Positions 1 through 64,000 of a stretch of 64,000 nt of DNA are shown here, one piece after another. Both the position numbers and the translations under genes were made by a program. Numbering within the stretch: position 1 is the first letter of the stretch; each line of letters opens with the position of its first letter. Source of the DNA: Polytrichum commune (taxonomy: Eukaryota; Streptophyta; Polytrichopsida; Polytrichales; Polytrichaceae); contig OX485803.1 of assembly GCA_950295325.1 (NCBI GenBank), forward strand, positions 62,881,554 through 62,945,553, written 5' to 3'. The notes below the pieces were generated by a model. It did not search any database. It was not told the origin of the DNA and saw only the letters and a program-made list of their open reading frames with translations.

Positions 1-2
1 AC

Positions 3-1907
3 CCACCAGCACCACACCCAACGCCAGCTGGGAGTCCTCCGCCCCTTCAATTGACTGCCACCCCCGTCAACTCGCACGATGCGATAAGGGCTGCCATACG
101 CGAGGACGAAGATTTACGAACGCGCGTTCGTGAATCTTCAGGTCCGGCAGTCCTAACCCCTCCCCTTCCAAGGGTAGGACTGGCCTCAGTCACTGCCACC
201 GCCTCTTTGACAGTCGTCCCGAGGGTAGTGCATAGGCAGGGCGATGAATCTGCGCAACACACTGACATGGTCATTGTGGAGGAAACGCAGGGGAACCCCA
301 ATGACGCGGCAGCTGTCCAAGGAATGGACGTTGAGAGCCCTGACCTGGGACGACATCCATCCGCGGAGATGGAGGATGTCCTCATGGACACTCTCGACCT
401 GGGCGGAGACGACGACGCGGACCACATTGTGCAGACCCAGGCGTCACAGTCCGAGCGTGCCACAGACGCCATGGAGACAGAGGCGGCTGGCCCAATGGGG
501 ATTACGAACGCGCGTTCGTTAATCAAAGAGGAGGGAACTGCTCAGTCCAGCGCCGCTGCCCCTCCCCCCGATGACGAGGTAACTCTCCTCTGAGAATACC
601 ACTCATTTGACAAACGCGCGTTCGTAACCACTAACCCATGCGCGTTGTGTTCTTGGCGGTTCCTGTCCATCAGCATCACGAGGCGTGCGAGGACCCTTCT
701 CTACGTGGACCCTTAGCCCGATAAATTTTGTAGAACACGGCATGTATTTGCCATAGGAAACTGTGAAAAATTATCACGTGAAACAATTGTAAATATTCAC
801 CGAATTCATATATGAGCAGATGATCTTTGCGTCGCATCTCCCAAACTTATTGTATCGTATCGCATCTTGTATTATGTATGTTCATGCGCATCATTACACT
901 TTCACGCCCACTTTCACCCTCCTTCACGAACGAGCGTTCGTACATGTGCTTCTATCCGCGCTCACGAACGAGCGTTCGTAAATGATGCGCCACCCCAGCA
1001 TTCATTCACGAACGCTCGTTCGCAAGTCTGCACTTGACCACATTCTCCTTGCACTATTTTCCTCGCATAATCGTCTTTTCCTCAATGCAATGTTGTTTAT
1101 TGGATCATAGAATTAAACTAGTTGAGTTGTTAATCACAGAATCCCCCGGAGATAGGTCGGAAACCCTCGACCAGTGGACGTCTTACCCGAAACAAACCGT
1201 TCGTCGTGTTCGACCTGAACGGGGTGTTGTGTCACACCGAACACATCCCCGGGGTCCCCACGCGTCCCTTCCGTCACCCCGACGAAAGGGACTACAACGG
1301 AGAGCTCGACACTCTCATTAACCGCAAGGCTATCCGCGGCCGTCCCGGCCTGCGTGACTTCCTTCGAGAGGTGCTCGATGTAGCTCACGTCATTGTGTGG
1401 AGCTCCATGGTCATGGAGAACACAGAGCCAATCGTCGACTTCCTCTTCCGCGATCTTCCGAGCCCTTGCCTCATCCTCGGCCAAGAGGATTGTGATGAAT
1501 TGCTCGACGAAAAGGGTCTGCCGGTTCCAAAGTTCGGCGGTTGTGGTGGAGGACAACAATTCCTCAAGGTCCTGAGGTCAAGACTGTGGCGGGGCATCCC
1601 CCGGTTTCAGGGGGTACCCCACGGGTGGTGGCCGACCCCCGAGAACACCGTCCTCGTCGACGACAGCCCCACCAAAAGCGTCTTGAACGCCCCGGGGAAC
1701 GTCATCTTCCCCGCCACTTGGACCGGCGATAGGAACGACACGTTTTTGGTCGATACGCTAGCGCCTTACCTTAGAAGGCTTGTTGTCCACGCCGGTAGCA
1801 TACCATTTTTTGTTAGGTCCAACCCCATAGGCAATGTGGGTTTAAGCCCCCGTGATAATGTATTCAAGAGCATCATGAGGCTCGCCAAACTCAATAAATT
1901 GATTTGA
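3..1907 (+). CDS. FCP/NLI-type HAD phosphatase-like protein, 5'-partial, two exons visible
   Basis: The reading frame is open from the left window edge and ends in GAG at 576-578, directly before a GTAACT donor. An acceptor (ATCACAG) ends at 1139, and the frame resumes in phase at 1140 and runs to TGA at 1905-1907. Exon 1 encodes a long Ala/Pro/acidic, probably disordered region. Exon 2 encodes a HAD-fold domain: motif I FVVFDLNGVL (about 1200-1229), a VIVWSSM segment (motif II-like) and a VDDSP segment (motif III-like, about 1657-1671). FCP1/SCP enzymes use DLDxTL to dephosphorylate proteins such as the RNA polymerase II tail. Here the second Asp is Asn and the Thr is Val, so catalysis is doubtful, although plants have many relatives with DLNG. 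The 5' end lies outside the window. The 3' end could be spliced further, because proline-rich open sequence follows. The domain call is fairly sure; the function is not. Confidence 0.75.
116..1023. repeat. Six copies of a 16-bp palindrome ACGAACG(N2)CGTTCGT
   Basis: Near-identical palindromes lie at 116-131, 504-519, 610-625 (one mismatch), 926-941, 964-979 and 1008-1022 (last bases changed). A half-site lies at 2273-2284. The central two bases are CG, AG or CT. Several copies extend the symmetry outward with ATT/AAT flanks. Two lie in exon 1 of the HAD-like gene, where they are translated in different frames, and four lie in its intron. I saw none elsewhere in the window. They could be binding sites for a dimeric protein or a very small mobile palindrome. 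Confidence 0.85.
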
Positions 1908-1989
1908 AATTCCTCCATGTCTTTGCTTTGTTTCATGTGGTTCACATTTACTAATGCTTGCTTCATTTTTGGATGTCTTTTGTTGTTGT

Positions 1990-2990
1990 GATTGTTGTTG
2001 TGTTTATTCTTGACCATAGCCTGCCCCCATATGCGACGCCCCTGTGGTCGACGTCCCTTCCCGTCCCCTCTCGCCCCCTGCCTCCCCTTCCCGCGACGTC
2101 ACGGACTTCCAAATGCCATCCCTCTACCAGTTCTCGGCGGTCGACGCGGCCTCGGCCGTGGATTACTCCCGCGACGTCGGCATCGACGACGGCGTCGTCA
2201 ACAGCCCGCCCCCCCGCACTAGTTGCCCGCGCCTACGCCCCATCGCCCTCCCCCCTCTCCAAGGAGAAACGGACGCTCGTTCGTTTGGGGCACCTCTCGC
2301 CCTCTAAGGACGACGGCGTCGCTCATCGCGGGCCGAGCCGGCGTCTCTGCATGGAAGGCCCCCGTTGCCACACCTCCCCCGCCGACTCCGTTCCTCCCCC
2401 CACAACGTCCTCCGCCATCGTGAGCCCTCCACGCCTCGACTCCCTCCCCGCCACTCACCAATACAATAGTTCCATCGGCTCCGGATGCTCCCGTCGACGC
2501 CCCCCTCGTTCCCACCGTTCCCCGCATGGACGTCCCCAAAGCCAAGGTGCCCTCCTCAACCCTAAACCCCTTTCCCGCTTTTGCTTCCCTTGTCTTCCGT
2601 TTGCGTGCCGTTCTCTTTACGAGCGCCCATCCCAAACCACCCTCATTATTCTCCCCACTCCATTCCTATTCTTATCTTCCTATGACATTGTTTCGCAGGT
2701 GGCTACCCGCTCGCTTGGTGCCCGGCCCTCCTCCACGTCCTCCTTGGATAGGCACGCCCTCAAGGCCGCATCTTCCGAGTCCGATCGTTGTCTGGCCCTC
2801 CGGAGAAGCGCAAGACGTTCCCTTTCGCAAACGCCCTCGCATTCTACTTATAATACCACCTCGTACAATTCGGGAGCGCGTCCTGAAACATGCAAGAACG
2901 ACACATATTCCTATCCAGGCAACACACAAGGATACAGTCGTGGGCCTGAGATTTTTAGAGCCATGGAGGCCGCCAAAAAAAAGGACTTAG
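1990..2990 (+). other. Proline-rich open sequence, possible further exons
   Basis: After the HAD-like stop there is a GC-rich stretch with several overlapping long frames. The most protein-like pieces are 2041-2307 (a mixed acidic segment after a plausible ACCATAG acceptor near 2020) and 2526-2990. A good acceptor, TTTCGCAG, ends at 2698. These could be extra 3' exons of the HAD-like gene or a separate Pro-rich gene. No domain is recognisable and the frames compete, so I give no exon structure. Confidence 0.3.
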
Positions 2991-3059
2991 CCGCAAAAAA
3001 AAAAATAGTGGGTCGGACTAGTGTGACTAGAAGCGTACTAGTGGGACGGACTCCCTAAA

Positions 3060-4010
3060 TGGGCTTAGGTGTAGAACATATTTAAGTGCTTACTTTCTAT
3101 GCTATTCCAAGTTACTCAAGACATTGATGGTATTTCCATTATAATTGTATTTCAATCCCAATTAATTCATTCAACTTCCATTCATTCTTCGCATCTTCCC
3201 TTCCATTCATAACGAGTTGTCATTTCATACGCAACTATTTTCATGTATGCCTCACATTTTTGTTCACTTCCATGCCTTTATGTATAATAATAGTAGCATA
3301 CCATTATACATATGGGATTTTTAGTCGTCATTATTGGTCCAATTTTGAAATGTGCATCCTTATATAGTCTCATAATCAACAAAAAGTCTCCAAATACCGA
3401 ATATAGTGTTATGTAGGACTTGGGGTATAATTAGAAAAATAAATAAAAATTTCTTTGTATTGAAATAAAATGTTCAATTTTTTAAATACTAAATTGTAAT
3501 AATCATGTGAATCCAATATACATTTTGCAATAGAACATGTATAATTATACAATACTACAAACCACCTTTGACAAGAATGTTGCGTTATTTTTTCATGTGT
3601 AAGTATGGCCTAACAACATCGTCTTCTAGCGTGTTTTATTTTACTCAAAGTGCGTGGTTTTTCCTTATTTGTAACAATTTTCACTGTCCATTCCGAGCCC
3701 TTCTGCATCCTAGTTTTCAGGATATAGATCAAGGCATCACTTATATCCTATCGTTATTTGATCGCATCAGCTCTTCTGTAATTAAATACACAGCCCTGCA
3801 AAATGAAAGACACAATATATGAGTCAGGAAAATCAAATGGTTGCGCATAATATGAACAAAAATATATTTTTTATGGCACCTAAATTAATTACTATTTATA
3901 CGCAATTATTCGATAGATAAGTTCGCAACTAACCTCACCTAGAGTATGGGGTTTATATTTTAAGATCTTTATGAACTCCATTATGTTCTTTACAACGTAA
4001 TATCCACAAG
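3060..4010. other. AT-rich gene-free stretch
   Basis: I see no coding region, RNA gene or clear repeat here. The sequence is strongly AT-rich with short homopolymers, and the only open frames are short with unlikely composition. Confidence 0.5.
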
Positions 4011-4015
4011 TCCAA

Positions 4016-6046
4016 CTAGAATTTTATTGTAGCACATCTTGTTGTATGAAACACTCGGTGATAGTGTTTTCTGCTATACAACCCATTGCTTTGCATCTTT
4101 GCTAATCGTATGCGAATGGTTGAATCATAATATAGTTCAACACTTCTCTTAGAATTGAAATGAAAAAATCTATGATATTCTATAATGTATCTAGGCTCCA
4201 ATATTTCTCACAAGTGAAGGGCACTATGAAAGTTGTTATATCCAACTCCAGCAAAGTTGGGTATTTATTTTAGACGAATTCTATAAATAATTCTAAAGTT
4301 TTATCCGGATGCAAATTATTCACAAATTATGATAGAATAAGAACAAGATATAAACTGCAAACATGACATTTCACATCCTAAAACTATATATTCAATCACG
4401 TTTTTATTCATTCCATCATGTAGTTGGACTTCTTTCTGTATCTTTTTGTTAATGGTTTCATGTCATCTTTCCAATCTAGTGTATAAAATTCACTTTCATA
4501 TGCAAACTCAAATGAAGGAGACATTATCCCACCTACCTCGGTCACAATCATATTTACTAATTTTTCCAACACGTAAAACACAAATGTACATTGATTGATT
4601 ATTAAAAATAAGAAGGCCAAATATAATCATATAATTTTTTAATAACAATGAATATCAATGCATATCAATGAATATCACTGAATGACAACTCATAGAATTT
4701 TTACCTTCCATCACACTTGTGAGTTGTCCTAGAGAAGACATTGTCGTGAATGTTATCCACAAACATTGGAGTCGATGAGACCTTATTCGTCTTGGACTTT
4801 TTAACATGTTCTTCAGTCACCTCTGAAATAACAGATCCAGTGGGTGTTAGTGGGAGGGATCTTTTGTGCCCGTCCTTCAAACCGCAATTCTCTTTGTCAT
4901 CCCTAATGTCCTTCACATTAACGCTTTCAGAAGAGAACAAAGAGTTGTCACTACCAACATTGGGGATTGGTGGTAACTCCAGCTTGTAGGTGACTGAAAC
5001 TGCCGGAGGCACAATAATGAATGTAAAAGCTGGTGTTCTTTGAAACCAAGGTCCTTCGTTCAACGCCTTATGTAAATCCGTTGATGTATAAGGATTCTTT
5101 GAGTGTATTATGAAAAGTAGCCCATCAGAGGAAAGAGGCGCCTGTGATGAAAGTATCTTCACTGGCATAGCTTGAAGGTTTTTTTAGAATTGCGTTAACG
5201 GCAAGTCTTGTGTGCTAATATTGTTTAGCATGTCCATATACCTTTGCGAAGGTAGCGGGATGTCCTCAAGCCCTTCAAATCTTATGGCGTCTTATACTTC
5301 AGCCACAAATCAATTTGGAATGTGTTCACCAACAGCCTGGTTTGGTTTCATAAATTCATTTAATAAAATCCTAGTAACTGGTATGTCCTCCACAATATCA
5401 TCTATACGCTCTTCCAACCCTAGACCACTATAAAGTAGACCTAGCTTCGTGCGTCGTAACAACACTAGAACATCAACCACCTCACCTTGCCGCAGTTGCA
5501 CACATTGATTTTTACTGTGGAGGTCGCCAACTACAACTGATCCAATGTCCATGTCTTTGCGAATGACTATTGCATAATATAAAACCTGGAGAACAAAACA
5601 ATAACACACGTAAATGACAATTGAATCACATCTAAATGACAACCATGTTATGCAATTAAAGATGTTGGACAATGACATACCTCCTCACATTTGGCCCTTT
5701 GTTGCTTGGCAACATTGTTGGCAAACCACATATCTTTGAACTCGGAAGGTCGCTGCATTCTAACAATGTCAATGACGGCTCTATGTGTTATTCTTCTAAT
5801 GAAGGCTATAATCCTATCCACAACTCTAACCTGATGTTCTGGATCGTAACCAAGCAACGTTACAGTGTCCGAATGGAGATCGCTATAGTTATCCGCCACT
5901 GCGTGAATGTCTGGAAACAAAGCCCATCCCGTTGTAGCCAAACTATGCACAACATTCGTCAATGTCACGGATTTTTTGTTATCTCTTGCAAAGTCGTGAA
6001 TATATTGCAAGGTTAGACCCATGGTTGGATGAGAAAGAGGATGCAT
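4016..6046 (-). pseudogene. Decayed multi-exon gene of unknown family
   Basis: Read on the minus strand, an open block from 6046 ends in ...AKCEE at a GTATGT donor near 5680. A TTCTCCAG acceptor near 5589 continues in phase as VLYYAIVIRKDMDIG... to 5310. The same frame then reads on as protein-like sequence through a TGA and two TAA codons (about 5310-5185) into the block 5168-4704, which ends at a GTAAAA donor. Further protein-like blocks lie at 4570-4408 and 4198-4016. Matching splice phases support a real ancestral gene, and the in-frame stops show decay. I recognise no family: there are no metal-binding clusters or catalytic signatures, only a Ser/Lys-rich tail. It may be cargo of an old transposon. 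Confidence 0.5.
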
Positions 6047-6179
6047 GTGATCATGTAATGTCCTAATTAAGCAAAAAAACTCTCACAATATGGGGACACT
6101 CAAGTTCAAGGGAGAGATGCTCAATATTGGCATTTTTTTTAACGTTTTAATTTTTTCCTATTTCTACCAATTCCTCATG

Positions 6180-6845
6180 CATGTGCGTCCAAAGAGATTT
6201 GCGGAAATGTGGCAGGGGCCATTTTTTGAGGATGCGGTAAAGTGGGAAGCCGCAATACAAAAGGAGTACAACTTGCTCATGGCCAACGGTACGTGAGCAT
6301 TGACCAACTTTCCTAAAGATCACAAGAGTGTAAAATGCAAATGGATGGTCCACACCAAGAGGGATGCATCGGGTGAAATTGTTAGGTATAAGGTGCAGAT
6401 AGTAGTAAAGGGATATTCTCAAATAGTTGGAGTGGATTTCAACGAGACCTTTGCCCCCATGGCCAAATTTATCATCATTAAATGCATTATCTTAATAAGA
6501 GCGGCCATGGAATAGGAGATCCCCCAAATGAACGTAAAGATGACATTTTTAAATGGAATATTGGAGGTGGAGATCTATATGGAGCAACCGGAGGGTTTCG
6601 TACAAGAGGGGAAAGAACACTTTGTGTGCAAATTCAATTTTTTTGTATAAGCTCAAGCAATCACCGAAGGTGTGGTACCACCGTATCGACTTGTTCTTCA
6701 TCAACAAGGATTTTTGTAGGAGCCAAGTGGATCATTCGTTGTACGTCATATAAATATTTGTTGGTTATAATCTTTTATGTGGATGATTTGATCATATTGG
6801 CAAACAATGTAACCCAATTGAGGTGGCTCAAATCAAAGCCATGCT
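6180..6845 (+). mobile_element. Ty1/Copia reverse transcriptase relic
   Basis: Pieces of the Copia RT (RVT_2) fold appear in order across frames. They include a W-xx-A...E...L start, VKCKWMVHTKRDASGEIVRYK (6331-6393), GVDFNETFAPMAK (6429-6467), QMNVKMTFLNG and YMEQPEGF (6526-6600), and the catalytic box FYVDD (6774-6788). RT copies RNA to DNA during retrotransposition. Stops at 6296 and 6513 and several frame changes make this a dead fragment. No LTRs, integrase or gag were found around it. Confidence 0.85.
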
Positions 6846-7539
6846 TTTAAATCCATGAGAAACAATCCAGTTAGAATAAGGCTACAATGGTAATCCGAAG
6901 AGGGATACGAGTTATCCCATATTGTTTGTGTGAACCAACGAAGAGAAGAAAAACAATAAAAGGCAAAGCAAAGAGAGCATGAGACCACCTCACTTCAAGC
7001 ATTGTTCATATGCCTTTGTGTATGTGTATATGCTTGTGCAATCTTATCTCTAGTCTTATTGATATCCAATATATGCAATATACAACATGGTGGTGGTGAT
7101 GATGAGGCCGTCACTCCTCCATTCCCCATTATTCTTGCCTAAAACAGAAGAAAGTTTCTTAAAAAAAAGAAGGACACACATGCGAAAGATTTCCCCCTAA
7201 AACAAACACGTGACAAAAGAAATAGGAAACGAATGTGGAAAGGTGGAGGGACTACAATTGCAAAAGATGGATATGGTGGGAGAAACTAGGGGGAGGTCAT
7301 GGGCATGGGGCCAAGGTGGCGACATGGCATGGACAAAATTATAATTTAGGATAAATTTTTCTTTAAAAGAAAACACATTTTTATTGTTTCTTAAACACTC
7401 CATTGGACAATAATGGAGGGTCGTGGGGCTTTATGAGCATGGGCATGGGGATATGGTTGCATGGGTGTATGGTGTTAAGTTCATCTGGGTTATTAATTCA
7501 TATGCAGAGGTGCAACGGGCCGGGATGGCACATGTTATA

Positions 7540-7832
7540 GCTAGTTCGTGTACATAGTATACACATGGGAGAGGTCTTTTCCCTTTTTCCCTTTAGAGTC
7601 TTATTGTGTACATTTAAAAGCCTATAATTTTTTTGAAGTAAAGGTAGATGTACAAAAGGGGCCCTTAAATTTAGATTTTTTTTGACAATAGATATGCTAG
7701 TTTCATCCAATTTATGTTTTCATCCATTGTAAATATTGCCTTAGCTTCAAAGATGGGTATTTTAGGCTCATATTATTATGAGTTAATCCTATGGATGAAA
7801 AAATGCTCATTGACTTTCTCATTGGAAAGTGA
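7540..7832. repeat. Dispersed repeat family R2, copy 1
   Basis: It shares diverged blocks with 62555-63020: AGTAAAGG...TGTACAAAA-GGGGCCC, TTCATCCAATT..TGTTTTCATCCATTG and TTGACTTTCTCA. No terminal repeats or coding region are visible. It is probably an old non-autonomous element. Confidence 0.55.
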
Positions 7833-7945
7833 GAGATATTTAGGTATTGAAGGCCTATTTATTTTATGATTCATGTTTTGTATATGAAGTGTAGGTTACT
7901 AAAACAATAAGTATAAACACATGAGTCCATTTTGTAGCCTACCAT

Positions 7946-7948
<3 letters not shown>

Positions 7949-7976
<28 letters not shown>
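7949..7976. repeat. (TA)n microsatellite
   Basis: An uninterrupted run of about 14 TA dinucleotides. Confidence 0.95.
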
Positions 7977-7978
<2 letters not shown>

Positions 7979-8269
7979 CTATAAACTTCATTTTGTGTAT
8001 CGGGGTTTAATTTCATAATGACCCACGCACGTCGTTAGGATTCCAATGAAGAGTCCACCCCAAGGGACAAATGATAAAGAAATCTCATTGAAGTTCAAGT
8101 AGACCGTATTACATTCTAAGTGGCCACTCTGAGCCTGTAGGGCACTTAGAGTTTCATTGCTTACATGATTGGGTCTTGCATTTTTAAGGCCATTCCTAAG
8201 TCATGATATTAAAGTAAGACCATATTGTGGCCAATTTCAAAGTATGTTGGGCATGTGGAATAGCAAGAG

Positions 8270-8500
8270 GTAGCATGCCTTGGGGGTCCACTCTTCATAC
8301 CACGTACAAACTAATGTGAGTGTAATATGAAGTATCAGTTGAGGCATAGTATACATGATATACATAAAGGGGGGTAATGTTTTTCTCTAGTATGCACAAG
8401 TAAAAAGACTACATTATATCATAAGGTAGAGGTAGGCGTACAAAAATGGGGTCCTAAAGTTTAGGGAATCTTTTGGACGATAGCAATGTGTTGCAAGGTC
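8270..8500. repeat. Dispersed repeat family R2, copy 2
   Basis: It starts with CTCTTCATACC...AACTAATGTGAGTGTAA, also found at 62556-62590, and goes on through the GTACAAAAA-GGGG-CC block. It is diverged and has no coding sequence. The stretch between this copy and copy 1 holds no recognisable gene. Confidence 0.55.
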
Positions 8501-8816
8501 AAGTTACTAGATGAACTATATTTTATGGAGGAATTTTTTCTTCTTCCCTGATTTATGTATTATGTCACATGTAGTAGAAACATCTACGACATTAAATCGA
8601 AAACCTCAGTATAAATACATGAATACATTATTTAGCGTACCATTAGTATGTATACCTTTGTTTTTCTCTATATTTTTCTTGCATATAGAGGGTTTTATTT
8701 CATTGTCATCCACGCGCGTCATTTAGAATTCCAATGAAGAGTAGATCATCAGGGTAGCATGCCTTTGAAGCAGTAACCACATGATCCAATGTGTAAGTCA
8801 AGTAACTGAGTCTCTA

Positions 8817-9612
8817 TTAATGTTTGGCCATGTATAACTTGTAAGTCAGAGTTGGAAGAACATGAATCCTAGGCCTTGGTATAGAACATATGATGCCTTT
8901 GTTGTTAGATATAGTATAGACTAAAAGCATTGTGTTTTCAATGGCATTGGCCAAACTTGCACATTCCTTTGGATCGTCAATATCTATTCTATTGAGTGTC
9001 ATGATTTCATCCTTGTCAGCTTCTGTGTCATTTTTCATCCATCCTGATGTGTCGTTTTACCATCATATGGACATCTTACTAGAACCCATCCGCTATCATA
9101 TTCACAACCATCAAGCCTCATTCATAGTTTGCAAATGTAAACGCATGCTCACTGCAAATTTTTTAATAAACCAAAAAATAAACACACAAATTAGATTTGA
9201 TATTATACCTCACGTTGCAATGAGTTGTGCATTAAATTTTATAAATTTTATAAAATTTGATCTAGACTTATGCACAAACTCGTTGAAAGCATAAGTGTCA
9301 TCGTTGTCTAGAATGTACACATTTTGAAATTTTTCATATGTCAATGACATTCAACTAACAATACTTCATGTCTATCCACTTCGAACTTGTGACATGGTCA
9401 TACTTGAAGTTTAAGTTCCGTCTAGTTGTAGAGAACCTATTCAAAAGCACTATGTGGATAGAGTCATTTGCCTTCTTACAAGTTTGCATAGGTTTGTTCA
9501 ACAAATCTATTTGGTTGCCTTGAGATTCCCCACCTACTTCCCGCTTTCCTTCTTTTGAATTCTTCCTAACCACCGAGTCAAACCCCTTATCCACTCTAAT
9601 AGTGATTGTCAT
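8817..9612 (-). pseudogene. Possible remnant of a multi-exon gene, unknown
   Basis: On the minus strand three protein-like blocks occur in order: 9612-9355 (basic, Lys/Glu-rich), 9320-9210 (containing DNDDTYAFNEFVHKS) and 9038-8817 (MKNDTEADKDEIMTLNRID...). Each is short and flanked by AT-rich possible introns. I recognise no domain. Codon-like texture is the only support. Confidence 0.25.
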
Positions 9613-9724
9613 TGGTACTTCCTTCTTGAGTCTTCCTGTGTCCTCTATTATTCATAGATTAATCCACACTGAGAATGAGATGCTCAACATCAACCTTTAT
9701 TACTTTCTTTTTTTGAAAAGTAGT

Positions 9725-10440
9725 AGGTTTGGCTACACGTTGAGTTCAAAAGCAGCCAAGGTGGTGAGCTTGTGATTTTTTTGTGGAGTTTAGGGTGGCT
9801 ACATTAACATGATTAAGAGGGTGTATTTGGCAAACGCACATAACCTATGTGTCAATTTGGCTGGCGGCATCTAATTATATATGAAAGAAGGTAAGGCTGC
9901 ATGTATGCTATGATAAGGTGAACAATAGCCCCACATATAAAATGTTAAGTGAATAAGTATCCCCAATTTTATATTCCACTCTAGATGTGGTGTCACACAC
10001 CACAAACTAAAGGGGAAGTTGGCTACGTATTGAAATTGAACAACCCTGTTGAATTGATAGCGCTCACAAAATAAATAATTGCATTAGCCCCTTAATCCTT
10101 CATAGGCTTCCAAAGCTCAACTAGTTTGCAAATGTATGAGGAGATCAACATGCACATATCAAAAATTTCAAGCACTTAGCAACATCTTAGGCCACCAACC
10201 CTCTAAAACATTAGTGTGCACCCAAATTGAACCAAGTTGTACACATACAAGATGATTAACATTGAAACATCATAAACTTGAAGTATCTAATGCATTTCTA
10301 CACCCCAAAAGATTGAATCGGCCTACTTAAACAACATGTTTACACCAAATGAACATCATTGCTTAATAAGAATACTCATATAATCTTACATACAAATACA
10401 GATAAGTAGGGAGGGAGGTTGACCTTTGCATGAACAAAAT
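9725..10440. repeat. Dispersed repeat family R3, uninterrupted copy
   Basis: About 700 bp here match 15075-17310 in order (for example TGTGGAGTTTAGGGTGGCTA and ATTTCAAGCACTTAGCAAC). The second copy is split by two insertions. There is no coding capacity. It serves as the empty-site reference for the elements at 15321 and 16541. Confidence 0.75.
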
Positions 10441-10449
10441 TACATCAAA

Positions 10450-12260
10450 GGGTCCAATTTTGGTTACTAATGCTATTAGTAGGTATCAATTTTGTTATTA
10501 GTAAGAATTGACATCATTTTTCCTAGTAATAATATGTTACTGAGGCTATTAGTAAAAAATTGTTGTTAGTATCCAAATGCTATTAGTAGGAATTGATAGT
10601 TGATAGTAGGGCCCAAAATAGTAATAGAAATACACAGATTAACATGGTATATTTAAAGGTGATTCCAAGTGGCGCATGAACATATATTTTAAAGTTCTAG
10701 TGTTGTTTAGTTAGTAAATCCGAAACCTTGTTAAATAAGAATATGTTTCATTATGCCTTATTATACCTTGTTATGTCTTATTTTTAAATTGAACACTCTT
10801 ATTGTAGCATATTCATACTTCATTATGAACTTAATATTATAAAATTAATTGTCGGCGCCACATTTTGTTGACGACCCTTGCTTATTATCCATATGTTGCT
10901 ACCCCAGGACATGGCACGTGTTTTATGGACTTGTGTTCTAGTAGATTCGATAGGTTGTCATGATTCATATTAATTGGAGAGCCCTATGTGATCTTGACGG
11001 AAAACAAAAATGATCACTTGGATGATGAATAAAATATTCATATGAGTTCCAAAAATCACGAGGAAAATGGCTACGACGGCCGTGATTTGGATAAGGTCTC
11101 ATCTCGTACCAATTGTGGGTTGCTTAACATCCTATAAGTAAGAAGGGGTGCAGCCTCCACAGCTCACGAAAGTGCCCATTTTAGGTCCGCTTACCTTCCT
11201 GGATTTTTTTGGGTGTGATTAGGTGGAAGATGCATTGGTTATGGTTGAGGGAGGGCGGTTGTGTGGACACCGACCAAATTCAACAGCGACCAAATGAAAT
11301 TGCGTGGCGTGGCGTCCGGTTCCGATGGCTTGGAGCAGGTGGCAAGTTATACAGTGCACATGAATTCGTGTGCAGGACATTTTGGTCTCTAAGATTAAAA
11401 CCTTGAAGTTGGGTATAATTTTGTAGCTGGAGGAATCTTGAAGTGTTGTATGCCAGGCACTTTCTTGGAGGCGGCTAATTCAGCCCCCACCTTCTTAAAT
11501 CTGCATTGGGGAAACCAAGCCTGCCTCCCCCAGTGGGTGCAGGCAAGTGGATCTGTATCAGGTAACTTGGTAAGGTTTGTTGTGAATGTTAGATCGAAAT
11601 ATCTCGGGCTTGCAGTGAGTCTGCCAGGGATTGACCAGTCACAGACTGCGCAAATTCAAATGCAACTTACACGTACTCTCTCTTACATGAGTATCCAGTC
11701 GTAGATACTTTGTACCATTTTGGTGGAATAGATTATAATATCCCAGACAACTCCACCGTAGGAGTCTGTCCAGGTCAGATTCTCAGGCGTCGTCAATTTT
11801 ATTGTGCATGCATCCTGACCACTAAGTTAGCGCACTCATCGTCGTGCCCCTTCCGACACCAGACACAACCTAGTTTATGATGTTATTGGAACAACTTCCT
11901 AGCCAAATCCTAGATCCTCATTGTTCCAAGCCTTTTAAGATGCGTTAAGTGTGAAGTGCCATAAACTGGGTGTGATGTTTTTTCTTTCAACAATATGAAG
12001 TCACTCCAAAAGGAAAATTGTGTTCGTTCCTCCAGCATGTCAGATTACACGAGTTTGTCGCTGTTCCCACCAATTAATCGTGATACTTATTCAGTGCCTC
12101 TGTCTAGCAAATTAAGCAGTTACTGTATTAGTTGAAGAAAATGTGGGTACCCACATAAAACTCAAGGTGTTTATAACGCATGCTTTCAGCCTACATGTGA
12201 TGTTACCCAGTTACTAAATTAATTATTCCATATTCCTGATAATATCATAACTTTCTTAAG
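10450..12260. other. No identifiable gene
   Basis: Short open frames at 11209-11406 and 11438-11704 lack any recognisable motif. I see no RNA gene and no repeat with a partner elsewhere in the window. Confidence 0.4.
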
Positions 12261-12326
12261 TCCTTTAAACGTATATGAAATGCCAAAGGTATAATTCTCC
12301 CTCCCTCCCTGCAGTCACTACCACAG

Positions 12327-12945
12327 GTGTTAAGCAGATTTGGCACAAATTAATTGGGATTTTGAGCAAACTACCACGTGTCACATTTGTATCAGTCCAA
12401 GCCTCTCCAGAAATCCACATGTTGCCTCTAAGAATTGGCATTTTGGCACCAAAGTGTTGAACCTGCATATTGACCTACTGCAGGAACTTAGGCATCAACA
12501 ATTTGATCATGAGAACCTCAATAAACCCAAGATGCACTTGGTAGCAAGTTTGGTGACTGTCGTTTGGGAGACATCAAAAGATGTAAGTTGTTGCAGAAGT
12601 GCCAGCCAACAACCTCCCTATTAAACAAGTGAAACATAGGTGATAAGCAGGTTTGACACAAATTGATTCAGATTTGAGCAAAGTGCCATGTGTCATTTTT
12701 CTACTAGTCCGGGCCTCAACAGAAATCCACACGTCACCTTAAAAAATTGGCATTTCGGCACCAAAGTGTTGAACCTGCATGTGCATATCACCCTACGGCA
12801 CGATAGGCATCAACAATCAGATCACGAGAACCTCAATAAAGCTAAGCTTCACACAGTAGCAAGTTTGGTGACTGTCATTTGGAGACAACGAAAGATGTAA
12901 CTTGTTGCAAAAGTGCCAGCCAACAAGGACCCCACTGTTGAACAA
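12327..12945. repeat. Tandem duplication, about 310-bp unit
   Basis: 12327-12630 and 12637-12945 are diverged copies. They share AATTGGCATTT(T/C)GGCACC, CACCAAAGTGTTGAACCTGC, GAGAACCTCAATAAA and AAAAGTGCCAGCCAACAA. No frame is kept open in both copies, so the repeat is unlikely to be coding. Confidence 0.8.
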
Positions 12946-12949
12946 GTGG

Positions 12950-15045
12950 GAGTGGTACAAAACACGCGCTCAAAGTACGACGAAACTGAGCTGGAGGCCA
13001 CCCGGATTCCTCTGGAGTGTAGATCGAGGCAAAAATTCGACGCTGGCGGCGTTCGGTCGCCTTGAAACCTGCACAGGTAGGCAAATTTTTTTTTTAAAAA
13101 AACAAACAAAAAACCTCGGTCTGTTGCAATTGTACATCATAATCTGGGAGTCTGCCGCCTATGGTTGCCACTTATTAATTACTGGCAACCACAACATCCT
13201 CAACATGCTGTCAATATGCACACCTGGAGGCCTTATTTGGTCCATCATACAATTCGTTTAAAAACATATTTCCCAAGCCCCTATAGAAGAGATCACATCG
13301 CAAACAGTACCCAAAAAGTACGATGCCACCTGGAAGGCTCATTTGTGAAACTTTTGGAGAACTGTTACAAGGAAGAGGCTTAAATGTTGCCATGTTTCTT
13401 GTCAAAATCTGACAGTGCTAAAGGGCAGCTGTCAGGGTGCAAATGGAAGAAGTCAGAATTCTTGGATATGAGTTCTTATTCATGCAAGGATCACATGGGT
13501 CCTTAATGGACACAGATTGTCATGACAATTCGATCAAAGCATTAGTTATTGGTTAATGAATATCTTGAAGTCTATCATGGGCACTTAGGTGAACCCGAGC
13601 CATATATTTCATGGCCATTCCTATATTAAGTGACAAGTCTGAGTCCAGTGATACGAAGAGCATTGGAACAGTGATAACTGCAGCATTTGATAGTAACTTA
13701 ATTAACACATATGTTTACATTCAATGTAGTTTTAGTGTTGATGACTAGAGAGGATTATTTCCTTCAATATGCACCCAATAGTCAATTCTTCTATTGTACT
13801 GCCCTCTCAGGAGATGGATCAGTGATCAGGGAGATTATTGGGCACAATCGGTTGTCACCCTTGAGCTGATGATCTGGGATGAGATCGGCTGGCCTCTGGA
13901 CCAAGAATTAGGAGCACAATGCACCTCACAGCATGAAGCTAGAACAACATGAGTTGTGTCGTCTTTGATGCCATGATTGATGACCTGGAAAAAACAATCA
14001 AAAAGACTAAATGGTTATGTCACAGAGCAAGCAGAAGAGCCAATTCTTCTGCAAGAGAAGATCAACAATTGTTGATCAATGAGGTGCACCAATGTGACAA
14101 CTGCAGATGAAGGATGAGCTGAATTGTGTAAATCTCTGCTTGCAAAGCCCAACATATAAGTTAGTTCTCACTACTGTGTCTGAAGGATCACGAGTTCCTT
14201 TGTGGACTTTGCAGTTGCACCGTGAGTCAACGTTGCACACATGCAAAAGTACATGGCCATGTCCTATGGGTGAGTTGTACAAAATTATTTTTACAACATG
14301 GAACTTTAAATTACAAACATAATCGCACACAGTTTGCCCTAAAGCTGCATTAAGGAATTACAGCTCTTGAAGTCAATATGATACTGTTTAAGAAGCTCAG
14401 ATTAGTAAAGAATCAGACCCAATTCCAGATTACATAATTTGGAGTCAAAATATGTGGCTGAGTGGATGGAAAGGCGGTCAACCCAAGGCTGAAAAAAAGG
14501 AAGAACTAGATGCTTCATCTTGAGTGTCTCCAAACACAGTTCCATGAATGAGAGTCGTGGATGGAGGCAACGAGAATTTAGTGCAACAGGAGGTGTGGAG
14601 GTTACAAACAGAATCTGTGATGATAGTGATGTCACTGTATGTGTTTGAGATTAGAGCTTATTAGTGTTTACTGGAATTCCAATGAGCACAACATTGTCTG
14701 TATGTGAAAACACCCCAGAACTCAATACATTTGGCCCAAAGTTGATCAACTAATTGCTTTAAAAGCTTGCCTTTTGACAAAATCACCAAGTTATTCATTT
14801 TGCTCGTTGTCGTGTTCCACCATTTGGCACCCATCTATTAAGCTCATCATGCATTCAGTAATTAGCCCCTCATTTTGACCACTCTCAGTGTTTACACAAC
14901 CCCGGGCCGGTGTTTGGTGAACCATCAACAAAATGTATGTTCAATAGTAGTATGTTTTTTACTTGACATAGAGCGGTAGTTGCATCGCCTTCATTTTGGG
15001 GTGTCATGCCTTCCTAACCAATGTTGGATTAGTATAGAGGCAACC
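12950..15045. other. No identifiable gene
   Basis: Only short open frames without motifs occur, some overlapping antisense. No tRNA-like or repeated structure was noticed. Confidence 0.4.
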
Positions 15046-15320
15046 CTTATTATTTGTTTCTTTGGAAAGTCGTAGTTTTGTTACATACTAAGTTCATAAG
15101 TAGCCAAGGTGGCAAGCTTCAAATTTTTTGTGGAGTTTAGGGTGGCTACATTTAGATGAATTATAGAGATTAATATCTAGTAATTGCAAATAACCTATGT
15201 GTCAATTTGGATGGTGATTTCTAATTATACATGGAAAAAGTCAATGCTATATGTATGCTTTAATAAGGTGAACAATGGCCCCACATTTAATAAGCGAATA
15301 GGTGGCCCCATAGTTATTTC

Positions 15321-16304
15321 CCCCCAAGGGGTGCACCTTTCATTGAAAACCAAGAATCACATGTGTTTGCAACATACTCTGAAAACCCCTTATATATAAG
15401 TGTGTTTTTTTTTTTTTTTTTTTTTTTTTTTTGGGGGTAAAATCAAGTAATACATGTACAATCTCAGTAGTAAAAATACAAGTAACAACATGTATAGGTA
15501 AAACAAATTACATCATATATAGTCACTAACACAAGTATACAAATATACTTTTGAATAATAATGAACCCCCATCATATGTATAATGTAAAACCCTAGCATT
15601 CATTAATAAAGTTGTTGAAGACTTTTTCATCCCCCGGATGTAACTCATAACCATTTAAGTCTATAATATATGTCATAGAAGCTAATGTAATTATTATTTC
15701 TCAATCTATCATCAACTGATTTGTAAGATTAATAAGTCCACTTATTGATGGTTCATTTTTTATACCAACATAGACCAATCTCCATGCTTGTAACCCTTAG
15801 AACTTGCAAATGCAATCCCTAAATGTTTTGATCTATATTGTTGCACACATTGGAGGTTTACCAATGATATGAAGACGACTGAGAGAAAACACACATGGGA
15901 ATCAACACCTTCTCAATTTCGATGTTGCATCAACCACAAAGAAGCATTGGCCATTCCTCTTCCAACCCTAAGCATGGCCTCATTATCAACTCAACCACCC
16001 CTTTGAAACCCCTAATATTGCGTCTTCTATACATACATGGATGAGATGAGGAAATGAGAAAATTATTCATCCTAATTTCATTCAATATTAAATGCTTATT
16101 CCATAAAGTCTAGTGACCCTACCATACAAGTGCAAATGTTATATATTTTCTAGAGGTCCTCCATACATTGACATAACTACAAGTTATAATTTGTGTAGCA
16201 TATGTATATGTAGTACATAAAAGTTCAAATTAATACCCCTTTTGTGCACTCATGTATACTCATACATGTCATGAAAAGTGCGCCCCCCCCCCCCGGGATA
16301 TTCC
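15321..16304. mobile_element. Non-autonomous TIR element inside R3
   Basis: The left end reads CCAAGGGGTGCACCTTTCAT. The right end is roughly its inverse (ATGAAAAGTGCGCCCC plus a C run), giving imperfect TIRs around GGGGYGCACYTTTCAT. Flanks TTATTTCCC and GATATTCCC suggest a damaged target duplication. The interior is AT-rich, holds a 28-T run at 15405-15432 and has no gene. The superfamily is not determined. Confidence 0.55.
15405..15432. repeat. Poly-T run, 28 bp
   Basis: Uninterrupted T homopolymer followed by GGGGG. It could be the reverse complement of a retrotransposed poly-A tail, but no retroelement body is recognisable next to it. Confidence 0.9.
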
Positions 16305-16540
16305 CACTACAAATGTGACCACAAATACCACATTTGAACTAATGGCCTATGGGGAGTTGGCTACAAATTGAAATTGGCTGCATACATTAATATTTTCTTA
16401 GATAAATAAATAAATAATGCACTAGCCCCTTAAACCTCTAGAAGCTTCCAAGTCCAACTAGTTTGCAGATGTATGAGAGGATCAACATCCACATATCATA
16501 CATTTCAAGCACTTAGCAACATCTTAGGCCACAAACCCTG

Positions 16541-17039
16541 CAGACCTTAGACAACTGCAAAAATAACTATAGTTAACTAGATTTTTTTTAATACAACTAT
16601 AGTTGACTAGAGAAATTTCAAACCAATTTGAAGAACAACTATACTTAACTAGAAAAATTCCAAGTAATATTATGTATTCAAAGAAGTTTGCCTCTTGATT
16701 TACTTCAATTGAGAATCTTTAATATGCTTGAGCCATTGAGGATCATCAAGAAATGCCTTTATACAATTATTACTCACAATATTGGGTTTTATGTACACCA
16801 TCAACACAAATAACACATACTAGTGACACTACAACACTATAACAAAATTTCATGAACAAGCTCCGCTCAACTTTAGTTAACTAGATATAAGTATAGTTAA
16901 CTAGATTTTCTGGCAGACCGAATTTAGAACAACTATAGTTAACCACATTTTTTGGTAGGTCAAATCACGAACAACTATAGTTACGAATGGCAACTAGTTA
17001 ACTAACAATTGAATTAGTTGGTTAGTTGTCCAAGGTCTA
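16541..17039. mobile_element. hAT-type MITE, 499 bp
   Basis: Ends CAGACCTTAGACAACT and (inverted) TAGACCTTGGACAACT form a 16-bp TIR with two differences. It is flanked by AAACCCTG (16533-16540) and AAACCCTC (17040-17047), an 8-bp target duplication with one mismatch. The R3 copy at 9725 shows the empty site. The interior repeats the palindrome AACTATAGTT, usually followed by AACTAG, about six times in both orientations. Such subterminal arrays are typical transposase-binding sites in hAT elements. It encodes nothing. Confidence 0.85.
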
Positions 17040-18178
17040 AAACCCTCTAAAACCCTCTAAAACATCAATGTGCACCCAAAGTGGATTAGTTTGCACACAT
17101 ACAAGATGATCAAAGTTGAAACATTGACATGCACTTGAAGTACTTAATGCATTTCTACACCCAAAAAGATTGGACCACCCCACCTTAAACAAGACAATAC
17201 ACCCAAAATGAACATCATTGCTTTAAAAGACCACTCAAACAATCATAGATACAAGTTTTAATAGGTAACGAGGGAGGTTGACCTTTGCATTAACACAATT
17301 GCATCAAATGATGGAATTGTGGTTACAAAATTTGATGTTTCTAGTACTACGTATTAAAATCTCCTACTATTTAAATTCAATTCTCAATTCCAAACCATCA
17401 TAATTCCTATCTTCCCATCCATGAATCAAAAAACTCATCATAAGGAAGTCGTCAAGGTTGAATGCCTTTGGGAATGCATACCCACTACAAGCCCCAAATG
17501 AGAATCTTTGCAAGCCACCTTCAAGCATCACCAATGTGCTCCACTCCAAAACTTGAAATTTGGTACCCAAAATTCTTAAACCCCATCACAATCAAAAGGT
17601 AGCGCCATTAATTGGCACTACTTGACCACAATGAGTACTAAGAGGCTACAATGTACAAGTTGAGAGTGCAAGAGGGTGGTGACCAGAAGGCTGAAGAATG
17701 GAGAGATTGGTGAGACCACTCACCCCTGTGGGAGCACACGAACACCAAAGTTTCCGGATAGGCGTTTTTCAATGCCTAATCCGGCCTGTCCGGATGATCC
17801 GAGTATCGTCCAGGGATTCTGTGAAGTGCAAGATGTCAAGGACGCACTTTTCCTGCTTGAAAGTCGATCACCGGCCGGATATCCGGATCCGGATAGTCCT
17901 TTGGAAGTCTTTGTTCCGGGACTTGCCTTCCAGATTGAATCTCTCTAATTAAGTTTTACTCCTACATGCACCTTTCCTCAATACCTACCTACCTACTCCC
18001 TACCTCCATTGATGATTGGGTTCATCCAGTGAAGACGTCCCTATATGGTCAAAATCCGGATTTCTCTCACAACCAGTACGGATCGGCCTAATCTTTCCTG
18101 GCAGGTCACACAGAGAATCCAGATGGTTCCCGGAACTACAACGACAGAAAGGTTAGGACTCGGGCGGAGATCTGTTAA

Positions 18179-18644
18179 TCTGGGATAAGTGGGCGATCCG
18201 TGCCACTTTCCGGATTACCCCGCCCAACGACTGTGAGACCTCTTCAGAAGATCGGATGGCGTAAGTCCGGCACCTCTCGGATCTTACCCAATCCTAACGA
18301 CGGCTATCTCACATGGGCGTTACCCAGGCATCCGGAATAATGAGGTGTCCCTCCCACTACACACCGGAAATGCTCTCCGGACCGGAAACCTCACCGTTCC
18401 GGTTTCTCTCCTCCTTCCGACGGATCGATCCGGCTACAGCGAACTTAGGCTCAACTAAATCTGAGATAACTGGGCGATCCGTACCGCTTTCCGGATTGCC
18501 CCGCCCAGGATCCGTGAGACCTCTTCAGAAGGTCGGATGGCGTAAGTCCGGCACCTCCCGGATCTTACCCAGTCCTATCGACGGTTATCTCACATGGGCG
18601 TTACTCAAACATCCGGAATAACAAGGTTTCCCTCCCACTACACT
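18179..18644. repeat. Direct duplication of about 185 bp inside the LTR-like unit
   Basis: 18179-18364 and 18460-18644 match closely. Shared strings include GTGAGACCTCTTCAGAAG, CGGATGGCGTAAGTCCGGCA and ATCTCACATGGGCGTTAC. The start-to-start spacing is 281 bp. No open frame is shared. Confidence 0.85.
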
Positions 18645-18900
18645 CAAAAAGGAGCCATAGTACTTATAGTCGGATCCGATCCGGGTTTCCTCCCCTTTGT
18701 CCTATCCGTATTTCCTACTCATCCATTCCCTCTAGATCTGCAATGTGTTCCTAACCGTCCGTGCACAAAACAAGTCAGAATGGGTGGAGAACTAGAGCTT
18801 TATTGAGTGGGAAAAGACAAAATACAACATCGGAGAGAAGAACCCTCCTCAAGCTCCTTATTCAGCCTTAAGTAGAGGCCATAATCCCTAACTACTGGTG

Positions 18901-18933
18901 GCGGCCCAGGCGGCCGCCCAGGCGGCCGCCCAG
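18901..18933. repeat. 12-bp GC-rich tandem repeat
   Basis: CAGGCGGCCGCC is repeated about 2.5 times. It lies within the LTR-like unit. Confidence 0.85.
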
Positions 18934-19793
18934 AAAACCCCAAGCGCCGAGAAATCCGGAAACGTGTCCTTCACGGAATTTCCGGATCTCGATCCGCTTT
19001 TCGCGCTGAAAAAATTTGAATTTACAGCTTTGTCGAAAACTCAAAAGGGTCACCCTTAATCCTACCTGCCTAATCCTAATCTTCCTAACGCTAATCTACC
19101 TAAGTCTAACCTAAGTGGTGCGGTGCTTCTTCGGAGCCATCCTGTCCTTGGAGTGGCTTCCGGGCCCGCTGACGGCGGAAGAACCTCCTCCGGGGTCAAA
19201 AGTCGCCGTTCCTGCATCCTTGTAAATACCCTCCTCATGTTTGGGGAGGGGGCGATCTCTTCCTCAAAATCATCTGTCGCGGCCGGATCCTCTCCCAATC
19301 CGTCACCCGATCCGGATCGCGCTCCACCGGAAACGTGCTTCTCCTTTCAGGACTGAGGGCCAGGCGAGGGATCACTCCCAGTAGTCCTTTCCCTGTTGCG
19401 GCCACATGAGACGGAAGTCGTCCGGGGGTCCCTTGCGGACATCGCATGTGAGGGTGGAGGAGCCCACGGCTCCACTATCATGCAGTCCAGAGCAGGAGCG
19501 GGTGGAACCTGTGATACCAGGGCCTTACCCCTATCCGGAGTCTTCGTCCGATCCGGCGTCCTCATTCGTTCCGGAGTTATGGTCCTTTCCGGCGTTCGGG
19601 ACCGTCCTGACGTTCTCCCCTGACCCTGATTCGGTGACTGTCCCCGCCCAGACCTGGCTGACCGCTCCGTGCTCTTCCGGCGAACTAAGGAGGAGCGGGC
19701 CCGTTCCGAAACAGGGATCTTCTCTCTATTCGGAACTCTTCCGGATTCCTGTGGATGGGAAGTTTCGGCTGGCTGACTGGGCCCTGCACCTGT

Positions 19794-21203
19794 CTATGAG
19801 GCCGGAACCAGTTCCACCTCCCCAATGACTTCGTATAAAGTACCCGTCGGAGATCCGGGTGGACCCGGATAGAGCATCTGTCTGGGGGTACCTCCCGGCA
19901 GCAGCTTATGAATCTCCTTGAGTAAGTCCTTCATGGTGCGAGAATACTTTACCAGGATAGGGAGCGTTTGTCGGGCGGAAGACGGATCTGCTGACTCCAT
20001 TAGCTGGTCGTAAAGATGCGCCTTGTTGACGATCTCTCCCGGATGGCCTACCAACTCCCGGACCCGGCTTAACACCACAGCTTGTTCCGCCTGGTACTTC
20101 CGGATCTCCTCGCTCTTCTGGGCGAGTTCCCGGGTCATAGCGGCCACTTGTGCTGCTAGCTGCTCCTTCTCCGTCTCCAGGGCCTCCACGTGTTTCCGGT
20201 CCGTCCGCTTGGCCAACTCCCGGAGGATATTTCCGGGTCCACAATTTCCCAGGGCCCGGTTCACTCCTTGAGTGATGTGCTCCATCCGGAAGTACTGGTT
20301 CTGGAGCTCTGTCAACTCATCCCAGACGCGTTTGAAGGGGGCTTCCGGAAACTCGAAGGTGGAGAGGTCAATGTCCTTCCAAGGCACTTCCCGGCTAGGC
20401 CCAGCTTCCTGTCGGGCCGGTGGTGAGGTGGGTTTCCGGACCTTCGGAGGGGACGCAACCGGAGGTGGTTCCGGAACAGCTGTGTCGTTGGAATCCTCTG
20501 TTCCGGTTTCCGGAACTTCGACTTCCGGAGTGATCTTGTACACCACCTCGTCCTCCGCTATCATCAGCAGGTCCTTCTCTTCTTCGTTGATGCAGCCGTG
20601 GTGCTGGTAGAGGTGGAGGATGTAAGGGGAAAGAAAGGAGGGTTTCTGGCCAATGTGGGGGATGGATTTTTCTACATACTCCTGAATTAACCTACCCCAA
20701 TTTACGGGCCGGGCTCCGGACATGGCCCCGAATAGGGTGTTGGCCATGGTGATGCTGAGCCGCTTGGGCTTTTCCGGACTGAGGATGGGGAGAATAAACT
20801 CTATAACCCTCCTCTCCTTAGGGTTTCGGAAATTCCCGGGATGGAATCCATCCTTAGGATCCGTCCTGAATTTTCCTACGTAGTAACTATCCCTGTGGCT
20901 AGCCCAACCCTCGCCTTTTCCCTTCGGGAATCCGTAGACTCCAGCCCAAACCTCCGGTGTCCACTTCTCCGGTTCCTGCCTCATCGTCCGAATCCATTGA
21001 TTCCCCCTCATAAACAAGAACTCTCGTAATGTAGCCTCCGCTCGGAGATTCCAGGGTTTGGCGAGCAATCCCTCACACCCCATCCGACTAAGGTCCTCGA
21101 TGAGCCCCTTGAGCTCGGAATCTCTCTTCGGAGTGGCTGGCGACACCAGTTTCACGGGAATTGGAACATGTTCTCTCTCATCTTCCTCTCGTGCCTCTGG
21201 CAT
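19794..21203 (-). CDS. LTR-element ORF, coiled-coil protein, putative plant-transposon/gag-like
   Basis: The frame is open from 21230, but the first ATG is at 21203, giving 469 residues. The N-terminal half is globular and Trp-rich (TPEVWAGVYGFP, MANTLFGAMSGARPVNWG, then a segment predicting buried helices). This resembles what I recall of the plant-specific 'putative plant transposon protein' domain found near retroelement gag genes. Residues around 235-275 are Pro/Glu/Thr-rich linker. Around 340-395 there is a Glu/Gln/Lys-rich heptad coiled coil (ETEKEQLAAQVAAMTREL). No protease, RT or integrase is present, so the element would need proteins in trans. The ORF is fully open, suggesting a recent insertion. 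The family call is tentative. Confidence 0.6.
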   Translation of the reverse strand: MPEAREEDEREHVPIPVKLVSPATPKRDSELKGLIEDLSRMGCEGLLAKPWNLRAEATLREFLFMRGNQWIRTMRQEPEKWTPEVWAGVYGFPKGKGEGWASHRDSYYVGKFRTDPKDGFHPGNFRNPKERRVIEFILPILSPEKPKRLSITMANTLFGAMSGARPVNWGRLIQEYVEKSIPHIGQKPSFLSPYILHLYQHHGCINEEEKDLLMIAEDEVVYKITPEVEVPETGTEDSNDTAVPEPPPVASPPKVRKPTSPPARQEAGPSREVPWKDIDLSTFEFPEAPFKRVWDELTELQNQYFRMEHITQGVNRALGNCGPGNILRELAKRTDRKHVEALETEKEQLAAQVAAMTRELAQKSEEIRKYQAEQAVVLSRVRELVGHPGEIVNKAHLYDQLMESADPSSARQTLPILVKYSRTMKDLLKEIHKLLPGGTPRQMLYPGPPGSPTGTLYEVIGEVELVPAS

Positions 21204-21774
21204 TTCGATTTGCACCCTCAATCCCCTCACAATCCCCGGCTTCTTCCTTTCGGAGTTCTACTTGCAAATTCCTAAGGGATCCTAGCAATCCAACTGCTGG
21301 TGACCCGAAAAACACCTCACCACTCGTTCTCTCGACAATGTCGCTCGCGCAAATGGCGTGGCGAGGGAGAGAAATTCCTTTAAGTACCCTCTCCCTCTTC
21401 CTCTCACGGGCTTGGGTCCCCAACTGTTTCCGTTGTAACCGCTCCGAGTCCGTTACAACCGTCCGGGTTCCGGCGTAATTGTCTTCCGGTGTAACCGTCT
21501 TCCGGTGTAACTGCCCTCGGTTATAACCGCCTTCCGGTCCGGATGTCCCGGACCGTTTTAAAAACGGTCTCCATGGACTAAGTTCCAATCCGGCCAAAGT
21601 GTCCGTTCTTACCATTTTAACGCGTAAGGCGGATGCTGAGAACCTTATTCCCTAAAACAATTATCCTCCCCTAGGAAACCCTACTTGGAGACCAATACTA
21701 GGGTAATATCCGGATATTAATCCGTCTAGGAAGCCAATCCGGACTTCCGTGGATTTTTGGGCTCCCACAACCCC

Positions 21775-23040
21775 ACTCAACTAAACCCTAGGCAACGTGA
21801 GCCCTTGGATGGGAGGATGGGCTCCATCCATTGCTCATAATAGGGCTCATTAGCTACTTTCAATTACGGAGCCTAGTGGTGGGTCCCAATTTTTAGGCGA
21901 GTCCACTCCACCCATGTGAAGCTAGTTGGCACCACCTCTTATCCGCAAAGAGTGGAGGTGGCACCTTACAAGGCAAAAATCAAACTTTCCTAACATGTAA
22001 TTGGAATCTAAGTATATTTGGATTTATGCATGCATTTTGGACAATTCCAACCACCAATATGATGTACACTAGACCACAAAACTAAACAAATATGGTGGTT
22101 GGTGAGCATGGAATAAAAAGTCCAATACCAATAATCACATCAATCATGATATCAAAGAACCTATTTGTGACTCTTGGGCTAACAAATATCTAACCATAAC
22201 CTTGGCACTCACCATTGTGGACTTTAGGTCAGATGCCACATGGTTGGTGCTCTCACCACTAACTCTAGAACCAACAAGTGGAGGCAATGGTTGGTCGGAG
22301 TCATCAAGGGGGTAAGATCTTGGATTTCAGCCTCCTTTGCTAATCACTTTAGATTTTGTTGGGAGTCAAAAACAAAATCTAGGTCAACCACAAGCATGCA
22401 CTTTCTGGATCCAAGATTGGGAGATGAATTGATCATTAAGCAAGCAAGCAAAGAACTAAAATTAGGAAAGATGAATCTTGAGATGGGCGCACGGTGCGCA
22501 CCTTGGGAGTGTGACTATTTGTGTGCACCTACTCCTAATCCTTGATCAATCAACCATAAACTTAATCAGGTTCGGAGAAGGTAAGAGTTTGCACAAATAG
22601 GAAAACTTTGGAGCGCTCTTGCAAACCCTAACTAGGAACTGACAAAGCCAAACAAAATACACAAACCCGTTGGGACCCCCCCCCCTCTAACTCAACAGAA
22701 TACATCCAACTAAAAGATACATCCATGAGATGTCATCCAATGTGCTCATCCATAGTGTGGGGCCCTATAAATATTATTTTAATTCGCCACCTTGTTGAAC
22801 CCTATGGTACGTTAATTTTAGAATTTCTCTAAACTGATCAATTCGTAAACACCCTAATTTATTTAAACCATGGAGTTCAATACATGTCTTGGCCTTTTGT
22901 TTAGTAATTTGTAGGTTGTAACTTTAAAGTAGATCCCATATTTGCTCTCAAGTAGTTTTATAAAATACAGGAGTGATCCACGGGCAATGATTGTGAAGAT
23001 GCCTACCAATAGCATGCATAACACCCCATCAATGAGGACA
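21775..23040. other. No identifiable gene
   Basis: The sequence after the LTR-like unit is AT-rich and holds only a short Trp/Lys-rich frame at 22240-22545 without a motif, plus a C run near 22680. Confidence 0.35.
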
Positions 23041-23049
23041 TGAGAGACT

Positions 23050-23517
23050 TTGGGGATGATTGATGAGCTACATATGCCAAAACCCAGGCATGAAGTGGAT
23101 GCTTTGGAACTTCATAAAAATTGTAATCACTTTCACAACAAAGTATCTACATTAATTCTTCATGGGCATGGATTTCAAGTTCGACATCAACATATGCCAA
23201 TGCCATCTGGCATCACCCAAGAAGTGCTTGTGGCCAAGGAGGATGCGTACATAGATTGGATAAATGCTCAAATTGTGAGCAAATTGTTCAAAGAGGTCAT
23301 GCAAACCATTGTCGTCAAGCCTCAGGGGCTAAAGAAGATACCCATAGAAGATTTGTTGGCCAAACTCAAGAAAAATGATTTATGGCCGATTGACAACAAA
23401 CACAACATGGAGGCAATGAAACAAATCCAGCTAAGGGCTGATTGGGAGGATCCAAAAGGTCAATTGCCCCAAACAAATCAAGCATTCTACATACGACCCT
23501 CTTGCTTCAGCTATTAA
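23050..23517 (+). pseudogene. Short protein-like ORF, unknown
   Basis: A 155-codon frame starts at TTG, with an in-frame ATG at 23056. The composition is protein-like (EDAYIDWINAQIVSKLFKEV; GLKKIPIEDLLAKLKKNDLW). It ends at a stop with no obvious donor. No domain is recognised. It looks like a surviving exon of a retroelement or decayed gene, since the flanks show no continuing frame. Confidence 0.3.
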
Positions 23518-24094
23518 CCAAACCCTCATTTGTGTTGCACGCATGATTTCAAATATCAAATGGTCAACAAATTCTCATCTATGGATAAGGCCTGCCACAA
23601 ACCATAAGAAGTACGACGAGCTCAAGGTGGAAATTGACATGATAACCTCCGGCCGAAGAAGAATGTGAGAAAGGTTAGAGATTGGTGGCCCACGCTAAAA
23701 TCAACAAGTTACACATGAAGAACACAAAGGAAAGACTAAGAATGTGTCCTAGCGAGAAAGTCTCTGAATGAGATCTGCGGCGATCCCAACAACAAAGCGT
23801 TGCATGGTTACAGCGGCACTCCAAAGTGTTGCATGATACTCTTCTCGATTTCTGCCACTAGTTGCAGCCGCAAAAACAAAACTGAATAGAGTTAGACTGG
23901 ATGGGTTAGAGTTGGACTAAGATTCCAGCGTTTCGTGAGGAGACGACCGCTACAACTAGAGATCACCAAAGAGTTGGGCCCAAAGGAGAGAAGAAAGAAG
24001 ATTAGATCTAGACCTAGGAGATGAAGGAGAAAGAAGAACATCAACACCAACATGCATCATCAACACTAGGGTTTCACCCTTATTCATAACATGG

Positions 24095-25000
24095 GTGCTC
24101 ATAAGCACCATTGCATTATGTGCTTACACACACCACAATACTCATTCATCAATGCTAACACCCATAACCTATCCACCAAGATGCCACCCTCCAATGCCAC
24201 CCTCCAATGCCAAATCCCACAAGTTACCCACTAAGTTGTCATCTCTCAACCCCAACAAAACGTACAATATTGTCACCTCTCAACCTCAACAAAGTACACA
24301 CAACAATGCCACCCACCAATGCCAACCCACCAACTCAAATGCCACTCCTCGATACTAACCTATACAAAACATCCCTCAAGCTATCACCAAAAGACCCCCC
24401 CACGATCCAAAAGTACTCCACACGCCATATCATCGCCATCGCCACCCACACAACACAAAACCACACACACAAAGGTAAGCAAAACCACTTGCACCTACCA
24501 TCCAACAAAAACCCACACCAAAAAACATCAAAAATGCAACTACACACTATTTATAAACTTACCTCAAAAAATGCAATGTCGCCACTCCCTGCCTCTATGC
24601 GCGACCATATGCCAGCACCACCCACACCAGATCTCCATAAAAATACACACAAAACAACCAGAATACTGCCAACCCACCCTAAGACCAGAAAACGCACAAC
24701 CCAGATCCACACAACGCCAAAACCCCAGCCTTACCCAACAACAACCACGATGCCCCCAACAAAGAAAACTGGGCCTCAACCAGCTAACACCCCCGAAACG
24801 AGCAAACCACCACCCCACAAATCCAAACATTACAGATCACAACAAACCCCGCCATCAAACCGGCCAAACTAGCAAACACCGCCAACAACCCGCACCTTCG
24901 AAAGCCAAAAACCGGATCCCCACCTCAAGCTCTCACAACAAATCTACCTTCAAATACCCCCCACCTCACATCCCTCATCACTCAACTCTCCTTCTCTCCT
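24095..25000. repeat. A/C-rich low-complexity tract
   Basis: About 900 bp are dominated by CCA, ACA and CAAC words, giving long Thr/Pro/His-rich frames in more than one register. That is expected of compositional bias rather than of a gene. The adjoining 25070-25330 is purine-rich with GGGGCGGGGCC-type words. Confidence 0.7.
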
Positions 25001-25672
25001 CCTCACTCAAACATGGCATCCAGGTAGAGCAGAGGCGGAGCTGTAAACGAGTATGCAGATGGCCGCGAAGTACCAAGCGTTGATGGCGACGGAGGCGGGG
25101 CCGAGAACAGAGGAGGGGTGGCGAGTGGAGGACTAGCGGCAAACAACGGAGCCCTCGATGCCACCAGGGGCGGGGCCGTGAACAAGAGCATAGCGAGATG
25201 ACGGCAAGCATGCACAGAAAGCGGCAATGGCACCGAAGGCACCAAGACAACAAGCAGGGGCCGGGCCGGGAGTAGGGGCGGGGCCGAGAGCCGGCCTAGG
25301 AGGCGTAGAACCCTCCTAGGAGACTTTAGTGAGGATGATGAGGGGGGAGCATATGGCCCCCATGCAAGGCAACCCACACTTATGAAGGCCCCATACCATG
25401 AACTTGATATAGACATGCAACTCAAAGACGTCTCCCCCGAACATGGGGGGAGCTCCCTATAGCTCTCCATTTTAAATGATGAATTCATCGCCATTCCCAA
25501 TCAAGCCACCGCATCCCAACTAGACGCCATCAACCTAGTGTACATAACACCCACAACAATATCACACAAAAGCCCAAGGAAAGAGACCACAACCGACACC
25601 CATAGCGCTTAGAGGAGAAGAAATGAGAGGGGGACATATACGGCCACCTCCACCTCAAGCAAGTCTCATAAT

Positions 25673-26038
25673 TTGAAGACCAAAGAAACAATCATAAGCA
25701 TAGATATTGTCTCACAAATATGGCTAGGCTTCCTAATCTATAAAGCCGTTGCGCTACAAAAAGACAAAGATATCATACGCGAGCACCGCACTAATGAAGG
25801 CTTCGCAAAGATCAGGATCCTCTCGAGAGAAATCATAGATTTCAAGACACTCTGGAGAATATTCCCACGGGTACTACAACTATTGTACCCAAGTAAGAGA
25901 CCGGACGCGGTCCCCGACAACCATCTCCACTTCATACAAATCCCAAGGCAAGAAAATGTTGATCACACAACTGGACTATCCGAAGGATTCCACATTACCA
26001 TACACTTTGACTATGGCTTCAAGAGCATTAATAGGTAA
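25673..26038 (+). CDS. Hypothetical 121-codon ORF or exon
   Basis: The frame opens at an ATG-less position (TTG) and holds balanced, protein-like sequence: DFKTLWRIFPRVLQLLYP, PDNHLHFIQIPRQENVDHTTG, then a stop after a GGTAAG-like donor at 26033-26038. The last feature suggests an exon. No family is recognised and no partner exon was found. The gene-free 26040-26700 region that follows shows nothing else. Confidence 0.25.
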   Translation: MKTKETIISIDIVSQIWLGFLIYKAVALQKDKDIIREHRTNEGFAKIRILSREIIDFKTLWRIFPRVLQLLYPSKRPDAVPDNHLHFIQIPRQENVDHTTGLSEGFHITIHFDYGFKSINR

Positions 26039-26717
26039 GAAGCAAATGAGGCTTGCCTAAAGAGACTCCGAAAAATGAACATGTATGAGGTAAAGTAGGC
26101 ACCTCTTGGTTTCCAAGCTAAAGGGTTGAATCGTGCCTACCCTTAGTTCACAAATAACATTTTCTAAGGTTCAAAAGTCTTATGAGTGAAAATGTTATAG
26201 TTAGCATTCTAAGCATCTAATTAGCCCAATCTAAGCTTAGTTACCTTGAAATCGGCAACCTAGACCCTTCTAATGTAGCGACAATTGCTACTCCAATCGA
26301 AGAACAACGCACAAGATTAGTCGGATCGGTAAACTACTCTAATGCCTCCAAACAATGATCTTGTATCTCCTATAATCATCCAAATGCTTTACATTCATAT
26401 GTGCATTATATCCATCAATACAAAACACGTACCTTGAGTTCATCCTAAGTCCACTATTTAATCCATCGTCATGTAGTCCATGATCATTACATCAAAATCA
26501 TCTTATTCAACATTTATTTTGCTAGCATTCTAGGAAATTTGCGCCACTACCTATATAGAGGGGAAGAAAGATAGTATGTGTCTTAACCGCAAGAAAGTGT
26601 AAGAGTGAGCTTGGTACTAACATTTGCGGACCACCCCCTTCCAACCACAAAGCCATACTGGCTGTAAATTTGGTCATATCTAAATCTAATGGTTAGCATC
26701 TATAGCCGACTCCACCC

Positions 26718-26914
26718 TTGTCGTAACCTTTGCTAGCGCCCCTTACCTATCTTGACCATTTATTAATTCTAGCAAGGTCACGAGCACTAACCCTTCGCAT
26801 GTCACCATGCAAGTGGTTAGCTCTCCATACCGCGGACCTCTTTAACTCATAGGTGGGGGATCAACCTTCTTACACTTGCATTCGGGACTCTCTCCTTAAT
26901 TGGTAATTAATGCT
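26718..26914. repeat. Dispersed repeat R1, left segment of the split copy
   Basis: It matches 59288-59480 (for example TTGACC-/TTGGCCATTT, TCTAGCAAG-GTCACGAGC, GTGGTTAGCTCTC). It ends in the 9-bp target ATTAATGCT at 26906-26914, where the methyltransferase transposon is inserted. The repeat resumes at 36143. Confidence 0.85.
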
Positions 26915-27817
26915 GGGGAGTGCTATCATGTGAGCGGTGAATAATGAGCGTTGAGCGATGAGCAGTCACTTGTGAACGGTGAGTGAAGAAAGGATTTTGG
27001 AAATACACGCACTAGTATCCTATATCCGTGGTATTTTGGCATGAATAATAATATATTTTTTCTATAATAAAATCAATGAAGAGTTTAAAAAATGTAATTA
27101 TCCTCATGAATGCCTAACTCCATTTTTAAATTCAACAATTGCAAGCTTGGCTTGAGGGTTTGAAAAAGAATTTTAATATTGTTGTTGGATTCAACATCCA
27201 ATTGTAATATCAATGCAAGCACCTTCCAAGTATTGCTTTGAACTGTATTTCTAAAATTCATGTAAGTTTGAGAAATGAATTGATGGAGGTAATTAAGTTT
27301 TAGGATATAGGGTTCAGGACTAAGAGGAAATTGCTCACACAATTCAATGTTCACTAATGGTGGTAATTCAAAATGATGAATCCAAACTTTGTCACACATC
27401 CAACCAAATAATATCCAATCCAATCAAACACATAGTGGATGGTATTGACAACTATCTAAATGTCCCTAAACTAATTTAGCTTAATCATTTAGATCATCGC
27501 ATTGAATCGCCTCATCATCTACGTACGGGTTGCGGGCAATTCGTGCAGACATACGGCGAGGTGTTGGCGTCACTGATCTTGCCATGATTTGAGCAACATT
27601 TTCAACATATATTGGCAAACCCATATTCGGAGATGAAGTCATGTTGTTCTTTTTTTTGCGAAATAAAATCATAAGTGTTAGACTTCTAGTGTACACATAC
27701 CAGACATTGGAGGCCAAGTTAGCAAACAATATGGAGAAATTAAAAACTTACGTTCTCAATTGATTTTTTCTCGCAACCTTCTTAACATGCTCTTCATCGG
27801 AATCAATGGAGGCATTT

Positions 27818-28763
27818 CCGTAGGTTCATAGCTGGTTTGACATAAACTAATTCTAAAAATAGATGCCGAAAATTTTGGAATATTATTGGCATTTTTTGCC
27901 GAATATGAAATTAATTATTTTTCAAAATTGCCGAAAAGTAAGAAATTTTTACTTCTCACTAGAGTTTTACTTACAATGGAAACATATGTGAATTTTGAAA
28001 GAGAGAAGGTGCTCCTTTTGTAATCAAGCTCACTTACATTAGTCCACAAAGAATATGGGTTAAGAAGTAGCAAGACTCTAGGTGACTCATGCTTTTCAAA
28101 TGTGTTGTACACAAATTTTCGGAGTCCAATTGAGCATAGAAGATGAAGTTTTATAGAATTTTGTCGAACTAACAAAAGTTGAGAAATCAATCCTTCTTCC
28201 ACCTCCAACAAGTTTTGTGTCAAAATAAGTCTTTATGCAAAAGATATGGACAAAACATTGCAGCCGTGTAAAGATCAAAAAATTAAAATGTGTTCATAAC
28301 AGTTTTTCGGAGCTCATTTGTGCATAGAAGATCAACTTTTTTGGAATTTTGTTGGTCTAAGAAAAGTTTAGAAATCAAGTAATCTTTCACCTCCAACAAA
28401 TTTTATGTCATTTGAAGACTCTATGCAAAAGTTATGCATGTTATAAAAATGAAGTCTAACTCGGTGCTTCACCTCAAAGTTTACATATCCCATATGCATT
28501 GTTGAATACAACTCCACTCTACTTGCATAAAGCACAGAGCATTCTCAACTCTTCACTCACATTTTACTTGTCATTCAATGCAAGAGAGATGTACAAGATA
28601 TAAGCTTAAATAAAAAATAGAAAATTAATTTAAGCCGAAAATTTAAAATTAAAAGAGAAAATTGCCGAAAATATGAATATTCTATTTTTAGGTGCCGAAC
28701 CGACTTTTTGAAATTTAATTAATTATTCGGCTAACATGTGTCGAACCAGCTATGAACCTACGG
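27818..28763. mobile_element. 946-bp TIR element inside the methyltransferase exon
   Basis: The ends are a 25-bp inverted repeat with one difference, core TAGGTTCATAGCTGGTT. Subterminal inverted blocks contain ATTCTA(T)TTTTAG and GCCGAAAAT. It lies between the HACRNNGRH...GGFMPH coding block and the following IDSDEEHVKK block, so it interrupts coding sequence. Flanking ATGCCACA and ATGCCTCC may be a damaged target duplication. The interior holds two diverged copies of a roughly 140-bp segment (28118-28260, 28305-28440) and no gene. Confidence 0.75.
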
Positions 28764-31700
28764 TATGTGGCATAAATCCACCTACACTAGTAGTTGGTAG
28801 TGGATCACTTAATGGGGATATAATGGTTTCAAACAATGTAGAATCTTCCTCGTATGCAACTAGATGGCGCCCATTATTTCTGCAAGCATGAATAGATGCA
28901 CCTGCCATTGAAATGTTGCAATGTCAATTAATTTGAAAAAACCACTGACAACACTATAGTGACTTCATTAAAACACATTGAGAGATGATATAATAGGTCC
29001 TTGAGTAAGAGAAAAACCGACATGTAGATGCGTAAGCATCGAGGACAACCGATGCGGGGGTTGTTAAAGCCTCTATTAAGATTTGCATAGATTCCGAGTC
29101 CTTCTCCCTACCACCTCTCCATGGCATTTTCCCGTTCATGAGTTGAGTGCTCGCCGATGTGAGATTGAAAAACACATCCAAGGCCTCTACATCCACCTCA
29201 GTTCTTGCGTTTCTTTTTTGAAAAACAAACTCCGACTTGAAAGTAGAACGAAGAAACAACATGATGCGGAAACGGCGAGTCTATAAACCACAAGAAAATC
29301 TTTAGCGGGGAAATCGATTGCAAAATTGAGGAGAACATTGCAATATAATAAAAAAATAGAAATCAAAGTAATAAATAATAAAGTCTAATGTATACCGTCA
29401 ACGACGTGTCAAGTAGATAACACAAAGGCAACTCGTTGAAGCCCCACAAATCTTTTCGCAATACAAAATCATAGGAGGCTGCGAATGTCCTTACATCGTC
29501 TCTGACATCTTTCTTCTCAGGGACAAACAAGAACAAGGGCCATCATCGGTGAGATATGAGCATGCAAATTCAAATAAAGCCTCAATGCTATTTCTCTTGT
29601 GATCGTTCCAAGCTAGGATTACATGTGGAGGAGATGAAATGTTAGGTACAAATAAACCTTGTGGCAAATCTGCAATAATAAGATCAAAACCTCCAAAAAT
29701 TCAATCCTCTGAAGAAACCCTCTTCTTGCGTCCGGAACCCACCTAACAAAAGAACCAAAAAAAAATAATTACACTCAAGTCCAAAGCATGTTCCAAAATT
29801 AACACCATATTTTATAAAATAAAAATAAATTTAATGTTTAGTATACTGACCTTAGTCACAAATTCGAATGTTATCAACATTAACGGATTCTCATGACCAC
29901 CATTCTCTATCAATGTTTGTATTGAAATCTTTTCCAACATCACTGAAGAAATTGGCCCAGAACGTGAAGCACCATTGACAATGGTTTTTGACACATATTG
30001 AGATTGTAGTGATCTTGAAATGGGAGAAAACTTAGGTCCATCATTGCCTTGAATACTAGGTGTAGATGTTGAAGGACTAGGATTACGTACCATAATACCA
30101 GTTTGAGATGAAAGTGTTGGATTAGCCTCATCCAACTTTAAGCCATGCTTATGTTTAGTTTTTCCCTCCGGTTTGACTACTTTCATCACACACACATCCT
30201 CATTGTTTATCATGTCAATATCATCATGAGGCAAGTCTATTGTACATGACTGTTTCTTGAACTCCTCCTCCTCACTTGAACAAAATGTAAGAGGACACTC
30301 AATAAACCATGGACAAGACTGCATAGTGGCATAATCCCATATTTTTATTTGGGTTGCCTTAAAAATATAAAGGTCACTAGATTTGTCAGCCCATGAAGAG
30401 AAACAACTTGGAATGGAGCCCAGGGAGATGGCGTTTGAAGCCAATAACTCGTTCTTTATGTACATTTGACACAAAATAACAAGTTGATTGAAGTTAATGA
30501 ATTAATTACTTCAAGGCAAACTTCAAGTATGCGATGAAATAATTGAAGCTATAAGACAAAGATAGAGTATATGAATACCACTCGTTTGATAGCAATAACT
30601 CCACCAAAAACTTTACCGAGTAGACTAGATTTTATAAATGCACTCATGCCACCAAAAAATGCCGGAATGATTTTATCCAAAGCATAATGCGTCATTTTTC
30701 AATATACTCAGTAGGCCTAAATATATGTGTGTTCCAAATAATGTTGACATTCATTTTTTTTTCCATATCCTCAAATTGTTTAACAAAACCATCTTCCAAC
30801 TGCAAAATGACACATATGCATCACGACTATTGAACAAATCATAAAACATTAAAAATTTGAAATGAAAACACGTAGACATTTAAGGATGAGGGAAAACTTG
30901 GGCCCTAAATGATGCTTTAATCAACCATTTTTCAAGTTCTTTTTCCTTGATATCTCCTAATGGGAAGCGCAGAGATTCACGGGACATATCGCTAGAATTC
31001 CACCACCTCAACCAATTGATTTTGAATATTGATTCCACTGGAGTAGTTGCAATCATTTGCAATTTCTCTAGGGTCATGGTAGGCTCGGAGTGATCTCCAA
31101 AATATTTATTGATCTGCGAAATGGAAGGTGAAAATAGTGAAAAAACTCTCATATAGAATGTTGAAATGAAGGCTACATAGAAAAACATAATGACTTACCT
31201 CATCCAAGAAATCGAACCCTTTGGCTGGATTTACGACAGCGAGAAGTTTTAAAAAAAAATTTATACAAATTGATGAAATTTCTTTTTTTGTTGCATTCTG
31301 CATGACATCCCAAATACCTTTTGTTGTCCTTGCTTGAAGTGGAATTTCTCATTGTATTTACGAGATGTCTCTTCGGTCATAGAGGCTATCTTACGCTACA
31401 TAAACAAAAAATAAGAATTAATTAAAGATTCATCAGTAAAAATATCTTCAATAACAAGGCTTAACATGAATTAGAATATCCACCTTGTATAGAAATTGAA
31501 TAAAGAGTTCCAAAGTGAGAGTATACCAAGTTTCCTTTCCACCTTTCTTCAAACACTCGGTATATTGATCAGGGGTAAGAAGATCTTTAAATTCCTCTAA
31601 CTTTTTTATTCCAAAACTTTGGATACGATGGAGTTTGTGAACCAAATTTGTCTTCACATGATCTGATTCCGTAGTTCTAAGAGAAGTGACAAAAAAATAT

Positions 31701-32460
31701 CAAAAACTTTTCAAATTTGATAACCATAAACCAATAAATTAAAAAAAACACGGACCATGAAACATACATATTCACATCATGCATAGCATTTAGAAGAAGG
31801 GCCACCAAACCAATTGATTCAAATACGATACAATCAACAGAGTAATACCACTCTCTATCTTCTTTATGCAACCTATCGATATGGTGGTGCCAAGCTATCA
31901 CCTGATGGTTACCCTCCCAAACAAATAACATTTTACCATAAAACCTTTCGTAATCTTTGTCATTTTTGAGGATTTCCTCAAATGCTTTATTGGAAGATTG
32001 TCAGTGTTCTCCCCAAGTGTCTACATCCCGAATATTCATAGTATTTCCATTTTTGTCATATGGAGATACATATAATACCCTATCACACTCCCTATAACCA
32101 TTCACAAATTCATTCTTCAAATGTTGGACATTCATTTCCAAGATTGGCCTCACAACAGGCAACGGTATTAACCGACAAAGATGGATTGAAAATCTTGACT
32201 TTGAAAACGGCTTCATACGAAGTCCTCCGATCCAAGAATTGAAGTTGGTATTTCGCAAATGTCGCATATGAGACATAGTCTCTTCCACATTCAACAAATC
32301 ATTGGACAGTGGAGAACCGCCATCGTCATTTTCACCATCCTGAAATACAAATTACAAATAAAATAAAATAAACATACAACTATTAAAAAAACAACAACAT
32401 TCAATCCAACTGAATAAACATTATTCGTCAACAAACAACCATTTAAAACAAAAAGCTAAG

Positions 32461-33195
32461 CCCTCAACCTTTTAGAAATCCTTGAAGCTTCAATTTCAAC
32501 CTTAAAGCTTCTTCATTGAAGTTCTTTGATGCACTACAAATCCATCAAGCAAACCACACAACAACTTCCAAGCATACATATGAAGGCAAGATACAAGTAA
32601 TAAAGATAAACAAGTGCAAGATCAAGGACAAAAACAAGACATGAGGAGGCAAGAAGAAAACCCTAAAATTTCAAAAAACCTAGTCTCGGAACTGGAACTC
32701 ACTTTGTTGAAATTTTGAGGTTTTTTCTTGCTTCTTCATTTGTTCTTTTTGTAGGTATTAATGTCTTATTTTCAGCACATTATGAAAGCAAGGGCTAGGT
32801 GAAGCTGAGGAAATTCATGCCCTCAACCTTTTAGAAATCCTTGAAGCTTCAATTTCAACCTTGAAGCTACTTCATTGAAATTCTTTGATGCACTATAAAT
32901 CCATCAAGCAAACCACACAACAACTTCCAAGCATACATATGAAGGCAAGATACAAGTAATAAAGATAAACAAGTGCAAGATGAAGGACAAAAACAAGACA
33001 TGAGGAGGCAAAAAAAAAACCCTAAAATTCCAAAAAACCTAGTCTCGGAACCGAAACTCACTTTGTTGAAATTTTGAGGTTTTTTCTTGCTTCTTCATTT
33101 CTTGTTTTTGTGGGTATTAATGTCTCATTTTCAGCACCTTATGAAAGCAAGGGTTCGGGGGAGGTGAGGAAATTCATGCCCTCAACCTTTAAGAA
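32461..33195. repeat. 359-bp tandem duplication in an intron
   Basis: Units start at 32461 and 32820 and are nearly identical (shared CCCTCAACCTTTTAGAAATC, CAAACCACACAACAACTTCC). A third unit begins at 33179 and breaks off after about 17 bp. The array lies in intron 1 of the methyltransferase gene. High identity suggests recent origin or an assembly effect. Confidence 0.9.
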
Positions 33196-34068
33196 ACATT
33201 TGAAGCATTCAAGTTCAATCTTCTTACCTGAAGTTTTTGAACCGCGGTGGAGTTGCCCCCTCCATCGATTTCCATGCTCCCTCTTCCTTCTTCTATCAAG
33301 CGTCCTCTTATTTCATCTTGTATACCATCTCCTCCTTCTACATCTTCATTCAAGTCTTCCCCTTCATCCTCGGCTTCGAAAGAATATTCTTGGGTGTCCG
33401 TAATTCTTTCCGTATTGGTTTCGCCTCCAATGTAAGGTGTTGAGCCGAGCCCATCGGTGTAAGTATCTTCGTCTCCGGGCTTAAACAATATAGTTCTCGA
33501 TGTCAAGAATGCCTCTCCCTCATCGACCCTACTCAATCTTTTGCCCATTTTGAATCTCGCCAATGTTTTTTTGGTGGAGTACTTAAAACCACCCCTCTTT
33601 CTCTTCCGCTTTGTTGGTGTCGCATAATCCCGTTCTTGCATTTGCAACTTTAAAAATCTTTCAGTTCTCTGCATGCGCTTTTTGCATAACCTAAAAACTA
33701 TGCTGCACTTTGAAGTTGTAAGAAGTTTGAAAAAGATCATAACTCATTATGTCTTGTTCTTCTTTGGGATTTAGGGTTTATTACTGGCCCACCACCATCA
33801 TCTTTGAATCCCAAACATTAAGATATTGAATTTTATTTGGAAGCTAGAGATACGCTATTAAAATATTTTCCTTGCATTGATCATTGTCTATCCAATGTAA
33901 GCAACAACTGGCATTACTTTTTTTACACCTACCAGCCTATGTGCATCATCTATTTCAATAGACATTCATCTAATATATTTTCAAATCCACAGATTAAGAT
34001 TTTCAACACACAATACAAGTAGGTCATGTTTTCCATAGTGTGATGTACATTGCATTCACACATTCTTC

Positions 34069-35223
34069 ATGGCTACCATCCGTGCTCATGGATCCTTTGT
34101 ACCCTTCAATTTGTCTCTTGAGGGTGATGGTTGTGTGGTTATTTTAGAAGATTTGCTTGGTTTGAGATTCAACCTCCAAGTAGGAACCATTTACGTAGAA
34201 TTTCCTATGGCTTAGTTCCCAAAGGAGATATTATTTAGGATCTCGTTTAGGATTCTATGCCTTGCTTGCATTCCTCGTCCCAACACCCGAGCAACTCGTC
34301 AACGCATAGAAGAATCGTTGAGTTCTGCAATTCATGGTGTGGCTCATACTACATCCGTGTTAGAGATTGATTGTTTTGCTTCCAAGTGGCACATTAAAAG
34401 ATTACCACCCAACTCAGCCAAACGATGTTGGGCACTGCAGGCCATTACAGGGACTATGTGCAATGCCAAAGTCGGGACTGTGGAACATGGCACACCTGTT
34501 CCAACATACAAAGGGCTCAGGAAGGAATTTCGCTCCCCCAACAATGTGGAATATGAATTTTGGTTTTGCCCTGACGACATCAAGCGTTGTGTGAGTGGCA
34601 GAAAGAAGAAGTATGTGTTAGATTGGCCTATAGTGCCAAACACGTGGCCGGTGAAGATAGGTACTAATCTATCGAGAGAGGAGGTTTTGACACTTGAAGA
34701 TGCTGGATTTCAACTACAGCAGAGGGAGGCATTCTCCCCTCGTCGTAGGCTTTCAACAATTGCAACTCTCCCCATCTCTCGCTCGCATTTTTGTATGCCA
34801 CCAAACCCGGACACCCACCCTACATTCAGGTTTGGGAAGACAGTGCGTCATAATCCAACAGCACCGTTGGCGGATCACAAAAACAAATAGGAGAGCGCCA
34901 GACTCATGTAAGGTTACTATGTGGTTGGGGTCAGTGTCATTCCATATCTGGGCTTTGAAGTGATAATCAACATTATCTCCAAGCAGGATATCACCTACCA
35001 TGTCACAATTGGCGACATCCCGCATTGCATGTGCCCGGATTTCACGAAAATGTCCTCTCATGCATTGGGAAAGAAAAGAAAAATAGGCGCATTGTAAACA
35101 TCTTTATTATGTGTTTAGATTTTTGTGCAAGGTGGATTACGAGAGTGACAAGTTCATTCATGCACCTACATATACCTATAATGAGGTCATGCAACTACTT
35201 GAACTTGCTGGTATTGTAGAATG
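34069..35223 (+). pseudogene. SWIM zinc-finger protein gene, broken
   Basis: ATG at 34069 opens a frame to 34890 with one TAG at 34213-34215. The C-terminal part continues in other registers at about 34923-35223. It has the SWIM pattern C-x-C...C-x-H: CMC at 35026-35034, then CKH at 35093-35101. It is interrupted by a TAG at 35084-35086 and a one-base register change just before it, and ends in LELAGIVECE. SWIM domains bind DNA or protein and are common at the C-terminus of Mutator transposases, so this may be the remains of a mobility protein. No DDE core was seen in the preceding 270 codons, which have a Cys- and Trp-containing globular texture. The gene is divergent from the methyltransferase gene, with about 390 bp between their start codons. 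Confidence 0.6.
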
Positions 35224-35930
35224 TGAGTAATATTGCAAGTGTTTTATTAAGCAATATATATTTGAATGTCAATAAATGACATGTTTTGGTTTGGATTATT
35301 ATAATAAAAATTAGCAATGGACTGAAAGTATTTCAAATGATTCAGTAACTTCATTTCTATTTAGATTACGACCCAACCGTGAGTGGTTTGATTGATTCAC
35401 ACAGATAAATAATAACAAGTTTCTAAAATAAAAAATAATCGAAAAGATTCTAAGCACATCCGCGTAATAACGTCTTCTTGGTATCCGCCTATAGATTATT
35501 CATGTTTTATCACTAGCTCAATTTGGGATAGCACCAGTCAATGTAACCAACCGGATTCGAACCCGGGTTGATCTATACCTAATACCAGTCTCTTACACAA
35601 CTCGCATCCACAGGCGGATGTCTCAAAACCTAGTAGCTACCTACATATTGACTATTTCTAATATCTAATTTCCTTTCTTTTGTAGATTCTGGGCCTTAAC
35701 TCAACCCGTGAGCGGTTTGAGTGGCTCACAATTATGGCACCTACATATACGTATATTGAGGTTATGCACCTACTTGAACTTGCTGGTGTTGTGGAATGTG
35801 AGTAGTTGTATAAGTGTTGGTTGTAACTACATGTATAAGGATGTCAATAAATGACATGTATTGGTTTGAATTATTATAATAAAAATCAGCAATGGATTGA
35901 AAGTGTTTTAAATGATCCATGAAAATAAGG
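35150..35930. repeat. Duplication of the SWIM-gene 3' end
   Basis: 35150-35345 recurs at 35735-35930, including the coding tail (CACCTACATATAC, CTACTTGAACTTGCTGGT, GAATGTGAGTA) and the following AATAAATGACATGT block. The two copies flank the SINE-like unit. Confidence 0.8.
35400..35630 (-). mobile_element. SINE-like unit with pol III promoter boxes
   Basis: On the minus strand an A-box-like GTAAGAGACTGG is followed about 30 nt later by a perfect B box GGTTCGAATCC (35555-35565). The T-arm cannot pair properly and no cloverleaf forms, so it is tRNA-derived rather than a tRNA gene. The 3' part is AT-rich. End points are approximate. Confidence 0.5.
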
Positions 35931-36151
35931 CCCTTTCACTTGTGTTTCATTTAAAATATTGGCAATTTACAATTGAAAATTTACAATTAATTTGTCAAAA
36001 TTTTGGTTGTGTACCCTAAACCCGTGTATCTTTATTAAATTTGGATTCATTGCTCATATGATACTGCTCATTGCTCATGTGTTACTGCTCACCGCTCACC
36101 GCTCACCGCTCACTACTCATTGCTCATAAGATAGCTTCCTTTATTAATGCT

Positions 36152-36559
36152 TAGATGTGGATTTCCATCCATGAAAGCCCAATCTTAAGTTCATCATTGC
36201 ATTGCCGGAGCAACACTATAACAACCCGAATCATACTAAGCAACTATGTCCTCACGTTGGTCCAATGCCCATGAAGGCCGTGCCGTTCGGCCTCGGGTGG
36301 ATTCGGCCGGCTATGCCGCCTTATCCATATAAGCCTCTAGGACTTTAGGCAGGGTCCCTACCCCACCGTCAAGAAACCTTTTGTCTCTCTCTCAAGGGTT
36401 GGGGCCAAGTAGGCATTTTCCCTTAGCCGTTGGGGCTAAAAGCCCCCAACAGCTTTAGACCACCATAACTTCTACTTATGATCTTTGATGCTATCAAGCA
36501 ACCACTTTATCGACATGTATTCTTTGCGCAAATGTTTATGGACCCCTCCCTTGCCTCAT
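36152..36559. repeat. Dispersed repeat R1, middle segment
   Basis: It matches 59481-59885 (TCCATCCATGAAAG-CCAATC, AAGCCTCTAGGACTTTAGGC, AAGTAGGCATTTTCCCTTAG). It ends in TGCCTCAT (36552-36559), the 8-bp target of the hAT element. Confidence 0.9.
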
Positions 36560-36640
36560 CAGGGTTGTCTATTGTGTCGTGACGGAGGGTAATCCCGACA
36601 TAATGTCGTGCCGTCACGACATTATGCCGGATGATGTCTT
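36560..36640. promoter_or_regulatory. hAT left terminus with subterminal hairpin
   Basis: Inside the TIR, TGTCGTGACGG (36575-36585) pairs with CCGTCACGACA downstream (36611-36621), forming an 11-bp stem. The right end at 50230-50296 repeats ATTGTGTCGTGA-GGAGGG in direct orientation plus an imperfect inverse CATGACGTCGCGAT. Such arrays probably bind the transposase. Confidence 0.6.
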
Positions 36641-36779
36641 TATCCTACCGGACTTGAATTTTACCGAATTTTTTGTGTATTTACATTACCCCATTGCGGA
36701 CATGTAGGAGTTACGATGTCCACGTGTGATGACATGTCAGCAAAGTAGAGGTAAAGTGGGGAATAAAATTACTAGCGCC

Positions 36780-37050
36780 CGTCCGCCCTCCCGTCCCCCC
36801 CCCGTTCCCCGTACCCTAACCCCGCTCCCTTAGCCCATTAACATGTTCCCTAACCCGTTCCCTACGTTCCCTCCCGTCCGACCTTTTCCTGTCCTCCCTT
36901 TTCCCGTCCGACCCCCCCACCCGACCCTCCCTCCCACCCGACCCTACCCCCCTTCCGACCACCCTACCCGACCCTCCCTCCCCGTCCTCCCCCCCCCCCC
37001 CCCCCGTCCGACCCTCCCGTCCTTCCTTCCCCCCGTCCGTACCTCATGAT
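36780..37050. repeat. C-rich tract 1 (upstream of kinase)
   Basis: This nearly pure pyrimidine strand is made of CCCGTCCGACC, CCGTTCCC and CCCTACC words plus a 17-C run at 36989-37005. It ends just before the kinase TATA box. The opposite strand could form G-quadruplexes. Confidence 0.85.
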
Positions 37051-37066
37051 TGGGCTCCCCTCTCCC

Positions 37067-37074
37067 TATATAAA
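37067..37074 (+). promoter_or_regulatory. TATA box of kinase gene
   Basis: TATATAAA directly follows C-rich tract 1 and lies 212 bp before the ATG at 37286. A pyrimidine-rich likely start region follows. Confidence 0.7.
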
Positions 37075-37285
37075 CCCGGGGGGGCTTTACTTATAATCAC
37101 TTTCCTCTCTTCCCACCACTTAGGGACCCGAGACCTTGTTGCGTCCCAAGGGATAGCGGCACCGCGCGGGTCTTAGTGGGTTTGGGAGGTTAGGGCAAAT
37201 TGTGGGGTAATCCTCGCAATTTTTTTTCCATATTCACGCACTCGTTTTTACACTCACTCACTCATTCACGTGATTTTTTTTCTTG

Positions 37286-39202
37286 ATGGAGGGGGAGGCC
37301 ATTGCTCCTTTCCAAGACGAGGATTCAAGGCTGCACCGTGATTGGCTCCAAAGCAGGGCATCCGCGAATACTGGCGAAGGTACAGGAAGCGATCCCGGAA
37401 GTGGAAGTACTACAGCACGTAATCCACGTCCAGATCCTTTTCAGTTTGATGAGGAGTTCTTTGCTGTTGGTCATTCAGGAGGCAACCAACCACGGGGAAG
37501 CCGTGGAACACGTGGGAGTCGGGGAAATAGTGGACATAGAGGGAGAACAGGAAGGGGACCAAGCTCAGGCAGTTCCACAGGTATAAATGCACCCACTCGT
37601 TCGGAGAACGTGCCACCACAATCTCCGACACCGCGGACATCAAGACCGCATAGCCCTGCTCGAGATGTACCTCAGGGTTCGGAGCATGATGAAAGACGGG
37701 GATTGAAACGCTCAGCAGATTCGGGAGGGATGGAGGAGGGGTCCACGGCATCAGGTTCTCAATCAAAGAAAAGGAGACATAGAGGCAAACGTGATAAACA
37801 TATCGATGAGGCTCGAAACCATTGTAGGATATTGGTGTTGGAATGGTTTAGAAAGCACAACATGGTTTTTTTGGAAAAAAAATACCTCAATGATGGTACA
37901 AAGGGTTTAGAGTTGGTGAAGAACGAGTTGATTCTTCTTCTCACGGAAGGCATGGTTGGAGCTGAGTTTGAAGAAGCTAGGGGCATGAGCGATTGGGACA
38001 CATGGATTGAATCTCAAGCCAGGGAAGCAATCTACAATCCAACAATGACATATGATGTTGTGCATCCCGGTGAGGGAAGTAGTGGTGGCAGGAAGTCTGA
38101 GCTGTACGAGAAGCTAGAGAATTGGAGAAGAGGCGTAATAAGCGCAAAAGGAACATCCGCCGGCACCCTTCCCGTTTTCATTGACAGACAAATGGCAGAC
38201 AACATTGCCACTCAGGGCCGACGTGGTGTCATATGGTTGCCTAGAGATGTGGAGATCAAAGCCTTGGATAAGGAAATCTTCCAAGGGTCCTACGGAGTGG
38301 TGCGGAGGGTCACAATTCATGGAGCATCATTCATCCCTAGCTGGATAGAGTGGGCTGGGAAGACCATGAAGGCCACGAATAGTTTGGAGAATCGAAAGGA
38401 GCGTTCACTTGAAGCATTGGCATGTCCTGTAGATCATCCTGGGGTAATCAAGATACAGTACATCCATATGAAAACATACGAATCCTATTCATTGTGGTGG
38501 AATGGAGGCTCTTTGAAGCACATGAGGATCTATGACTACCAAGTTCCGGATGTTCACGAGAGCAGAATCCTTGAAGCACCAGGGCTAGATTTTGATTCAC
38601 AAAAACGCTTGGTTGTATATCGAAAGCATCGAGCTTATTTGGCATGGGCTCTAATGTGCATTGTGGATGTAGTGCACAAGCATGACGTGTTGCACAATGA
38701 CCTTAATCCCAACAATGTCATGTTGCATTTTCCACAAGACCGTGAGAACACGGTTTTCATTGGTGTGTGTGATTGGGGCATGGCATCATGGAGAGATGAG
38801 GACGCCCTCTCTAACTATGGAAAAGATTCAGTGGATGAGATGAACAAGCACAAAGCACAATACAATTGTGTTGGTCCTGAATTATTCCATGTACGAGGGC
38901 AGCGTGGAACATCGACCTTTCCAATGAGGATGGCTCGGAAACATAGGCACACATTTCTCTCGGAGTCCTTCTCAGTGGGTGCTTTGGCAAAGAAGATTTA
39001 TCACAAGGATTCGACTTCCCCCTTGTTTCAGCTAAATCGTGATCCAAATGGCTTGAAGATGCGGTTTGAGGTAGCATTGGATGCATTAACGAAGACCAAT
39101 CCAGCGGAAAGGTCAACCGTCACACACGAAGTGAACATTTTGAAGTCGCCTCCATACAACATGGTTAACCCGACAATGTGCTTCCGAGACACTGCAAAAT
39201 AG
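37286..39202 (+). CDS. Transposon-borne protein kinase-like protein, intact, single exon
   Basis: There are 638 residues from ATG 37286, the first ATG after the TATA box; the frame is open two bases earlier only through a TTG. Residues 1-170 are low-complexity Ser/Gly/Arg-rich and end in a basic cluster (SKKRRHRGKRDK) suited to nuclear import. Residues 175-310 form a separate helical region. The kinase domain starts about residue 328: glycine loop QGSYGVV, AGKTMK for the ATP lysine, catalytic loop HNDLNPNNVM (about 38692-38721) and metal site CDWG in place of DFG. The catalytic Asp and Asn are kept and DWG occurs in active kinases, so activity is possible, but the loop Lys is Asn. It is the only long cargo gene without a break. 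The substrate is unknown. A role helping transposition or tolerance by the host is speculation. Confidence 0.88.
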   Translation: MEGEAIAPFQDEDSRLHRDWLQSRASANTGEGTGSDPGSGSTTARNPRPDPFQFDEEFFAVGHSGGNQPRGSRGTRGSRGNSGHRGRTGRGPSSGSSTGINAPTRSENVPPQSPTPRTSRPHSPARDVPQGSEHDERRGLKRSADSGGMEEGSTASGSQSKKRRHRGKRDKHIDEARNHCRILVLEWFRKHNMVFLEKKYLNDGTKGLELVKNELILLLTEGMVGAEFEEARGMSDWDTWIESQAREAIYNPTMTYDVVHPGEGSSGGRKSELYEKLENWRRGVISAKGTSAGTLPVFIDRQMADNIATQGRRGVIWLPRDVEIKALDKEIFQGSYGVVRRVTIHGASFIPSWIEWAGKTMKATNSLENRKERSLEALACPVDHPGVIKIQYIHMKTYESYSLWWNGGSLKHMRIYDYQVPDVHESRILEAPGLDFDSQKRLVVYRKHRAYLAWALMCIVDVVHKHDVLHNDLNPNNVMLHFPQDRENTVFIGVCDWGMASWRDEDALSNYGKDSVDEMNKHKAQYNCVGPELFHVRGQRGTSTFPMRMARKHRHTFLSESFSVGALAKKIYHKDSTSPLFQLNRDPNGLKMRFEVALDALTKTNPAERSTVTHEVNILKSPPYNMVNPTMCFRDTAK

Positions 39203-40300
39203 ATTTTTTTTGTTTTTTTTGCATCAATTTTAAATCATACCAATTTTGTAACTGTTGGAGATGTAAATAAAGCCATCAATTTTGCATACAAAACTTGTAT
39301 ATTATATGAGGTTTATGGATCTTAGTGCAATGTTTGTACTCCATGAAGCTTTTGCTTCATAATCGAGAAGAAATCTATGGGAGGCTAACCAAGGTTCTCG
39401 CCTCTCGTGAGGCCACGTGTTAACTGTCAACAAAATGGTACTTCCTTCTTTGTAAATTTGACTCTATAAACGTTAACGGATGAAATTCAACCATAATATG
39501 GATGATAAAAACTACACATCCAGTTACATTGATTCATATTCACTCGTGATTTGTAAACTTGATATTAAATAAAATTTTGATTGGGTGTACAATTTTATGA
39601 ATGGTATTCTCTCACAAGGACTATTCACAATTGCTTATATTTATAATTATATAATTCACAATCACTATTTTTTGGAAGTTTGGACATAGTGTCGGTTTTT
39701 TGGCTCTCAAAAATTCATATGAAGTCCAAAAAATGAGTTCTTGGTATCCATGGATAGGTAATGAAGTCCTCTACATGAATATGCAATAACAGTCCTCTAC
39801 ATAATAGTCCCCCCATCCACTCACCCCCCCGCTCCCTACCCCCCGTCTGCCCCCGTTCCCTCCCCGCTCCCACCCGTTCCCTAGCGTTCCCCCCCCATAG
39901 CGTTCTATGAGATACTTTTAGAAGTCTCAAGTCTTTCTATATATAGATACTTTAAGAAGTCTCTAATATTTCTATATATAAACTTAATTCTCCTTTCTAT
40001 ATGCTTGAATTACTTTTTTATTTCTTCACATGGATAAGAATCATCCAACCCTCGTCCTTCGACATCGCATTCATCTCATCATAGCACATATATGATTATG
40101 AATTGTCAAAATAACTTAAGTTAACTAGATGTTTTGCAATCACATTTTATGGAAAAAAAACTATAGTTTAATTATATACATATAACTATAGTTAACATCC
40201 ACATAATAAAGTACACTAAAATAACAATAATAAACTAAGGGTGAACATAAAGTGGTTAAAAAAAATTTCTCTTGGAACTGAGAAGTTGATGCATAGTTTC
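39203..40300. other. Gene-free spacer with C-rich tract 2
   Basis: The 3' flank of the kinase is AT-rich. At 39805-39900 there is a second pyrimidine tract (CCCCCGTCTGCCCCCG, CCGTTCCC), followed by TATATATAG at about 39938. That order matches the kinase and transposase promoters, but no ORF follows on the plus strand. AACTATAGTTAAC-type palindromes appear at 40130-40200. Confidence 0.6.
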
Positions 40301-40301
40301 A

Positions 40302-40541
40302 TTTTGCTTTGTGTTTGTTTATCTCAACAGAAACTGTTCATCTCAACAAGAGAAAATGTAGAGATCTAATACCACACCCAAAATCTCTTTCAAATATACA
40401 ACATAATTGTATTTTGCTTTGTGCTTGTTCATCTCAATATTTTCTCTTGTTGAGATGAACAGTTTCTGTTGAGATGAACAAGCACAAAGCAAAATACAAC
40501 TGTGTTGTATATTTGAAAGAGATTTTGGGTGTGGTATTAGA
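40302..40541. repeat. Nested large palindrome
   Basis: TTTTGCTTTGTG...CAACAAGAGAAAAT at 40302-40356 is inverted at about 40438-40495. TAATACCACACCCAAAATCT...TACAACA at 40368-40404 is inverted at 40505-40541. The arms interleave, so alternative hairpins are possible. Confidence 0.85.
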
Positions 40542-40875
40542 AAAGCATATGCCTTTAAGGGTTAAGTAGGTAAGGACTAGACCATGTTCGCTAAGGTCTC
40601 CCTCAATATTTTCGATGGAATTTGGGGCCAAGGGGAAACTTTAAGGGTTGTTGTTGATAGGTGTTACGATGTACAAAAGTCATAGAAATATGCAGTATTA
40701 ATCGGTTGGTAAATTAAAAAAATAAAAAAATAAAAATCATAGAAGTGGTACAACATATTATACAAGTCATAACTTTATTATTGCGACAACGGTACAAATG
40801 CCCTTTATTAATCATATACATGAACAAACCATGCAAACTCTAATATTCTACTTTATTCCGTCAACTTGACTTCCG

Positions 40876-41436
40876 TCATGCCAACCTCGTAGATGCTACT
40901 GGCTTCCGGTGAGGGTCCATTTTTGGAAGAGGATTCGGCCGAAGTAAATCAACATAGCTAATCGTTCGGTTTTTCATCCGTTTCTTTAACGGTAGCCGAT
41001 GAGGCGATAATCCTCTCATCTTCTTACGAATAGGTAAAGTCTTTGAAGATTCACCCGCTACCTTGACTATTTCAATGTCGATTGAAGTCTCCTCCACATC
41101 CACATCCCCGGGCTTCTCCAAAATATCCGCACACAAATCAATCAGATCATTTAGATCTCCACCCACGCATTGTGTGTTGTCATTCTCCACCGCATCGATC
41201 TCAAAGTTGTCCGCATGTCGTCGTTGGTCCTCCTCCGTCCTCATCCTCCAAGCTTGTGTAGATTGTGAAAAGGGAGTCATGACAAACTCATCACGAAATC
41301 GATCCCTAGCACTTCTCTCATCTCTCTCACGTTCGGGTGTTGGATTGAATGGAATACGGGGATCGTCTAAATTGTATATCTCTTTATCACATTCTAAATC
41401 CTCAAACATGACTCTCTCATTTCCCATCCTATCCAT
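40876..41436 (-). CDS. Hypothetical 186-residue acidic/basic protein, hAT cargo
   Basis: ATG at 41436, stop at 40876-40878, intact. The N-terminal third is very charged (RERDERSARDRFRDEF). The centre is acidic (NDLIDLCADILEKPGDVDVEET). The C-terminus is basic (IRKKMRGLSPHRLPLKKRMKNR), which could be a nuclear localisation or DNA-binding tail. A minus-strand TATATAAG at 41485-41478 sits about 45 bp upstream of the start, close for a plant promoter. No family is recognised. The opposite-strand frame at 41063-41473 is a shadow. Confidence 0.6.
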   Translation of the reverse strand: MDRMGNERVMFEDLECDKEIYNLDDPRIPFNPTPERERDERSARDRFRDEFVMTPFSQSTQAWRMRTEEDQRRHADNFEIDAVENDNTQCVGGDLNDLIDLCADILEKPGDVDVEETSIDIEIVKVAGESSKTLPIRKKMRGLSPHRLPLKKRMKNRTISYVDLLRPNPLPKMDPHRKPVASTRLA

Positions 41437-41701
41437 GATATTCTACCTTCGTTATATGTATGAGTCTCAATGATCTACTTATATATTGAGCTCTAAGGAC
41501 TTGATGACGATGACCAATAATTGATGTAATCCAATATGTAGAGGATCCAATTCACGTTGGTAAGATAAAGTCAACGCAATCGGAATAAAAATAAAGTTGG
41601 TTAGGTAAAAAATGTACACTTTTGAAAAAGTCTTCCGACATCCGCATTGGAAACCTCTTTGATACCTCTTTGAACTTTCCATATTTGATTAGTTATCCGC
41701 T

Positions 41702-42180
41702 CATTCAACAAATTACTAATTTGTGCTTCAACCTTAGTGGTTCATATGGTTTCACAACCCATGTCGCGCATCCGAATGCACTTTCATTCAACAAATCATT
41801 AATTTGTGTTTCAACCTTAGTGGTTTATATGGTTTGACAACCCATGTCGCGCATCCGAATGTACTTTCATTCAACAAATCACTAATTTGTGCTTCAACCT
41901 TAGTGGTTCATATGGTTTTACAACCAATGTCGCGCATCCGAATGCACTTTCATTCAACAAATCACTAATTTGTGCTTCAACCTTAGTGGTTCATATGGTT
42001 TCACACCAATGTCGCGCATCCGAATGCACTTTCATTCAACAAATCACTAATTTGTACTTCAACCTTAGTGGTTCATATGGTTTCACACCAATGTCGTGCA
42101 TCCGAATGCACTTTCATTCAACAAATCACTAATTTGTGCTTCAACCTTAGTGGTTCATATGGTTTCACAACCAATGTATT
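41702..42180. repeat. 83-bp minisatellite, six units
   Basis: Units start at 41702, 41785, 41868, 41951, 42033 and 42115, each beginning CATTCAACAAATCACTAATT and holding CAACCTTAGTGGTTCATATGG and GTCGCGCATCCGAATG. Two units are 82 bp through loss of one A. The last is cut short. The array lies between the 186-codon ORF and the transposase. Confidence 0.95.
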
Positions 42181-42272
42181 TTCAGATACAACAACTCAAT
42201 AGATACATGTTACTTATCTTCTTGGTAGTAGTACAATGCTTTTGCTTGAGTATCTGAGATCGAAGCTAGGAT

Positions 42273-42599
42273 ATGCATACATGGTGTAAAAATAAGATAA
42301 AATTGGAGCTTTTGGATATGGTATGTCTAATGTTTTGTGTAGTGTTGCCGCATCATCTTCATGTTTACCCTCTAATTCTAAAATGTTCATATGTTTCTTC
42401 AAATGATGAAGATGGTAGCCCAATCCATTGCATCCACTTCAAGCCCACAAATAAAGACCCGCATAAGAGCATCAAGGGGCTTCAAGTTCACCCTATTGCA
42501 CAAGTGCCATCAAGTAGCAATGCTAGGAGGGTACCCTTTGACTATTCGGAAAAATGCAACTACCTTTTAGACATCATCAACTATTCCGGGGCTTTATAG
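42273..42599 (+). CDS. Possible 108-codon ORF, unknown
   Basis: ATG 42273 to stop at 42597-42599. The second half reads like protein (NDEDGSPIHCIHFKPTNKDPHKSIKG; FDYSEKCNYLLDIINYSG), but there is no recognised motif and no promoter match. It may be an exon relic. The sequence on to 43000 is AT-rich and otherwise empty. Confidence 0.25.
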   Translation: MHTWCKNKIKLELLDMVCLMFCVVLPHHLHVYPLILKCSYVSSNDEDGSPIHCIHFKPTNKDPHKSIKGLQVHPIAQVPSSSNARRVPFDYSEKCNYLLDIINYSGAL

Positions 42600-42999
42600 C
42601 TATTGAGATTTGTTTAGACCCTAATTTAGCCTTGGACGGGTTCAAATCCACTTTGGACGGATTCTAAATACAACATTAACAAAATCCCCCCCAAAAAAGG
42701 TACAAATATCAATTACATTATGTCATATAGAGCATGTGAATATAAGCATAATGCAATCAATCCACTAATATCCAATCAAAATATCAATCTTGAAGTGCTA
42801 GTGAATAAGAATTAGTATATTTAATCATGTTGAACATTTAAAAAACAAACGAGATACTTATCCTTAATAATATGACTTAACACCAACATAGATCCTATGT
42901 TTATTTTTTAGAATCTACGTTTATATTCTAATTATATCTGACATAGATTATATTTAATTAAATAATCATCCATTAAATTAATTAATTAATTAAACTAAC

Positions 43000-43122
43000 C
43001 TCCCCCCCCCCCGTCCGACCCCCCTACCCGTTCCCATTCCCGCCCCGTCCGACCTCGTTCCCCCCCGTCCGCCCCCGTTCCCACTCTAGATTCGTTAACC
43101 TCCTCCATGAGTACTATAAATT
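43000..43122 (+). promoter_or_regulatory. C-rich tract 3 and TATA box of the hAT transposase
   Basis: Pyrimidine tract 43000-43085 with CCCGTCCGACC and CCGTTCCC words, then TATAAATT at 43115-43122. A leader of about 230 bp follows, with an intron acceptor TTTGCAG at 43338, so the first exon is probably non-coding. Confidence 0.65.
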
Positions 43123-43351
43123 AAGGGTTCAAGGTGCCATTTTTGCCTCCACTGTCATAGTGTGTCTCAAGACTTTTGATTCTCCTCTAAGGAGTGAGGA
43201 TTGAATGTGTGAGACCCGATTGCCGAGGATACTTTGTCCATTCTGGTCACTGTGAATTAGGGATGCCCTTGTGGCACTCTTGAACAGGACCTAGTATGTG
43301 ATCAAAGCTACTTGCTCTACATTGTTTGTATTTGCAGGTTTTGTTGAAGTC

Positions 43352-46300
43352 ATGCCACGCCGAAATGATGCATGGGATCATTGGTATGAGGATAAGGGGC
43401 TGGTTCCCGGTAAATCACAAAAGCAGGTTAAATGTAGGTTTTGCTCGTTCATCATATCTTACCGAGGAAATAGAATGTTGGCCCACCTTGGTTATAGACC
43501 TCCTTTAGGGGGTGCTTGTGATGTTTCCTCATGTAGGATGGTACCCCCGCATATTAGGGTCTTGTTTGAAAATTGCGGAGGCAATGTGCCTTTACATGTA
43601 GGCATTGTAAATGAGGACTCTCCGATGCGAGATGATGTACCTCTAGAGCCTATTATAGCGGACTCTGTAGTTAGTGAAACAGAGCCTTTGCTTATGTCCC
43701 AATCCACTCAGCATTCTGATCTTGTGATATATAGCACACCTCCTCGTGAACTACATCAACTCAACATACCGGAGGGGTTCAATGTGTCAACAAAACAGCT
43801 CCTCGATAGAGCATGGGCAATGGCTTTTTATGAAGCTAACATTCTTTTCAACATTGTGAGACATCCAGCATTTGTTCATGCTGTGCGTGAAATTGCCCGT
43901 CATCGAATGCCAGCCTACACACCACCATCGTACAATGCCATCCGTACGAAGTTGTTAACTGATAAAAAAGTTAACCTAGATAGGGAAGTGAAGGAGAAGC
44001 TGGGGAATTCCGTTGACAAATACGGCGTTACAATATGTTGTGATGGATGGGACAACGTGCAAAACAGACCTCTCCTAAACGTTCTTCAATGTGGCACAAA
44101 GGGAGACGTCTTCTTGGGTACCATTGATACCACGGGGAATCACAAGGATCATGTCTACTTTGCTGCTCAAATTCAACCATTTGTGGAAAATGTTGGTCGA
44201 CATAATGTGGTCCAAGTTTGCACTGACAATGCCCCGGTTATGGCCTCCGCTTGCCGCGACTTGATTTAAGCAAATCCCGATCTATATGTTCAAGGATGTG
44301 CTGCGCATTGCCTAAATCTCCTCTTAGAAGATTGGGGGAAGGAGGAATGGGTGAAAAAGTTGGTAAAAAAAGGGCGCCATATTTGTGTTTTTATAAAAAA
44401 ACCATCATGCTCCTCAAGCTATATTCCGGAGGTTGTCACCAAATCTCTCACTCCGCCTACCTGTAGAGACCCGTTTTGCAACAAGCTTCATCATGATAGA
44501 ACGTCTTCTTCAAGTACGCAATGCTTTGGAAAGAATGGTGGTTGATGATGATTGGTCTACTCTAATGCGTGATTTGAGGAGGAGATCAGGCACCGCTTGG
44601 ACGAAGGGCTTTGCAGTGCGACGCTTTATACGTTCCGATGGATTCTGAAACACGTGCGAAAATTTCTTGTATATGGTGATCCCGGTTGTTAAAGCTCTTC
44701 GTGTATTTGATGGCAAGGCGCCTGCAATGGGATTGGCTTGGAAGGTCATGCATGATTTACAAACCCATATTCGTGGATTCAGTAAACCTCCATTTCGCTT
44801 AAGCCCTAAGCTTGCTGCAAATGCTATGGTAACATTTGAAAATAGATGGAGGTTGATGTTGAATGATCTTCATTGGGCTGGAGCGATGTTAAATCCGCTT
44901 CTACGTGGTTGGGCCCCACTTCATGAGCATGAGAATTCGAGGACAATCCTAAATCGAGTTATTCGCAGACTTACTCCAGATCAAGACACTTATATCCAAA
45001 TCCTCCACCAGTACCAAGATTTCCTTGAAAATCGAGGGCCTTTTGCTGATTCTACAGACCCGAACGTGCATGCCGCACCTCTCCATGAATGGTGGGATGC
45101 AATGGGAGGTGGAGCTAAGGCCCTCCAAACAATAGCGAGACGTATCTTTCCACAAGTATGTTCCGCGTCCGCATGTGAGCGCAATTGGAGCATGTATTCA
45201 TATGTTTACAACAAGAATCGCAATCGCTTGAAGCATAGTCGTGCTGAGGACCTCGTCTACATATATACCAATAGTAGGCTCATTCGACATTGGAGGGGCC
45301 CGAGACCTGCACAATGGTACGAAGTGAATGAAGTCCATTCTGACGATGACCTTGACGAAGAAGATGACAACGAAGTTGACGTGGATCCAAATGATAGGGC
45401 CGGAAATGATGACGACAACAATGTTGATGACATTGACGATGATTTGGATGATCTCGATTCAAAGAAATCTGATTCTGATGATGAAGATGAGGGTTATAAT
45501 AGTAATGATAGAAACCTTGGGGTGTTTGATTTTGATGAAGCGGATGTCCCCCATAATAACGACGGAATGCATGACGATCATGAGGGGTCTATTGGAGGTC
45601 CACCTTTTGAAACCCTCCATACTGGACAAGGTTGTCGCCTTGACCATAATGTTGCTATGGGGGCAACAGAGAATGTAGGAATTGAAGTAGATTCCTTGCA
45701 ACCTCACAGCGATTCCCTTTCTTTTGGTGGAGGTGACAATGTACTACCTGCAAATGAGCCAACGCATGTTCAACAGGATCCACTTCCAGCCAGAGTACAT
45801 TCCGAATCCATGGACGCCTCCCTCATATCCAACCATCATACCGAAGTTCAAACGTCCAATGTTGCTGAAATGCCTATAACCCGATGTCATGCTCTTCAAG
45901 GAATTGCATCCACCTCTACTGTGCAAGTGCATGCACAACGTCAACATCGTCCTCTCACTCGAAGTATTGCCAATACTTCTAGATTGGGTGTTTCACTAGC
46001 AACTACTGTGGGTGCTACTTTGGTTGCTATACACAATGTTTCAAGTCGTGGTAGGGGTGGAGGGCGCCATAGAACTACGAGAGGTGTCAAACGTACTAGG
46101 AAGAGGTATCAAGGAAGATTGCTTCCGTTTACTGCTGAAGACTACAATGAAGATGAGGGTAGATCACATCTAGATGAAAATGACATACAGGATGCAGAAG
46201 GCTCCCGGCCCACCAAGAAGATAATTATCTCACAACGTAACCGAGAGTTGCGTCTTCGGAGCGTGATTCCCCAAACAGACGATGATTTCAGCACAGACGA

Positions 46301-46361
46301 GTCTGAAGAGGACCCAAGATGTGTCGAAGCAAATGATCCCACAGTACGGATTCGAACGTAA
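43352..46361 (+). pseudogene. hAT transposase with BED-type finger, three lesions
   Basis: The start is ATG 43352 just after the acceptor at 43338. N-terminal CRFC...H (43435-43490) is BED-finger-like. The RNase H-fold blocks follow: CDGWDNVQNR and CTDNAP, which carry catalytic Asp residues in hAT enzymes. A TAA at 44267-44269 interrupts, yet the same frame reads on through GCAAHCLNLLLEDWG. The register changes at a 7-A run (44395-44401) into the block around TRFATSFIMIERLLQVR. A TGA at 44646-44648 is followed by the rest of the enzyme, with the C-terminal dimerisation region (ACERNWSMYSYVYNKNRNRL, about 45172-45231). A long Asp-rich tail and a basic RGRGGG segment end at 46361. Full-length protein cannot be made from this copy. 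Confidence 0.88.
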
Positions 46362-46369
46362 TTGTTTTG

Positions 46370-47010
46370 CAAAAATGTGGTCTTTCGGTGTTCCCACGTA
46401 CTCCCGTAATTTATTACTTACGTCAAAATTGATACAACCTTAGGGCCTTCGGTAAGACATTTAGACCACAAAGCGAATGCTACCTTCGCAGTTGTATCGT
46501 TTATTATGATGTATTATTCTTACGGTGAATAGAGTTTTGTTTTTATTTATTGAGCTTCTTGAAGCAAATGTTTTTATAAATATTGCAAGCCATCTATTGT
46601 TCGATTGTACATGCTTCGTTGGTGGCTTCCTATTTTTTGGAATATTTCTATGTGTTTTACATAATTATATCTTTATGTGTTATTCAATATTGGCTATGTA
46701 GTTATTAGTTAATAGTACTCTTTGTGAGACTATCATATGAATGACTATTATTCAAGTAAGTTTTTAAAAATTTCAAAAAACATTAAAACATATGGCATCC
46801 ATATGATATCTTTTACACGTTCTAATCACTTTGAAATGAAAAATTGTCAGTAAATCCTCTTCATATTACATATTTTTTGAACATGAAATATGTTCATTGT
46901 GTCCAAAATTTTCCTCCCTTCCTGTACAACTTTCTAAACAATCTACAAAAATTCCTAATCCGAATCTGAATCGAGGTCTATAGCCACTGAACTAGCTGGA
47001 TGAAGATGAA
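46370..47010. other. Intergenic, no gene
   Basis: AT-rich spacer between the convergent transposase and RING genes, probably holding both 3' ends. No distinct terminator or repeat was noticed. Confidence 0.5.
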
Positions 47011-47014
47011 GTCC

Positions 47015-49278
47015 TCATCGTGCTCGTGATAATTCACCAGCTTTCATGCTTCGCGCTAATCCACGGGTGAGATAAAGACGACTTCCGGGAGACAATGGAA
47101 CGACATTACGTGGTCTGGGCCCACCATTTAGCCATTTCAAAACCGCATCTCCCGTAACTCTATGCAAGAGCGCATCAATTGCACTCAATTGCAGCCTATT
47201 CTGGTGGTACCCCTCCTCTAATTGCAATTCAAGTCTCGGATCCCTAACATAGGCATGTCATCTACATCTTGTTCCAAATCATGCTCCGATACTGATTCGA
47301 GACCTGTTGCATTGTACCAAGGAGGGTGCTTGCCGCTCTTTAATTGTCTACTTGTTGTATCCCAATGCCAACCAAGAGTTTGGTAAAAAAATCTTTTCAA
47401 GCCATGCTCGGGGGGCTTGTTGGGATACAACTCGTCTGCAACATATAAAATTTGACGTACACTCCGTGTCCATGATCCATTCTTATTCTCGTTCTATAGC
47501 TCAACCTTGGCACAATTGTATAACCAACTCCACTCAACACACTGCCCATCAAACTCTTGGAGTTCGAAAGAAAAGTCCCATGGCTTTAACACCCAGTCGT
47601 TACGCATGTAATCCCGAAGGCCAAATTGGAGGTACAAACGAGGATGAAAGGGTGATCTACAATGAGGACATTGGCGGTTCTTGATCATATTGCCTATTAG
47701 ACATTGTGGATGGAATTGGGCCCCACATGATCCAACTTTAAAGCATCCCTCTGGGCCAAATGGACATTGGCAAATCGCACACACGGATCCGTTAAAAATC
47801 ATTGGATGCGGATTTGGCCATAACTTCTCACCAATCATGCGGACAGGATATTCATGCACTTGTTGCATATCCCAATGGTAATTTTCATCTAGCACTTGCT
47901 TCCAATCGATGCTCCCGCTTGGCAATGTCCAATTACACTCATCCCACCAACTATGGTACATCTGCTCATTTTCTGGCCACGAAGTGAGCATCATGTTCCG
48001 CATTCTCTGATTGCGGTTCCATTCTTTCTGGATGCTCTCAAACTCAGCTTCAAATTGCCAGGCCTTTGTCATAGCAAACAATGTGCCTGTTCTCATATTT
48101 TTGCGCTTCACAATCCCATCCAAGAGAAATTTTTTTAGCTTGCCATTCTGCTCCTCCAGTAGACCAAGAATATCAAGGTCAATCTTGGCTTTGTAATCAA
48201 CAACAACTTCATTGACCACTTGAAGTTGTTGATGCATGTCAACCACCTCTTTCTGCAAAGCCTCCATCTTTGATTGCATTACTTGATTCATCGTACATAC
48301 TTCCAAAGTTTGTGACTTTGCAATCCTGGCTTCTTCTAAAGCTGTGTCCCTCTCTACTTGCAAAGACTGAAAATTACTGTTAGTTGTTGTCATTGGTGCA
48401 CTGCTTGAACTGCCAACCCCCCCATTGTAAGTGTTGCAACTTGATTTTTAAAATCGAAAATCCTTGCTTTGTACTCACGAATTTTCTCAGCATGTTGCTT
48501 ACGCAATTCCTCCATTTTGCTCTCCAATGTGTCCCCTCCAAGTTCACCAAGGTTTACCTCGTTATCCACCTCGTTGATCAAATTGTTGACCTCAACTTCT
48601 ACAATGTTTTCTTGGTTTACGGTATCCTCCATGCCGTCCTCCATATTTGCAATGATCTCCCCACTTACTGTCTCAATGTCATTGTCTGCTCGACAAGAAT
48701 GACGTGGTTTTTTTGGTTCCCGATCATCTGGAACTGGGGTCCTAGGATCATCTATTAGTCTGGAATTCTCCATGAACCATTCCGGAACGGGAATGTATGG
48801 AATATCTGGAATTGTGCACTTAGTGAATGCAATTCCAATACCTCCAAATTTCTTCTCATTCAGAGCACCCAAACTCGACCAATCCACTCTAACTCGCAAC
48901 ACGTGCTCCGCATACATCATACATGCCACTGACTTCGGAATTACGCCCTTACGCCATCTTTCCAAATTGGAGATATTTCTAAGGATTGTTAAAAATTTTC
49001 ATTTTGTTCCACATCTTGAAGTTGGTTATAATTCGCACTGATGGACCTGCAATGTATCTCGTCACAAGGTCTTGGCCACAAACGATCAAAGTGAGGGAAG
49101 CCCACATATTGCATTGCAATATTCGCAGTCCACGGCTGTGGTACCCTCTCCCAACCTGTCCTCGCTTTTTGGTGTGGTCATCATAAATATCCCACTCCAA
49201 CTCTGCGAACTTGCGTTGATATTTTTTGGCCTCCCTTGATCTTCCACTTGCCATGTCTATAGATCCTCCACTTGCCAT
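47015..49278 (-). pseudogene. RING-finger and coiled-coil protein gene, hAT cargo, broken
   Basis: The start is the ATG at 49278, after a minus-strand TATATAAG at 49626-49619. Segment 1 (to 48979) is a globular WASLTLIVCGQDLVTRY-type domain. The frame shifts by one near 48990 into segment 2 (48965-48390), acidic then coiled coil (ESKMEELRKQHAEKIREYKA). It shifts again at a 7-G run (48417-48423) into segment 3 (48393-47494), with more coiled coil and a RING-like finger CAIC...CGAQFHPQC...CPHC (about 47795-47660). The first His of the usual C-x-H is Ala. The frame continues past a TAG at 47496-47494 to 47218 and then into 47227-47015. RING proteins are usually ubiquitin ligases, but the missing ligand and the breaks make activity here unlikely. 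Confidence 0.7.
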
Positions 49279-49499
49279 ATCCACCCCAATTGTGGTTTCT
49301 AAGTCTAGTGTATAATTCTAAAGTTTTAAAATACTACTTGCACTTCATAATAGTGCTACAAAAACATCCAAGCATACACTTCAAAATAATGTTGCCGTGG
49401 AATAAGTTCAAAAATGTTGTTAAAAATTAAAGTCAAAAAACAGCCACCAAAAACACACCCACAAAACACGTGAGTATTTTCCCAATAAAGATAAAAGGG

Positions 49500-50040
49500 C
49501 CCCCAAATAGGGACCCCACACTCCCCCGAGTGCCCCGCGTGCCCCACGCTCTCTTTAAGAGGAGGGCCGACCGGGCTCCCACAAGGAGTAGAATGAGGTA
49601 GATAAGTGGTCCCCCCCACTTATATACCCCGTCCTCCCTCCCGTTCCCCTCCCCCATTCCCCTAATCCCGTTCCCATCCATCCCGTCCTATCCAAACCTC
49701 CTAAACCCGCTCCCATCCCCCGCTCCCCACGTTCCCACACGCTCCCCGCGTTCCCCCCCGTCCGCCCCCCCCCCCCGTTCCCACTTACCTTCTCCCCGTT
49801 CCCCGTACCCTAACCCCGTACCTTCCCGTCCTCCCTTCCCGTCCTCCCTCCCTGTCCGACCTTCCCTCCCCGACCCTACCCCGACCCTACCCTACCGTCC
49901 CTCCCTACCTTCCCACCCCACCCTATCCTCCCCCCCCCCCCCCCCCCCGCCCGACCCTCACCCCCGTCCGACCCCACGTTCCCCCGCGTTCCCACACGTC
50001 CGCCCGCGCTCCCCACCCGTTCCCCCCGTCCGACCTACAC
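49500..50040. repeat. C-rich tract 4 (upstream of RING gene)
   Basis: This is the longest pyrimidine tract, with a 19-C run at 49930-49948 and the same CCGTCCGACC and CCGTTCCC words as tracts 1-3. The RING-gene TATA (49619-49626, minus) sits within its left part. Confidence 0.85.
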
Positions 50041-50296
50041 CCTCCTCAGTAATATTTTATTACTTTGATTTTAACAAAATGGTAAACACAATGGCAAAAT
50101 GGTTTACATGCCAAGGGAAATATGCACATCCACGTCGGCATTTTTTGCCACATAGGACGCCACCTTGGCAAGAAGGTAAGTATTTTACCCACCCTACTAG
50201 GTTGACCCTAGTTTGACCCTACGAGGAGCCTATTGTGTCGTGATGGAGGGGTCCGACCCGACACGACGCGTCATGACGTCGCGATAGACAACCCTG

Positions 50297-50672
50297 TGCC
50301 TCATTCAGGCAACTATTGAGAAAGTTATGCGTGTTGAAACCTTGGCAGTCCCGAGTGCCACTCCCAGGTCATTGTTGTCCCAGGTTGTTGTCTCTAGGCA
50401 ACGCCCCACTCAAATTGCCATATCTCCTAGCTCACACCTCCGGTTGAGGTGTTCTTGAGCATTTTACAATCCGCACACCATAAGCTAGTCATAGTTGATG
50501 GCCTTACCTTCATGACTCCTAGACTCTGTGGGTGAGAGGCATTCCTAACGCCCGGGGCCCTCACACACACTAGGATCATTTGGGCCCTCTCACCAATGGC
50601 GCCACATGTCCTGGGTGTCACTCCGGGTTCCCATTGTGTTCATGGTGTTTCGGGCACTCCTCATGACGAGGT
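50297..50672. repeat. Dispersed repeat R1, right segment
   Basis: It begins with the second TGCCTCAT and matches 59887-60268 (CTTGGCAGTCCC, GCGCCCCACTCAAATTG-type words, CCAATGGCGCCACA, GGCACTCCTCATG). Sequence to about 51960 may belong to the same element but has no partner in the window. Confidence 0.9.
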
Positions 50673-50679
50673 GCGCAAT

Positions 50680-53600
50680 ATTCATCCCCACCAAATGGAG
50701 GTGATGCCCTCATTGACTATACTCGTAGTTGTCACACCAATTCCCAAGTTGTCATCCTCTATGGTGTGGCATTGTGTTTCCGTTGGGGCGCAACTCCCAC
50801 AATGCATTTTCAAATTTGGCATAATCCAAAGGTGTTGTTTTTAGGTGGTCTGGGAGCGACCTTGGATCTCTTTTCCAAGGACCTAACCTACACTAGACCC
50901 ACCTACTTTCACTTGGGTCGCCCCTCCTTTTGGGCCTCCTGCGTTAGGCTCAACTAGCCTAAGTTGACACAACTAGGTTGGACCTCAACGCTTCCACTAT
51001 ATTGCCTTGGTTGCAACTCCGAGATGGCTTTCCATTGTTAAGCCACGCCTTGATCGCACGAGAGTGATGCCAAGTCTCGCCTGACTCGGTACCCACTTTG
51101 CTCTTTCGAGACATGGCTTCATGTCTCCTATGCACCAACTCTCGTTAGCTCGTGGGTTGCATTTTTATGAGCGTGTGCCATCACCTTGCCCCGGTTTGGA
51201 CAAACCCATGGATAAGAGGTTCCTTGTTTTTATCCAAGGTCCCTCCGAGCCATGGCCCCCAATCACTCTTCTTACTCAACCTAGTTTGGTATGTCTATTC
51301 CCCCTCTTTCACTAACCAAGCACAAGTACAAGACTAGGACCTCATCTTGTACTCTTCTCTTTGCACCACTGAAGTTGAATTTGATTGGCTCAAGCCAAAT
51401 AACAAATACATGTTGTGGAGGGCATTGCCTGCAAGCTAATGCCCCCTTCCCACCTAACTTTACCAAATAACCAAAGTATTTCCTAAAAACCGGGTAAAGC
51501 TCCCTTGGTTATAGCGGAGGCATCCGGCTATCCCAATGCACCTACAAGAACTTGCTCCAGAGATTTTCAAGTAGGTTCTAGTTAAGTAGCTTTCACACAT
51601 GTTCATTATTTTATATACCAAACAATGAATGTTGGGTAGTTTTTGTCCCATCCCCAAATGCCTTACTACTCACCTATCTTACCATCGGTTTTTGTTAATG
51701 GAACTTCTTGTGCCCTCATAGCTAAGACTAAAAAGCAACCAATCATAAGCGTGGGAGGCGACACTTTTAAAGGTACCTCATATTCTTGCCTCATGTTTAG
51801 GTACCGATGGGAGGGTCAGTGCTTGAGGCTTAAAACCTCCACTATTAAGCCATGCCATATCATTTGCCAACTAGGCTCGGCACTAGATAATGTCAATGGT
51901 GTGAAGGCCGGGTTTCTAGAACCAACTTTTGGGCTTAGCTAAAGTCAGGTGGGAAGGGGGCATAAGTGTGCTACTAGCCTCTCCCCCTACCTATCATTCT
52001 TCTAAATCCTTAAATCCAACGGTCTTCATTTGCCACATTCTTGATCCAACGGCCTTCGCTTCCATCCGCACAAGTCTTAAATGCTCGCGCCTTCATCCAC
52101 ACACGTCTATATCCATGCACGTCTTCATCAACATACACTATTATATGTTCACGCCTTCATCCGCTTGACATCTTCATCCACTGGACATCGTGCTGAGTCC
52201 TTGTGTATTGCCTAATCATCTAACAATGCTTGATATTAATCCAATTTCTAACAACTAACTTCATTTATGAACTAAACAATGAACCTTAATTCAGACCATG
52301 AGCAATTTGGAGGCTCACATCCTACCAAAAGCATCTTCATAGGTTGCACTATCTAATAATGGTTATGTGGCATTTGTTTGTTATTTAAATTCTTTGACCA
52401 AACCTTATATTTTTAGTTTTCCATGAATTGAAAAAAATTCTTTCTCCTCTAGTACTATCTCTGTGTTTGTGTTGTCATACCAAAACCATCTTCATCTGAG
52501 TTCTTGATTGAGTCATGCCTTCATTTATGCATGAATTGATATAAATCAACTCTCTTAAAGTTCACATGTTTGAATTTCACACATCATTCCCTAATATTTA
52601 TGTAACATTGCCTATGTTCTTGTATATGTAAATATCTCAAAATGCCAAAAATTCTCAAATGACCTAGTATAGTGTTTTATTAGAGCTTATCTACATTGAT
52701 ATGTGCAATTCACACTAGTTTATCAACAATTCACACTATTTCGATTATTTACCGGTATACCAACAAAACATAACATTTAATATGATAAAAGGTTTTCTCA
52801 AAAAAAATAAAATAAAATTATAAGCATTTGCTAATACCCACAAATGCTTATAATTGGGTTTTACCCATGGTATTTATCTTGGGTAAAGAGACAACCTATT
52901 CGTGAAGGCAACCTAATTGCACATATCAATATAGTTGTTTTTGCAATCCCATGTGTGAGCAAACTTGCCTCTTTACACATAGACCAAGAGATGACCACAA
53001 AAATCTAAGGGCACTTGAAAATCGTCCAAAGACCATACTGTGGGAAATAGCAATCCACTTTTGCAATTGATGGGCCATCAAACTTAGTGTAAAATTAAAG
53101 TGGACCATATTGAAAGACCGCACCATACGTTTAGGTTCAACTCCCCATCAAGCCATAAGTTATTTCTAAGAGCCAACGACAATACAATCAACTTCCCAAG
53201 GTCCCTAGTTTTGCGTTACATCAACTCTTTGATGGGCCTAATACAATACTAAGGTAGATGAGGCTAATGTGGACACCACCAACTATGTGGAATCGTTAAG
53301 CCAATGGATTTGAGCATTAGAAACTTGAGCATGTTAGCAATTGAGCATGTTAACAACTGTGAATCACCACCAAAGAGTTCGGAATTATGGCTAAAATTGG
53401 AGTTGGGGAAGGTGTTGATCTAGTAGGCTCCAAAATCAAAGATTCTCTACTTTCCAATGTGATGTTATTGGAGGGAACTATTTTATTGCTCAATGTTGTG
53501 TAGGTGGACAACATCATTAGCAAATTCTAGATGGGTCATTTGCCAATGAAAGTGAAGTTCAATGCCAATATTGGTTGTGTCACGTCTTTCAAGTTGTCAC

Positions 53601-55190
53601 ATGTAAGATAAAATGTTGCTGAATTGTTTCTTCATTGTGCCCCCAATACAAGTTGGTCAGCACCTCACAAACACATGCCGCCTCCTAATCTACCCACCTC
53701 GGACACAAAAATCAAGCATGTCATAGCTTGGTAGATAACACTCCTCATTATGGAGGATGATGGGTGTAGTTTGACATTTGTGAAGTTGACTAACCCAAAT
53801 ATTATCAAAGCAGTGGCTAAATCACCATGTATTACTCAAGCACCGAATTAAAGCGGTTGTACCACCGATTAAAAACCAAAAATAGGTGTCCAATTAAGGA
53901 AGCTAACCAAATTAGCCTCATCTACCTTAGCTGGTAGACATTGAAACACCATTTAAGTGCCATCATGTAGAATACCACGTATAAAATTTCATCCATTTGA
54001 ATTTCGTTGGTCCCCATGCCTTCAAGGTCTAGTGTGAAGTGGACCATCTCCAACTTCTCGACCGTTCACATAATTTTTATATCACAGGTCGAGACCCCTC
54101 AAGCTCTAGTGTAAAGTGGCCCTTCCTAAGTTTGTACGTATAGTAAAGACCAATGGCATACCCATTAGATACCCACTAGAGATTCCTGCTATGCATGCAC
54201 TGATTCTATGCCATCTCGTTTCTCGTTTGCTCCATGGTGACTGTAACATATTTCAAAGACCAATATCAGAGTCCACGTGCCCTTTAAAAAAGCTAGTCTA
54301 CTACCTACAAGGACTCAACTTTACCCATATGGGCAAGCACTAGCTCTCTATAGTTATGTGTTAGCAACTACAACTTTCTTTCTTTTTGGAACTTCTGCAT
54401 ACTAAAATGCACTACTTCAAGAGCCTGGTATTTTGCATCTGCATCCGGTTGCATATTTTCATCTAGTCTTCAAGGACTCAGCAGCTGAGTACTTGTGCAA
54501 GGGCTTGCTTATATCCTCCCAGACATCATTTTTCATTACCTGAGTGTGCATAACAATAGTGGGTGTCAAGGTAGAGCTCATTGGCATTGTAGCACTAGAA
54601 GCCCAAAATCTAGTGGATGAAACCTCCAAGGTGGGATTGTTATGTTCGTGTGTGCTATAATCTTAGTGGTTGAACCCGTGAAGGTTGAACGATGGACTCT
54701 ATTGTAACCATTTTTCCGAGTCTCATGAATGATGTTGTTGGAGTGTGATAAGAGGTGATTATGAAAATTAGAACTCTGGACCCCCAAATATAGCAACTAA
54801 TGTATAGAATCTTTGTAAATAGAAAGGAAGTGGTGGGCACCAATGGGTTTCACCTCTCTTGAGAGAAAACATATCTTATCACAATAAGGTAAATTTTCTC
54901 ATAATTAAGTTGTGTATTCTCCTTATTGGAAATTTTAGTATCTTAAATCTTAGCTCTAAATGGACTTATACAAGAGTTCCCAACCTAGACAAATACTCGA
55001 AAATCATGTGTTGACATGATGATATTGAAATACCCAAGATATATATAGACACCATTCTAGGTTCAATTGTTCACAAATTATGATTATATGAAAAGAAAGA
55101 TAAATCTACAATTTCATCTTCTATAGCTTTTTGCACCTCAAATACTCTTACTCCAAAACTTAAAATGTCAATCTTTGAGATTTACAATTG
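50680..55190. other. No identifiable gene
   Basis: 50680-51960 holds GC-moderate sequence with short frames that probably continue the R1-bearing element. 51960-55190 is AT-rich and unassigned. No RNA gene, TIR pair or conserved motif was seen. Confidence 0.4.
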
Positions 55191-55399
55191 CTAAGTGGGC
55201 GAGACAAATTTTCTTAACTTCATCAAACGTCCAAACAGGTATGTGGAGTTGTTGGAAGTGCCTACGATACCCAGGCCACATCCCTTTTCAAGTATGAGAG
55301 ACACCAAAGTTTTGACAGAGTCATCTGCTACTTACCAATCCATGTGCAAGCTTGAGTGCAATCATCAATGCCAGCAGCTCGACTTCCTAACCTCAAGAT

Positions 55400-55913
55400 C
55401 CTTGTTAAGTGACATGCAAGGAATCGAAAGCTTTGCTGAGCTCAAATTTCAGACACATGACGATGACCAGCTTGCATGGCCGATGATTTCTCATCACCGG
55501 GCTAATCAGACGATGAGGTGCGAAGGACGGGCCGCTGATGAATCGGGAGCCTTAGAAGTCGCCTTCAATCGGAGGGAGGAATTGAAGAGGGACGGGGACA
55601 GCGATGAGCGCATGCCCCACTGCAAGGGCGAAACGTGGTGCAGTTAAAAGGCGGCCATGTGGCACTCTTGGGCTTCATATGAAGGCTGGAAAGCCATCTC
55701 AACATGGGGAGCAGCCACTGGCTACTCGATCGCCTCTAGGCTCATGTGGATCCCCCTTTATTGTTCCTTTAAACTTGCCACTGGCACAACGCACTTCCAA
55801 CACAGACAATTCCCTTCTCCTGCTCTCCGCCTCGTACACCTACAGTTTACATTTCACACCATATTTGTGCTTCTCGATTTCAACACTTGATTCTCCCTTT
55901 CATTCTATTCAAA
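55400..55913 (+). promoter_or_regulatory. Duplicated upstream region and 5' UTR of chloroplast-protein gene A
   Basis: The matching region precedes gene B at 63300-63815. Shared blocks include GCTTGCATGGCCGAT, ATCGGAGGGAGGAATTG, ATGCCCCACTGCAAGGGCGA, TTTATTGTTCCTTTAAA (TATA-like, about 70 bp before the pyrimidine-rich 5' UTR) and CTCCGCCTCGTACACCTACA. The long frame at 55195-55647 is not kept in the copy, so the region is read as regulatory. Confidence 0.65.
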
Positions 55914-57233
55914 ATGGCAGCAGTCACATCTGTAGTTTCTGGGTCCGTTGCCGCAGCACCCGTGAGTGCCACCAGGTTATCATCGTCCGCAGCATCGGCT
56001 GCTGCCCCTGCGCAGGTTGCCCCTGTCCGCAATGTAAATTTGAGCGGCAACCGTGTTGTGGTTGTTAATGCCACCTACTCTGAGGTATGTGTCGATGAAT
56101 TGCAGGTGTTGGCGACCAATTTCTTAAAGCCTCTTAAAATTACTCGACGTGTTATGTGAAAGTACTGATGCCCTGCAAATTGATGTGTTTCAGGAGAACA
56201 AGAGCGTGACGAAGCAGGTGCTCACTTCGATTGTGGCTACCGGTGTGGCAATCAGCTTGGCGGGATCGGCTTTCGCAGCTGCAAGCCCAGGAATCGATGG
56301 CGCTGAGCGCACTGCCCGCAAAGCCGACGAGCTGCTCCAGGGAGCTGATGCCCTCATCAAGAACGACTCCCCCCAGCGCTTTGGCCCCGACAGAGGCCTT
56401 GAGGCAGCCAAGGAGTATGTCAACCGCTTCTCCCAAAAGTAAGTTAACTATGGATCTGTAAAATATTATCACAATGTTTCCTGGACAATTTACTTCTTGC
56501 ATTATGCCATCTACTCAAGGAGCCGCGCAGTGGTGTGAAATTGGTCACTTGAGAATGTGTTGGCAACTACCAAATATTAAAAGGTTGGGTATTTCTTCTA
56601 CAACCGAAAATTATAATTTTTCCGTGAAAACATATGCACAGTAGTCGAAGATTCACTAGTGTTGCAAAATTCCCTGAGAATTATTTAATTGCAGGGCCGG
56701 AAGCGGTGCTATCCCAACGCTCCAGGATGCAAGCAGTGCTCAGGTTGCAGGCGCCAGGGACAAGGTTGCTTCGAACTTGCAGAAAACTCAGCGTAGAGTG
56801 GACGGCATTTGGGGTCAATCAGCGGTATGTTCATGGCCTTATCCTTAATTCTCATATTATATCAACAGAAATTGCACTCATACACCATTCCCTTCGTCGG
56901 TCAGGCTTTTTAGTAATATGTTTGCGCTTTTGACGTTGAATCTCTATGATTGTATTGTACGTGCAGCGCATGGCCAATGATCTCATAGCTTCTGCTCAAG
57001 GTAAGGTTGACGATGTGGGCAAGGGCGCCAAGAAGGCCTTTGGTCAAGCCGCCAAGAACAGCATCAAGAGCAATGTGAGCAACGTAGCTGCAGATGTGAA
57101 GGGCAAGGTGGACGAGGTCACCCTTGGTCCAGCCAAGGGAGGTTTCTTCGGCAAGATCAAGCAGCAAGGGAAGGCCATCCAGGGCGCTGTTGCCAGCAAG
57201 GGCAACGAATTGAAGAATGCTTTGCCCAAGTAA
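55914..57233 (+). CDS. Chloroplast-targeted, probably thylakoid-lumen, Ala/Lys-rich protein (copy A)
   Basis: Exons are 55914-56084, 56194-56438, 56695-56824 and 56967-57233. All introns are GT-AG with GTATGT, GTAAGT and GTATGT donors, giving 270 residues in one continuous frame. Residues 1-50 are Ser/Ala/Val-rich without acids, a plastid transit peptide. A second hydrophobic stretch (VLTSIVATGVAISLAGSAFA, about 66-85) ends in an A-x-A-type cleavage site, as in lumen-targeting signals. The mature part is charged and helical with repeated KGK/GK-VD segments (GKVDDVGKGAKKAFGQ; DVKGKVDEVTLGPAKGG), rather like LEA-type amphipathic helices. I do not recognise the family. It is not PsbO, PsbP or PsbQ by any motif I can see. 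It is the first of a tandem pair; copy B starts 7.9 kb downstream. Confidence 0.85.
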
Positions 57234-57599
57234 ATTATTGTTCCAACTTCGATGGTGCTTTGTTCGCCTTGCACAGAGAGTGTAGATTGTTAAGTAAGGG
57301 GCCTCCACGACTCAATTAGTCTCAACAAGTGGGCTGGTGAGGAGAAGGGTAATATGCAAATTGAGTAGCTCTGTATGATTTTGTAACTTTGGGCTTGACA
57401 TGTACATTGGAGAATAGTTGAATCTGTAATATAGACACACTTGTCGCAACACAGGTGGTTGATTTTGCATCCTCAGTCACGGTGTCACAATTCCCAAGGA
57501 TGTTTTTTTCTAAGCTCGTGAGGATACGTATAATTTTGTGCCCCACAATCTTCTCTCACCGACTTCCTCTACTGTGGATATTTGTTAACAATATCCCAT

Positions 57600-58160
57600 G
57601 AATTTTTAGAATTGTATAGAATTTGCACGGCATCTCTGGCTTGCATAGAGTTGTATAGAGAATTGTATAGACGTTACACATCATTGGAAAGATGACTTTG
57701 TGTATACTTTTTGCAGGAAGTAAAACCTCTCTTCGCTCTCATTCTTCCTGCCTTCCTCTTGTTCTTCCCTGTATTCCTCTCGTCCTTCCCTGTAATTCTT
57801 TGCTTTTTGGTCCTTCATTAGATCTCCCTTTGCCGTCTTGTGCATTGCGTTCCAAATTAGCTTTACTCAGGTCGAAGAATGTGACTGTTTCTTGAGGAAA
57901 ATGCAGAGGCATCCAATGAAAAATGGCATGAAAAATATAGCCAAGGAAACCAGAAGACATATAATCTGTAGGTAATATTAAAGAAACTCACTCCGACAAC
58001 GCATCGTTCACCAACTTTCATTGTCCAAAATTTGTGCACATGGCCAAGTAGACTATTTATCCAATTCTCATAGCAGCATCCCTAGCTTTCATACCTCTTA
58101 TCTTCCCTTGCTCTGTTTTTGCTCTCATTGGTTATTGTGATTTTATTTCTATATATTTAT
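57600..58160. other. No identifiable gene
   Basis: Sequence beyond the 3' UTR of copy A, without motif or repeat. A CTTGTTCTTCCCTG/CGTCCTTCCCTG pyrimidine doublet lies near 57760-57795. Confidence 0.4.
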
Positions 58161-58162
58161 GG

Positions 58163-59205
58163 CTACCTACGATAGGTACAGTATGACCCAAATAAAAAAT
58201 CTATTGCTCCAAAAATTTCATGGTTGTGACAATATAGTTGAGTTGGGTTACCTCTTTGTAGAAATGCTTTGAAAGGATTGTGTCCTTGACACATCTGAAG
58301 GTGAGGCTCGATCCCCCTAAATATGAACTCCACGATGGCTTGGGTGTTCTCCGATTTCATGAAGTTCCAAATGGTCACCCATCATTTGGATTGGGTAATC
58401 TGAAAGAAAGGGTGGAGTCGAAGCCGACGATAGACGAGTTTGCTCTTGATGTGCGTCGGGAGCTTGCCATAGTCCATGTTCTCGGGCGTAGAGAAGGGGA
58501 CCATTAGGGCCCTGGGACAATGCACACATTGGACAAAGACCTTGTTGAGGTCCAAAACCAAGAATTACCATTGAAAATTTGTGCTACAACATGTTGAGTG
58601 TGAGGCCCTTATCCCAAGCCAGCTTCTGTATGCACATCATGAATTGGATCATCGACTAGGTTGGGAGTAGAGTTATCACCAAGCCATTGCGGGCTTTCTC
58701 TAACATCTAACATTTCGGCTTCACAGAAGCCTTGATGTTGCTCTTGGCCACCCATAGGAGGTGGTGGGTTCAAGTCGGCTAACCCAAGCTGCTCAGCAAT
58801 GGGGGGGGGCGTCGACGGCACTGAGAGGGACTTTAGGAGCGGGGGAGACTGGGGCGCCTGGCCCAAACATGGCAGGGTCATCCGTTGGTGAAAGGGGGGT
58901 AACGTTGTAGGCATCTAAGGGAGGAAGGGGCAATAGGGCCCCTAGGCCACCCCCCATGCTGGGATCGTCCATTTGTGCACGAGAGTGTATGAGAAATGGT
59001 GGGGTCACACATGCTCCTGGAAGAAGAAAAAGTTTATGCATGAAGGGTTGTTGCGGGATGTGTTGTGTTGGGAACCCCGAAGGTAGGTGAGAGAACGTGC
59101 TTGACGAAGCCACCACCAGGCCTTGCGTCCACGTACATGCCTTGAATCACCTGCGCGATAATACCCGCATTTGATGGTGGTTGGGCCATGGCCCGCTACC
59201 ATTCA
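58163..59205 (-). pseudogene. Retroelement-like coding debris
   Basis: Minus-strand blocks 59205-58793, 58571-58317 and 58378-58163 read as protein in changing frames: a basic segment with KCGYYRAGDSRHVRG (a possible zinc-knuckle relic), a Pro-rich linker, and FIFRGIEPHLQMCQGHNPFKAFLQRG. This resembles a gag or LINE ORF1 protein, but no RT or integrase accompanies it and the call is weak. Confidence 0.3.
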
Positions 59206-59287
59206 TAGTTTAAGGTCAAAGCACCAAAGGCTCTTCAGTGGTGGCTTTCTAGGACAAACGCATTGTTAGGGTTGCTAGCAACCCTGT

Positions 59288-60268
59288 GTCGCAACCCTTG
59301 CTAGCTCTCCTTAACTGTCTTGGCCATTTCTCAATTCTAGCAAGAGTCACGAGCGCTAACCCCTTGCATTCCACCCATGCAAATGGTTAGCTCTCAATAT
59401 CTTGGACCTTCAAGCTCATAGGTGGGTGACCAACCTTCCTACATATGCATTCGAACTCTCCCCTTAATAAGTAGCTAATGGTTAGATGTGGACTTCCATC
59501 CATGAAAGTCCAATCTTTAGTTGATCATCGCATTGCCGAAGTAACACTACAACCACCCAAAGCATATTTGGCAACTATGCCCCCACGTTAGGCCAACGCC
59601 CATGAAGGCTGTACCTTTTGCCTCGGGAGGGTTTGGCCGACCAAGCAGCCTCACCCATACAAGCCTCTAGGACTTTAGGCAGAGAACTTACCCCACCGTC
59701 AAGGAATCTTTTGTCTCTCTCCTAAGAGTTGGGGCCAAGTAGGCATTTTCCCTTAGCCATTGGGGTTGAAAGCCACCAAAAGCTTCAGACCTCCATAACT
59801 TCATTGTATGATCTCTAGTGCCATCAAGCAACCACTCCATCGACATACACTCTTTGCGTAGATGCTAATAGACCCCTCACTTGTCCCATTTTGGCAAGTA
59901 TTGAGGAAGTTATAGCTATTCTAACCTTGGCAGTCCCGGGCGCCACTCCCAGGTCAGTGATGTCCCAGGCCGCTGTCCTTAGGCAGCGCCCCACTCAAAT
60001 TGTCATATCTCCTAACTCACACCTCCGATTAAGGTGTTCTTGAGCATTCTAGAATCCAGACGCCATAAGCTACCCAATACTCATGGCTTTACCCTTGTGA
60101 CTCCTAGTTTCCATGGGTGGGAGGCGTTCATGATGCCCAGGGCCCTCACGCACACTTGGATCACTTGGGCCCTCTCACCAATGGCGCCACAAGTCCCGGG
60201 TGTCACTCCGAGGTCCCCCTTGTGCCCATGGTGTTTCAGGCACTCCTCATGGAGAGGTGCGTGACACC
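59288..60268. repeat. Dispersed repeat R1, uninterrupted copy
   Basis: It is collinear with 26718-26914, 36143-36559 and 50297-50672. It contains the two empty target regions: TAGCTAATGGTTAGATG near 59483-59499 and TTGTCCCATTTTGGCAAG near 59881-59898. It has no coding sequence, and its full extent and class are unknown. Confidence 0.85.
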
Positions 60269-60558
60269 ATGAGCCTTTGTTGGCCTCCTCCACAGTCAAC
60301 ACCTCGGGCTTCACCCACACCACATCATCGAATGTTATAGGAAAAGGGGGGTCGGACCTTAGGTTTTTTTGCAAACTCTACGTTGTCCTCGTCTTTGCTA
60401 AAGATTGCGATGGTTTCTTCCACTACATATTTGCTATACAATTTATTTCCTTACAATTTCCTTCGCTCTCTAAACCTAGTTGTGGCATCCTCGGATAATA
60501 TATCCCTAGCGTAGTCCATGGTGAGGTTAGGGACTAATTTGCTCTAAGGAGTTGTGGC

Positions 60559-60825
60559 CTACATTGCTTTCTTCCGACGAGGGGTTTCTGAGTTTTTTTC
60601 CCCTTCAACCCTTGTGCCATCCTCCTCTTTGTCGTCTTCCTCCATGTATTTTGCATCCTCCTCATCTACCCTCTGAAACGGATTGTCAAGATGCATTGCA
60701 ACAAGAAACTTAGGGTCGATGACAGGGGCCTTTGAACAATTTTTGCAAGTGGATGGCACCTCGCCTTTTCCACCTTGAGCGATCTCCTCTTGGTAGCTTT
60801 TGGGGAGCCACTCCATAACATCCAT
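60559..60825 (-). pseudogene. Short acidic ORF, unknown
   Basis: An 88-codon frame with an MDVMEWLPKSYQEEIAQGGKG start and an acidic tail (DEEDAKYMEEDDKEEDG). The plus-strand segment 61309-61599 (HIKNVEDIIKGISSFIQYW) is a second protein-like fragment. Neither matches a family I know; both look like retroelement or gene relics. The rest of 60270-62540 is empty. Confidence 0.25.
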
Positions 60826-62554
60826 CTTCTTCGCTAGTTTCTTTTGGGTCTTACAAAATTGGAAATCTTTATCTTCAATATATGACTATATGTTCAACCC
60901 CACCATCTACACATTGCATGGCTTGGTTGATATAGCAAAAAAATTAGAGTGTCTAATTAAGAAGGAGAAAGACATAACAAACTAGTTTGGACGGCCAAAC
61001 CAAACAAGAAGTGCTTAGTTTGATGCTATTCTACAAGATTGCTATTTGAGAATGTCAGGTCAACACCTCTATATGAAGAGGTGTTGAATGGCAAAGATGT
61101 ATGCTTGGACTTATTGTCATAACCCCCTAATGAGCATGTCATTGTGAAAAAATTTGCCCTCCTCTATGATTGAGAAGGTGCTTGACTTCAAAGCATTTAT
61201 AAATCACATCTTTGGAGTGAAACTCACCGTTTGATTGGACACAAAAAGATTCAACAATTTTGGTTTTACATGCGTGATGTTGGTATTCCAACCATGTAGT
61301 ACAAGCTATTGTGCACAACGCAAAATCAGACTCCACCGGAGGGGCTTCTTGTTTGGCATGTTGACGAAGAGGGTAAGACGATGTTACAAGATGAGGAGCC
61401 TAAACCTTGCCAAATACATATTAAAAATGTGGAGGATATTATAAAGGGCATTTCAAGCTTCATTCAATATTGGGAACATCTATGGGAAGTGATTGTTGGT
61501 GGATCATTTTGCCATCAATATGGAACTTGGATAGGCTATTGGACACATGTTCATTCAGCTTTGACAGACCTTCATCAAGATAGCCCCCCTTACAACTAGG
61601 GCAAAATTCCAGTGCTAGAATTAATATGCATTTATTATAATGTGGTTTTCATGGGTAGGTCACTTAGTGCATTTTAAAAACGACGTGCGGCATAATATAG
61701 AGAGGATTAAAATCATTTGAAATAAAAATTATAAAGGAATTCCAAATAATGAAGGGGCCATTAAATGTAGACAATCCCATTCTAAGTAAGTTAGATGGAC
61801 ATAAAATGTGGGCCATTATTTTCTTGTAAAATTAATATAGGGGTTGAAGATAAGGATCCTAGAAGGTATGTTTAGTATGTTTGCTATGGTCTCCTATGTG
61901 TTTTCTTCATAACTTTGTTTGCAATGATATTACTGTTTGCACCCTTCTTTGTTTCCATGGTTTCCCTTAACACTCGTCAATGCGTTAGGAAGTAGATTAG
62001 CTTTTATTACTTAAAAAGAATATAGAGTACAAAAAATTGCAGTGACTTGGACAATATAAGTAATGGAAGGGTGCAAACAAATGGGCCATTTTTGAAATTT
62101 AAGTAAGTATAGGGAGGCTTTAATTCAGCCCTTGAAGGTAAATAGCCCCAAAACAAAAAACCCCCAGCCGCACGTGGTGCACAAAAATGCCTTAGAGTGA
62201 CCTACCCGTGGTGGTTTTGTAGGCCAAAGGATCAAGATTTTGTTCTATATGCTAAAAAATCCTACATTCTTTTGATTTTATTGGTGAAGTAGGTTTCAAG
62301 TGCTCTACCCAATGTGTTTATATTGGCCAACCATTAACTTTGGGATTGGAATAATTATTATTTTCGTGCCAGTGCCTTCATATTGTTGTCATCCATGTAT
62401 TAATTTGAGACAATGAAAAGTCTCAAATTACCTTATTTAGTATTGTTACTAAGAATAAAGCCATTTTTTTATCACATCACATTAATAATTCCAAAACTTT
62501 GGTTGAATTACCTTCTTGCTTACTAAGGGTAAGTGGAACTCAGCCTGGAATTGG

Positions 62555-63020
62555 ACTCTTCATACCGTGTATGAACTAATGTGAGTGTAAGAAGGGTTGT
62601 TATTTGAGGCATTAGCATACATAGTATACATAAGGGAGCCATATTATATTTCTCTTGTGGGTATATTTAGAAATACTATTAAGAATGTTGAAGTAAAGGC
62701 ATGTGTACAAAAAGGGGCCCTAGGGTGTAGAGAAAAAATTGACAACACATATAATGTTAGTTTCATCCAATTCACGTTTTCATCCATTGTTGTCATATGG
62801 AATAGTCCTCAAGCACTGCCTTGTCCATTCTTGTTAGGGTTTGCATTCATGTTCTACGACAAGCTATAGGCTCTTAGAGTGCTCATGGGGTCCTTTGAGT
62901 TTTTCCTTTGGATTGTGGCTAAGTTATTATGCTATTGTCTTTATTTGTTTGTTTGATGAAATTAGTGAGTTACATGTTATGGATGGAAAAAGCTCAATGA
63001 CTTTCTCAATAGAAAGTGAG
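62555..63020. repeat. Dispersed repeat family R2, copy 3
   Basis: It matches 8270-8500 in its first half and 7540-7832 in its second. This suggests that those two are pieces of one longer element in different states of decay. Confidence 0.55.
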
Positions 63021-63815
63021 CATGGAATTCACCTGATCAATTATGAGACTTGAAATCACAATCGGTGCGATTCATAATTGCTAACTGAATGAGACTGATC
63101 CCTTTCCAAACCAGTAACAGCCCACCAAATTGTCTGTGGAGTTCGAAGAGCCCGCATCCCTTAGCATCTTCGCCGGCTCCACAAGTAAGCTTATGAGAGA
63201 ACCATCGAAAATTGTGTCCTCTGGTAAGAGTCTTACTGTACGTAATCATGTGAAAACTTGAGTGCGATGCCAGCGGCGTGAACACCTAATCTCAGGTAAA
63301 GCAATGAAGCAAGTCAAATGCCTTGCTTTGCTGGTGCTCAACTTCCGGACACATGATCATGAGCGGCTTGCATGGCCGATTTCTCTCACATCAGAAGGCT
63401 ACTACGTAGTGACTAGGGCAGGGGCGCTAAATGAATCTGGAGCCTTAGAAGTGACCTGCGATCGGAGGGAGGAATTGGAAGAGGGAGGCTGAGTAGAGCG
63501 AGAGAGATCGAACGCATGCCCCACTGCAAGGGCGAAACGTGGTGCACGCAGGACGCGGCCAAGTGTCGCTCTTGAGCTTCTGAAGGCTGGAAAGTCATCT
63601 CAACGTGGGAAGCAGCCACTGGCTGCTCGATCGCCTCTGGGCTCATGCACATTCTGCTTTATTGTTCCTTTAAAGGTGCCACTTGCACAGCACACTCTCA
63701 ACACAGACAAATTCCCTTCTCCTGCTCTCCGCCTCGTACACCTACAGTTCATATTTTACACCATATTCCTGCAACTCGATTTCAACACTTGATTCTCCCT
63801 TACATTCTATTCAGA

Positions 63816-63986
63816 ATGGCAGCAGTCACATCTGTAGTTTCTGGGTCCGTTGCCGCAGCACCCGTGAGTGCCACCAGGTTATCATCGTCCGCAGCATCGG
63901 CTGCTGCCCCTGCGCAGTTCGCCCCTGTCCGCAATGTAAATTTGAGCGGCAGCCGTGTTGTGGCTGTTACTGCCACCTACTCTGAG
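63816..63986 (+). CDS. Chloroplast-targeted protein, copy B, exon 1 only (cut by window edge)
   Basis: Exon 1 has 57 codons, the same length as copy A and with the same GAG|GTATGT donor; later exons lie beyond the window. Differences from copy A: Val to Phe after APAQ, Asn to Ser in LSGSR, Val to Ala and Asn to Thr near the end. The Ala/Ser-rich transit-peptide character is kept. It shares its 5' UTR and upstream region with copy A, so the promoter was duplicated too. Confidence 0.85.
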
Positions 63987-64000
63987 GTATGTGTCGATGA

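Follow-up and report, generated by a model that had tools for sequence, protein, structure and literature searches.

A large hAT transposon family with four recurring genes in Polytrichum commune

Plant hAT elements usually encode one or two genes, and plant DNA transposons are usually viewed as a transposase plus occasional captured fragments. The 64,000-nt stretch of DNA analysed here (the window) contains a hAT element of 13,737 bp (36560-50296) in which a transposase gene (T) is accompanied by a kinase-like gene (K), a RING-H2-like gene (R) and a small third gene (P), raising the question of whether these are chance passengers or genes that work for the transposon that carries them. The boundaries proposed in the preliminary description proved exact: perfect 13-bp terminal inverted repeats (TIRs), CAGGGTTGTCTAT, lie at 36560-36572 (+) and 50284-50296 (-) and are the sole exact matches within the window, and they are flanked by an exact 8-bp target site duplication (TSD). 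The unoccupied relative of the target described at 59.9 kb was also found; when joined, the element's flanks align to 59476-60261 with no gap at the junction (83% over 787 bp), and this sequence represents a paralogous repeat rather than the orthologous unoccupied site. The transposase with its dimerisation domain, the 8-bp TSD and the short TIRs place the element in the hAT superfamily. Its features are as follows.

36552-36559, no strand: left TSD, TGCCTCAT, 8 bp, identical to 50297-50304
36560-36572, + strand: TIR at end E1 (E1-type end CAGGGTTGTCTATTGTGTCGTGA; TIR search and copy comparison)
36780-37045, no strand: C-rich stretch with GTCCGAC motifs, here both the E1 subterminal region and the kinase promoter
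37067-37072, + strand: TATA-like site of K, at -219 from the ATG (-213 to -233 in all 10 copies scanned)
37286-39202, + strand: kinase-like gene K, 638 aa, open (ORF, Pfam, copy alignment)
40876-41436, - strand: gene P, 186 aa, open (ORF and copy comparison)
41480-41485, - strand: TATA-like site of P, at -49 from the ATG (-49 or -57 in all 8 copies scanned)
41701-42177, no strand: tandem array of 5.8 units of 83 bp, upstream of P (repeat scan)
43000-43085, no strand: C-rich stretch with GTCCGAC motifs, transposase promoter (motif and repeat scan)
43115-43120, + strand: TATA-like site of T (at -237 in 10 of 11 copies scanned; copy D1 differs)
43352-46361, + strand: hAT transposase gene T, broken here (DUF659, hAT dimerisation domain, weak BED)
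46958-49275 (approximate), - strand: RING-H2-like gene R, frame-broken here (Pfam and copy comparison)
49621-49626, - strand: TATA-like site of R, at -351 (-349 to -445 in all 10 copies scanned)
49640-50065, no strand: C-rich stretch with GTCCGAC motifs, here both the R promoter and the E2 subterminal region
50284-50296, - strand: TIR at end E2 (E2-type end CAGGGTTGTCTATCGCGACGTCATGACG; TIR search and copy comparison)
50297-50304, no strand: right TSD, TGCCTCAT, exact match of 36552-36559
59476-60261, + strand: unoccupied paralogous copy of the target sequence

The claim of a hAT transposase inside the element holds for its domains but not for an intact gene, as stops and frame changes divide T in the window into three ORFs. 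The pieces score above the Pfam cut-offs, as does T of another copy, B3 (Dimer_Tnp_hAT, 39.8 bits against a cut-off of 21.4; DUF659, 120.4 against 34.7); a comparison of T with solved structures gave no match. Copies with an open transposase, which the preliminary description suggested looking for, do exist: T runs without a stop over 1060-1065 codons in copies B1, B2, B3 and C1. Copy B3 is stop-free in all four gene frames, including 777 aa of R, a gene interrupted by stops in 10 of the 11 copies compared, and among B1, B2 and B3 the mean dS of T and K amounts to 0.005 and 0.014, respectively. Because its T and R are broken, the window copy is, judged from its sequence, a non-autonomous member of a large plant hAT family. 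Light-harvesting matches identify the genome as that of a plant, and the best matches to solved structures include moss entries.

K had been called a protein kinase. Its frame is indeed open, and of the motifs that mark eukaryotic kinase catalytic domains (glycine loop, HxD, DxG and PE) its own versions (glycine loop, HND, DWG and PE) are invariant in all six aligned open copies, but its Pkinase match of 25.7-27.0 bits (E 9e-6 to 3.7e-6) stays below the Pfam gathering score of 31.7. An AlphaFold2 model based on six copies had a mean pLDDT of 30, was uninformative on the fold and was discarded; with the sub-gathering Pkinase score, this makes the kinase fold of K putative. No match to K was found in phage records, and a search of viral contigs gave 84 pattern matches with none confirmed, a weak test since both patterns are N-terminal. 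For R, the RING module is putative: a Cys/His pattern can be seen by eye and the RING of RNF38 is matched (E 8.6e-5), but the frame is broken in the window and the zf-RING_2 match of 24.7 bits (E 3e-5) lies under the gathering score of 27.3. We predict from these matches that R is a RING-type, E3-like protein.

The third cargo gene that had been proposed is P, which adjoins the ~83-bp repeat array and whose relatives occur in a repeat element unrelated to this one. At E values up to 1, Pfam gives no match for window P, and an AlphaFold2 model based on eight sequences is of low confidence (pLDDT 50). Among the copies listed, arrays with units of ~81-84 bp (or a double unit) lie upstream of P in 8 of 8. 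The P relative in the second element is 45-49% identical; by eye this element has a MULE/SWIM-like look and may be of that kind; Pfam finds no transposase in it. The left end of the second element falls inside a repeat array. The idea that the weaker kinase matches are older relatives of the hAT element was rejected after three places were read: L035 and L036 have neither a match to P, R or T nor an ORF of at least 170 aa, and at L037 a weak kinase match lies close to a P relative, probably in its flank.

A single copy, or copies free of cargo, had been named in advance as the outcome that would speak against a cargo element; genome searches instead returned many copies, with one gene set in three orders and differing target duplications. 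At ≥85% identity there are 105 loci for T (remaining relatives ≤41%) and at least 110 for K (remaining relatives ≤43%), the latter a lower bound because 150 of 177 candidates were scored; among the matches scored, 41 of 69 K matches have no internal stop. Clusters were built from 105 of 126 T matches (leaving out 19 at ≤41% and 2 second pieces), 110 of 146 K matches (leaving out 32 at ≤43% and 4 second pieces), 101 of 128 R matches (leaving out second pieces; one match used is 39% identical) and, among those listed, 106 of 155 P matches (leaving out relatives at 46-51% and some small pieces). Among the matches listed, the four genes form 145 clusters, 67 of which contain all four, in three orders (34, 22 and 8 clusters, with 3 mixed) that are spread over contigs C1 to C7. 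At least one cargo gene is present in 95 of the 104 T-bearing clusters; at least one of the four genes is absent from 78 of the 145, and 36 of these 78 hold only one kind of gene. The entries include local duplicates whose scores are identical (contig C1, 21.87-21.97 Mb).

The element ends are widespread, with 586 matches to the E1-type and 434 to the E2-type end genome-wide at ≤2 mismatches and none to either reversed control pattern. Nine of 11 copies examined have both ends and a TSD (eight exact, one with a single mismatch), all nine TSDs are different, and these copies span 13.7-18.4 kb; copy C2 has both ends and no TSD, and copy A4 lacks one end. When 100 of the E1 and 46 of the E2 ends were used for pairing, 36 elements were paired and 64 E1 ends were left unpaired. 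Sixteen gene-bearing long elements with both ends exact contain K, P and R in every case and T in 14, whereas 19 short paired elements (740-2726 bp) gave no gene match, and none of the 36 is a short element carrying T only.

TATA-like sites, which the preliminary description had reported for the three cargo genes, were found before all four genes, the transposase included, and recur across the copies scanned (10 for K, 11 for T, 10 for R and 8 for P). Arrays of RTCCGnn motifs are located at the element ends and before K, T and R, although these places are not independent of each other since ends and promoters overlap in part. The commonest motif varies with subfamily, being RTCCGAC in A, GTCCGC in B and C, and ATCCGGC at the E1/K region in D. 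There are exceptions: the C1 copy has one match upstream of K, and in D1 the counts are one before T and 14 before P; a ~3.8-kb insertion seems to divide T of D1 from its array.

Fixed differences that separate lineage A from the remaining lineages show purifying selection on K (omega 0.41-0.48; 0.48 [0.32-0.76] for A against B/C), and on the same branch the kinase part of K has an omega of 0.34 and T one of 0.44-0.45 (0.44 [0.28-0.70] for A against B/C). Constraint on R is weaker (0.58-0.66), and borderline when tested more strictly (0.66, p 0.054). For P, purifying selection is not seen within the family, its omega of 1.41 resting on about nine changes. When B is compared with C, significance is reached by T alone (K 0.64, p 0.13; R 0.58, p 0.3). 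The trees of K, T and R are congruent, each grouping A with D with a support of 1.000. Selection on K and the congruent trees favor a function for the cargo.

From these sequence comparisons we consider it likely that this is a large four-gene hAT family whose cargo serves the element, whose T, K and R genes are driven by the arrays and whose short copies are moved in trans. As a whole, the earlier reading is partly supported: its central claim, a multigene cargo element, is upheld by the copies, the gene set, the TSDs and the open transposase, and its suggestion that the cargo may act on host signalling or protein turnover is conjecture. Points counted against cargo that serves the element are the incomplete clusters, the local duplicates, the omega of P, the borderline result for R, the B-C comparison, the sub-cut-off kinase and RING scores, the uninformative kinase model, the motif exceptions, the partial overlap of ends and promoters and the finding of no VANC-type domain in P by Pfam. 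Several of these would fit a Pack-type history in which an ancestral hAT acquired genes accidentally and bears a cargo that does nothing for it: omega for P is not below 1, stops interrupt R in 10 of 11 copies, 78 of the 145 clusters listed lack at least one gene, and plant transposons are known to capture genes (PMC13317346). Cargo that has no function might likewise stay open for some time by hitch-hiking in a small number of successful master copies. We nevertheless judge passenger capture unlikely, as the genes are whole, with recurring TATA-like sites, rather than mere fragments, the four recur in three arrangements, their trees are congruent, omega is 0.34 for the kinase part beside 0.44 for T on the same branch, and no short T-only element was seen among the 36 paired.

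Selection on K could also act through the plant, if the cargo benefited the host or its gametophytes or biased transmission; kinases and E3 ligases are frequent among regulators of the host. Such a role is improbable given that the genes sit in dispersed copies tied to one transposon, that K, R and T have one common tree, and that 21 of the 32 other kinase matches listed (≤43% identity) have internal stops, some of which may be introns. That the whole is a composite artefact, separate nested transposons duplicated many times as one unit, is hardly credible. Nesting does exist, as in a 1113-bp copy inside K of copy A3, and some copies resemble local duplicates, but a single TIR pair with a distinct TSD encloses the genes in nine copies, and three arrangements occur on contigs C1 to C7.

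How might a cargo that serves the element work? The recurrence of the cargo genes together in dozens of copies suggests help to the element itself. With arrays at the ends and in the T, K and R promoters, one site would both mark the ends and drive the genes, its probable reader being the transposase or some other protein of the element. Ac transposase binds sites near element ends. Binding sites for a hAT transposase near the ends are likewise described for Herves (PMC3143072). P would probably act through the ~83-bp array alongside it, by analogy with anti-silencing proteins that other transposons encode. Probable targets of the kinase and the RING protein are the transposase or a host silencing factor, which they would modify or eliminate, and the short gene-less copies, which retain the ends, are probably mobilised in trans. 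A self-regulating multigene hAT, with one array that shifts between subfamilies and marks the ends and the T, K and R promoters, an exchangeable anti-silencing P that acts on its neighbouring ~83-bp array and is common to an unrelated transposon, and kinase and E3-like proteins that tune the transposase or remove a silencing factor, is a possible but doubtful extension of this account.

If the kinase-like, RING-like and small proteins have been kept through several lineages and rearrangements, they would show a hAT family able to evolve its own regulatory toolkit, and a protein common to two unrelated elements would point towards a counter-silencing part that can be exchanged. As a single genome contains 67 four-gene clusters besides many copies without genes, cargo function, motif change and escape from silencing become directly testable.

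No earlier description of such an element was found in titles and the openings of abstracts, a scope outside which most subscription papers fall. Autonomous plant hAT elements of the Ac type share with this family the 8-bp TSD, short TIRs, DUF659, the hAT dimerisation domain and motif-rich ends, whereas the copies described here span 13.7-18.4 kb (the nine with a TSD) and contain four genes in three orders. Pack-MULE-type capture (PMC13317346) also gives transposons bearing non-transposase genes; here these are whole genes with TATA-like sites, found as a set in 67 clusters and with selection on at least K. VANDAL elements, non-TIR MULEs with the anti-silencing VANC, combine an accessory gene with tandem repeats, and their motif-bearing repeats change together between related elements (PMC5735166, PMC13317346), much as the arrays do here. 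However, the present family has a hAT transposase with TIRs, and window P, with no Pfam match up to E 1, shows none to the VANC domains DUF1985 and DUF287 (PMC5735166). The resemblance is one of layout, not homology.

The window element has perfect inverted 13-bp TIRs (36560-36572 and 50284-50296) and is bordered on both sides by the 8-base target-site duplication (TSD) TGCCTCAT, so the exact boundaries drawn in the preliminary description stand. The joined flanks (600 bp per side) align to 59476-60261 at 83% over 787 bp with a gap-free junction; the target thus lies within repeated sequence, and its unoccupied relative at 59.9 kb, likewise described earlier, is a paralogue. Two pieces of the transposase gene (T) match Pfam domains, DUF659 in one (75.9 bits) and the hAT dimerisation domain in the other (37.4 bits), which bears out the hAT assignment, but the window matches behind the kinase and RING labels score under the gathering thresholds, and we call these genes kinase-like (K) and RING-like (R). 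The third cargo gene encodes a 186-aa protein (P). K and P are open in the window copy, and T and R are broken. Between K and P lies a ~250-bp imperfect palindrome (40292-40541), perhaps a small foldback element, which is present in copy A4 too.

Elsewhere in the window, 23001-26000 has a strong strand bias with an A/C-rich strand (GC skew ~-0.3, AT skew 0.32-0.38), and no tandem array was found there at score 150; a ~680-bp repeat pair (85%) occupies 55430-56098 and 63325-64000, running to the window end. The genome is that of a plant, with 58 light-harvesting family matches, and fourteen equal-scoring light-harvesting gene matches lie across ~95 kb at G000:C5:1751760-1846160 (contig C5).

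Over the 407.8-Mb assembly, a 23-base pattern for one end type (E1, ≤2 mismatches) occurred 586 times and a 28-base pattern for the other (E2) 434 times, and the reversed control patterns of both gave 0 occurrences in the same assembly. With a 114-aa query from T, all 138 candidates were scored, yielding 126 matches (105 loci at ≥87% identity and 19 rows at ≤41%, plus two second pieces). A 101-aa query from K yielded at least 146 matches (110 loci at ≥85% and 32 rows at ≤43%, plus four second pieces), the K locus counts being lower bounds since scoring covered 150 of the 177 candidates. R had 128 matches and P 155. The T and K loci answer the earlier call to look for further copies: the element is not single-copy. 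The weaker K relatives, dispersed at L035, L036 and other places, have internal stops in 21 of 32 rows, and no P, R or T was found at the two places read (L035, L036); they are possibly relics of a different kinase-bearing repeat.

Eleven copies were read, the window copy and ten others. Nine of them (13,737-18,404 bp) retain both ends and are flanked by a TSD, which is exact in eight and carries one mismatch in A2, and no two TSDs are alike; C2 has two ends without a TSD, and A4 has a single end and no K match within the stretch read. The preliminary description had looked to copies with different target duplications and a single gene order; the former were found, in these nine, but not the latter, as there are three orders, read here from E1:

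Lineages A and D: K forward, P reverse, T forward, R reverse
Lineage B: T forward, R reverse, P reverse, K reverse
Lineage C: T forward, R reverse, P reverse, K forward

When gene neighbours within 12 kb were clustered genome-wide (n=145), 67 clusters contained the full set of four genes, with order B in 34, order C in 22, order A/D in eight and a mixed order in three, and 78 were incomplete (two or three gene kinds in 42, one in 36); at least one cargo gene was present in 95 of the 104 T-containing clusters. An exact E2 end lay within 30 kb of 36 of the 100 exact E1 ends tested, giving 19 short elements (740-2726 bp, zero gene hits) and 17 long ones, 16 of them with genes; the exception, 19.7 kb long and enclosing a short element, is probably a false pairing. 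Once the genome T and K searches were added, K, P and R were found in all 16 and T in 14, so the kinase and RING genes do recur in other TIR-bounded copies. A high-copy four-gene hAT family is therefore real, with one end pair and a separate target duplication for each copy.

An open transposase, which had been sought in another copy, is present in B3, where stop-free single-piece alignments cover 1061 codons of T, 635 of K, 186 of P and 777 of R. Ten of the 11 copies compared carry one or more stops in R, and internal stops are absent from 41 of 69 scored K matches. Between lineages (pairwise NG86, group means), K had a dN/dS of 0.49-0.60, T of 0.51-0.67, R of 0.55-0.66 and P of 0.62-1.22. 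A stricter test used only codons fixed inside A and inside B/C, to cut decay noise. Here K had 36 synonymous and 63 nonsynonymous changes (omega 0.48, 0.32-0.76, p 0.001; 0.34 for its kinase part), and omega was 0.44 for T (0.28-0.70, p 0.0005) and 0.66 for R (0.44-1.02, p 0.054); the 1.41 for P comes from about nine changes only and is uninformative. For A against B alone, omega was 0.41 (K), 0.45 (T), 0.58 (R, p 0.004) and 1.75 (P, not below 1), and for B against C it was 0.26 (T, p 0.0005), 0.64 (K, p 0.13), 0.58 (R, p 0.3) and 1.03 (P). Selection acts on K. A and D group together in the K, T and R trees (support 1.000 in each); the corresponding split in the P tree has support of 0.576.

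TATA-like sites precede K at -213 to -233 (10/10 copies scanned), T at -237 (10/11; -340 in D1), R at -349 to -445 (10/10) and P at -49 or -57 (8/8). RTCCGnn motifs are dense at both ends and in the K, T and R promoters, and since the end regions double as promoters (E1 for K and E2 for R in A copies, E1 for T in B and C copies), motif counts at ends and promoters overlap. In A1-A3 the most frequent form is RTCCGAC. B and C most often show GTCCGC with T, C or A as the next base, and D1 most often shows ATCCGGC in its E1/K region, with mixed forms at its remaining places; T coding regions have 6-7 RTCCG per 3 kb (RTCCGAC 0, RTCCGCN 4-5). Exceptions are copy C1, with a single RTCCGnn match within 1.2 kb of K, and D1, where a single match precedes T and 14 precede P, probably because a ~3.8-kb insertion splits T from its array.

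Taken overall, these sequences are best explained, with reasonable though far from full confidence, by a four-gene hAT whose cargo would serve the element. That confidence is lowered slightly by the incomplete clusters (78) and by the copies in which R is broken, both of which favour passenger capture of the cargo genes and raise its standing; we consider passenger capture unlikely.

The reading of an element-serving cargo extends to P, relatives of which were read at L028 and L029 (left flanks L030, L031) in a repeat element with ~7.2 kb in common at 97% identity, P near its right end and ~139-bp repeats at its left; two different elements thus hold P or its ancestor. This element also encodes a large protein for which Pfam gave no transposase match. 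Its P is 45-49% identical to that of the hAT family (pN/pS 0.62), with conserved blocks TPFSQSTQAW and RGLSPHR-PLK-RM, and a similar relative occurs at a third place, L037. P relatives of 46-51% identity crowd on contig C4 (15 of 26 among the matches listed), which makes up ~14% of the assembly. Upstream of P, an array of 81-84-bp units (164 bp in C2) is present in all eight copies covered by the array table (A1-A4, B1, C2, C3 and D1). By analogy to VANC, the anti-silencing protein of VANDAL transposons, whose targets are frequently tandem repeats (PMC5735166), P may have an anti-silencing role.
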